Source: Desulfobacteraceae bacterium (GTDB taxonomy: Bacteria > Desulfobacterota > Syntrophobacteria > Syntrophobacterales > Syntrophobacteraceae). From it: a DNA stretch of 39,164 nt. Shown here one piece after another: positions 1-39,164 of this stretch (its first letter is position 1; each line of letters opens with the position of its first letter). The stretch lies in assembly GCA_021372055.1 (NCBI GenBank), contig JAJFVB010000103.1, forward strand, positions 1 through 39,164, in the 5' to 3' direction. The notes beneath the pieces were generated by a model that saw only the letters and a list, made by a program, of their open reading frames with translations, did not search any database and was not told the origin of the DNA. The position numbers were made by a program, and so were the translations under genes.

Positions 1-175
1 CATCCGGGAGTCGTAACCCCTCATAAAGTCTAACAATCCAACTGGTTCTTCGTCCTCATTTCCGGAATGAGTCCGGAGCAGTGCCGGATTGCGCCGATCC
101 CGGAGAATCCGGCGGGCGGACGTTCTTCACGGAAAAACCGGAGGAATCGAAGAGCGCGCATGAAGGGAGTCGCCG
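1..175. other. Non-coding leader before the protease gene
   Basis: All three forward frames are closed within the first 35 bases (TAA at 31-33 in frame 1), so any upstream gene ends at or before the window edge. The stretch holds a perfect 8-bp inverted repeat (83-90 with 106-113, GCCGGATT/AATCCGGC) and the ribosome-binding site of the next gene (AAGGGAG, about 162-168). Overlapping short ORFs here look like shadows. Confidence 0.4.
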
Positions 176-1138
176 GTGGAAAACGGTGAAACTTTGCAGC
201 TCGGCTTTCCGGCGCCCACGGGCTCCGAGGGTGCCCAGGTCCCCGTTGAGTTTCAGGTATTTCCCTATGGGATCGTCGAAATCGAAGGAGCGGACCCCTT
301 TGTCGTCGACAACGGCGCGATGGACGCGGTTGTCGAGCACTTCAACGCACGGGGCCTGGACATGGTGATCGACTACGAGCATCAGACCGAGGAGGGCTCG
401 GAAGCCCCTGCCGCGGGATGGATCAAGAGGCTCGAAAACCGGGCCGAGGAGGGCCTCTGGGCCGAGGTCGAATGGAACGAGCGGGCGCGGGAGTTCCTCG
501 TCAGGAAGGAATACCGGTACTTTTCGCCGGTATTCCTCCTGTCCGGTGAAGAACGGAAGCTCGAAGAACTGCTCCGGGTCGCACTCACCAACGCTCCGCG
601 CCTCAATTGGATCAGGCCGATTGTCGCAAAGATTCCTTCGGCTGCGGAGCATTGCGGGGAGGCAGCCTCGAATGGCAATCCGGTTCCCGCAGCCGAAGCC
701 GATGCCCGGCCCGCGAAAGGAAATGATTTTTACGTCTGCAAGGATGTCCTCGATGCGCTGGGCTTGCCTGCCGGAACGGAAAAGAGCGAAGTGGTCGCAA
801 GTGTCCTGGCTCTAAGGCAGAAGCCGGACCTCTCCGTCCAGGTGGCCGCCCTCCGACAAAAACTCGCATTCCGCGAGCGGGACGATCTCGTCCTTGCGGC
901 GCTGAAATCCGGAAAGATTACCCCGGCACAGCGCGCATGGGCCGAGAAGTACGCGCTCGCCGACGCCGAAGGTTTCAAACTCTTCATCGCAAAAGCACCT
1001 CAGGTGGTTCCGCTGGGCGCGATTGCCGCGGTTTTCGAAGAAGATCGCTGCCTTGCGCCCGATGCGGACCAGGCTCACATCAACCGGCTCCTCGGAGTAA
1101 GCGAGGCGGGCTGGAAGAAGTACAACCCTCAATCCTGA
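176..1138 (+). CDS. I: Mu I-like prohead protease/scaffold protein
   Basis: A 320-residue protein of the Mu gpI family, which cleaves scaffold and head proteins during procapsid maturation; the C-terminal part of such proteins acts as scaffold. The N-terminal half contains the family signature DYEHQT (about residue 65), followed by the usual AAGWIKRLE and YRYFSPVF segments. The last third is charged and helical, as expected for a scaffold. The start is GTG at 176, chosen because AAGGGAG lies 7-8 bases upstream and the protein begins directly with the conserved fold. It is the first structural gene of the visible operon, immediately before the cement and head genes, as in Mu relatives. Catalytic residues cannot be assigned from this sequence alone. 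Confidence 0.9.
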   Translation: MENGETLQLGFPAPTGSEGAQVPVEFQVFPYGIVEIEGADPFVVDNGAMDAVVEHFNARGLDMVIDYEHQTEEGSEAPAAGWIKRLENRAEEGLWAEVEWNERAREFLVRKEYRYFSPVFLLSGEERKLEELLRVALTNAPRLNWIRPIVAKIPSAAEHCGEAASNGNPVPAAEADARPAKGNDFYVCKDVLDALGLPAGTEKSEVVASVLALRQKPDLSVQVAALRQKLAFRERDDLVLAALKSGKITPAQRAWAEKYALADAEGFKLFIAKAPQVVPLGAIAAVFEEDRCLAPDADQAHINRLLGVSEAGWKKYNPQS

Positions 1139-1193
1139 CGCACCGCCCCCTGCCGGGCGGACGGACAAAATCCAACCTCGAGAAGGAGACAAA

Positions 1194-1598
1194 ATGACAG
1201 CTCTCAGTTCGGACAGGAAGACCGTGTATCGCGAAGGTGTGGAAATCGCTTATCCCGTTGCGGCGCAGACCACGATTTACGCCGGTTCGCTGGTTTGCCT
1301 GAACACGTCGGGGTATGCCGTTCCGGGCGCGGACACCGCGGGTTTCAAGTTTGCAGGCGTCGCGAGGGAAACGGCTAAAAACGGCACGGCGGCTAACGGA
1401 GCGGCAAAAGTGCTCCTGAGGCGCAGGGGAGTCTTCCGCTTCGCCTCATCCGCGATGGCTGTCACCGACGTCGAGGAGGCCGTCTACATCGCCGACGACC
1501 AGACGGTGGCGAAGACCTCCACGAACAGCGTTGCCTGCGGCAGGATCGCCGAGTTCATCAGCGCCACGGAAGTCGGGGTCGACATTGAAATGAGGTAG
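1194..1598 (+). CDS. Capsid cement / head decoration protein
   Basis: A 134-residue soluble protein lying between the protease and the major head protein, the position used by the small cement proteins that stabilise capsids of Mu-like siphophages. The sequence is rich in Ala, Thr and Val, with alternating beta-strand-like stretches, and carries the pattern AGSLVCLNTSGYAVPG seen in capsid cement (gp24-like) proteins. There is a strong ribosome-binding site (GAGAAGGAGAC, 1180-1190) just before ATG 1194. The assignment rests on position, size and general resemblance rather than on a catalytic motif. Confidence 0.7.
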   Translation: MTALSSDRKTVYREGVEIAYPVAAQTTIYAGSLVCLNTSGYAVPGADTAGFKFAGVARETAKNGTAANGAAKVLLRRRGVFRFASSAMAVTDVEEAVYIADDQTVAKTSTNSVACGRIAEFISATEVGVDIEMR

Positions 1599-1678
1599 GT
1601 TCGGCCGGCGTGAGCAGGGGCCCTTTGCTCAATCCGCAAGAAAGCAAAAACCCTTCCACCAACTCAGGGGAGACACGC

Positions 1679-2557
1679 ATGATAATCAATCAGGCAAGTA
1701 TTGATGGACTCTTCAAGTCGTTCTACACGAAATTCAACGAGGCTTACGACGCCGCTCCCTGCCAGTGGCCTCTCGTGTCCATGCAGGTCCCGTCCGAAGG
1801 CCGTTCCGTGGATTACAGATGGCTGGGCGTTCAGCCCTCTCTGCGCGAATGGCTGGGAGACCGCGCGGTACGGGATATCTCCGTCTCCAGCTATGAAATC
1901 TTCAACAAGGATTTTGAATCCACTGTCGAGGTGGACCGAAACGACATCGGAGACGATCAGATCGGCGCCTACGGCCCAATGATCCAGCACCTGGCCTGGG
2001 CCGCCAAGCAGCACTCGGACATCCTTGTGTTCGCGCTGCTCAAGGCCGGGTTCACCACGTCCTGCTACGACGGCCAGTACTTCTTCGACTCCGACCACCC
2101 GGTGGGCGCCACCACGGTGTCGAACTGCGGTTCCGGGTCGGCAACACCCTGGTACCTGCTGGATCTCTCCCGTCCGATCAAGCCCATCATCCTCCAGATA
2201 AGGAAGGCACCGGAATTCGTGGCGCTGGACCGCCCGGACGACGAGAACGTCTTCATGCGCAAGAAGTACCTCTATGGCGTGGACGACCGCAAGAACGTGG
2301 GCTACGGCCTGTGGCAGCTCGCCTACGGGAGCAAGGCCGCTCTGGATGCTTCGGCCTACGCGGCGGCGCGCACGGCAATGATGAGCTTCAAGAACGAGGA
2401 AGGCGTGCCTCTGGGCATCAACCCGACCCACCTCATCGTGCCCCCGTCGCTTGAAAGCGCCGGAAGATCCTTGCTCAAGGTTCCCAACGATGCGGCCGGT
2501 GCGGGCAACCCCTGGTACGGAAGCGCGGACCTGATTGTCGTGCCCTGGCTCGCGTAG
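1679..2557 (+). CDS. T: Mu T-like major head subunit
   Basis: A 292-residue major capsid protein of the Mu gpT family. Typical features are the N-terminal helix followed by YTKFNEAYDAAP, the WLGDR segment, and a central FFDSDHPVG segment that is highly characteristic of T proteins. I start it at ATG 1679, preceded by CAGGGGAGAC. An upstream in-frame GTG at 1610 would add 23 residues rich in Ser, Asn and Pro that do not look like capsid sequence. The protein should form the shell assembled under the I-derived scaffold. A strong hairpin follows the gene. Confidence 0.92.
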   Translation: MIINQASIDGLFKSFYTKFNEAYDAAPCQWPLVSMQVPSEGRSVDYRWLGVQPSLREWLGDRAVRDISVSSYEIFNKDFESTVEVDRNDIGDDQIGAYGPMIQHLAWAAKQHSDILVFALLKAGFTTSCYDGQYFFDSDHPVGATTVSNCGSGSATPWYLLDLSRPIKPIILQIRKAPEFVALDRPDDENVFMRKKYLYGVDDRKNVGYGLWQLAYGSKAALDASAYAAARTAMMSFKNEEGVPLGINPTHLIVPPSLESAGRSLLKVPNDAAGAGNPWYGSADLIVVPWLA

Positions 2558-2568
2558 GGGTGGATGAT

Positions 2569-2595
2569 GCGCGGGGGGGAGCGATTCCCCCGCGC
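2569..2595 (+). promoter_or_regulatory. Strong GC hairpin after the major head gene
   Basis: A perfect 9-bp stem, GCGCGGGGG (2569-2577) with CCCCCGCGC (2587-2595) and a 9-base loop, lies 12 bases after the head gene stop. It is followed by only a short T run, so it is not a classical terminator. It may be a partial attenuator or an RNA-stabilising 3' end that keeps head-protein mRNA abundant relative to downstream genes. Confidence 0.5.
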
Positions 2596-2673
2596 GTTTC
2601 CCGACCGGCTTCAGAACCCTTGAACCGCCGGGACTCATGAATCCCGCCACTCGCGGGAAGAAAGGATGCCCCC

Positions 2674-3105
2674 TTGTCTTACTGCACTAATGAGGACATC
2701 AGAAACCAGATCGAAGAGGCGCGCCTCGTCCAGCTCACCGATGACGAGGGAACCGGGACCGTTGAGGAGGACCGGGTCACGCAGGCCATTGCCGATGCAA
2801 ACAGCGAAATAGACGGCTACCTCGGGCTGCGGATGAAGCTCCCCCTTGCGCCCGTTCCGGTTACGCTGCAAAGGCTCGCAATCGATATCGCCGTCTACAA
2901 CCTCTATTCCCGCAGAGAGAAAATCCCCGAACACCGCGCCGAGCGCTACCGGAATGCCATACGCTTCCTCGAAGGCGTGGTTGCCGGGAAAATCTCCCTG
3001 GGATCGGCGGACCCGGACGGCAATCCTCTTGCGCCAAACGCGCCCGAGATGGCCAAGGACAACCCGGAACGCGCTTTCACGCGTTCGACACTGACAGGTT
3101 TCTAG
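2674..3105 (+). CDS. Mu gp36-like protein (DUF1320)
   Basis: A 143-residue protein of the Mu gp36/DUF1320 family, thought to be a head-completion or head-tail connector component. Family features visible are the opening MSYCTNEDIRNQI, the DANSEIDGYLGLR segment and the later DIAVYNLYSRRE segment. The start is TTG at 2674, supported by a GGAAGAAAGGA site at 2657-2667 and by the family's usual N-terminus. It lies two bases before the gp37-like gene, so the two are translationally linked. Confidence 0.88.
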   Translation: MSYCTNEDIRNQIEEARLVQLTDDEGTGTVEEDRVTQAIADANSEIDGYLGLRMKLPLAPVPVTLQRLAIDIAVYNLYSRREKIPEHRAERYRNAIRFLEGVVAGKISLGSADPDGNPLAPNAPEMAKDNPERAFTRSTLTGF

Positions 3106-3107
3106 CC

Positions 3108-3557
3108 ATGAGCGCCATAGCTCTGATAGAAGACGCAATCATCGGAAGGCTTTCGACGAGCCTGCCTTACCTCCGCACCTGCCGCTCCCTCTCAGGCTTC
3201 CTCCCCCGGGACGAAGCCGCCCTGGAGGAAACGGCCCCACTCACCCCCGCCGCTTTCCTGGTCTACAAGCGCGGTGCCTATTCACAGCAGCTCTCGGGCG
3301 CTCTGGACCGGGACATGGTCTTCGGGGTGATCGTCGCGGTCAGGAATCTCAAGGGAGACAGCGCGGTCAGACACGGCGCCGCGGGCGAGAAGGGCGTCTA
3401 CGACGTGCTCGAAGACGTGCTGAACTCTCTTTCCGGCCAGGCATGCGGTATGGCCATCGATCCGTTGCTGCCCGTTTCGGAAGAAGCCCTGACGGGGAGG
3501 CGCGATTTCGCCCTCTACGAAATCCTGTTCAAGACGCGGTACAGGTTCGCCGCATGA
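3108..3557 (+). CDS. Mu gp37-like protein (DUF1834)
   Basis: A 149-residue protein of the Mu gp37/DUF1834 family, which occupies the tail-terminator/connector position in Mu relatives. The N-terminal helix IALIEDAIIGRL, the central FGVIVAVRNLKGD strand and the helical YDVLEDVLNSLSG segment fit this family. ATG 3108 follows the gp36-like stop by two bases, and a downstream SD (AAGGAGG, 3581-3587) serves the next gene. The precise structural role in this phage is inferred from gene order. Confidence 0.85.
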   Translation: MSAIALIEDAIIGRLSTSLPYLRTCRSLSGFLPRDEAALEETAPLTPAAFLVYKRGAYSQQLSGALDRDMVFGVIVAVRNLKGDSAVRHGAAGEKGVYDVLEDVLNSLSGQACGMAIDPLLPVSEEALTGRRDFALYEILFKTRYRFAA

Positions 3558-3595
3558 GAATAAAGACCGCACCAGAATAGAAGGAGGACTCCGGA

Positions 3596-4525
3596 ATGTT
3601 CACACGAAAAACCGTAGTGCTCGCAAAAATCGAGACCACGTACGGCACGGACTCCGTTCCGACCTCATCGGCCAATGCCATTCCCGTTCAGGATCTCGCC
3701 ATCAAACCGGCCGGTGACGCCGTTGAACGGAGGAATATGAAAAGCTCGCTCTCTCCGCTCCAGTTCCGAAGGGGAGCGAAAAACGTCGATGTCGGCTTCA
3801 AGACGGAGATGAAAGGAACCGGCACATTCGGAGCGCTTCCGGCCTGGGGGTGGGAAGGAGTTCTCTTCCGAGCCTGCGGAATGAGCGAGACGGTCGGTTC
3901 GGAAACGGGCATCGCCTACGCGCCGGTTTCCACCGGTTTCGAATCCTGCACCCTGTATGTTTACCGGGACCGGATCTTCCACAAGGTGACGGGTTGCAGG
4001 GGGTCTTTCAGCATCGTTATCGAGGCGGGCAAGCCCGCAATGGCGGAATGGAAGTTCAAGGGGATCTACGTCTCTCCGGCCGACGCAGACCCGGCGGCCC
4101 AGACTTTCAGCAGCGTGCTCCCGCCCATCGCCGCGGGCGCAAACTTCAGCATCGGCGGCTACAGCCCCGTGGTGCAGAAGTTCACGGTGGATATCAACAA
4201 CTCCATCGCGGAGCGCCGAAGCATTTCCTCGGGAAACGGCATCGCGGGATTTGAGATCACCGGCCGCAAGCCCCAGGGGAGCTTTGATCCCGAAGTGGTG
4301 GCGGAGGCTTCCCATCCTTTCTGGAGCAACTGGGAAAGCGCGGCTCCCCTCGAGGCAAGCCTGCTGGTCGGAACGACGGCCGGAAACAGGTTCACCATCG
4401 GAGCGCCCGCTCTCCAGTACCGCGAGATCAGCTACACCGACAAGGACGGCAGGTCGGTCTACCAGGTTCCCTTCTCGCTTGCCATGAGCGGCGGGGATGA
4501 CGAACTGACGCTCCGGTTCACCTAG
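3596..4525 (+). CDS. Phage tail tube protein
   Basis: A 309-residue tail tube protein of the siphophage type. The N-terminus KTVVLAKIETTYGTDSVPT is typical of tube subunits in transposable siphophages, and repeated beta-strand segments with FEITGRKPQGSFDPE near residue 220 fit the family. It polymerises into the inner conduit of the tail. The gene sits just before the frameshifted chaperone, the canonical place. AAGGAGG at 3581-3587 gives an excellent ribosome-binding site for ATG 3596, consistent with high expression. No sheath gene accompanies it, which separates this phage from contractile Mu. Confidence 0.85.
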   Translation: MFTRKTVVLAKIETTYGTDSVPTSSANAIPVQDLAIKPAGDAVERRNMKSSLSPLQFRRGAKNVDVGFKTEMKGTGTFGALPAWGWEGVLFRACGMSETVGSETGIAYAPVSTGFESCTLYVYRDRIFHKVTGCRGSFSIVIEAGKPAMAEWKFKGIYVSPADADPAAQTFSSVLPPIAAGANFSIGGYSPVVQKFTVDINNSIAERRSISSGNGIAGFEITGRKPQGSFDPEVVAEASHPFWSNWESAAPLEASLLVGTTAGNRFTIGAPALQYREISYTDKDGRSVYQVPFSLAMSGGDDELTLRFT

Positions 4526-4623
4526 GCGGACCTCTTCGGATTCTTCGCGCCGCGCTGGCGGCCCTTGCATGACGATATGCTCTCCCACTTTCCACAATGA
4601 AACGAATACGGGAAGGAAAACGG

Positions 4624-5016
4624 ATGCGTGACTTTGCGGCGGAACGGAATGTGCTCGAAATTCTGGACGGCATCAGCGGGGATGTGCACGAAATCCACTA
4701 CCGGATGCCGACCAACGAGGAAAGGGCGGCCTATCAGAATGGGGCCTTCGAAAGGCGCGGAAGAAAGGTGCGGACGAGGATCTTCGAGAATCGCATCAAG
4801 TTTGGCGCGCGCATCGTTACAGGGTTCAGGAAGGGGAGTCTCGGGGTCGACGGCAGGCCCATTGCCTCCGACCCCAACGATCCCGACTTCCGGCAGGACT
4901 GGAAGGATCTCCTGGTTCAGCACGCGGGCGACATAGTGGCAAGCGTTGCGGCAAGCGTTTTCGAGAACACCGGCGCGGCACGGGAGACCGATGCCGAACT
5001 CCCTTTGGAAGAATAG
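4624..5016 (+). CDS. Tail assembly chaperone, short (G-like) product
   Basis: A 130-residue acidic protein located between tail tube and tape measure genes, the position of lambda G-like chaperones that bind the tape measure while the tail tube assembles. The start is ATG 4624, with GGAAGG 7 bases upstream; the ATG at 4597 would add nine basic residues and has no good site. The final codons hold the heptamer C CCT TTG in the zero frame, so a fraction of ribosomes is expected to slip by -1 and make the longer fusion. Sequence similarity to known chaperones is weak; context and the slippery site carry the call. Confidence 0.75.
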   Translation: MRDFAAERNVLEILDGISGDVHEIHYRMPTNEERAAYQNGAFERRGRKVRTRIFENRIKFGARIVTGFRKGSLGVDGRPIASDPNDPDFRQDWKDLLVQHAGDIVASVAASVFENTGAARETDAELPLEE

Positions 5017-5291
5017 ACCTGAAGGAGGAAATCGCGCTCCTGCTCTCCCCGGTTTGCAACCCCGATACCGTCGCCGACTGCGACGGCAGGACCCTTCGGG
5101 GGTTATGCAGGAAGTGCGGCCGGAATCCCGAAAGAAGAAAGAAGGCAAGCCCCTATGCGCTTGCCCTCCTCCAGGTCCACTTGCTCCAGACGGCCGGTTT
5201 CCGGTTTGACAATGACTCCTTCGATCTTCAGTTCTGGCTCGATCTGGCGCTTTTCAAACGGAAAATCAACGAAGCCGCGCGTCCGGGATAG
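4624..5291 (+). CDS. Tail assembly chaperone, -1 frameshift (GT-like) fusion product
   Basis: If ribosomes slip -1 at CCCTTTG (5001-5007), the chaperone continues as GRIDLKEEIALLLSP and then 80 further residues to TAG at 5289-5291, giving about 222 residues. The -1 frame is open with no stop from the heptamer onward. It has a protein-like composition: hydrophobic helices such as YALALLQVHLLQTAG, several Cys, and the segment FDLQFWLDLALFKRKINE. It has no ATG, GTG or TTG start of its own at a sensible place; the only SD-like sequence (AAGGAGG, 5022-5028) is followed by no canonical start. This matches the classic G/GT arrangement. Confidence 0.75.
5001..5007 (+). promoter_or_regulatory. Programmed -1 ribosomal frameshift site CCCTTTG
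   Basis: The heptamer has the X XXY YYZ form in the correct phase: zero-frame codons CCT (5002-5004) and TTG (5005-5007) preceded by C5001. Slipping back one base re-pairs the tRNAs on CCC and TTT. The zero-frame stop follows two codons after the site (5014-5016), and the -1 frame stays open for about 94 more codons. I did not find an obvious downstream pseudoknot by eye. Confidence 0.75.
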
Positions 5292-5365
5292 CCACATGCC
5301 CGGCCGCGTCGAATCGCGCTGCGGTTGAGCGGCAGTTCGCCGGGGCGGAAAGGGATGATGGTGCG

Positions 5366-6250
5366 ATGAGTGAAAACAGGCGACAGATCCAGCTGAATAT
5401 GCTCTCCGGAAAAGGCTCTCTGCCGGACGCGCAGCTTGCCTCCTCCTATTCCGGACAGGCCGAAGCGATGGAGGGGCTGCTCCGCCTGGAGGAGCAGATC
5501 CTCTCGGCTGCCCGTGAAAGGCAGGCCGTGATGGAGCGGATTCAGGAGCAGGAAACGCTCATAAGCAGGAATGCGGCGCAGGACCGCGCTCGGGAATCGA
5601 ACGCGGGTGAAGCTCTGGAGGAGACCGACAAACTCAGGGACTCCTTTGAGCAACTGCGGATTTCCAGTTCCGGCTTTCTTGACGAAACGGGATCGGGGAT
5701 GAAGAACCTGTGCGGAAACGTTTTCCAGACCGAGCTCTCTTCGGCGAAAAGCTCCTGGGATTCCTTCTGCACCTCCCTTTTGAGCACATTCACGAAGATG
5801 ACCTCAAAGATGGCCTCCTCGTGGTTGAGCGACATCATCGGCGGCCTGTTCGGCTCGATGGGAACCGGCTCCAGCGATAGCGGTTCGTCGGTTCTCGAAG
5901 CCGAGTTGTTCCACTCAGGTGGCATTTCGGGCAATGCGGCGGTCACCAGAATGGTCGACCCTTTGCTTTTCGCGGGAGCCCCAAGGCTCCACTCGGGGCT
6001 GGCTTCCGATGAGTTCCCGGCAATCCTTCAGCGCGGCGAGGCGGTTATCCCGAAAGGGCAGGCGGAAAGCGGAACGCAATCGAACTTGAATGTCGAGGTA
6101 AAAATCGACAACAGGTCGACCACTCCCATCAAGCTCGAACAGGGCTCCGTTTCCCGTGACTTCAACAAGATGGTGATAAACATCGTTGCAAAAGACATCG
6201 ACGAATACGGCGTGCTCGGAAAGCTGATACACGGGCAGAAACGGAGTTGA
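5366..6250 (+). CDS. Short tape-measure-like tail protein
   Basis: A 294-residue protein in the tape measure position. The first 120 residues are charged and probably coiled coil (ERQAVMERIQEQETLI). A hydrophobic Gly/Ser-rich segment follows (DIIGGLFGSMGTG, about residues 155-170). The C-terminal region has HSGG and EFPAILQRGEAVIPKG, a pattern common at the C-terminus of lambda-type tape measure proteins. Tape measures of siphophages are often 700-1500 residues, so this one is unusually short. It predicts a short tail, roughly 40-45 nm at about 0.15 nm per residue. Only 74 bases separate it from the chaperone, leaving no room for a missing N-terminal part. Confidence 0.75.
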   Translation: MSENRRQIQLNMLSGKGSLPDAQLASSYSGQAEAMEGLLRLEEQILSAARERQAVMERIQEQETLISRNAAQDRARESNAGEALEETDKLRDSFEQLRISSSGFLDETGSGMKNLCGNVFQTELSSAKSSWDSFCTSLLSTFTKMTSKMASSWLSDIIGGLFGSMGTGSSDSGSSVLEAELFHSGGISGNAAVTRMVDPLLFAGAPRLHSGLASDEFPAILQRGEAVIPKGQAESGTQSNLNVEVKIDNRSTTPIKLEQGSVSRDFNKMVINIVAKDIDEYGVLGKLIHGQKRS

Positions 6251-6253
6251 TCC

Positions 6254-6604
6254 ATGCAGACATTTCCGACTCTGGCAGATCAGCCGGACGTTCAAAGCTG
6301 GGAGGAGAGCCGGGCGTTGGATCCGACGATACGCGCCCGGTCGGAAGGCGGCTACGTCAAAACCCGGCCGAGAACAACCCGGATTCCGATGCAGTGGAAG
6401 CTGCAGTACCTCTACCTCTCTTCTTCGGACAAGGCGACCCTCCAGTCCTTCGAGCGCTCCGTCAAGGTCGGAGCGGATGCCTTCTCCTGGACCAACCCGG
6501 CGGACGGACTCGTGAGAACGGTGCGGATGAAGGAACCGATCGTGTATGCGCCCGTTCAGTCGGCGCAGGCGTGGAGAGTCGAGATGGCCCTCGAGGAAGT
6601 CTGA
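6254..6604 (+). CDS. Minor tail protein, lambda M-like
   Basis: A 116-residue protein that begins three bases after the tape measure stop. It occupies the lambda M position, between tape measure and L. The segment IPMQWKLQYLYLSSSDKATL and the closing WRVEMALEEV fit the small beta-rich M/tail-tip proteins that cap the distal tail ring. Its TGA stop (6602-6604) lies inside the first copy of the palindromic repeat. Family assignment is moderate, mostly from order and size. Confidence 0.65.
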   Translation: MQTFPTLADQPDVQSWEESRALDPTIRARSEGGYVKTRPRTTRIPMQWKLQYLYLSSSDKATLQSFERSVKVGADAFSWTNPADGLVRTVRMKEPIVYAPVQSAQAWRVEMALEEV

Positions 6605-6695
6605 TACCAATGAGCGTTCAAGATAATGCCAGGCTTTCAGACCGTGGGGAGCCTGCTCCCCACACCCCACACGCAGCTGCGCTGCTCATTTTGGC
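6601..6695 (+). repeat. Palindromic repeat, copy A
   Basis: About 95 bases running from CTGATACCAATGAGCGTTC to TCATTTTGGC. It holds a perfect hairpin GTGGGGAGCCTGCTCCCCAC (6644-6663) and a second hairpin GCAGC-TGC-GCTGC (6673-6685). Its ends form an imperfect inverted repeat (CCAATGAGC against GCTCATTTTGG). It fills the gap between the M-like and L-like genes and stops 23 bases before the L-like start. It matches copy C at roughly nine bases in ten. Confidence 0.85.
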
Positions 6696-6717
6696 CTGAA
6701 AAGAATGCGAGGACCCC

Positions 6718-7329
6718 ATGAAGACGCTTCCCTCGATATTGGTGCGCGAAAAAAACCGGCTCTTTACTCCCGACCCGTGGATCGTGCTCCTCGATATCAA
6801 TTTGTCCGACACCACGAAGCTCTATTTCTGCTCAAACAACGAGGACATTATTTTCAGCTCCAGGATCTACACGGCATTCCCGTTTTTCCTCGAACCCACG
6901 AAACAGTCGAGCAAAGGAGATATCCCGACCATTTCGCTCAAGCTCTGCAACGTGACCCAACTCGTGCAGTCCTACCTCGAAGACCTGGACGGCGCTGTCG
7001 GGTCCGAAATCGTCGTGAGGGTGGTGAACGCCGGTTATCTCTCCGAGGACTACTCGGAATCCGAAACCCGGTTCACCGTGCTTTCCAGCGAGGCGGACGC
7101 CGAGTGGATCACCTTCACTCTCGGGTCGGCCAGCCCTCTTCGGCGCAGGTTCCCGCAGCATCGGTTCATTTCGCTCCACTGCAACTGGGAGTTCAAGGGC
7201 CTTGAGTGTGCTTACTCGGGCAGCGAGGAAGAATGCGACAGGAGCTTCAAGCGGTGCGAGGCCATCGGCAATACGGAGCGCTTCGGAGGCTTTCCGGGCC
7301 TCAACCTGAACGGGTGGCGGATAGTCTGA
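6718..7329 (+). CDS. Minor tail protein, lambda L-like with four-cysteine motif
   Basis: A 203-residue distal tail protein resembling lambda L and the phage BR0599/DUF2163 group. The N-terminal domain is beta-rich. The C-terminal domain carries four cysteines: Cys in LHCNWEFKG, Cys in LECAYSG, and two in ECDRSFKRC, followed by FGGFPGLN. Lambda L uses a comparable cysteine set to hold an iron-sulfur cluster, so this protein probably does too. ATG 6718 has a GCGAGGA site upstream. The gene begins just after palindromic repeat A and lies two genes before J, as expected. Confidence 0.8.
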   Translation: MKTLPSILVREKNRLFTPDPWIVLLDINLSDTTKLYFCSNNEDIIFSSRIYTAFPFFLEPTKQSSKGDIPTISLKLCNVTQLVQSYLEDLDGAVGSEIVVRVVNAGYLSEDYSESETRFTVLSSEADAEWITFTLGSASPLRRRFPQHRFISLHCNWEFKGLECAYSGSEEECDRSFKRCEAIGNTERFGGFPGLNLNGWRIV

Positions 7330-7367
7330 GAGAACTTTCGCTTTTGCGCGGGCCAAAGGAGAAGCCG

Positions 7368-7787
7368 ATGAGCGGAATGCTTCCGGAATTCCGGTATACG
7401 GATCTGCTTGGAAAGGACTTCGCCTACGGGGGCAGGGGCCCCGGCGCCTACGATTGCTACGGGCTCGTGATCGAGACCCGCAAGCGCGTGGGACTGCCCG
7501 TGCCCCTTCATTATGTTTCGACCGACACCCCCGAGGCGATTCACGGTTCCATTGAAGACGCAAAGCTCTCATCGAGCTTCAGAGCGCTTCGGGAACCCAC
7601 GCCATTTTGCCTCGTAACCTTCCGGCTCCACCCGAGATTCACCACCCACATCGGCATGGTGCTCCGGGACTGCAACCGCTTCATCCATATTCTCCCCCGG
7701 ATGCGCGTGGGCGTCGAGCGGTTGGACTCCCCCTGCTGGAGGCACCGGATCACCGGTTTCTGGGAGACCGGTTGCGCGGAGCCCTGA
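7368..7787 (+). CDS. NlpC/P60-like tail peptidase, lambda K-like
   Basis: A 139-residue NlpC/P60-type cysteine peptidase. The catalytic Cys lies in PGAYDCYGLV (about residue 28) and the catalytic His is probably in RFTTHIGMVL (about residue 96). Tail-associated members cut host peptidoglycan during DNA entry. The start is ATG 7368, with AAAGGAGAAG just upstream; an earlier in-frame start at 7206 would overlap the L-like gene by over 120 bases and adds unrelated sequence. Its stop codon TGA lies at the start of palindromic repeat B, the same geometry as at the M-like gene. Confidence 0.85.
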   Translation: MSGMLPEFRYTDLLGKDFAYGGRGPGAYDCYGLVIETRKRVGLPVPLHYVSTDTPEAIHGSIEDAKLSSSFRALREPTPFCLVTFRLHPRFTTHIGMVLRDCNRFIHILPRMRVGVERLDSPCWRHRITGFWETGCAEP

Positions 7788-7886
7788 TACCAATGAGCGT
7801 TCAAGATGATACCAAGCTTTAAGACCGTGGGGAGCCTGCTTCCCCCGCTCTTTTCCATCAGTTCCACCTTGAACGCAATTTGGCAT
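7784..7886 (+). repeat. Palindromic repeat, copy B
   Basis: The left half (7784-7845) matches copies A and C, including CTGATACCAATGAGCGTTCA and GTGGGGAGCCTGCT. The right half diverges but ends with a mirror of the left end: GCGTTCAAG (7797-7805) against CTTGAACGC (7868-7876), and CCAA against TTTGG. The element is therefore bounded by imperfect terminal inverted repeats of about 20 bases. The central hairpin is damaged by one inserted base (CTTCCCCC). It separates the K-like gene from J. Confidence 0.75.
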
Positions 7887-7915
7887 GAAACCTCAACGAG
7901 AGGAGCAGGATAACA

Positions 7916-10900
7916 GTGGAACAGAATCTTTCGCTCTCGATCGTTCACCATCCTTTCCGGCTCGATCGGCGCGAGACGCGCCCGGTCCCCTTTGTCTCCG
8001 GCGTGTCACTTCGCGCTTTGCGAGCCGAGCAGTTCCCGGCGGATCTCCCGGTCCTGATCTATCTCAACGGGAATTTGGTCACCCCGGAAAAATGGGAGAC
8101 CACCTTTCCAAGGCCCGGAGATTACGTCCTTATCACCCCGGCCCTGTCGGGGGGGAGCAGCGGGAAAAGCGTATTCCGGGCGCTCCTGATGATCGCGGTG
8201 AGCGCGGTTGCCCTTTACACGGGGCAGTCCTGGCTCGCCCTGCAGGGCTGGCAGCTTGCGGCCTTCACGGGAGGCGTATCGCTTGTGGGCGGACTCCTGG
8301 TAAATGCGCTCATCCCGCCCGCGACCTCCAAGGCCGCGAGGGACACCGGCCTGGACTCCCAGGTCTATTCCTGGTCGCCTCAGAATACGGAGCAGCAGGG
8401 AATACCCGTGGCGAAATGGTACGGGCTGCACAAGATCTACGGCAATATCATCTGCTCCTACCTCGAAAACCAGGGTGACGATCAGATCCTGAACGCCCTC
8501 ATTTGCCTCGGACTCGGCCCGGTAAAGGGGCTGGCCAACTTCAAGATAAACGATCAGCCCTGCCAGAATTTCAAGGAAGTCTCCGTCCAGGCGCGCTACG
8601 GGTATCTGAACCAGACCGCGACCGAGGGTTTTCAGAATACCAAGGTCGAATACTCGACCTCCGTCGAAGTGACATACGGAAGCCCGTACACATACCTGAC
8701 GACGGGTTCGAATTTCGACATGCTGGAAGTGGATCTTTCGTTTCCGGGCGGTATCTGGGGCACGGACGGCGGATCGTCTCTTGTCGCCCATTCCGTGGAC
8801 ATGCGCGTAGAGGTACGGAAATCCGGCGAAACGGACTGGATCAATATCACGCCCTACCCCGAGGCGGGCTATGTCCTCGTCAAATACGGCTCCCGGTGGA
8901 ACGCTCCCAGGTGGTCCAGGGGCAAGTGGATCGACATGGAAGGCGGCAGGTACTGGTGGAATGCCGAATCCGGCAGCCAAACCTACGAAGATCACACGGA
9001 AGGGGCCGCCGCCGCGGGGACGAACATGACCTGGCACTGGATCGGGCCGGTTCCCCTCGAGTACAGGAAAAACGATGATTCCGCGGATCTCGTCGAAATC
9101 GTGGCGGAAAGCTCATCGCCGGCCCGCGACTTCGTCACCATTACCGACAGCAGGTCCTCGGCCCTGCGCTACACTTACAGCTACGTCCTGCCTGCCGGTC
9201 AAAAGGGGCAGTACGAGATAAGGGTCACCCGGGTCAGCGAGAATGCCGACTCGACCACCGTGGGCGACAGATCCTACCTCGGAGCCGTCCGCGAAGTCCT
9301 GACGGACCGGTTCCGGTACCCGCGCCATGCACTTCTCGCAGTGAGGGCGACGGCGACCGATCAGCTCTCGGGATCGCTCCGCTTCTCCTGCATGGGCAAG
9401 ATGTCGATCGTCCAGATCTGGGACGGCCTCACGCACAGCGGTGCGGGGAAAGTGCACGCCGCCGCGTCCTCGACGATCGTATCCGAGGATGCGGCCGGTT
9501 TCTGCAGCCTCTCCATCGGGGATGAAATCATCGCAAACGGCCAGAGCCGGCGGGTAGCCGGCATCATCGACGCGAGTCAGGTTGTTTTGGATTCCGCCGT
9601 CGACTGGGACAACGACGGGGCGGGATACGACTGGCAGTGGAGGCACTGGACCCTCGACTGGTCGGACAATCCGGCCTGGGTCGCGCTCGATGTGCTTACG
9701 CAGCCCGTGATCGGGGGAGAGGGCACCGAGGAATCCCCTTTTGCTGTGGTCCGAAGCGACGGGCTCGATCTTACGCGGCTCGACCTTGCCCGGTTCAAGG
9801 AGTGGGCAGATTTTTGCGATGAGCTGGTCTCGGACGGCTCCGGGGGGCAGGAAAAACGGGTCACGTTCAACGGCGGGTTCGATTACGACACCTCCATGTG
9901 GGAGGCACTGCTCAAGGTCTGCCAGGTGGGACGCGCCGTTCCCGTCTGGAACGGCATCTATCTCACTCTGGCCATAGACAAGCCGGCCGAGCCCGTCAAC
10001 CTTTACTCGGTCGGAAACATCGAAGAAAACCGCTTCAAGGAAGTCTTCCTGCCGATCGAGGAACGCGCGACGGAAATCGAGATCGATTACACGAACCTCG
10101 ACAACGACTACCAGCGCGACAAGCTGACCGTCTACCGGACGGATACGCCCGGCGGACCCTACGCCGCGAACCTGGATCTATTCGGAATCACGAAGTCTTC
10201 CGAGGCATGGCGGGCGGGGATGTACCGCCTGATGTGCAACCGGTACCTTGTCCGAAGCGCCGAGATCGACGTCGATATCGAAGCTCTCAACTGCCAGATC
10301 GGTGACGTCGTCTACGTGCAGCACGACATCCCGAGGTGGGGCGCGGGCGGGCGGATCGTTTCCGCGCAAACCTCGGCCGTGACGCTCGACAAGGAAATCG
10401 AGATCGAAGAGGGCCACACCTACAGGCTCATGCTGCGAACGGCCGAGGACGTCATCTACGAGCGGGACGTGACGAACGCGCCCGGTACCTGGACGACCGT
10501 GGCGGTGAGCCCTCCGTTCGATTCCAGCGCGGACTTCAGCTCGACAACGGCCTACACCGTTGGGGACAGAGTCCGCTATTCCGGCAGGATATACGGCTGC
10601 GTCCGGGACACGGCCATTCCGTCCCCAACCCCCGACGACGAGAGCTGCTGGGAGGTCACCACCGCTTGCCCGGTCCCCGAAAGGTACGATGTCTACGCCT
10701 TCGGGTTCGTCGACAACGTGGCCAAACAGTTTCGGGTGACCGAGATCAGCCAGAGCCAGGACCAGAAGGTGACGCTTTCGCTTATCGAGTACCGGCCCGA
10801 GGTCTACGAATTCGAGGAAATCGAGCCGCCGGTAAACGACTACACCCAGCAGGTGCTAAAGAGCCTGGAACCCCAGGGGGTCTCGCTTTCGCAAACGCGG

Positions 10901-13645
10901 ATCATGGGGCCCGAAGGAAGGACCTCGGCGGGTATCGCGGTCACTTTCACCAAATCGACGGATTCCACCTACCGGCAGGCGGAAGTCTGGTATGCGGAGA
11001 AGGGAAGCGGCGACAGAAAACGATGGGACTGGCAGTACGCGGGCTCGTGCACGGCGTCCGGTTTCGAAATAACCGGCGTGGAATTCCAGAAACGCTACGG
11101 GGTGATCCTCATCCCGGTCAATACCGCCGGGAAAAAGCTCTACCACGGCAGGGCGACCCTTTATGAAATATTCCTCCAGGGGCCGTCGCGGGCAGCGGAT
11201 ATTCACTACGGAAGCGCAGCCGGAACGGCGTGGTTGCATACCGCCGGGACTTCGACAACGGTTGCGACAACAGGTGACGCCTTTGCCTATGTTCTGGTCG
11301 GAAGCCGATTGACCGCCGATGGCAAGGTTCGTACGGTGTCGGAAAAGATCGACGACAACACGGTCCGGGTCGACTCCGCCGTCGACTGGGACAACGGCGG
11401 CGAGGGCTACCCGTTTACCTATGACGCCAATCTGGATGCGCTCATGCCCGCCGAGCCCAACGCAACGGAAGGGGGCACGCTGGGTACAAACATTTACCGG
11501 TCGGACGGCGAAACGGTTGTCTCCGAATACGAACTGCAAACCGCAAACGGGCTGTTCCTGGAAACGTTTGAAAACCCGATCGCCGGGTGGACCTTTCACA
11601 CGGGGTCCGCATCGGATCTTTCCTACCCGGCAAACGGCCTTAACGGAGGCAAGGTCCTGCAGACCTCTTTGGAGACCTGGGCGGCGTTTCCCCACAACAT
11701 CCAGTTCGACCCGGGGAAACTCTACCGGATGCGCTGCCGGGCGAGGAAGACCTCGGGGAACGCGGGCGGGTTCTTCTCCTGCGGCGTACTGGGAGTCCTT
11801 GCCGACGGCGAAACCCTCTGCAATACCGCCGGCGAGAACGGCTGGGCCGATCAGCACTGGATCTGCACCGGCGCGGTAAACCTCGCATCGGATTCTTCCT
11901 GGCATGAATATACGGGCTACTTCAAGGGATGGGACGAGACGAGCGGCGGCTTCGCCTCATCCGATCCGTCCAACCCGGCCAGGCTGCATGAAAACGTGCG
12001 GTATTTCCGGCCGGTGCTCCTCGCGGGGAGTGGAAGCCCGGGCGATACCATAGAGGTCGACTACATTTCAGTCGATGCGGTCACGGAAGCAGCCGATCTC
12101 GACAGGAACGAAATCGCGGAAAGCCTTGCCGGCCTGATCACCCAGACCCAACTGGAGGAGAGCCTTGCCTCGGAGATAGAAAAGATCGCCGGGGTGGAAA
12201 GCAGCCTGGACGGCGCGCTGGAAGATCTCACGGAGGCGCAAGGTGCCGTGGTCCAGCTCCAGGCGGACCTTGGCGAGTTGTCGGGAAGAGTTCTGTCCGC
12301 GGAAATGGAGATCGACGAGGCGAACGGGCAGATAATCCTCAAGGCGAAACAGACGGAAGTGGACGGCCTGACGGGAAGGGTGCGCACGGCTGAAGCCGAA
12401 ATAGACGGCCTTGAGGCAAGCATTGCGTTAAAAGCTTCCGCAGCCGAACTCGGCACCACGAACGCGAGGATGTCGGCGGCCGAGGCAAATATCGACGGAC
12501 TGCAGGCGAGTATAGTCCTGAAGGCCGAACAGTCCGAACTGGATACGGCAAATGCCAGGCTGGACGAAGCCGAGAGCGACCTGGGCAGCGTTATCGAAAG
12601 CAATGCGGCGCTCGATGCGCGCATCAGCCAGGCCGAGATAGATATCGACGGAGCGCACGGGGCCATCACCCTGAAAGCGAGCCAGGAGTCGGTGGAGAGC
12701 GCCGAGTTCCGCATTTCCGCGGCCGAACTCGAAATAGACGGCGTCCAGGCGCAGATCACCCTCAAGGTCGACAACAACGGCAACGTCGCGGGCATGGGGC
12801 TTGTCGCATACGCTTCCTGGAGCGCCGCGCACACCTATGCCGAAGGGGACTGCGCGGCATACGGGGAATCGGTCTGCAAGTCCAGGACGGGCGGGAATCT
12901 CAACCATCTCCCGACGGATTCGAATTACTGGGAATCGATTCCCTACGGCGCCAGGTCGGAGGTGCTTATCCTCGCGGATAAATTCGCCGTGATGAACCCC
13001 TCCGACGCCAGCCAGTCCAAAAAGATTCCCTTTGTCGTCGGCAGTGTCGGCGGTCAATCGCAGGTCGGGATATCCGGTGGGCTGCTGGTCGACGGAACCA
13101 TCGTCGCGGATGCGATTGCGGCCGGCACGATCACGGGCGGAAAGCTTGCGTCCACCGATCTTATCACCGCCTCCGCGCAGATCGGGGACGGGGTGATCAC
13201 GAACGCGAAAATAAACGACCTGAGCGCCGACAAGATCACCGCGGGGAGCCTGAGCGTAGACAGGCTTACTGCCAACTCGATAGTTACGGGCAAAATCGCT
13301 GCAAATGCCGCCACCGCATCCTGGGCGGCAAAATCCAGTTCGACCTCCGAGCTTTCCGTCAGCGTCAATCTCACCGTCGGATCGGCTGTTCTCGTGATAG
13401 GCAAAGCCGGGTCGGGCACCTACGTTCAGAACCAGGCGCTCAACGGAACCATGTCTCTCTACCGGGGAACGGCCAAGATCGACAGCTCCACCATGATGAT
13501 CGGTTTCTATTCGGTCTACGGCAGCTTCGTGTGCGTTGCCGTCGATAATCCGGGACCGGGATCGTTCACTTACAAAATCGCGGCGGAAGACAACTTGTCC
13601 GCCATGAACGCCGCCGCCATTCAGGTTGTCGAATTGAGGAGATAG
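7916..13645 (+). CDS. J: Tail tip attachment protein, I-J-like fusion
   Basis: A 1909-residue J-type tail tip protein that contacts the receptor and forms the central tip. Residues 1-140 hold a beta-grasp-like region and two hydrophobic segments (about 88-105 and 117-135), as in lambda I. The J core follows (LGLGPVKGLANFKIND). A module near 513-571 recurs near 1104-1170. Two short aromatic/Cys modules lie near 875-915 and 1632-1678. Residues 1390-1620 are roughly 40-residue coiled-coil repeats (AEAEIDGLEASIALKAS). A tip domain follows with DAIAAGTITGGKLAS (about 1730). GTG 7916 has AGAGGAGCAGG upstream. Confidence 0.88.
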   Translation: MEQNLSLSIVHHPFRLDRRETRPVPFVSGVSLRALRAEQFPADLPVLIYLNGNLVTPEKWETTFPRPGDYVLITPALSGGSSGKSVFRALLMIAVSAVALYTGQSWLALQGWQLAAFTGGVSLVGGLLVNALIPPATSKAARDTGLDSQVYSWSPQNTEQQGIPVAKWYGLHKIYGNIICSYLENQGDDQILNALICLGLGPVKGLANFKINDQPCQNFKEVSVQARYGYLNQTATEGFQNTKVEYSTSVEVTYGSPYTYLTTGSNFDMLEVDLSFPGGIWGTDGGSSLVAHSVDMRVEVRKSGETDWINITPYPEAGYVLVKYGSRWNAPRWSRGKWIDMEGGRYWWNAESGSQTYEDHTEGAAAAGTNMTWHWIGPVPLEYRKNDDSADLVEIVAESSSPARDFVTITDSRSSALRYTYSYVLPAGQKGQYEIRVTRVSENADSTTVGDRSYLGAVREVLTDRFRYPRHALLAVRATATDQLSGSLRFSCMGKMSIVQIWDGLTHSGAGKVHAAASSTIVSEDAAGFCSLSIGDEIIANGQSRRVAGIIDASQVVLDSAVDWDNDGAGYDWQWRHWTLDWSDNPAWVALDVLTQPVIGGEGTEESPFAVVRSDGLDLTRLDLARFKEWADFCDELVSDGSGGQEKRVTFNGGFDYDTSMWEALLKVCQVGRAVPVWNGIYLTLAIDKPAEPVNLYSVGNIEENRFKEVFLPIEERATEIEIDYTNLDNDYQRDKLTVYRTDTPGGPYAANLDLFGITKSSEAWRAGMYRLMCNRYLVRSAEIDVDIEALNCQIGDVVYVQHDIPRWGAGGRIVSAQTSAVTLDKEIEIEEGHTYRLMLRTAEDVIYERDVTNAPGTWTTVAVSPPFDSSADFSSTTAYTVGDRVRYSGRIYGCVRDTAIPSPTPDDESCWEVTTACPVPERYDVYAFGFVDNVAKQFRVTEISQSQDQKVTLSLIEYRPEVYEFEEIEPPVNDYTQQVLKSLEPQGVSLSQTRIMGPEGRTSAGIAVTFTKSTDSTYRQAEVWYAEKGSGDRKRWDWQYAGSCTASGFEITGVEFQKRYGVILIPVNTAGKKLYHGRATLYEIFLQGPSRAADIHYGSAAGTAWLHTAGTSTTVATTGDAFAYVLVGSRLTADGKVRTVSEKIDDNTVRVDSAVDWDNGGEGYPFTYDANLDALMPAEPNATEGGTLGTNIYRSDGETVVSEYELQTANGLFLETFENPIAGWTFHTGSASDLSYPANGLNGGKVLQTSLETWAAFPHNIQFDPGKLYRMRCRARKTSGNAGGFFSCGVLGVLADGETLCNTAGENGWADQHWICTGAVNLASDSSWHEYTGYFKGWDETSGGFASSDPSNPARLHENVRYFRPVLLAGSGSPGDTIEVDYISVDAVTEAADLDRNEIAESLAGLITQTQLEESLASEIEKIAGVESSLDGALEDLTEAQGAVVQLQADLGELSGRVLSAEMEIDEANGQIILKAKQTEVDGLTGRVRTAEAEIDGLEASIALKASAAELGTTNARMSAAEANIDGLQASIVLKAEQSELDTANARLDEAESDLGSVIESNAALDARISQAEIDIDGAHGAITLKASQESVESAEFRISAAELEIDGVQAQITLKVDNNGNVAGMGLVAYASWSAAHTYAEGDCAAYGESVCKSRTGGNLNHLPTDSNYWESIPYGARSEVLILADKFAVMNPSDASQSKKIPFVVGSVGGQSQVGISGGLLVDGTIVADAIAAGTITGGKLASTDLITASAQIGDGVITNAKINDLSADKITAGSLSVDRLTANSIVTGKIAANAATASWAAKSSSTSELSVSVNLTVGSAVLVIGKAGSGTYVQNQALNGTMSLYRGTAKIDSSTMMIGFYSVYGSFVCVAVDNPGPGSFTYKIAAEDNLSAMNAAAIQVVELRR

Positions 13646-13647
13646 CG

Positions 13648-14034
13648 ATGGGCTATTACGCCGTGGTGAACTCGGGTACCGGAAAAATCGAAAAGCTCCT
13701 GTTTCATGGGGATGGCGGCGAACCGTCGCTCGATGACGACCGCCTTGCCGTCGGGATCACCCCGGAGCTTTACGCGCAATCAGAAGACGAACTGGTTTTC
13801 CTGGAGGGCCGGGTTGAGAAAGGGCCAAAACCTTCGGACGAGGGCGCGGAGTGGGAAAACTTCAGGGCCATGAGGAACCGGCTGCTCCAGCAAACGGATT
13901 GGACGCAGTTGCCGGACGTCCCGGAAGAGATTCGCCTTGCTTACCTGCCGTACAGGAAAGCACTGAGGGATCTGCCTGAAAACACCACCGATCCGGCCAG
14001 TCCCGCCTGGCCGGAAGCACCGATTGCGAAATAG
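13648..14034 (+). CDS. Tail fibre assembly chaperone (Phage_tail_APC-like)
   Basis: A 128-residue protein starting two bases after J. The C-terminal half has the clear pattern RNRLLQQTDWTQLPDVPEEI, then YLPYRKALRDLPENT and a closing SPAWPEAP, typical of phage tail assembly chaperones that help fibre folding. The N-terminal part (YYAVVNSGTGKI) is variable in this family. It is placed directly before the fibre gene, which fits a dedicated chaperone. Confidence 0.85.
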   Translation: MGYYAVVNSGTGKIEKLLFHGDGGEPSLDDDRLAVGITPELYAQSEDELVFLEGRVEKGPKPSDEGAEWENFRAMRNRLLQQTDWTQLPDVPEEIRLAYLPYRKALRDLPENTTDPASPAWPEAPIAK

Positions 14035-14043
14035 GAGGGTATA

Positions 14044-16005
14044 ATGACCGCAATGACCCTGAGAGGCAGAGCGCCCATGGTTTTTGCGCCTCTTGCCTCC
14101 AATCTCTCGGCAACCGGACTGGCGGCTGCCACGTTTACCCGCGCCTCCACTGGGACCTACATCGACCCGGCGGATGGGCTGCTCAAAACCGCCGCAGCAG
14201 ATACTCCCCGGTTTGAAAAAGACGGCCTACTCATGGAACCGCAGAGCACGAATCTCAATGAATACTCCGAGGACATGATCCGATGGACAGCTGCAGGCGG
14301 TTCCATTTCAGCCAATTCAACAACCGCGCCGGACGGTACTGCGACAATGGACGGCCTTGTCGAAGATGGTAACGCATCCACTCACGGCTTCTATAAATCC
14401 TTCCCGGTTACACAGGGGCAGAAATACGCAATTTCATTTTTTGTAAAAGGTTGGGGCCGGACGTGGTGTGTGATAAGAGAAGACTATTACACCGGTTCAA
14501 ACGCGTATTTCGATCTGGGTAATGGCGTTTGCGGGTCCTGCGCGGATTATATGAGTAATCCCAAAATAGAAAAAGTGGCAAACGACTGTTACAGAGTCTC
14601 AGCGGTATTCACGGCTGATGCCACTGCGAACAGAGTGTTTTTCATAGGTGGTGCCGGCGGTGATAACGGCCTGCAGTATACCGGCAACAACGGAATTGTC
14701 GGCATCTATGTATGGGGTGCTCAGGTGGAAGCATTAGGAACCCCGACGTCTTATATCCCCACAAACGGCAGCCAGGTGACTCGATCCGCAGACGAGGTCT
14801 CTTGGCCTTTGTCCGACAGCTTGAAGTCCATCCTCTCGATCGACAGGGCATGGTCCATGAGCTATCAAACGAAGGTCGGTCCTTTCTCGGGTCCCGCATA
14901 CAATCTCTGCTCTTTTGCCGATGGACAGGCATGGGCGGAATTCCACGAACAGGATATTTCACCGTACGCTTCGAGCGGGAAGATGATCATCCTGCGAGAT
15001 TCCAGCGGCAATATCGCGTGGGGATATCTCGGCGCGGCGGGGACAGGCCGGACACTTGGGCCGGACCTTTTATCGAACAGTGTTTTCGAATCGACGGCAA
15101 ATCTGATTGCCATAAACGCTTCCATCGCGAGCGTGTCCGGGGGGCAAAGTGGAAACTGCCTTGCCATAACCCGAACGGGCAGCACTCTTTCCGCCAGTTC
15201 GTACGCCTGTCAAACCATAACCACGGCTTCCAAAAAGCTATACATGATATATGTGTACATCAAAACAAGCACGGCGGACGAACCATATAGTGTCTGGCTA
15301 TCCCAAACCGGAGTCGGTGCGATCAGCGGAGCCTGTTATACCGGGGCATCCACGGGTTCATGGGCGAAGTGCGCTTTTTATTTCGTGGCAGGTTCATCTT
15401 CAACCGATGTTGTTCTTGAAAATATGGGAAGTCTTGCCGGCACGATGCTTTTCGATACGGCGGCTGTTCATGAACATCTGACACCGTCCGCGATGGGCCT
15501 CTATGTCTACAAAGATCCTTCCCTTTCCTCTCAGGGCTGGAATATGCAGTCCGGTTTCATCATGAACAGCGCGGCCTTCACGTTCGATATCGTCAACGCG
15601 TGCAAAGCCGAAGGGACGATGATTATCAATCTGGACATCAAAGGCCCGACCTGGAATGCGGCATATCCGGGATTGGTTTCCGTCGGGCCGGGCGCGCATA
15701 GCACAATACTTTACGGGGATGTTTCGCAAGGGACTGGACTGGCGTTGTACGATTCTTCAAGCTGCATAGGACAATCGACGACGCTGGAGTCGGTTGTGAA
15801 AGCGGCTGTCCGGTTCAGCACGCTAAAGCGGCAGTTTGCGCTCTCGATCAGTTCGGGAGGCACATGGACACATTCCGCCCCGGCTGCGTTTGACGGCGAT
15901 TTTGAAATTGCTTCAGCCCTTGCGTTGCATCGAAACAACTCAAACCCGATTCACTACAAAAACTTGGAGTTCCATCGCAGGTACCTCTCCGATTCGGAAC
16001 TGTAA
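14044..16005 (+). CDS. Receptor-binding tail fibre with carbohydrate-binding-like modules
   Basis: A 653-residue fibre. The N-terminal domain has TFTRASTGTYIDPADGL and LLMEPQSTNLNEYSEDM, a module common at the start of phage fibres. Two jelly-roll-like regions follow (about residues 75-245 and 335-480), each with a stretch such as YAISFFVKGW or MIYVYIKTSTADEPYSVWL, likely sugar-binding. The last 150 residues look LamG-like (NLEFHRRYLSDSEL). GGAGGG precedes ATG 14044. Bases 14390-15400 look poorer in GC than the rest of the operon, suggesting recent acquisition, as is usual for host-range genes. Confidence 0.75.
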   Translation: MTAMTLRGRAPMVFAPLASNLSATGLAAATFTRASTGTYIDPADGLLKTAAADTPRFEKDGLLMEPQSTNLNEYSEDMIRWTAAGGSISANSTTAPDGTATMDGLVEDGNASTHGFYKSFPVTQGQKYAISFFVKGWGRTWCVIREDYYTGSNAYFDLGNGVCGSCADYMSNPKIEKVANDCYRVSAVFTADATANRVFFIGGAGGDNGLQYTGNNGIVGIYVWGAQVEALGTPTSYIPTNGSQVTRSADEVSWPLSDSLKSILSIDRAWSMSYQTKVGPFSGPAYNLCSFADGQAWAEFHEQDISPYASSGKMIILRDSSGNIAWGYLGAAGTGRTLGPDLLSNSVFESTANLIAINASIASVSGGQSGNCLAITRTGSTLSASSYACQTITTASKKLYMIYVYIKTSTADEPYSVWLSQTGVGAISGACYTGASTGSWAKCAFYFVAGSSSTDVVLENMGSLAGTMLFDTAAVHEHLTPSAMGLYVYKDPSLSSQGWNMQSGFIMNSAAFTFDIVNACKAEGTMIINLDIKGPTWNAAYPGLVSVGPGAHSTILYGDVSQGTGLALYDSSSCIGQSTTLESVVKAAVRFSTLKRQFALSISSGGTWTHSAPAAFDGDFEIASALALHRNNSNPIHYKNLEFHRRYLSDSEL

Positions 16006-16015
16006 GGAGTTGCCC

Positions 16016-16515
16016 ATGTATGTGGATATTTTGATCTATTGCGATCTTCGCACTCTGAACGGGTACCGCCCCGCCGTCTACGGGGGAGACGGTCCGGGCC
16101 GGGTGCTCCTTTCCCCGGAGGTGGCCGACGAAACTCATAAACATCCTTCCGGGAAAGTGCTGGTATTTGGCCTGCCCGATGAGATTGTGCGCGACTATGT
16201 CATTTTGGCCGAAGTCGGCGGAAAAGTGCTCGCTCATTGCCGGGTTGAGGAGTCGCAGGCGAGTAGAATAGCGGTCTGCATCGCTGAAAACCCGGACTCG
16301 GGCAACAGGGTCTGGCGCTCCTATGGCCAATTCTGGGAAGACCTCCCTTCACGCCCCATCAGCCAACGTGTATTCAAGTATATCCTTCGGACGATCGACT
16401 CGGGAACGGGTAAAAAAAAGCGGAAAGTGTTACCGTCGAACAAGCCCTCGAAGCAGGGGAAGATGTCGATTCCGAGCGGATCGTTATTCCCCACCACTGG
16501 GCTGGAACGCCCTAG
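16016..16515 (+). CDS. Unknown phage protein with -1 frameshift in an A8 run
   Basis: Begins MYVDILIYCDLRTLNGYRP with AAGGAG upstream of ATG 16016. I do not recognise the family. Residues 1-132 are normal protein. At 16412-16419 there are eight A's and then G; the heptamer A AAA AAG (16414-16420) is in slippery phase. Shifting -1 gives AESVTVEQALEAGEDVDSER and IVIPHHWAGTP, then TAG at 16513-16515, for about 166 residues. Without the shift the frame runs to 16807 through repeat D as an Arg/Ser/Pro-rich tail that looks non-biological. It could be a programmed shift, transcript slippage or a simple indel. It is likely a fibre-associated accessory gene, judged by position. Confidence 0.6.
16414..16420 (+). 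promoter_or_regulatory. Possible frameshift heptamer AAAAAAG
   Basis: A AAA AAG is in the correct X XXY YYZ phase for -1 slippage and equals the well known dnaX-type site. No clear upstream stimulatory Shine-Dalgarno sequence at the usual spacing was seen, so a mutational indel in the A8 tract is equally possible. Confidence 0.45.
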
Positions 16516-16609
16516 TTCCAGGCGAGCCGATGTTTTCGCCCCCTCCAGATACCGCCAATCCACCGGACAGCGGGAGTCACGGCGCTTCCTGCTGCCCGGT
16601 GATCTTTTG

Positions 16610-16676
16610 AAAATCGTGGGGAGCTCGCCCCCACGCCGCTACGCGGCTCATTTTGGCGCCGGCAGCCGCCGGCGCC
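16610..16676 (+). repeat. Palindromic repeat, copy D (partial)
   Basis: Matches the right half of copies A and C. It has a GTGGGG/CCCCAC hairpin (16616-16634), then GCCGC-TAC-GCGGC (16635-16647), then TCATTTTGGC, then GGCGCCGG-CAGCCG-CCGGCGCC (16655-16676). The second hairpin differs from copy A by a paired change (A-T to C-G), which preserves the stem. Confidence 0.65.
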
Positions 16677-16803
16677 GAGCGCGCGCGGGAATCATTCCCT
16701 CCCTCCTCAACCGGCTCCCTCGTCTCCTCCCCATGCCTTGCATCTCCGCAGCCTTGCGGAGGTGTAATCACGCCCTCCCCGAATCCTTCGTTCTTTTTTT
16801 CCT

Positions 16804-16831
16804 TTGACAAGCTACGCAGTATGCATGCAAT
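16804..16831 (+). promoter_or_regulatory. Possible sigma70-type promoter for the SYLF gene
   Basis: A consensus TTGACA at 16804-16809 is followed after 16 bases by TGCAAT (16826-16831, four of six matches to TATAAT). This lies 71 bases upstream of the SYLF start. It is a visual match only. Confidence 0.35.
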
Positions 16832-16902
16832 AGTACTCCCGTTTTTCCGGAGCGAATAGCCAGACAAGCAAACCGGAAACCGACAAGAGAAAGGAATCAT
16901 CT

Positions 16903-17595
16903 ATGCCGATCAGGACCATCATGGTTATCGTCTTTGCAGCGTGCCTGTTTGTCACGGCCTCGGCGCCGGAGGCTGGAGTCAGCGAGGAAGCTAAGGTCCA
17001 GGCCGCAACGGCCGTACTCAAGGAAGTAATGGAGATCCCGGAGAGTGCGATACCTCCAAGCCTGCTCGGCAGCGCATACGGGATCGCTATTTTCCCCGAT
17101 CTTCTCAAAGCCGGATTTATTCTCGGCGGCAGATACGGCCAAGGGGTTCTGCTGGTCCGATCCGAGGGTGACAGGGCGTGGAGCAATCCGGTTTTCTTCA
17201 AACTCATGGGCGGAAGCATCGGATGGCAGATCGGCGCTCAATCGAGCGACATAATCCTTGTGCTCAAAAGCATACGGAGCCTTGATTCCATTACGAGTGG
17301 AAAATTCACGCTCGGCGTGGATGCATCCATTGCGGCCGGTCCGGTGGGCAGGCATGCCGAGGCGGGAACCGACGTCCAACTGAGGGCGGAAATCCTCTCC
17401 TACTCAAGAAGCCGGGGACTCTTCCTGGGGCTATCGCTTGAAGGCGCCTCCATGCAGGTGGACTACGGCGCAAATGCCGCGTTCTACAATGTCCCGGGCC
17501 TGCTTCCGATGGAAATTTTCAGGAACCGGAACTTGCCCGCGCCCCCCGTTTCCGAAGAGTTGCGGCGGACCCTCACCCATTTTTCGAATTCATGA
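16903..17595 (+). CDS. Secreted SYLF-domain (YSC84/DUF500) lipid-binding protein
   Basis: A 230-residue protein with an N-terminal signal peptide (TIMVIVFAACLFVTASA, cleaved near residue 21) and one SYLF domain. Typical segments are IPPSLLGSAYGIAIFPDLLK, GFILGGRYGQGVLLVR, the SIGWQIGAQSSDIILVL strand and LSLEGASMQVDYGANAAFY. The fold binds phospholipids; bacterial periplasmic members have no firmly known role. AGAGAAAGGA lies before ATG 16903. It is the first gene that looks chromosomal after the prophage, and it converges with the diguanylate cyclase gene across a 155-base gap. Confidence 0.88.
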   Translation: MPIRTIMVIVFAACLFVTASAPEAGVSEEAKVQAATAVLKEVMEIPESAIPPSLLGSAYGIAIFPDLLKAGFILGGRYGQGVLLVRSEGDRAWSNPVFFKLMGGSIGWQIGAQSSDIILVLKSIRSLDSITSGKFTLGVDASIAAGPVGRHAEAGTDVQLRAEILSYSRSRGLFLGLSLEGASMQVDYGANAAFYNVPGLLPMEIFRNRNLPAPPVSEELRRTLTHFSNS

Positions 17596-17750
17596 TGCTC
17601 CGGCGCAGGACGGATAGAAGAATTGCACATCTGGGGAGAAGCGGAACATGGAGCGTCCCGGGCCGAAGGTCTTTTACCGGCCGGGTTGAAGCCCCGGGAA
17701 CAGCGGAAGGGAATTGCGTCTCGAAGACAATCGATTGAAGCCGGGGGAGA

Positions 17751-19067
17751 CTAGATGACACACACCTTGTTTCTCCCGCCCTTTTTGGCCTGGTACATCG
17801 CCTCGTCAACCCTGACAAAAGGCATCTCCGGCTCCGTATCCTCGGGAGCCACTTCAGTGACTCCGAGGCTGATCGTAAGCGGTATCACTTCCTCCTGATA
17901 ATAGAACCGCGTCTTGTCTATGCGCCCGCGGATCTTTTCGGCGATATTCCTTGCGTCGGCCGATGTACTGCCCGGAAGTATCGCGACCAGTTCCTCGCCG
18001 CCGTAGCGGGCGAGGAAGTCCGTTTTCCGCAGGGAGGCCCCGACGATCTTTGCTATTTCCTGCAGGCACTTGTCGCCCGCACGGTGGCCGTACTTGTCGT
18101 TAATGGACTTGAAGTGGTCCACGTCGATCAGGAGGAGACTGAAAATCTTCCCCTGTTTGTGAAAGTTCCTGAGGCATTCCCGGATTTCGATGTCATATGC
18201 CCGGCGGTTGTGGATCTCCATGAGGGAGTCCAGAAGCGCTTCTTTTTCCAGGGCATTCGCGCGTTCCGTCACCTTGAGGATTTGCTCGTTGTAGCAGCGC
18301 ATGTTCAGCTGCAATTCGGCAATGCGGGAATCCGCCTGCTGCAGCCTCGTTTCGTCCTCCATTTGCTTCATTTCGATGGCTTTGCCGATCAGCGAGAGCT
18401 TCGATGCTATGAAGTTCCGCGTGTCCTCGATACCCCTTGAGGAACTTACGGCCTGATGCATCTCCGCGGTATGGGTCAGAAGGTTGTCGCAGAATTGGCC
18501 CTGGAGTTTGAAGGTCTCGCGGTTTTCGGTTTGATAGGAGAAAAGCTGCTTTTCCATGCTCATCAAATCCTCGCTGAGTTCAGCCAGGAAATCGTGAGCC
18601 GCATTGATTTGCTCGACCGCTTTATCGACCGTCATCTTCACGGTGCCGACGATGTCCTCGTCGTGGTCGGCCAGAGCATCCAACGCATGGCAGGCCTGAA
18701 TGTAGCGCTCCACCTCGGATAGACGGGTAAGACTCTCATCCCGCGAAATAGGCTCCAGCTCCGTCAGGATTTGTTGAAGCGTCCCCCGGATCTTGCGGAA
18801 GAGTGAGAAATCGAACTTCTGCGAGTTTTTGTCGTTTCTGAGCGAAACGCGGGCAAGAGTCTTGAGGGGCGACGTGCTGCCATCGGTGAATTCAACCGTT
18901 CCGGCTTCGTGGTTCCGATCAGGATCCGAGTCCCGGAACAGGTGGGACAACTCTTTTCTCGCCGAGAGGGCCCGGCGAAGGGAGAAGACGGTAAGAGCCC
19001 GCTTTTCCGATGAAAATTCCTTTAAAGTCTCAATTATGGCCTCGGATAGGAGATCCAAAGATCCCAT
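17751..19067 (-). CDS. GGDEF-domain diguanylate cyclase
   Basis: A cytoplasmic protein of about 438 residues. The N-terminal 270 residues are helical and probably coiled coil (a sensor/dimerisation region without membrane segments or recognisable PAS or GAF motifs). The C-terminal GGDEF domain has LLLIDVDHFKSINDKYGH, an active-site GGEEL, and the usual VDEAMYQAKKGGRN near the end. RKTD lies five residues before GGEEL, so the inhibitory I-site RxxD is intact and product feedback is likely. It should make c-di-GMP from two GTP. I start it at ATG 19067; the TTG at 19079 lies within the G-rich ribosome-binding region. Confidence 0.9.
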   Translation of the reverse strand: MGSLDLLSEAIIETLKEFSSEKRALTVFSLRRALSARKELSHLFRDSDPDRNHEAGTVEFTDGSTSPLKTLARVSLRNDKNSQKFDFSLFRKIRGTLQQILTELEPISRDESLTRLSEVERYIQACHALDALADHDEDIVGTVKMTVDKAVEQINAAHDFLAELSEDLMSMEKQLFSYQTENRETFKLQGQFCDNLLTHTAEMHQAVSSSRGIEDTRNFIASKLSLIGKAIEMKQMEDETRLQQADSRIAELQLNMRCYNEQILKVTERANALEKEALLDSLMEIHNRRAYDIEIRECLRNFHKQGKIFSLLLIDVDHFKSINDKYGHRAGDKCLQEIAKIVGASLRKTDFLARYGGEELVAILPGSTSADARNIAEKIRGRIDKTRFYYQEEVIPLTISLGVTEVAPEDTEPEMPFVRVDEAMYQAKKGGRNKVCVI

Positions 19068-19418
19068 GTTCCCCCCCAAGCGCAGCGCACAGAACCCGAT
19101 TGGCTTTTCCTCGCATCAGTCGTCCCCAAGCTGTCGGGGAGTGGCATTAACGATGAACGCGCCCCGGTGAACACCTCCGGTATTTTTGATATAAGCTTTG
19201 CAATCACAATTTCTTCAGAAGGATCCGCGCCGCATTCGGGTCCCCTGCGGGCAGGACACCGCCGGGCGCAAAACCGTCTTGCCGGACAAAACACCACCGC
19301 AGCTGCCTACATCAAACAGTACAAGTTGTATGAAACGTAATCGGCAGGAGGGTTTCTCTTCTATACAATAAAGCCGGAAAAAGAAAAAGAGGGAGGTCTT
19401 TTATTCATCTGGAGGGGG
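19068..19418. other. Intergenic region between cyclase and stress-protein genes
   Basis: About 350 bases upstream of the diguanylate cyclase and downstream of the UspA gene, both on the minus strand. It must hold the cyclase promoter, but no convincing hexamer pair was found. Just after the UspA stop, on the minus strand, AAAAGA-CCTCCC-TCTTTT (around 19387-19406) followed by more T's could be a weak terminator. No gene or RNA was recognised. Confidence 0.35.
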
Positions 19419-20357
19419 TCAGCCGACCACCCACAGAGCAATTCCGCCGGCAAGTTGGACGAGCTTGGCCGTCACGCGGCCCATATCGAACTCGTCTACG
19501 TTGGAGAGGCCCTTTCTTCCCACGACGATAGTGCCGTATCCTTCCCTGACCGCCTCGTCGAAAAGCGCTCCGGCCCGGCTCGCTACGCCTGAAATAACTT
19601 TGGTCGCGATTTTCTCGCGCTTTATGCCCGCCTCGACCAGGATGGCGATGGCGCGGTCGAATGCCGGCCTGATCTGGTTTTCCGCTTCTTCAAGCAAACG
19701 CTGCCGGTACTCTTCGGGGAAATTCATCTCTCTGCCCGCAGACGCCACGGCGATGCCGCGTACGATATGGACGAGCGCAATTGCGTGGTTCGACGTGTTT
19801 ATCATTTTCGCAACGTGCGATACCGCTCTCATTGCCGGTTCGGAAGAATCCATGGCTATCATGATCCTGCCGTGCCGCGGCGTTCCGCCGACCAGCCACA
19901 GATTGACCGGTCCCAGTTTGGCCGCGAGTTTGGCCGCCGTGCTGCCCAGCAGTTGTTCCCCCGCGCCCAGCCCCCTGCGCCCCATGAGCACCGCGTCGTA
20001 GCCGCGTTGCGCCTCGACGAGCAAATCCCTCGAAACGCCTTCCTTCACCTTCTGGATGCTTATCATGATGGAGTATTCGGGCATGCCGATGTTTGCGAAC
20101 TGCTGCCGGACTTGGCGCATGAGGTCGCGAACCTGTTTTTCCCGTCCGGTTTCCCAGTCTCTGAGATGGTCGAGATGCCGTGGGGTCAGCGGGTCCTTTT
20201 CCCAGTCCCAGAAGGATTCCGGGACCTTTCCCATTACGTGGAAAAGCACAAGTTCCGTTTCCTGCGCGGGAATCACTCCGCTCAAATAATCGATAAGTTC
20301 GTGCGTCCGTTCCGATCCGTCAACCGCAACCAGAATCTTATTGCGCTCCCGTTCCAT
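19419..20357 (-). CDS. Tandem universal stress protein (UspA x2)
   Basis: A 312-residue protein with two UspA domains. The first begins ILVAVDGSERTHELIDYL and ends with the nucleotide-binding loop MGRRGLGAGEQLLGSTA. The second begins IMIAMDSSEPAMRAVSHV and ends VGRKGLSNVDEFDMGRVT, where the loop's usual closing Gly-Ser is not conserved. Only the first domain therefore looks able to bind ATP. The start is ATG 20357 with GGGGGAA just upstream; a TTG 15 bases earlier would add five residues. The gene is 46 bases after the cytochrome b5/DUF2231 gene on the same strand, so the two are probably one operon serving energy or redox stress. Confidence 0.88.
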   Translation of the reverse strand: MERERNKILVAVDGSERTHELIDYLSGVIPAQETELVLFHVMGKVPESFWDWEKDPLTPRHLDHLRDWETGREKQVRDLMRQVRQQFANIGMPEYSIMISIQKVKEGVSRDLLVEAQRGYDAVLMGRRGLGAGEQLLGSTAAKLAAKLGPVNLWLVGGTPRHGRIMIAMDSSEPAMRAVSHVAKMINTSNHAIALVHIVRGIAVASAGREMNFPEEYRQRLLEEAENQIRPAFDRAIAILVEAGIKREKIATKVISGVASRAGALFDEAVREGYGTIVVGRKGLSNVDEFDMGRVTAKLVQLAGGIALWVVG

Positions 20358-20403
20358 TGCTTCCCCCAACACGGAGCAAATCCACCAAGGCGGATCGCAA
20401 ACT

Positions 20404-21117
20404 CTATTGTTTCTCCAGCGGAAAAGTCAGCTTGGCTCCTTGCCAGCCTATTATCCCGACCATAGGGGAAAGGGAAAGGATGAGCAACAAATAAATCACA
20501 CTTACGCCTCTGAAGTTGGTCATAATGTCGGGAACGAGCGCGCGCCAGAGGTATGCATAAAAGGCGACGAGCAGCATGAGCAGGGAGACCCTGAGCTTTA
20601 TGCAAACCGCCCGCACGGGCCTGCCCAGGTAGTTGACCCACCACGAGACATACCCGGTAAGCATGACAATCGGCGTCAGCATCAATCCTGCGACGAGACA
20701 GGTAAAAGCGGTGACTTCCAGGGCCGCGTTGCCTGTTATGAGGTAGAGGACCGAAAAGACCGTCGCCGAAAGCATGAAGACGATCGGGAAATGGACGGTC
20801 ATGGGATGGGGGTGCCTCCGCAGAAACGGTATGCTCTTGAAAAGCGGCTCAAGAATAGTCTCCTCGGCAATCCCTTCTCCCTTTTCTTCTCTGATAATCC
20901 CTATCTGTGGATACCTTTCGAGCACCTCCGGGCCATGAGGCGCGGCGCCGATATCCGTTGAGAGGTCCATGCCGGACCGATGGCGTTTCATGTGGGTGCC
21001 GGTGCTCCAGAGCTTGCTGCCGCTTACGTCGTAGACCTTGCCTTCGTGAGCGATGTATACGGGCTTTCCGTTCCGGCCGTTGTTTTCCGCAAGTTCTTCC
21101 AGGCTGAATTCCCGCAT
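20404..21117 (-). CDS. Cytochrome b5-like heme domain fused to DUF2231 membrane domain
   Basis: A 237-residue protein. Residues 1-75 form a cytochrome b5-like domain: FSLEELAENNGRNGKPVYIA, then GKVYDVSGSKLW, with probable heme ligands in GTHMKRHRSGMDLS and PHGPEVLERYP. Residues 100-235 hold four membrane helices with the DUF2231 opening HPHPMTVHFPIVFML and later TGYVSWWVNYLGRP. The fusion suggests membrane electron transfer from a quinone or membrane heme to the b5 domain. I start at ATG 21117, since GGGAGG sits 7 bases upstream; the longer frame to 21258 has no such site and a poor composition. Confidence 0.82.
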   Translation of the reverse strand: MREFSLEELAENNGRNGKPVYIAHEGKVYDVSGSKLWSTGTHMKRHRSGMDLSTDIGAAPHGPEVLERYPQIGIIREEKGEGIAEETILEPLFKSIPFLRRHPHPMTVHFPIVFMLSATVFSVLYLITGNAALEVTAFTCLVAGLMLTPIVMLTGYVSWWVNYLGRPVRAVCIKLRVSLLMLLVAFYAYLWRALVPDIMTNFRGVSVIYLLLILSLSPMVGIIGWQGAKLTFPLEKQ

Positions 21118-21252
21118 CCGAGTACCTCCCATGGCAGTGAAGGGTTCAATGACGCCGCCTTTCGCGGCAGCTTCCTCACAGGTGAATTCCGCAAGAAGAT
21201 AAGATCCTGAAACGCAAAAACAATTCCGATACGGAAGGGTCTTTGCGGCCGA

Positions 21253-21280
21253 TTGCATTTGGATGGCCGATTCTTATAGT
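21253..21280 (+). promoter_or_regulatory. Possible sigma70-type promoter for the M16 peptidase pair
   Basis: TTGCAT (21253-21258), a 16-base spacer, then TATAGT (21275-21280), 80 bases before the first peptidase gene in the divergent gap. Five of six bases match in the -10 element and four of six in the -35 element. A visual match only. Confidence 0.45.
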
Positions 21281-21359
21281 GGAAAAACAATGCACTGAAT
21301 GAAGACGGGCAATCGGCCGGGAAGGGGTTGCCCGATCCAATGCCGGAGGCCGTAGAGAG

Positions 21360-22748
21360 TTGAGAATCTTAATCCTTTTAGCGTCGTGTATGCTGGCCCT
21401 GTTCTCCTCGCAGGCGATGGGACAATCCTTCAAGGATGCCTCTGAAGCGCGCCTGCCAAACGGCCTCAAGGTTATCATGCTCGAAAACCGCAAGGCCCCG
21501 ATTGTCTCCTTTCAGGTCTGGTACCGCGCCGGATCGAGAAACGAGCGGGTGGGCAGGACGGGCCTTGCCCATGTGCTCGAACACATGATGTTCAAAGGCA
21601 CCAAGCGTGTCAGCGGAGAGGAATTCGCCCGGATGCTGGATGAGACCGGAGGCGAAGACAACGCTTTCACCTCGCACGATTTTGCGGCTTACTTCGAAAA
21701 CCTCGCCTCGGACCGGATCGGAATAGCGATCGAACTTGAGGCGGACCGCATGCAGAACCTCGTTCTGAAAGAGGAAGATTTCCAGACGGAACGGATGGTT
21801 GTGGTCGAAGAGCGGAGGATGCGGGTGGACGACAAGCCTCAGTCGTTTCTCGTCGAACAGCTCGAAGCCGCGGCCTACCAATCCCAGCCTTACCACTGGC
21901 CCGTGATCGGATGGACCGGGGACCTTGCCCGGTTGACGATCGAAGACGTGCAGGACTTCTATGCCGAATTCTATAACCCGGCCAACGCCTTCATCGTGGT
22001 TACGGGGGATTTCGAAAAAGAGAGCCTGCTAAGAGAACTCGAGAAGACCTTCGGGAAGATTCCCGCCCGAAAAACCTCGCCGCAGCCCTATATCGAGGAT
22101 CCGCCGCAATCCGGCGAAAGAAGGATCGTGGTCGAGCGGCCCGCCCAGGTCGGCACCATCGCGGCCGCCTACCATGTCCCGAATCTCCGGGACCGGGACA
22201 GCTATGTGCTCGAGGTGATCGATTCCATCCTGTCCGGAGGGAAGAGTTCCCGCATATACGACCGGCTCGTGCGGGGGCAGATCGCGCTGGAAGCATCCAC
22301 CGATTACTCGCTCACCTCCCGGGATCCGGGCCTTTTTTATCTCGCGGCCTCCTTCCTCCCCGGCAAGGACATGGACGAGATCGAAAAAGCCCTCTACGAC
22401 GAACTCGAAAAGTTGAAAACAACTCCTGTTGAAGCTAAAGAGCTCGAGAAGGCCAAAAACCAGCTCGAATCCGCTTTCCTGCTCAACCAGGATTCGCTTT
22501 TCTCCCTCGGACTGCAATTGGCCGACTATGAGATAGCCCACGGCTGGAAAGCCATCGCCGATTATCTGCCCTCCATTCAAAGCGTCACTCCCGAAGAAAT
22601 CCAGCGTGTGGCCTCGAAGTACTTTACTCCGGCCAACAGAACGGTCGGCAGGCTCATTCCCGCGGGCCCGGCCGAGAATGCCCCCGCTCCGACGCCCGGA
22701 GGACTCAAGGATAGAATGATTCGGCTGCTGGACAAACCTTTGCACTGA
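21360..22748 (+). CDS. M16 zinc peptidase, catalytic subunit
   Basis: A 462-residue pitrilysin/insulinase-family (M16B) peptidase with a signal peptide (ILILLASCMLALFSSQAMG). The inverted zinc motif HxxEH is present in LAHVLEHMMFKGTKR, and the third ligand Glu is in MVVVEERRMRVDD, about 75 residues later. The C-terminal half is the usual non-catalytic M16 domain with GGKSSRIYDRLV. It should act in the periplasm on small or unfolded peptides. TTG is used as start, with GGAGG about 10 bases upstream. The next gene encodes a partner without the zinc motif, so a heterodimer is likely. Confidence 0.9.
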   Translation: MRILILLASCMLALFSSQAMGQSFKDASEARLPNGLKVIMLENRKAPIVSFQVWYRAGSRNERVGRTGLAHVLEHMMFKGTKRVSGEEFARMLDETGGEDNAFTSHDFAAYFENLASDRIGIAIELEADRMQNLVLKEEDFQTERMVVVEERRMRVDDKPQSFLVEQLEAAAYQSQPYHWPVIGWTGDLARLTIEDVQDFYAEFYNPANAFIVVTGDFEKESLLRELEKTFGKIPARKTSPQPYIEDPPQSGERRIVVERPAQVGTIAAAYHVPNLRDRDSYVLEVIDSILSGGKSSRIYDRLVRGQIALEASTDYSLTSRDPGLFYLAASFLPGKDMDEIEKALYDELEKLKTTPVEAKELEKAKNQLESAFLLNQDSLFSLGLQLADYEIAHGWKAIADYLPSIQSVTPEEIQRVASKYFTPANRTVGRLIPAGPAENAPAPTPGGLKDRMIRLLDKPLH

Positions 22749-22825
22749 TTCCCGATGACCGGCGGACGGACGCCTTCACACGGCGGCGGCCGCTATTGCT
22801 CCAACCAGATATCCGGAAGCGCCAA

Positions 22826-24157
22826 ATGAAAAAGAAAACCTGGCTCGGTCTTTTTGTTCTGATCTTCTTTTCAATCCTCCCCCAGGCACGGTGTGCGGCA
22901 CTGCCCGCAACGGAGAGGGTGGTGCTGGAAAACGGGCTCACCCTGATCCATTTCCGCGACGCAACCATCCCGGCCGTTTCGCTCGAACTGCTCGTGGCCG
23001 CAGGCTCCTGGCGGGACCCTGAAAAACAAAAGGGACTGGCAAACCTTACTGCGAAATCGCTCCTGCTCGGGAGCCGGAATCTTACCTACGACCAGATCAA
23101 CGGCACCGTCGATTACCTCGGCGCGCAACTCGATGTGGAATGCGGAAAAGACTTCGCGAGGCTGGGGATGCAAATCCTCAAGAAGGAACTGGACGCCGGA
23201 GTGGATCTCGTTACGGAGCTTCTGATCAACCCGGTTTTCCCCCCGGCTGAGGTGACAAGGGAAAAAACAAATATTACCGGCAAGCTGCGTGCTATGGAAG
23301 ACAACCCCGCAGACCTTGCGAACCGGGCCTTCGAAAGAGCTCTGTTTCTGAACAGCCCTTACGCGAGCGATGCCGAAGGAACCGAAGCATCGCTTGCCGG
23401 CATCGGGCCGGCGGATCTGGCGGCATTCTACGGCTCCTTCTACCATCCTTCGAATACCGTTCTTGTGGTCGGCGGCGACATTACGATGGAGGAGGTGAAG
23501 TCCCGCATCGTTCCCGGGTTTCTCAAGTGGAAAGCGGCCAAGGCGCCCGAGACGGTCTTCAAGCCGGAGTTCGCCGCCGGGAAGACGATCGTCAAGATCG
23601 ACCGGCCCATTTCCCAGGCAAGCATCGTCATCGGAAATCCCGGACTTGTTCGCGCGGATAAGGACTACTATGCGTTTTCCGTGCTGAACCAGATACTCGG
23701 TTCCGGAAACCTCTCCAGCAGGCTTATGGTCGAGGTAAGGGAGAAAAAGGGGCTGGCCTATTCGATTCAAAGCGTGATGCTTTCGCGGAAGCATGCCGGA
23801 TCTTTCAGGATTTTTCTCCAGACCAAAAATGCGACCGCCGGGCAGGCCGTGGATCTTGCGGTAAAGGAGATGAAACGGATGCAAAATGAGCCCGTTTCCG
23901 AAGAGGAACTCAAGAGGGCGAAGAGTTATCTGATCGGGAATTTCCCGCTGAGATACGGCGCCACGCAGCAGGACTATGCGAAATTCCTTGCCCAGGTGGA
24001 ATACTACGGTCTCGGGCTCGACTACCCCGGCAAATACGCGTCTCTCATAAACGCGGTAACGCCGCAGGACCTTCTGCGAGTGGCAGGGGCCTACCTGCAG
24101 CCCGAGCGGAATGTCCTCGTGGTGGTAGGCGATGCCAAAGACGTTCAATTGCAGTAG
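22826..24157 (+). CDS. M16 peptidase-like partner lacking the zinc motif
   Basis: A 443-residue M16B homologue with a signal peptide (TWLGLFVLIFFSILPQARC). At the position of HxxEH it has GLANLTAKSLLLGS, so it cannot bind the catalytic zinc. The C-terminal domain keeps GSGNLSSRLMVEVREKKGLA and SYLIGNFPLRYGATQQ, containing the Arg and Tyr that in paired M16 enzymes help hold the substrate for the catalytic subunit. Seventy-seven bases separate it from the catalytic gene. Start ATG 22826 (MKKK) is preferred over 22796 because the signal peptide then begins with its Lys run and GGAAG lies just upstream. Confidence 0.88.
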   Translation: MKKKTWLGLFVLIFFSILPQARCAALPATERVVLENGLTLIHFRDATIPAVSLELLVAAGSWRDPEKQKGLANLTAKSLLLGSRNLTYDQINGTVDYLGAQLDVECGKDFARLGMQILKKELDAGVDLVTELLINPVFPPAEVTREKTNITGKLRAMEDNPADLANRAFERALFLNSPYASDAEGTEASLAGIGPADLAAFYGSFYHPSNTVLVVGGDITMEEVKSRIVPGFLKWKAAKAPETVFKPEFAAGKTIVKIDRPISQASIVIGNPGLVRADKDYYAFSVLNQILGSGNLSSRLMVEVREKKGLAYSIQSVMLSRKHAGSFRIFLQTKNATAGQAVDLAVKEMKRMQNEPVSEEELKRAKSYLIGNFPLRYGATQQDYAKFLAQVEYYGLGLDYPGKYASLINAVTPQDLLRVAGAYLQPERNVLVVVGDAKDVQLQ

Positions 24158-24335
24158 CCCGGCCTGGGAAAATGGTTTCCGGCTATTGATATCCCTGCAT
24201 GTGAACTTACTTTTGCTCTAACTTCGTTGTCGGTTCTGCAGGGACCGGCGGCAGGCTGACGGGCTCAAGAGCCGCCGCGCGCTTTCAATTGATCCCTCGG
24301 GTAAATTTCCCTCTCAAACATCTCAGGGTTAACGT

Positions 24336-27296
24336 ATGCCGGACCTTCGTCGTCGAGACCTGCTCAAACTGTTCGGGGCCGGTGGAACAAGCGCTATCCT
24401 GGCCGGCTGCGGCGAACCGGCGCGTCACCTCATTCCCTATGTGAACCCTCCGGAAGATCTGGTTCCCGGAAAAGCGACCTATTATGCGACGACATGCAGG
24501 GAGTGCCCCGCGGGCTGCGGAATGCTTGCGAAGAACCGTGACGGCCGCATAATCAAGGTCGAGGGCAATCCTGTTCATCCCATCAGCGGCGGCAAGCTCT
24601 GCATGCGCGGGCAGGCTTCGCTGCACGGCCTCTACAATCCGGACCGCTTCCCCGGTCCCATGGTGCGGGACGGTTCGGGCAAGCTCCGGCCGACGACCTG
24701 GGCAAATGGCGAGACAATCCTCTCCGAAGCTCTCGCCGAGATCGCCAAAAAGGGCGGAACCGGCCGCATTGCGGTGGTTTCCGACCTGATCACGGGGTCT
24801 TTGGCCGACCTGTTCGGGTTGTGGCTTGCGCAGACCGGCCAAAAGGGCGTCCACGTTATCTATGAACCGCTTGCCTACGAGCCTCTGCGGGCCGCGAACC
24901 GTATCGTTTTCGGAGAGGATTCGGTCCCGACCTACCGGTTGGACGATCTGGATTTCCTGATCTCCTTCAACGCCGGGTTTCTGGAAACATGGATATCCAA
25001 TCTTGAGTTTTCCCGCCAGTTCGGGGACTTTCATCCGATTCGGGAGAACGGGAAGAACAAGTTCGTCTTTGTCGGGCCGCGCCTTTCCATGACGGCAAAT
25101 AACGCCGACCTGTGGATCCGCACGCGCCCCGGCATGGAATACGCGGTGGCGCTCGGGATGATCCGGGCGATACTCGACGGTGACCTTGCCCGCGATCTCG
25201 GCGACTCCCGAAAGGCGACGCTTGCCGGTGCGACCTCCGACTGGCCCGTCGAGAGGGCGGCTTCCGCAGCCGGTTGCGATCCAGGCCTGATCCGCGCGGC
25301 CGCCGCCGCTTTTGCCCGGGCATCCAGTCCCCTGGCCATCGCCGAGGGGCTCTGCTTTTCCGTTCCCAATGCAACCGAAACGGCGGTTGCGGCAAATCTT
25401 TTGACGACGGTCAAACCCGCCGGACTGAAAGCGATCGATTTCGGCCGCGCTTCTTCCTGTTCGCAGGCGGCCCCGGCCCAGTCGATGAAACTCCTCGCCG
25501 AGCGCATGCGGGCCGGGGAGGTCGATTTGCTCCTCGTCTACATGGCCAACCCGGTGTTTTCGCTTCCCCGCGCGTGGGATTTCGCCGGGGCGATGAAATC
25601 CGTCCGGACGGTCGTGAGCCTATCTCCCGCGATTGACGAAACATCTTCCCTGGCAGGCCTTGTCTTGCCGACACATTATTCTTTCGAATCCTGGGGAGAT
25701 TACTCGCCCCGATCCGGCATCACGGGTTTTTTGCAGCCGGTTATGGGCCCGATTTTCGATACGCGCCATGCCGGAGACATCCTCATCGCAACGGGCAAAA
25801 AAGCCGGGAAGGAAGGTTCTTTCCCCTTTCGGGATTTCCAGGCGGCGATGCAGGCCTACTGGAGGAGATCCTGGAAGGAGTCGGGAGGAACCGGCAGCTT
25901 CGATGCGTTCTGGCTGGACGCGCTGGAAAAGGGCGGCTGCTGGCCCGACCGGCCTACCGCGAAGGGGGCCCGGCCCGCTTCCTCCTTTTCCTTTGCCTTC
26001 CCGCCTCCCCCGGCCGAGGCGGCGGACGGCTTGCCCCTTGTCATCTACCCGACGGTGCAGTTTTTCGACGGCCGGATGGCCAATCACATGTGGGTCCAGG
26101 AAATCCCCGATCCCATGACGATGACCGCATGGGGCGGCTGGATCGAGATCCACCCCGATACCGCCGGGAAAATGGGACTGAAAAAGGGCGACCTGGTCAC
26201 GGTGAAGACGGAATCCGGCGGTATCGAGATACCGGTTCTGCCCATCTTCACGGTCCCCGAGGGGACGGCGGCAATTCCCGTCGGACAGGGTCACACGAAT
26301 TTCGGCAGGTATGCCGAAAACCTTCCGGCCAATCCCTTCAATCTGCTGGCGCCGGAGGTGGACCCGGCAACGGGGGGGCTCCTCCGCGCGCCGTTAAGCG
26401 GCGGCATTGCGGGGACGGGGCGAAGCTTTGAAATCGCAAACACCGATGGGAGCTTCTTCCAAATGGGCCGGGATTTCTGGCACACCGTTACTCTCAAGGA
26501 GCGCAACCACCTGGCGGAAGCGGGCGAGAAGCCCGAGATCCGCTATCCTCTCCCGAGCGGGTACGAGAAGGAGAGGGACTTCTACGCTCCTCACGGCCAC
26601 AAGGACTACCGGTGGTGCATGGTCGTGGACATGGACCGGTGCATCGGGTGCAGCGCCTGCGTGGCCGGGTGCTACGCGGAAAACAACGTGGCCGTTGTCG
26701 GAAGAAAGCAGGTCCTCATGGGACGGGAGATGTCCTGGATCCGCGTGCAGCGCTACTTTGACGAAAAAACGCGGCTCGCCCGCTGGCATATCAATATGTG
26801 CCAGCACTGCGACAACGCCCCGTGCGAATATGTCTGCCCCGTTTTTGCGCCCCACCACAACGCGGAAGGGCTCAACACGCAGATCTACAACCGGTGCTTC
26901 GGCACGCGGTTCTGCTCGCAAAACGATCCCTACAAGGTCCGGCGCTTCAATTTCTACACCTATACCAGGCCCTGGCCGCTCAAATGGCAGCTCAACCCCG
27001 ACGTTCTCGTCAGGCAGAAAGGGGTCATGGAGAAGTGCTCCTTTTGCGTGCACCGCATAATCGAGGCAAAAATCGAGGCAAGAAACCGGGGCCGCAAGGT
27101 GAAGGACGGCGATTTCACGACCGCGTGCGCCCAGACATGCCCGACCGGTGCGCTGGTGTTCGGCAGCCTTCTGGACCCGGACAGCAGGGTGTCCCGGCTG
27201 ATAAACGATGTCCGCGCCTACCAGGCGCTTGCCGAGCTGAATACAAAGCCGGCCGTGATTTATCTCAAACGGGTGACACAGGAGATCGAAGCCTGA
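24336..27296 (+). CDS. actB: Alternative complex III subunit B (molybdopterin-oxidoreductase-like plus iron-sulfur)
   Basis: A 986-residue ActB. A twin-arginine motif (RRRDLLKLFGAG) is followed by a possible lipobox (AILAGC). Residues 45-700 resemble molybdopterin oxidoreductases and retain CRECPAGC and KLCMRG. Residues 750-986 carry ferredoxin motifs: CIGCSACVAGC (about 768), CQHCDNAPCEYVC (about 824), RCFGTRFCSQND (about 855) and CSFC with CAQTCPTG. In the third, Asp stands where the final Cys is expected, fitting a [3Fe-4S] cluster. It passes electrons from quinol to the cytochrome c subunits at the periplasmic face. First gene of the cluster. Confidence 0.92.
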   Translation: MPDLRRRDLLKLFGAGGTSAILAGCGEPARHLIPYVNPPEDLVPGKATYYATTCRECPAGCGMLAKNRDGRIIKVEGNPVHPISGGKLCMRGQASLHGLYNPDRFPGPMVRDGSGKLRPTTWANGETILSEALAEIAKKGGTGRIAVVSDLITGSLADLFGLWLAQTGQKGVHVIYEPLAYEPLRAANRIVFGEDSVPTYRLDDLDFLISFNAGFLETWISNLEFSRQFGDFHPIRENGKNKFVFVGPRLSMTANNADLWIRTRPGMEYAVALGMIRAILDGDLARDLGDSRKATLAGATSDWPVERAASAAGCDPGLIRAAAAAFARASSPLAIAEGLCFSVPNATETAVAANLLTTVKPAGLKAIDFGRASSCSQAAPAQSMKLLAERMRAGEVDLLLVYMANPVFSLPRAWDFAGAMKSVRTVVSLSPAIDETSSLAGLVLPTHYSFESWGDYSPRSGITGFLQPVMGPIFDTRHAGDILIATGKKAGKEGSFPFRDFQAAMQAYWRRSWKESGGTGSFDAFWLDALEKGGCWPDRPTAKGARPASSFSFAFPPPPAEAADGLPLVIYPTVQFFDGRMANHMWVQEIPDPMTMTAWGGWIEIHPDTAGKMGLKKGDLVTVKTESGGIEIPVLPIFTVPEGTAAIPVGQGHTNFGRYAENLPANPFNLLAPEVDPATGGLLRAPLSGGIAGTGRSFEIANTDGSFFQMGRDFWHTVTLKERNHLAEAGEKPEIRYPLPSGYEKERDFYAPHGHKDYRWCMVVDMDRCIGCSACVAGCYAENNVAVVGRKQVLMGREMSWIRVQRYFDEKTRLARWHINMCQHCDNAPCEYVCPVFAPHHNAEGLNTQIYNRCFGTRFCSQNDPYKVRRFNFYTYTRPWPLKWQLNPDVLVRQKGVMEKCSFCVHRIIEAKIEARNRGRKVKDGDFTTACAQTCPTGALVFGSLLDPDSRVSRLINDVRAYQALAELNTKPAVIYLKRVTQEIEA

Positions 27297-27376
27297 GGTG
27301 CCGCTTTTCCCGGGGCGCCCAAAGAGTTTCCTCAAGCACTCAGGCCGCTTCGTCGTTTTGTTGAGGATTGGACCGA

Positions 27377-28729
27377 ATGGAAGGCAATGCGCAAACGCAG
27401 GACTTTTCGGGCTACGCGGGGGTCGACCGGCAGATTGTCGGGGCAATGTGGAATCCGGGCCGGTTTTACTGGGTCTGTGTCGCTGTCGCGGGGCTGGGAG
27501 TCCTGGTCGGGGCCGTTTCCTGGGCATGGCAGATAGGGGTCGGGCTGGGTGTGGCCAACATAACCCATCCGCCCATGTGGGGAACCTACCTCATCAATTT
27601 CGTCTTCTGGGTCGGAATCGCGCACTCCGGCACGCTCATTTCCGCAATCCTGTTTCTCTTCAGGGCTTCCTGGCGGACCACCATATCAAGAGCCTCCGAG
27701 GCGATGACGATCTTCGCCGTCATGATAGCGGGGCTGTTCCCGCTGATCCACCTCGGCCGGGTCTGGGTCGTCTACTGGATTCTTCCCTACCCGAATGAAC
27801 GCAATCTCTGGCCGAACTTTCAATCTCCCCTCGTATTCGACGTCATCGCGATATCCACGTATCTGACGGTCAGCTTCCTTTTCTGGTACACGGGGATGAT
27901 ACCCGACCTCGCCGCGATCAGGGACCGCTCCACCGGTCTCAAGAACAGGATCTACGGCCTCCTGTCGCTCGGGTGGGCGGGTTCCGAGAAGTCCTGGAAG
28001 CACTACGGAACGGCGTATCTTTTCTTCGCGGCACTTGCCACTCCGCTCGTCATATCGGTCCACAGCGTCGTTTCCTGGGATTTTGCGCTCGGCATCACTC
28101 CGGGGTGGCACAGCACGATCTTCGCGCCCTATTTCGTCGCCGGAGCCATTCATTCCGGGCTCGCGATGGTCCTGCTGCTGCTCATACCGATGCGCAAGAT
28201 CTTCCATTTCGAAAACCTTCTGACGCTTCGCGTCCTCGAACAGATCGCCAAGACAATCATCCTGACCGGGCTCATCGTGGGCTATTCGTATGCCGTCGAG
28301 CACTTCCTGGCGTGGTACAGCGGGGATGCGGCCGAAAACGACCAGTTCCTGTTTCGCATGACCGGCTATTACTCCTGGGCCTTCTGGTTCATGATCATCG
28401 GCAACGCCGTCGTCCCCATCGTCCTTTTCTTCAAGCGGGTTCGCACGTGCATCCCGGCTCTATTCGCGGTTGCCCTCATTGTGCAGGCCGGGATGTGGTT
28501 TGAGCGGCTGGTGATCATCGTCGGTTCGCAGGCTCACGAATACGATCCCTATTCTTGGGGAATATACAAATACCCGTCCCTGATAGAGTGGGGAATCATG
28601 ATCGGGTCTTTTTCCCTCTTTTTCTTCCTGTTTCTTCTCTTTGCGAAGTTTCTGCCCACGATCTCCATGACGGAGGTGAAGGAAGCCATCGCTCACGGCG
28701 AAAGCAGCGGAGGTGGTCTCCATGGCTGA
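27377..28729 (+). CDS. actC: Alternative complex III subunit C (NrfD-like quinol-binding membrane protein)
   Basis: A 450-residue polytopic protein of the NrfD/PsrC family with about ten membrane helices. It carries the segment HPPMWGTYLINFVFWVGIAH typical of ActC, and GITPGWHSTIFAPYFVAGAI near the middle. It should bind menaquinol or ubiquinol and hand electrons to ActB. ATG 27377 has GAGGA upstream. The last eight bases overlap the actD start, which is a sign of translational coupling. Confidence 0.92.
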   Translation: MEGNAQTQDFSGYAGVDRQIVGAMWNPGRFYWVCVAVAGLGVLVGAVSWAWQIGVGLGVANITHPPMWGTYLINFVFWVGIAHSGTLISAILFLFRASWRTTISRASEAMTIFAVMIAGLFPLIHLGRVWVVYWILPYPNERNLWPNFQSPLVFDVIAISTYLTVSFLFWYTGMIPDLAAIRDRSTGLKNRIYGLLSLGWAGSEKSWKHYGTAYLFFAALATPLVISVHSVVSWDFALGITPGWHSTIFAPYFVAGAIHSGLAMVLLLLIPMRKIFHFENLLTLRVLEQIAKTIILTGLIVGYSYAVEHFLAWYSGDAAENDQFLFRMTGYYSWAFWFMIIGNAVVPIVLFFKRVRTCIPALFAVALIVQAGMWFERLVIIVGSQAHEYDPYSWGIYKYPSLIEWGIMIGSFSLFFFLFLLFAKFLPTISMTEVKEAIAHGESSGGGLHG

Positions 28730-29237
28730 CAGGATTGCCGTAATCGGGAGTTTTGCCGAACTCAGGGCCCTGGTGTCCGCGGTGGAAGCCTTCAGACGGG
28801 AGGCAATCGGCATCGCGACGGTCTATTCGCCTTTCCAGAGCAGCGAGATCCGCGAAGCGCTGGGGGAGCCGGCGCTTGGACCGGGTCGTTTTTTCACGCT
28901 TGCCGGAGGCGTCACGGGAATCCTGACAGGGGTCTTTCTTGCCTGGTACACGGCCGCGCAGTGGCGGTTCATCGTCGGGGGCAAGTACCCGATCCCCTAC
29001 GTCCCGACGGTGATCCCGGCTTTCGAGTTCTTCATCCTGCTATCGATCATCTTCACGCTCGGAGGCATGCTCTTCCTGAACCGCATGCCCAAGAAGCGTC
29101 TGCCGAAATATTACGACGGCCGGTTCAGCCAGGATCGGTTCGGGCTCGTGGTCTACTGCGCCGATTCGGACTGGGGGAAGATTTCCCGCATGATGACGGA
29201 TCTGGGGGCACAGGAGGTCCTCAAGGTTGAAGAGTGA
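28722..29237 (+). CDS. actD: Alternative complex III subunit D (DUF3341)
   Basis: A 171-residue protein of the DUF3341/ActD family. The first 55 residues are soluble (IAVIGSFAELRALVSAVEAF), followed by two membrane helices (about 62-82 and 100-120) with GGKYPIPYVPTVIPAFEF between them, and a short soluble C-terminus with DRFGLVVYC. It bridges subunits C and F in known complexes. ATG 28722 lies within the actC end with GCGGAGG upstream, and its own end overlaps the actF start by 11 bases. Confidence 0.92.
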   Translation: MADRIAVIGSFAELRALVSAVEAFRREAIGIATVYSPFQSSEIREALGEPALGPGRFFTLAGGVTGILTGVFLAWYTAAQWRFIVGGKYPIPYVPTVIPAFEFFILLSIIFTLGGMLFLNRMPKKRLPKYYDGRFSQDRFGLVVYCADSDWGKISRMMTDLGAQEVLKVEE

Positions 29238-30450
29238 AGTCTACAGGGATATCGAGCTTGCCGGAAAGACGGCGAACTGGGCGGCGGTGCAGAAAATCTC
29301 GTGCGCGCTGTTCCTGATCGGACTTGGCGCATTCCTCTACGGAATCTACTCTGGAGACACCCTGAGGGCCTGGACCGCATACCTTGTAAACTTTGTTTTC
29401 TGGACCGGTCTTGCCTTTGGAACCTTTCTGCTCTCACCCGTTCTCGTGGTCACCAACGCGTCCTGGGGCAGGTCGGTAAAGCGGATCGCCGAGTCCGTGG
29501 CGCTCTTTTTGCCCGCCACCTTCCTTCTTTTCTGGCCTCTTTTCGGAGCGCGCGAGACCCTGTTCTGGTGGGTGAGAAATCCCCACACCCACAAGGCCGC
29601 GTGGCTGAACACGCCCTTTTTCTTCGCGCGCGGGGGGATTGCGCTGTTCCTGCTGGCCCTGGTGGCCCTCTGCATTGTCAATCATTCCGTCCGGAGCGAT
29701 CTCGAATACATGCGCGGAGACGAGCGAAAGCTGACCGCCCGCGCGGGCGCCCAGGCAAAGCTCTCCCCGGCCTTCATCATCCTGTATGCGTTCATCCTCA
29801 CCCTTATCGCGTTCGACCTGATGATGGCTCTGGCGCCGGGATGGCACAGCACCCTTTTCGGCGCCTACTACTTCGTTATCTCGTTTTACTCCGGGCTGGC
29901 CGTGCTCATTGTCGTTTCGGCGCTCGCGGCGAAAAACCTCGGCATGTCGAAGCTGATCGGCAAGAAGCAGTTCCACGATCTCGGCAAGCTGCTGTTCGCT
30001 TTTTGCGTCGTCGGGGCGGATTTCTTTTATGTCCAGTTCCTGGTCATCTGGTACGGCAACAAGCCCGAGGAGACCCGCTACATGATCAGGCGGGTCATGT
30101 ACGACCCCTGGACGGCTTTGGCCTGGACCGTTTTGCTCGTTCTTTTCGTCGTGCCCTTTCTTCTCCTGCTGTTCCGGAGGCTGAAGATGAGGCCGGCGTT
30201 CATGATCGCGCTCTCGGCATGGATTTTGTGCGGCGCATGGCTGGAAAAGCTTCTCCTGATCTCCCCGTCGCTTCTGAGCGGCGAGCCGTTTCCGCTGGGC
30301 ATCCTCGAAGCGGCGATAACCCTTGGCTGGGGCGGCCTGTTCGCGTTTTGCATCGCGTGGTTCCTGCAAAGGTATCCCGTTGTGGCGGTTTCGGACCCCG
30401 TGGTGAGACGCGTTACCGAACCCGGAGAGGAAGCGGCGCGGGCGGTCTGA
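29227..30450 (+). CDS. actF: Alternative complex III subunit F (membrane protein)
   Basis: A 407-residue polytopic protein related to ActC, with about ten hydrophobic helices. Recognisable parts are AYLVNFVFWTGLAFGTFLLS and MALAPGWHSTLFGAYYFVIS, paralogous to segments of ActC. It is thought not to bind quinol productively in known complexes. The start TTG 29227 lies inside the actD end, with GGAGG at about 29215; no ATG is near. Gene order B-C-D-F follows the classical act order, with E moved to the far side of the oxidase genes. Confidence 0.9.
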   Translation: MKSEVYRDIELAGKTANWAAVQKISCALFLIGLGAFLYGIYSGDTLRAWTAYLVNFVFWTGLAFGTFLLSPVLVVTNASWGRSVKRIAESVALFLPATFLLFWPLFGARETLFWWVRNPHTHKAAWLNTPFFFARGGIALFLLALVALCIVNHSVRSDLEYMRGDERKLTARAGAQAKLSPAFIILYAFILTLIAFDLMMALAPGWHSTLFGAYYFVISFYSGLAVLIVVSALAAKNLGMSKLIGKKQFHDLGKLLFAFCVVGADFFYVQFLVIWYGNKPEETRYMIRRVMYDPWTALAWTVLLVLFVVPFLLLLFRRLKMRPAFMIALSAWILCGAWLEKLLLISPSLLSGEPFPLGILEAAITLGWGGLFAFCIAWFLQRYPVVAVSDPVVRRVTEPGEEAARAV

Positions 30451-30518
30451 AAAAGGGGCTCCGGCGCCGGGTTCGAACCTGCATGAGCAGTCCATGGACT
30501 TTGGTGAATTGAGAAAAA

Positions 30519-31058
30519 ATGGCTGAAGGCAAGGACGCATTCCCGAAAAACCCGCTATCGTGGACACGTTGGCTGACCGTGCTCGCTCTGCTGACAGTTG
30601 CGGCGATGTATCTTTATTTCTTTTTCCCCGCGCGGGACATAGGACCGCGTCAGCCCGTCTCTTTCAGCCACCGGGTTCATGCGGGCGTCAAGCAGATCGA
30701 ATGCCGCTTTTGCCACTCTTACGTGGAAAGGTCCATGCACGCCGGTCTTCCCGAGGTGGAGAAGTGCTTTTTCTGCCACAACCATATCATTCCCACGCAC
30801 CCCGAGATCCTGAAGGAAAAACAATACCTGGAAGGCAAGAGGCCCGTTCCGTGGGTCCGGATCTTTTTCGTGCCCGATTTCGTCAAATTCAGGCACCAGC
30901 CTCACATCCAATGGGCGAAGGCCGACTGCGCGAAATGCCACGGGGATGTCCGGACAATGGACCGGCTGATCAATGTGAATTTCCAGATGAAATTCTGCAT
31001 CGACTGCCACAAGCAGAACAATGCGCAGCTTGACTGTTACCTGGGCTGCCATCACTGA
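30519..31058 (+). CDS. actA: Pentaheme cytochrome c, ActA-like
   Basis: A 179-residue membrane-anchored cytochrome with an N-terminal helix (WLTVLALLTVAAMYLYFFF). Five heme-binding motifs are visible: CRFCH, CFFCH, CAKCH, CIDCH and a CxxxCH-type CYLGCH at the C-terminus. Five hemes and one anchor match ActA of alternative complex III, which takes electrons from ActB. In the classical cluster actA comes first; here it sits after actF and directly before ccoN. Its last residues (CHH) end 30 bases before the oxidase gene. Confidence 0.85.
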   Translation: MAEGKDAFPKNPLSWTRWLTVLALLTVAAMYLYFFFPARDIGPRQPVSFSHRVHAGVKQIECRFCHSYVERSMHAGLPEVEKCFFCHNHIIPTHPEILKEKQYLEGKRPVPWVRIFFVPDFVKFRHQPHIQWAKADCAKCHGDVRTMDRLINVNFQMKFCIDCHKQNNAQLDCYLGCHH

Positions 31059-31088
31059 GGACGCGCAGCATGGAAGAGGTGGACTACG

Positions 31089-32486
31089 GTGCAATTGCTG
31101 AAGGTTGAGACAAACGGGACCGCAAAGCTTTTCTTGCTCGGTTCCGCCCTCTGGTTCGTGCTGGGAACGCTCGAAGGCCTGGTGTGCGCGACGCACATGG
31201 TGGCGCCGGACCTGCTGGGCGGCATCTCCTGGCTGGTATTCGGCAGGATACGGCCCATGCACACGACCACGATGATTTTCGGTTTCGTCGGATCGGCCCT
31301 GCTGGGCTGCGCCTGCTATATCATGCAGGAAGTGCTGAGAACCCCGCTCTGGAGCGAGCGGCTCGGCAAAGTCTCCCTGTGGGTCTGGAATCTCTCCATC
31401 GCCCTGGGCCTCATCACCCTGGACCTCGGATATTCGCAGGGCCGCGAATACGCAGAATGGATCTGGCCCGCCGACATCGGCATCCTGCTGGCCTTTGCCC
31501 TCATCTTCGTCAATTGCCTTCAGACTGCGATCAACCGGCGCGAAAAGATCATGTACGTTTCCTCCTGGTACATCTTCGCGGCGCTGATATACACCTGGCT
31601 GATCTACTTTTTCGGCAACGCGGTGTGGAACCCGGCCACGGGAGCGATTTTCGGAATGCCCGACGCGATCCTGGCATGGTTTTACGGACACGGGATCGTC
31701 GGCCTTTTCCTCACTCCGCTTGCCGTTGCGATCGCGTATTTCGTCGTGCCGAGAGTGGCGCGGGCTCCGCTCCACTCGCACACGCTCTCTCTCATAGGCT
31801 TCTGGACCATCCTGATCATCTATACCCACATCGGAACGCACCACCTCCTGCAAACGCCCGTTCCGACCTGGCTCAAGGTGCTGGCCGTAACGGGCAGCAT
31901 CGCTATGATAATCCCCGTCATGACGGTCCTTGGCAACCTGTGGCTTACGATGCGCGGCCGCCTGGGCTTTTTTCACCAGGACATCGGCGGCAGGTTCGTG
32001 ATGGCGGGCCTGCTCTGGTACATTCTCACCTGTTTGCAGGGGCCCATCCAGGCCCTGCCGGTCGTGCAGAAAGTCACGCATCTGAACAACTGGGTAATCG
32101 CGCATTCTCACATGGGCGTGTTCGGTTTTGCAGGCACGATAGCTCTGGGCGGTTTGTACTACATACTGCCCAGAATCACCGGGAAACCGATCTACTCCAT
32201 CCGGTTGGCCGACGTCCAGTACTGGCTTCTCCTGCTCGGGATGTCCGGCTTCTTCGCGGTGCTCACCGCCGGAGGGCTCGTCCAGGGCAACAGCTGGCTT
32301 AACGGGGAAACCGTGTACCGGACGGTTCCGATGGTCCATGTCTATTTTATCGTGCGAGCGGCGGTTGGCCTTCTTTTCGTCGGGGGGGCGCTCATAGGCG
32401 CTTATAACATCGTCCGGACGGTGCGGGGCGATCAGGCCCCGGCGGAAGAGCGGATGAGGCTGCAGGTGTACGGAGAAACGCCATGA
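31089..32486 (+). CDS. ccoN: cbb3-type cytochrome c oxidase subunit I
   Basis: A 465-residue heme-copper oxidase subunit I of cbb3 type, with about 12 membrane helices. The heme b and copper ligands are visible: RPMHTT near residue 57, YGHGIVG near 200, THIGTHH near 250, and HLNNWVIAHSHMG near 330-340. It reduces oxygen at the heme b3/CuB centre. GTG 31089 has AGAGG about eight bases upstream. Its stop overlaps the ccoO start (ATGA at 32483), so the oxidase genes are translationally coupled. Confidence 0.93.
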   Translation: MQLLKVETNGTAKLFLLGSALWFVLGTLEGLVCATHMVAPDLLGGISWLVFGRIRPMHTTTMIFGFVGSALLGCACYIMQEVLRTPLWSERLGKVSLWVWNLSIALGLITLDLGYSQGREYAEWIWPADIGILLAFALIFVNCLQTAINRREKIMYVSSWYIFAALIYTWLIYFFGNAVWNPATGAIFGMPDAILAWFYGHGIVGLFLTPLAVAIAYFVVPRVARAPLHSHTLSLIGFWTILIIYTHIGTHHLLQTPVPTWLKVLAVTGSIAMIIPVMTVLGNLWLTMRGRLGFFHQDIGGRFVMAGLLWYILTCLQGPIQALPVVQKVTHLNNWVIAHSHMGVFGFAGTIALGGLYYILPRITGKPIYSIRLADVQYWLLLLGMSGFFAVLTAGGLVQGNSWLNGETVYRTVPMVHVYFIVRAAVGLLFVGGALIGAYNIVRTVRGDQAPAEERMRLQVYGETP

Positions 32487-33433
32487 GGATGAACCCTTCG
32501 GTACTTGTCCTTGGAGGACTGCTCATATTCGCGCCCGTTCTCTTCATGCACGTTATCCTTCCCTGGCTGACGGTCGGAGGCGAACCTCCCTCGGAAATCC
32601 ACAGGGCGCGAACCACGATCGAGGACGAGGGGCGCTCCGTCTACGTGAACAACGGATGCACCTTCTGCCATACGCAGTTCATCCGGAACTTCGACTGGGG
32701 CGTTGGAGCGCAGAGGGTCGCCCACTCGGGCGACTACATCGCGGAGCAGCCGCACCTGCTGGGAACCGAGCGCACCGGCCCCGATCTTTCCCAGGAGGGG
32801 GGCGAACACCCGGACGACTGGCATGCGGCTCATTTCAGGAACCCCAGATTCGTCCGTCCCGAATCGATAATGCCCTCGTGGAACTTCTTCAGCGGGGCGG
32901 AGATGATCGCTCTTGTGGCCTACATGCAGAGTCTTGGCTACAAGATGGCCGACGACAGAACCGCGCGGCAGAAATACTGGAAGGACGAGGCTGTGGCGGC
33001 CTTCGAGTCCGGTCCGCAGAAGAACGTCGAATGGCTCCACGGCCACGTGCCCGAACCCTGGACCAAGCTGCCCAATCCCTACATGAGCTCCAGGCCGGGG
33101 CTGCTGCGGGGCCACCGTATCTATCAGACGCAGTGCATCGGATGCCATGGGCCGATCGGCGACGGCATGGGGCCGGCGCAGCCCTTCCTCTACCCTCCGC
33201 CCCTGAACTTCACGCTCCTGAAAGACCGGGGCATTACGGGCGGCATCCTCTATTACCAGATCATGAACGGGATCACGGGAACGGCCATGCCCTATTTCAA
33301 AAAAGACCTTGAATCGGAAAAGATCTGGGACGTCGGCAACTATGTCGCCGTGACCTTTATCGGCCGGACGGACGCGCACGCCGAACCGAGAGGAATCGAC
33401 GCATCCAACGAACCGGTGGAGAACGCAAAATGA
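32483..33433 (+). CDS. ccoO: cbb3 oxidase monoheme subunit fused to an extra cytochrome c domain
   Basis: A 316-residue protein. Residues 1-165 are CcoO: an N-terminal helix, then NNGCTFCHTQFIRN and ESIMPSWNFF. Residues 205-295 form a second cytochrome c domain with QTQCIGCHGPIGDG and the Met ligand in GTAMPYF. Typical CcoO is about 200 residues with one heme; the second domain resembles a heme domain of CcoP, which is otherwise absent from the cluster. The protein probably replaces both CcoO and part of CcoP. The stop overlaps the next start (33430). Confidence 0.9.
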   Translation: MRMNPSVLVLGGLLIFAPVLFMHVILPWLTVGGEPPSEIHRARTTIEDEGRSVYVNNGCTFCHTQFIRNFDWGVGAQRVAHSGDYIAEQPHLLGTERTGPDLSQEGGEHPDDWHAAHFRNPRFVRPESIMPSWNFFSGAEMIALVAYMQSLGYKMADDRTARQKYWKDEAVAAFESGPQKNVEWLHGHVPEPWTKLPNPYMSSRPGLLRGHRIYQTQCIGCHGPIGDGMGPAQPFLYPPPLNFTLLKDRGITGGILYYQIMNGITGTAMPYFKKDLESEKIWDVGNYVAVTFIGRTDAHAEPRGIDASNEPVENAK

Positions 33434-33705
33434 ATTATTACGCAGGGTGGCTCTTTCTTGTCGTGGCCAGTCTTTTGGTGAGCATCGCCGCGTTCATCTG
33501 GGGACTGCGCTCGGGGCAGTTCGCGGATCAGGACAGGGCGCGCTACCTGCCGCTTTCGAAGGACCTCCTCGACGAGCCTCTGGTTGCGGCGGGTTCCCGA
33601 AAGCGGAAAACAAACGCGGCCGTCCTGCTCCTGATCGTGCTCATGGCGCTTGCCGCGTTTGCCGCCGCACTGCTGATGAGCATCAAAGACCATCAAATCG
33701 GATAA
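33430..33705 (+). CDS. ccoS: CcoS-like oxidase assembly protein with an extra membrane helix
   Basis: A 91-residue protein. The first helix (GWLFLVVASLLVSIAAFIWG) is followed by LRSGQFADQDRARYLPL, matching the RSGQFDD signature of CcoS/FixS, which is needed for cofactor insertion into cbb3 oxidases. CcoS proteins are usually 45-70 residues with one helix; here a second hydrophobic helix (AVLLLIVLMALAAFAAALLM) is added. Start overlaps the end of the ccoO gene. Confidence 0.75.
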   Translation: MNYYAGWLFLVVASLLVSIAAFIWGLRSGQFADQDRARYLPLSKDLLDEPLVAAGSRKRKTNAAVLLLIVLMALAAFAAALLMSIKDHQIG

Positions 33706-33710
33706 GTGTT

Positions 33711-33974
33711 ATGAGATATTTTGACTGGTTGGATTTCCAGTACCTTATGGCGGCTCTTTTCGTGGGAGTCTCCGCCGTTATTCTGGCCTATGCCGCCTGG
33801 GCGGGATATTCAAGAAGATTGTCGCCGGGGCCGCATGACGACATCGAGGCATCGGATCCCAACGATTTCGAAGGCCACCCCATTGGACCTTTTCTCCTGC
33901 TGGTGTACATCATCATCCCGATGTGGTCCGTGTGCTACTTTTTGTACGTCTTGGCGACCGGCACGAACGTATAG
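33711..33974 (+). CDS. Small membrane protein resembling the CcoP membrane anchor
   Basis: An 87-residue protein with two hydrophobic helices (about 10-31 and 60-82). The stretch HDDIEASDPNDFEGHPIG leading into the second helix recalls the CcoP N-terminal anchor, where a short acidic segment precedes the helix. No heme motif is present. It may therefore be the CcoP anchor detached from its cytochrome domain, which here is fused to CcoO. That reading is inference; a CcoQ-type role is the alternative. Confidence 0.5.
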   Translation: MRYFDWLDFQYLMAALFVGVSAVILAYAAWAGYSRRLSPGPHDDIEASDPNDFEGHPIGPFLLLVYIIIPMWSVCYFLYVLATGTNV

Positions 33975-33991
33975 ATCCGGGGAGCGGGAAA

Positions 33992-34285
33992 ATGGCACTT
34001 TCGGGTGAAGAAGATTACGGTCCTGCCTTCACGTGGGGCATACTCGGCGCAATGGCGGCTGCCTTTCTCGCGTGGGGACTTCTGCTTTTTTTTACGATCG
34101 GCAACAAAGGACCGCTCGACTGGGATTTCAGCGTCATACCCGACATTCCGGGCGAATCGGCCTATTCGAGCTACAATCCCCAACTGCCCCGGGGCCGTGC
34201 GCCGTCGATCCTGCCGGCAACGCCCGACCCTCAGCACGTAATGGGGCCGCCGACGCAGTCCCAGATGGAGAGCCTTGCCAAATGA
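33992..34285 (+). CDS. Unknown single-helix protein in the oxidase/ACIII cluster
   Basis: A 97-residue protein I do not recognise. One membrane helix (AFLAWGLLLFFTIGN, about residues 23-37) is followed by a periplasmic-type, proline-rich tail of about 55 residues (SILPATPDPQHVMGPP). There are no Cys or heme motifs. GGGGAGCGGG lies upstream of ATG 33992, and the stop overlaps the ActE-like start (ATGA, 34282), which implies coupled translation. It could be a small accessory subunit holding the oxidase and complex III together. Confidence 0.65.
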   Translation: MALSGEEDYGPAFTWGILGAMAAAFLAWGLLLFFTIGNKGPLDWDFSVIPDIPGESAYSSYNPQLPRGRAPSILPATPDPQHVMGPPTQSQMESLAK

Positions 34286-34797
34286 AGAAGAAACGGAAAC
34301 TCGGCTTGGTGACCGTGAGGCTTTTATCCTTCTGCCTTCTGGCGGCCGTTGTTGCCACTGCCGTGGCGGGGTGCAACTACGGGAAGATGAGAGATGACGA
34401 GGCGGCTCAGTCCTATAATGACACATTCCCTCAGATGCCTCAGAGGACTCTTCCGGCCGAAGGCGGGATTTTCGCCGAAAGGCAGGCCGACCTCTCAAAG
34501 CTCGAAAACGCCTTGCCTCCAAACGCGGAAGTGATCGCACTGGGGAGCGAGCGGTACCGCTTCTACTGCGGCCAGTGCCACGGTATGCGTGCGGACGGAA
34601 ATGGAACGGTGGGGCAGAGCTTCGCGCCGCTTCCCGCGAACCTCAAGAGCGAAGCGGTGCAGGAACAGAGCGACGGCGAGCTTTTCTACAAGATCCGTTT
34701 CGGATTCATGCGGCATCCGCCGCTGTTTTCGACAGCATCCGAGGAAGAGACCTGGGCGGTGATCCGCTACCTCAGATCGCTCGTCGATTATTCCTGA
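34282..34797 (+). CDS. actE: Lipoprotein monoheme cytochrome c, ActE-like
   Basis: A 171-residue exported lipoprotein: a Lys-rich start, hydrophobic core, and lipobox AVAGCNYG with Cys near residue 31. One heme site CGQCHG lies near residue 95, with a likely Met ligand in FGFMRHPPLF. Length, lipobox and single heme match ActE of alternative complex III. It stands outside the act block, behind the oxidase genes, a position suited to passing electrons from complex III to the oxidase. Confidence 0.85.
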   Translation: MKKKRKLGLVTVRLLSFCLLAAVVATAVAGCNYGKMRDDEAAQSYNDTFPQMPQRTLPAEGGIFAERQADLSKLENALPPNAEVIALGSERYRFYCGQCHGMRADGNGTVGQSFAPLPANLKSEAVQEQSDGELFYKIRFGFMRHPPLFSTASEEETWAVIRYLRSLVDYS

Positions 34798-34852
34798 CAG
34801 AATTGCCCGGCAATGGCCGAGGTGCGCGAACCCGCGCGGAGAGGCGGTTTTT

Positions 34853-35587
34853 ATGTTCGAGATCCTGGCGCCCTTCACGGTCGGACTTTTCGGCAGTCTG
34901 CACTGTCTCGGCATGTGCGGGCCGCTCGTCCTGGCCTGCTCCATCCATTGCCGCCCGGCTACTGGGGACGGTTCCCGCCTGAGCCGTTTGCGGGGAGTGA
35001 TATCCCGTCAACTCGCGTTCCACTTGGGCCGGATCGCGACCTACGGGATTGCCGGGGCTGCGGTTGCCGCGCTTTTCGAATCCCTCGAGTTCAAGAGCTT
35101 TTCGATGCAGTACCGCAGCGGCTTGGTGCTGCTGAGCGGGCTTTTTCTCCTGGCCATCGGTCTTATCATTCTCAAAGCCCTGCCCGTTCCGGGATTTCTT
35201 GCGAGACTGGCCGCGCCGGCGGGGGCGGTATTCGGGAAAAGGTTCGGGCGGATGGCGGCTTCAACCAATCCGGCGTCAAAGTTTGTCATCGGCCTGGCCG
35301 CGGGGCTGCTCCCGTGCGGGCTCACCTGGGCCATGCTCGTGGCTGCCGCCGCCACGATGGCCCCGCTGAAGGGATTCCTCACGATGGTGATCTTCGGGGC
35401 GGGCACAATCCCGCTTCTCCTGGCGGGCGGCGTGGGAGCCTCGTTTCTGTGCGCCTGGACACGGCTTCTGGGGGAACGGGCGGCGGCGGTCTCCGTGATG
35501 ATCATGGGCGCTCTGCTCGTCTATAGAGGCGGAGCCGCTCTGTTTGGAGCAGTCCACTCCCTGCGGCATTCAGGAATGATGCAGTAG
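34853..35587 (+). CDS. SafE/TauE-like membrane protein (oxidase copper maturation)
   Basis: A 244-residue polytopic protein of the sulfite exporter TauE/SafE superfamily, in the branch commonly found beside cbb3 genes. About six helices are seen. Helix 1 carries SLHCLGMCGPLVLAC, whose His, Cys and Met residues could bind copper, and helix 4 has GLAAGLLPCGLTWAML with a second conserved Cys. Relatives act in cbb3 oxidase biogenesis as copper-related membrane proteins. GGAGAGGCGG precedes ATG 34853. Downstream, repeat C separates it from ccoI. Confidence 0.8.
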   Translation: MFEILAPFTVGLFGSLHCLGMCGPLVLACSIHCRPATGDGSRLSRLRGVISRQLAFHLGRIATYGIAGAAVAALFESLEFKSFSMQYRSGLVLLSGLFLLAIGLIILKALPVPGFLARLAAPAGAVFGKRFGRMAASTNPASKFVIGLAAGLLPCGLTWAMLVAAAATMAPLKGFLTMVIFGAGTIPLLLAGGVGASFLCAWTRLLGERAAAVSVMIMGALLVYRGGAALFGAVHSLRHSGMMQ

Positions 35588-35620
35588 CGGACCGTCCATG
35601 AAGAACCGATGGAAAAGTGC

Positions 35621-35749
35621 GCGCTTGCGGCTTGGCCAACGGCCCGCCGCAAGCGCCGAAATGAGCAGCGCAGCTGCGTATGGGGTGTGGGGAGCAGGCT
35701 CCCCACGGTCTGAAAGCTTGGTATCCTCTTGAACGCTCATTCGTATCAG
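35621..35749 (-). repeat. Palindromic repeat, copy C (inverted relative to A and B)
   Basis: On the minus strand it begins CTGATACGAATGAGCGTTC and runs through GTGGGGAGCCTGCTCCCCAC (35687-35706) and GCAGC-TGC-GCTGC (35665-35677) to TCATTTCGGC. Beyond that is an extra perfect 11-bp stem, GCGCTTGCGGC (35621-35631) with GCCGCAAGCGC (35646-35656). The end base pairs covary relative to copy A. It fills the gap between the SafE-like gene and ccoI, ending 18 bases before the ccoI start. Confidence 0.85.
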
Positions 35750-35767
35750 TAAAGAGGCGGTGACGTT

Positions 35768-38353
35768 TTGGCCGAGTCTTTTTCCGATGATTCATGCCGC
35801 CTTTGCGGACTCCCGGCGGGTCGCGCCAATATTTCCCTGCACATTGCGGGAGAGACCGTCCGGTTCTGCTGCCTTGGCTGCATGTATGTTTTCCAGATCC
35901 TTCACAACAGCCCGGAGGGGCTGCCCGAGGATTGCCGGGATACGGACCTCTACCGGGCCTGCGTCGCATCCGGTCTGATCCCCTCGGATTCCCGGCCGGA
36001 AGCGGACCCGGAGCCGGCCAGACCTCCCGGGGGCCCGGGAAGCCGTTCGGGCGGCATGGACGCAATCCGGGACGGGCTCTCGAAAGAGCTTTCGGTGAGA
36101 ATCGAGGGGATGTGGTGCACCGCCTGTTCCTGGCTCATCGAACAGATCGTGCGCAAGCTGGACGGAGTGGTCTGCGCGAGCATCTTTTTTTTCTCCGACA
36201 TCGCCCGCATCACCTACATGCCCCACCGGACCGATCCCCGCACCATCATCGAAGCCATATCCCGCCTGGGCTACCGCGCGGCCCCCGTCGACGCGGGACC
36301 GGAATCGGCCGGGAGCGGAAGACTCGCCGTCCGGCTCGGGATCTCAGCGATACTCAGCATCAATATCATGATGATTTCCTTTGCCCTCTATTATGGATTT
36401 TTCGAAGACATCGGGAGGGATGGAGCCGCCTTTTTCTCGTATCCGCTCTGGGCCATGGCAACCCCGGTTGTTTTTTACGGCGGATGGCCCATTCTCCGGA
36501 AGGCATTTTGGGGCCTCCGGCACTTTGTGCCCACGATGGATCTCCTGATCGCCGCCGGCGCTCTTTCGGCGTACCTCTACAGCGTTTTCGCCATGCTTCG
36601 CGGCAGCCTCCACGTCTATTTCGACACCGCGTCGATGCTCATGACCCTGGTGTTGCTCGGAAAGTTCATCGAGCTGCGGGCAAGGGAGAAGATCTCCGCC
36701 GGGATAACCACCCTGTTTCATGCCGTGGAAAGCAAGGTGCGCATCGTGAGCAGGGGCAAAGAGGTCTGGACCGCGTCGGAAGAAGTGCGGCCCGGCGATT
36801 CGGTTGTGGTCTTCCCCGGTGAACGCGTCCCGGTGGACGGGCGCATCGTCTCCGGAAGCGCCGTTCTGGACGAATCAATCGTCACGGGCGAATCCCGTCC
36901 GGCCGCGAAGGCAACGGGCGCGCAAGTCCCGGCGGGAGCGCTGTTCCTGGGCGGGGACGCGCGCTTTGAAGCGATGCGGCCCGGAAACGAGAGTTCGCTA
37001 AGCCAGATGGTGAGCCTGATACAGGAGGCTCTGGCCGCAAAAAACGGCCTGGAGCTCTTCGCGGACCGGCTCATGCGCATGCTTGTTCCTCTGGTGCTGC
37101 TTACCGCCGCGGGCGTTACGGGTTTCCTGCTTCTGGCCTCCGCCGGTCCTGAGGAGGCGATCTTCCGGGGGCTTACGGTCCTGGTGATTACCTGCCCGTG
37201 CGCGCTCGGGATAGCGACTCCTCTGTCAAGAGTTGCCGCGATTTCCAGGGCCCGCGAATCCGGCATCCTCATCCGTAACGCCAGCGCCCTCGAGAGGGCC
37301 GGGGAACTCGGGGCGTTTGTTTTCGACAAGACCGGGACCCTTACCGAGGGGAAATACACCCTGCGTGAAATCATAGTGCCGGATGGAGACGAGACGGAAG
37401 CATTGCGGCGGATCGCATCCGCCGAGGCAAAATCGGACCACTTCCTTGCCGGAGAGATCGTGCGGGCGGCCCGCGCCCGGAATATCGAACTGCATGAGGC
37501 GCTCTCCTTCGAGCCGCTGGCGGGACTGGGAATCACGGCGCTTTTCGAGGACGGCGAAGTTGTCGCGGGAAACCGCCCCCTTATGGCCCGATTCGGGCTG
37601 TCTCTTCCGCCGGAACTGGAGAAAAAAGCGGGGGAAGCAGAAGCATCCGGTATGACATCGGTCTATTTCGCCTGGAGCGGCGCAATCCGGGGGCTTCTCA
37701 TCTTCGGCGACAAGGTGCGGCCAGGAGCCGCTGAGGCCGTATCGCGGCTCAAATCCGACGGCCTTGAGGTGTGGATTGTTTCGGGCGACTCAGAGGCGAC
37801 CACCCGCGCGGTCGCAAAGGAACTCGGGATAGAGAACTGCGCCGGACAGGCCATCCCGGCCGACAAGGCCGGAATTATAAAAGGCCTCCAGGCGCGGGGA
37901 ATCCGGGTTGCCATGGCGGGCGACGGAATAAACGACGCAGCCGCGCTCGCGCAGTCGGACATCGGCATATCCGTGGGAACCGGAGCGAATCTCGTGCGCG
38001 AATGTTCCGACGCGGCGGTATTCGGAGAGGACCCCGTACGCATTGCCGAAACTATCGGGCTGGCGCGATTTTCCTCTAAAATTGCAAGGCAGAACCTTTT
38101 CTTTGCTTTTTTCTATAATGTTGTGGGAATACCCCTGGCGATCGCGGGAGCGCTCACGCCGCTGATTGCGGCCTCGGCCATGTTTGCAAGCAGCGCTACC
38201 GTGATCTGCAATACCCTGCGAATAACCGGATTTCGCAGAACAGGTCCGAACTTGTCTGCAATGTCCCCGTCCCTGCCCCCCGCTTTGCCTTCCGCCCCCG
38301 CAGGGGGGCTTGACAAACCCCGCAGCCGGTCTAATCAGTTTCAACCAGGATAG
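35768..38353 (+). CDS. ccoI: Copper-transporting P-type ATPase, CcoI/FixI type
   Basis: An 861-residue P1B-type ATPase. The N-terminal metal domain has CRLCGLP and FCCLGCMYVF, followed by an HMA domain with GMWCTACSWLIE (about residue 120). The transport core has VTGES, CPCALGIATPL, the phosphorylation motif DKTGT and GDGINDAAALAQSDIGIS. The usual HP motif reads SDHFLAGE, so Pro is replaced by Phe. It exports copper for the oxidase CuB site. TTG 35768 is preceded by GAGGCGGTGA. It is last in the cluster, after repeat C. Confidence 0.92.
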   Translation: MAESFSDDSCRLCGLPAGRANISLHIAGETVRFCCLGCMYVFQILHNSPEGLPEDCRDTDLYRACVASGLIPSDSRPEADPEPARPPGGPGSRSGGMDAIRDGLSKELSVRIEGMWCTACSWLIEQIVRKLDGVVCASIFFFSDIARITYMPHRTDPRTIIEAISRLGYRAAPVDAGPESAGSGRLAVRLGISAILSINIMMISFALYYGFFEDIGRDGAAFFSYPLWAMATPVVFYGGWPILRKAFWGLRHFVPTMDLLIAAGALSAYLYSVFAMLRGSLHVYFDTASMLMTLVLLGKFIELRAREKISAGITTLFHAVESKVRIVSRGKEVWTASEEVRPGDSVVVFPGERVPVDGRIVSGSAVLDESIVTGESRPAAKATGAQVPAGALFLGGDARFEAMRPGNESSLSQMVSLIQEALAAKNGLELFADRLMRMLVPLVLLTAAGVTGFLLLASAGPEEAIFRGLTVLVITCPCALGIATPLSRVAAISRARESGILIRNASALERAGELGAFVFDKTGTLTEGKYTLREIIVPDGDETEALRRIASAEAKSDHFLAGEIVRAARARNIELHEALSFEPLAGLGITALFEDGEVVAGNRPLMARFGLSLPPELEKKAGEAEASGMTSVYFAWSGAIRGLLIFGDKVRPGAAEAVSRLKSDGLEVWIVSGDSEATTRAVAKELGIENCAGQAIPADKAGIIKGLQARGIRVAMAGDGINDAAALAQSDIGISVGTGANLVRECSDAAVFGEDPVRIAETIGLARFSSKIARQNLFFAFFYNVVGIPLAIAGALTPLIAASAMFASSATVICNTLRITGFRRTGPNLSAMSPSLPPALPSAPAGGLDKPRSRSNQFQPG

Positions 38354-38427
38354 TTCAGCATCCTTTATCCCAGGTCGATCATAGCCGTCAGTCAATTGCC
38401 GCCGCGATTCAGGGAGGAATACCGGGC

Positions 38428-39164
38428 ATGGGATCCGCCGAAAAATATGCCTTTCCCTCTGAAGGAATCCTCGGAAGGCACATGCCGAGAAACAATGAAT
38501 TCGGTGAATTGTTTTTCATCCGGTGGGGGCAGATCCGATTCGAGATGTTCTGGGGTGAAGAGGCGAACCTCAAAGTCATTCTCAAGCTCTACAGGGTGGA
38601 CGGCATTTGCGAGCATTTCCTGGTGGACACCGATCCCTATGAAATCCGCTGGAACCATCATAGACGCGTAACACGGGATTTCTTCATCCATCCCGCTCCC
38701 ATGAACCACGGGAAAATCTCCTGCGCCAAAATCGCCTATATCGTTCACCTGCGGGAGCGGTCCATCGCGTCCGAATTCGAATACATCTTCATGGACGGCA
38801 ATCATTTCGAGAAGGACGGTGAAGAGCGGCGAACATTAAGCAACAGGCACGCCACTCCGAACACCTATCGCACCTTCGAAGGGGACGCGGCATTGCTGCA
38901 AAGGGATGTGGACTGGTACAACGGGAACCCCGCTTCGGCTAACGCAATCCCGAAGTTCACCCGCGGGCAGCCGCATCATCCCTTTCACCCGAAGCGCTAC
39001 GTTCACGACAGGATCGACAACCTCATCCGGCTGAAGCGATCGGACCCCGGCAGACACGTTTCGCTGAAAGTATGCGTCGACTGCATCAGCGAGGGCGACT
39101 TCATAAACCATATTCTTTACGCTCAGGGATGCGGCGTGACCGTCCAGTGCGTCGTCGACTGGCG
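38428..39164 (+). CDS. Partial gene of uncertain function, possibly PLD-like (runs off the window)
   Basis: ATG 38428 with GGGAGGA upstream opens a frame of at least 245 residues that has no stop before the edge. It starts MGSAEKYAFPSEGILGRHMP. The first part is beta-rich with many aromatic residues (FFIRWGQIRFEMFWGEE), then NHHRRVTRDFFIHPAPMNHG. The last visible part, VSLKVCVDCISEGDF followed by AQGCGVTVQCVVDW, resembles the Rossmann-like strand and turn before the catalytic region of phospholipase D-like proteins. No HKD motif is visible, so the family is uncertain. It lies on the same strand 74 bases after ccoI. Confidence 0.7.
   Translation, partial: MGSAEKYAFPSEGILGRHMPRNNEFGELFFIRWGQIRFEMFWGEEANLKVILKLYRVDGICEHFLVDTDPYEIRWNHHRRVTRDFFIHPAPMNHGKISCAKIAYIVHLRERSIASEFEYIFMDGNHFEKDGEERRTLSNRHATPNTYRTFEGDAALLQRDVDWYNGNPASANAIPKFTRGQPHHPFHPKRYVHDRIDNLIRLKRSDPGRHVSLKVCVDCISEGDFINHILYAQGCGVTVQCVVDW

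Follow-up and report, generated by a model that had tools for sequence, protein, structure and literature searches.

Does a locus in which genes for an alternative complex III (ACIII) enclose genes for a heme-copper oxidase encode a single, dedicated route from quinol to O2? Sulfate reducers are regarded as anaerobes, and O2 reduction in them is mostly ascribed to bd oxidases and rubredoxin systems. We examined a window of 39,164 nucleotides (the whole stretch of DNA that was analysed) from a Desulfobacteraceae bacterium. The open reading frames and family matches (Table 1) bore out the layout given in a preliminary description: eleven genes run in the order actB-C-D-F-A, ccoN, a two-heme ccoO, a CcoS-like gene, the genes of an 87-aa and a 97-aa protein, and actE, with the act genes bracketing the oxidase genes. 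Three junctions overlap by 4 bases (CcoN/CcoO, CcoO/CcoS and 97-aa/ActE), and longer overlaps join ActC to ActD (17 bases) and ActD to ActF (11 bases). In each of the 11 relatives measured, CcoN and CcoO likewise overlap by 4 bases.

Table 1. Predicted products of the locus, with positions in the window and the evidence for each assignment.
Predicted product	Position	Strand	Evidence
ActB, fused molybdopterin-enzyme-like and 4Fe-4S subunit of alternative complex III	24336..27296	+	PDB 6lod_B 2.8e-135, 6f0k_B 6.7e-126
ActC, NrfD-like quinol-site membrane subunit	27368..28729	+	6f0k_C 6.7e-130
ActD	28713..29237	+	PF11821 1.6e-35
ActF, second NrfD-like membrane subunit	29227..30450	+	NrfD 2.4e-7; same position in relatives
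ActA, multiheme cytochrome c	30519..31058	+	8k9e_A 2.3e-28, 6f0k_A 2.2e-25; alignment
CcoN, catalytic subunit, divergent C-family heme-copper oxidase	31089..32486	+	PF00115 7e-78; 9g6b_A 3e-72; 3mk7_A 4.2e-70
CcoO with second, C-terminal cytochrome c domain	32483..33433	+	FixO 1.5e-28; Cytochrome_CBB3 2.8e-15
CcoS-like protein, extra second helix	33430..33705	+	FixS 2.2e-7
87-aa heme-less CcoP membrane anchor, two helices	33711..33974	+	family profile against CcoP chains
97-aa protein, one N-terminal helix, then tail	33992..34285	+	kept in relatives
ActE, monoheme cytochrome c, lipoprotein-like start	34282..34797	+	6lod_E 1.2e-10, 6f0k_E 2.9e-10
SafE/TauE-like membrane protein	34853..35587	+	synteny; downstream in part of relatives
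CcoI/CopA-like copper P-type ATPase	35768..38353	+	TIGR01511 above cut-off; 3' of ActE in many relatives

The set of six act subunits is complete, and four of them (A, B, C and E) have matches among ACIII structures. ActB matches 6f0k_B over residues 5-982 (6.7e-126) as a fused molybdoenzyme-like and FeS protein, and there are two NrfD-like subunits (ActC and ActF) as well as ActD. ActA carries four CxxCH motifs and a C-terminal CxxxCH, which is conserved in the alignment of relatives and is likely to be a fifth, unusual heme site. ActE has its heme motif and a lipoprotein-like start; where the Met ligand is expected, the window has His, most relatives have Gln or His, and only one of 89 rows has Met. 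Since ActE lacks the Met ligand of Rhodothermus marinus ActE, both its potential and its position in the electron path are uncertain. In summary, the locus is predicted to encode a full alternative complex III (ActA-F) and to support quinol oxidation.

In CcoN, H60, H207, Y251, H257, H258, H345 and H347 (Pseudomonas stutzeri numbering), which comprise all ligands of heme b, heme b3 and CuB and the helix-VII active-site tyrosine, were invariant in 96 rows, in which Y223, S240 and Y317 of the K channel were also kept. The protein scored below the NCBIfam ccoN cut-off (286.4 vs 583.15 bits) and fell in a clade of its own (support 100/100), outside the cbb3 oxidases that retain a heme-bearing CcoP. 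The change of Glu323 to Gln was considered as a loss of a key residue and rejected, as Gln is also found in 18 of 28 other C-family CcoN proteins, mostly from Desulfobacterota. By its residues, CcoN is thus predicted to be the catalytic subunit of a C-family heme-copper O2 reductase, of the high-affinity type. The genome has only two other COX1 genes, both for quinol nitric oxide reductases (qNORs), and no heme-copper O2 reductase is encoded outside this locus; nor was the cytochrome b of a bc1 complex found in the genome. Downstream, the copper ATPase probably supplies copper to CcoN, and the SafE/TauE-like protein may act in oxidase maturation.

CcoO, at 316 aa, differs from the mono-heme CcoO of canonical cbb3 oxidases by having two CxxCH motifs (59-63 and 218-222), for which the nearly invariant M130 and M269 are the likely Met ligands, one per heme. 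Its FixO match identifies it as a membrane-anchored c-type subunit. The AlphaFold model of CcoO was poor (pLDDT only 58), and its heme geometry was left unused. Flags of 'TGA inside' on CcoO in three relatives had raised the possibility of selenocysteine, which was rejected: the protein alignment runs through without such a residue, and the flagged TGAs are therefore terminal stops.

The heme-bearing CcoP of canonical cbb3 oxidases has no counterpart here other than a heme-less anchor. No CcoP was found in the 93.8%-complete assembly, where PF13442 matched only three proteins: CcoO, ActE and, on another contig (C226), a monoheme cytochrome that is unrelated. The family profile of the 87-aa protein matched the CcoP chains 8snh_G (7.4e-5), 8smr_G (2.7e-4) and 3mk7_C (4.3e-4), which were the next three PDB matches after 8qag_A (sc-CC-6-95), a designed helical protein by its name and repeats whose top match was set aside as compositional. 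FixP_N was found in 3 of 11 family members, relatives carry a DGIEExDAPxP motif, and the predicted model consists of two helices only. From profile, motif and predicted helices, the 87-aa protein is identified as a heme-less CcoP membrane anchor. Its apparent loss from two loci (L093 and L107) was dismissed, as in L182, on the same contig as L093, the slot is occupied by an 83-aa ORF with two helices.

Of the two remaining small proteins, the CcoS-like one scored 26.6 bits against NCBIfam ccoS, just under the cut-off of 28.35. The 97-aa protein, for which no family match was found, is present in 93 loci with conserved tail residues (W, DxP, S and QH); with one helix and a gene overlapping actE, it would be the likeliest linker between the complexes. 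The idea that its QH serves as a trans heme ligand for ActE was discarded, since L093 and L107 lack QH yet show no corresponding return of Met as the ligand.

The preliminary description had proposed a comparison with other genomes that carry adjacent act and cco genes. All 11 genes occur in identical order in 50 of 80 named loci, nearly all from Desulfobacterota, and about 25 more are interrupted by contig ends, mostly with the order kept as far as the contig runs. Three loci clearly deviate: one lacks actB (L101), one lacks the genes after ccoO (L078) and one lacks the upstream act genes, but on a scaffold with an N gap (L115). Such recurrence of the order, complete in 50 of the 80 loci and in most of the rest intact up to the end of the contig, is far beyond chance. 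Among 395 Desulfobacterota genomes surveyed, the ActC type and the CcoN type occurred together in 19/20 and 19/21 genomes (Fisher p ~4e-29, without correction for relatedness), the misses being contig ends or a broken gene; one genome first taken to have ActC without CcoN (G160) was rejected, as its contig stops inside actA. The ACIII and oxidase genes are hence probably inherited, and probably also expressed, as one unit. Conserved synteny may also mean co-regulation alone.

Conserved synteny and co-occurrence make the dedicated quinol:O2 unit of the preliminary description the best reading, and we consider it probable that the locus encodes a menaquinol:O2 oxidoreductase in which ACIII and a divergent C-family oxidase act as one; the path and the supercomplex are what we infer. 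Menaquinol would be oxidised at ActC/ActB, and electrons would pass along the ActA hemes to ActE, from there into CcoO, first to its fused ActE-like heme domain and next to the CcoO heme, and then through heme b to heme b3-CuB of CcoN, where O2 would be reduced. What remains of CcoP would be an anchor of two helices without heme, with ActE and the fused CcoO domain taking over electron input. In R. marinus, ACIII hands electrons directly to caa3, and superoperons are found elsewhere (PMC5928083, PMC8407424). A physical ACIII-oxidase supercomplex is plausible.

The two complexes might instead be co-expressed but separate, with a soluble cytochrome c shuttling electrons between ActE and the CcoO heme. 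In other species, ACIII can donate electrons to soluble cytochrome c or HiPIP (PMC5928083), and this genome encodes one or more further small monoheme cytochromes, among them the one on C226. However, a fixed entry point would agree with the ActE-like domain on CcoO and the lost heme-bearing CcoP, the linkage has stayed unusually stable throughout the phylum, and the only cytochrome c genes of the unit are those of ActA, ActE and CcoO, which leaves a soluble carrier unlikely, albeit the most serious competitor to the single unit.

A different question is where the second CcoO heme came from. The preliminary description saw a split CcoP, with one heme domain fused to CcoO and the anchor left alone, which concerns origin rather than mechanism. 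The detached anchor is indeed CcoP-like and a heme domain is truly fused to CcoO, but the profile of the fused domain is nearest to ActE (93.7 bits, against 33 and 30 bits for the CcoP heme domains), and its best matches outside the clade are ActE of other ACIII clusters and the CcoO-fused domains of other C-family oxidases. In addition, Geobacter-type oxidases of this phylum have a fused CcoO and a CcoP that keeps its heme. As the fused domain resembles ActE more than CcoP, a split is unsupported and improbable. That CcoN is a nitric oxide reductase is more improbable still: it lies on the C-family/NOR side of the superfamily in a genome with two qNORs, but it keeps His207, Tyr251, S240 and Y317, whereas in the two qNORs position 207 is Glu and position 251 is Gly/Ala, and the copper ATPase gene that follows is consistent with CuB.

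The single-unit reading can be extended, tentatively and at somewhat less than even confidence, to an obligate ACIII-C-family respirasome, the ancestral apparatus for O2 respiration in many sulfate reducers, which would have no CcoP hemes, take electrons only from ACIII through ActE and the ActE-like CcoO domain, and be held together by the 97-aa one-helix linker. A search of open papers found no description of an ACIII-cbb3 operon in sulfate reducers. An ordered ACIII and C-family operon throughout the phylum points to a dedicated, proton-motive O2 pathway in sulfate reducers, and adds a further wiring of quinol oxidase to terminal oxidase beside ACIII-aa3 and ACIII-caa3. Natural cbb3-like enzymes without CcoP hemes could help ask what the membrane part of CcoP does alone. 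Carriers include named taxa (Desulforhabdus, Desulfoferrobacter, Desulfosarcina and Desulfatitalea), and the question is therefore testable.

Among known systems, the menaquinone reductase QrcABCD has related subunits (ActA/QrcA and ActB/QrcBC), but its QrcB and QrcC are separate, it lacks ActD, ActE and ActF, and it runs toward menaquinone. Canonical cbb3 (P. stutzeri, 3mk7) shares the CcoN ligands, tyrosine and K-channel residues and the N-terminal heme domain of CcoO; the present oxidase differs by having no heme-bearing CcoP, two hemes in CcoO and a lower CcoN score (286 vs 583 bits). The C-family oxidases with the CcoO-cytochrome c fusion NF011054 (L150-L163), which we take to be 'Geobacter-type', likewise have a heme domain fused to CcoO (about 290 aa there) and Gln for Glu323, but they retain a monoheme CcoP with a DGI motif, form a separate CcoN clade, and none was seen inside an act operon. 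The sister group in the CcoN tree (93/86) comprises oxidases of Sinorhizobium meliloti pSymA (L188), Komagataeibacter (L189) and two further loci (L166 and L167); the branches are long, so this placement is uncertain. These also lack a heme-bearing CcoP and have a heme domain like the CcoO-fused one, either fused or separate; L166, L167 and L188 encode heme-less anchor-like small proteins, and the S. meliloti oxidase has SafE and CcoI neighbours, but none of the four has act genes.

In Flavobacterium johnsoniae, the ACIII-aa3 supercomplex similarly has its usual entry heme replaced by a cytochrome c domain that is fused to one of the partners; that domain belongs to ActA and the oxidase is of the aa3 type, whereas here the extra domain is on CcoO. 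The known relatives are the ACIII-caa3 superoperons and supercomplex (R. marinus; Acidobacteria), to which two Desulfobacterota loci (L192 and L195) probably also belong. They share complete act genes beside heme-copper oxidase genes, and direct quinol:O2 electron transfer, which is shown or proposed there and predicted here. There, an A-family oxidase follows act A-B-C-D-(E)-F, whereas here a C-family oxidase lies between actA and actE; the ACIII and C-family oxidase superoperon is a variant of that type.

Translation and family searches gave the operon order actB, actC, actD, actF, actA, ccoN, ccoO, a CcoS-like gene, the genes of an 87- and a 97-residue protein, and actE, which bears out the gene order of the preliminary description across the act/cco cluster. 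Four-base overlaps join CcoN to CcoO, CcoO to CcoS and the 97-residue protein to ActE, and the ccoO product (316 residues) has two CxxCH motifs. A SafE/TauE-like gene and then a copper P-type ATPase gene lie 3′ of actE. The assembly (4.66 Mb, 93.8% complete) contains dsrA and two bd oxidases, while neither CcoP nor a cytochrome b of the bc1 complex was found in it, the PF13442 matches being CcoO, ActE and one monoheme cytochrome. Its sole other COX1 proteins are two quinol NO reductases, with genes on contigs C266 and C145 (771 and 767 residues; loci L002 and L003). The M16-type peptidase-like pair was absent beside the act genes of the relatives examined. The dispersed repeat has at least about 40 genomic copies (89–98% identity) and is possibly a small mobile element.

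Coordinates of features in the window
Feature	Position	Remarks
Prophage structural genes	176–13645	Head protease, major head protein, head-tail adaptor, tail proteins, tape-measure fragment, tail fibre J of 1909 aa (PHROGs)
Repeat, ~125 bp	6601–6695; 7784–7844	In prophage region
M16-type peptidase-like genes (two)	21360–24157	Directly 5′ of actB, same direction
ActA	30519–31058	Conserved terminal CxxxCH (DCYLGCHH)
87-residue protein	33711–33974	Two helices
97-residue protein	33992–34285	One helix; tail with conserved W, DxP, S, QH
ActE	34282–34797	
Repeat, ~125 bp	35600–35745	Between SafE and copper ATPase genes

The comparison with other genomes bearing adjacent act and cco genes, as proposed in the preliminary description, showed that the arrangement recurs. 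Named genomes contain 177 loci with a gene for a relative of the fused CcoO; in the best 80, nearly all from Desulfobacterota, the 11 genes were complete and in the same order at 50 loci, and an unbroken part of this order was present at 28, mostly truncated by contig ends. A recognisable counterpart of the 87-residue anchor is all that is missing at loci L093 and L107, and at L182, on the same contig as L093, an 83-residue two-helix ORF occupies its slot. The clear exceptions are L101 (without actB), L078 (lacking all genes after ccoO) and L115 (upstream act genes absent, the scaffold containing an N gap). All same-family relatives with sufficient contig carry the block, the anchor being unrecognised in three. 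The block of alternative complex III (ACIII) and C-family oxidase genes is real, phylum-wide and functional-looking.

The CcoN protein aligns to that of P. stutzeri (3mk7_A, 4.2e-70), and all ligands, the Tyr251 equivalent and the K-channel residues are invariant in 96 CcoN rows (some genomes more than once), a pattern not shared by the two quinol NO reductases. Gln at position 323 is not a special trait, as it also occurs in 18 of the 28 other C-family CcoN compared. The act-linked CcoN form a single clade (100/100) in a maximum-likelihood tree, separate from canonical and Geobacter-type CcoN, most of which have a heme-bearing CcoP. The nearest group (93/86) comprises CcoN of S. meliloti pSymA, Komagataeibacter and two Desulfobacterota, two on long branches; these oxidases likewise have no recognisable heme-bearing CcoP. 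Most Geobacter-type C-family oxidases of the same phylum (L150–L164) combine a diheme CcoO with a monoheme one-helix CcoP.

CcoP had been proposed to be split between a heme domain fused to CcoO and a detached anchor, and only the second half of this proposal stood. The profile of the 87-residue family (37 rows) matches CcoP chains 8snh_G, 8smr_G and 3mk7_C (7e-5 to 4e-4), with alignments running colinearly through both helices; FixP_N was matched in 3 of 11 members, and many relatives have DGIEExDAPxP, corresponding to DGIEEYDNPLP of CcoP, from which the window's own copy has diverged. These similarities indicate that the protein is the membrane part of CcoP. In profile alignments against five other cytochrome sets, the fused CcoO domain scored highest with ActE of the same operons (93.7 bits), followed by the Geobacter-type CcoO-fused domain (79.1), Geobacter-type CcoP (59.9) and canonical CcoP domains (32.9 and 30.5, rough scores because each profile has three sequences). 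Among single sequences outside the clade, those matching it best are ActE from other ACIII clusters and the fused CcoO domains of Komagataeibacter and S. meliloti; it also matches F. johnsoniae ActE (6btm_E) weakly. Hence, the comparisons indicate that CcoO carries an ActE-like domain and not a fragment of CcoP, although sequences as short as cytochrome domains make any assignment of origin tentative.

The earlier idea of an ACIII-oxidase supercomplex is a reasonable hypothesis for this locus. Electrons would pass from menaquinol through ActC/ActB and the ActA hemes to ActE, then to the C-terminal (Met269) and N-terminal (Met130) hemes of CcoO, and finally through heme b to heme b3-CuB. In R. 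marinus, ACIII passes electrons directly to the oxidase via ActE (PMC5928083); F. johnsoniae, by contrast, can do without ActE (PMC8552683). The R. marinus ActE heme is His/Met, whereas in the act-linked clade the Met position holds Gln in 56 of 89 rows, His in at least 25 and Met in one, so the redox potential of these ActE may differ. The 97-residue protein matched no family in our searches, and a role as a linker is a guess.

CcoN scores across 395 genomes of the phylum fell into two sets, at least 630 bits (21 genomes) versus at most 328. ActC reached at least 660 bits in 20 genomes, with the act-linked CcoN type adjoining in 19; in the twentieth, the contig stops within actA, and of the two high-CcoN genomes without a full ActC match, one has a broken actC and in the other the contig ends. 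The two types thus co-occur (Fisher ~4e-29, shared ancestry ignored). ACIII clusters of other kinds in the phylum run A-B-C-D-(E)-F, in contrast to actB-C-D-F-A, ccoN...actE here, and any oxidase gene that follows is a COX1 of another type, in agreement with published ACIII-caa3 superoperons (PMC8407424, PMC6431628). Their ActA has five CxxCH motifs, whereas that of the window ends in CxxxCH. No description of the block turned up in the open PubMed Central papers searched; it is a variant of the known ACIII-oxidase superoperon.
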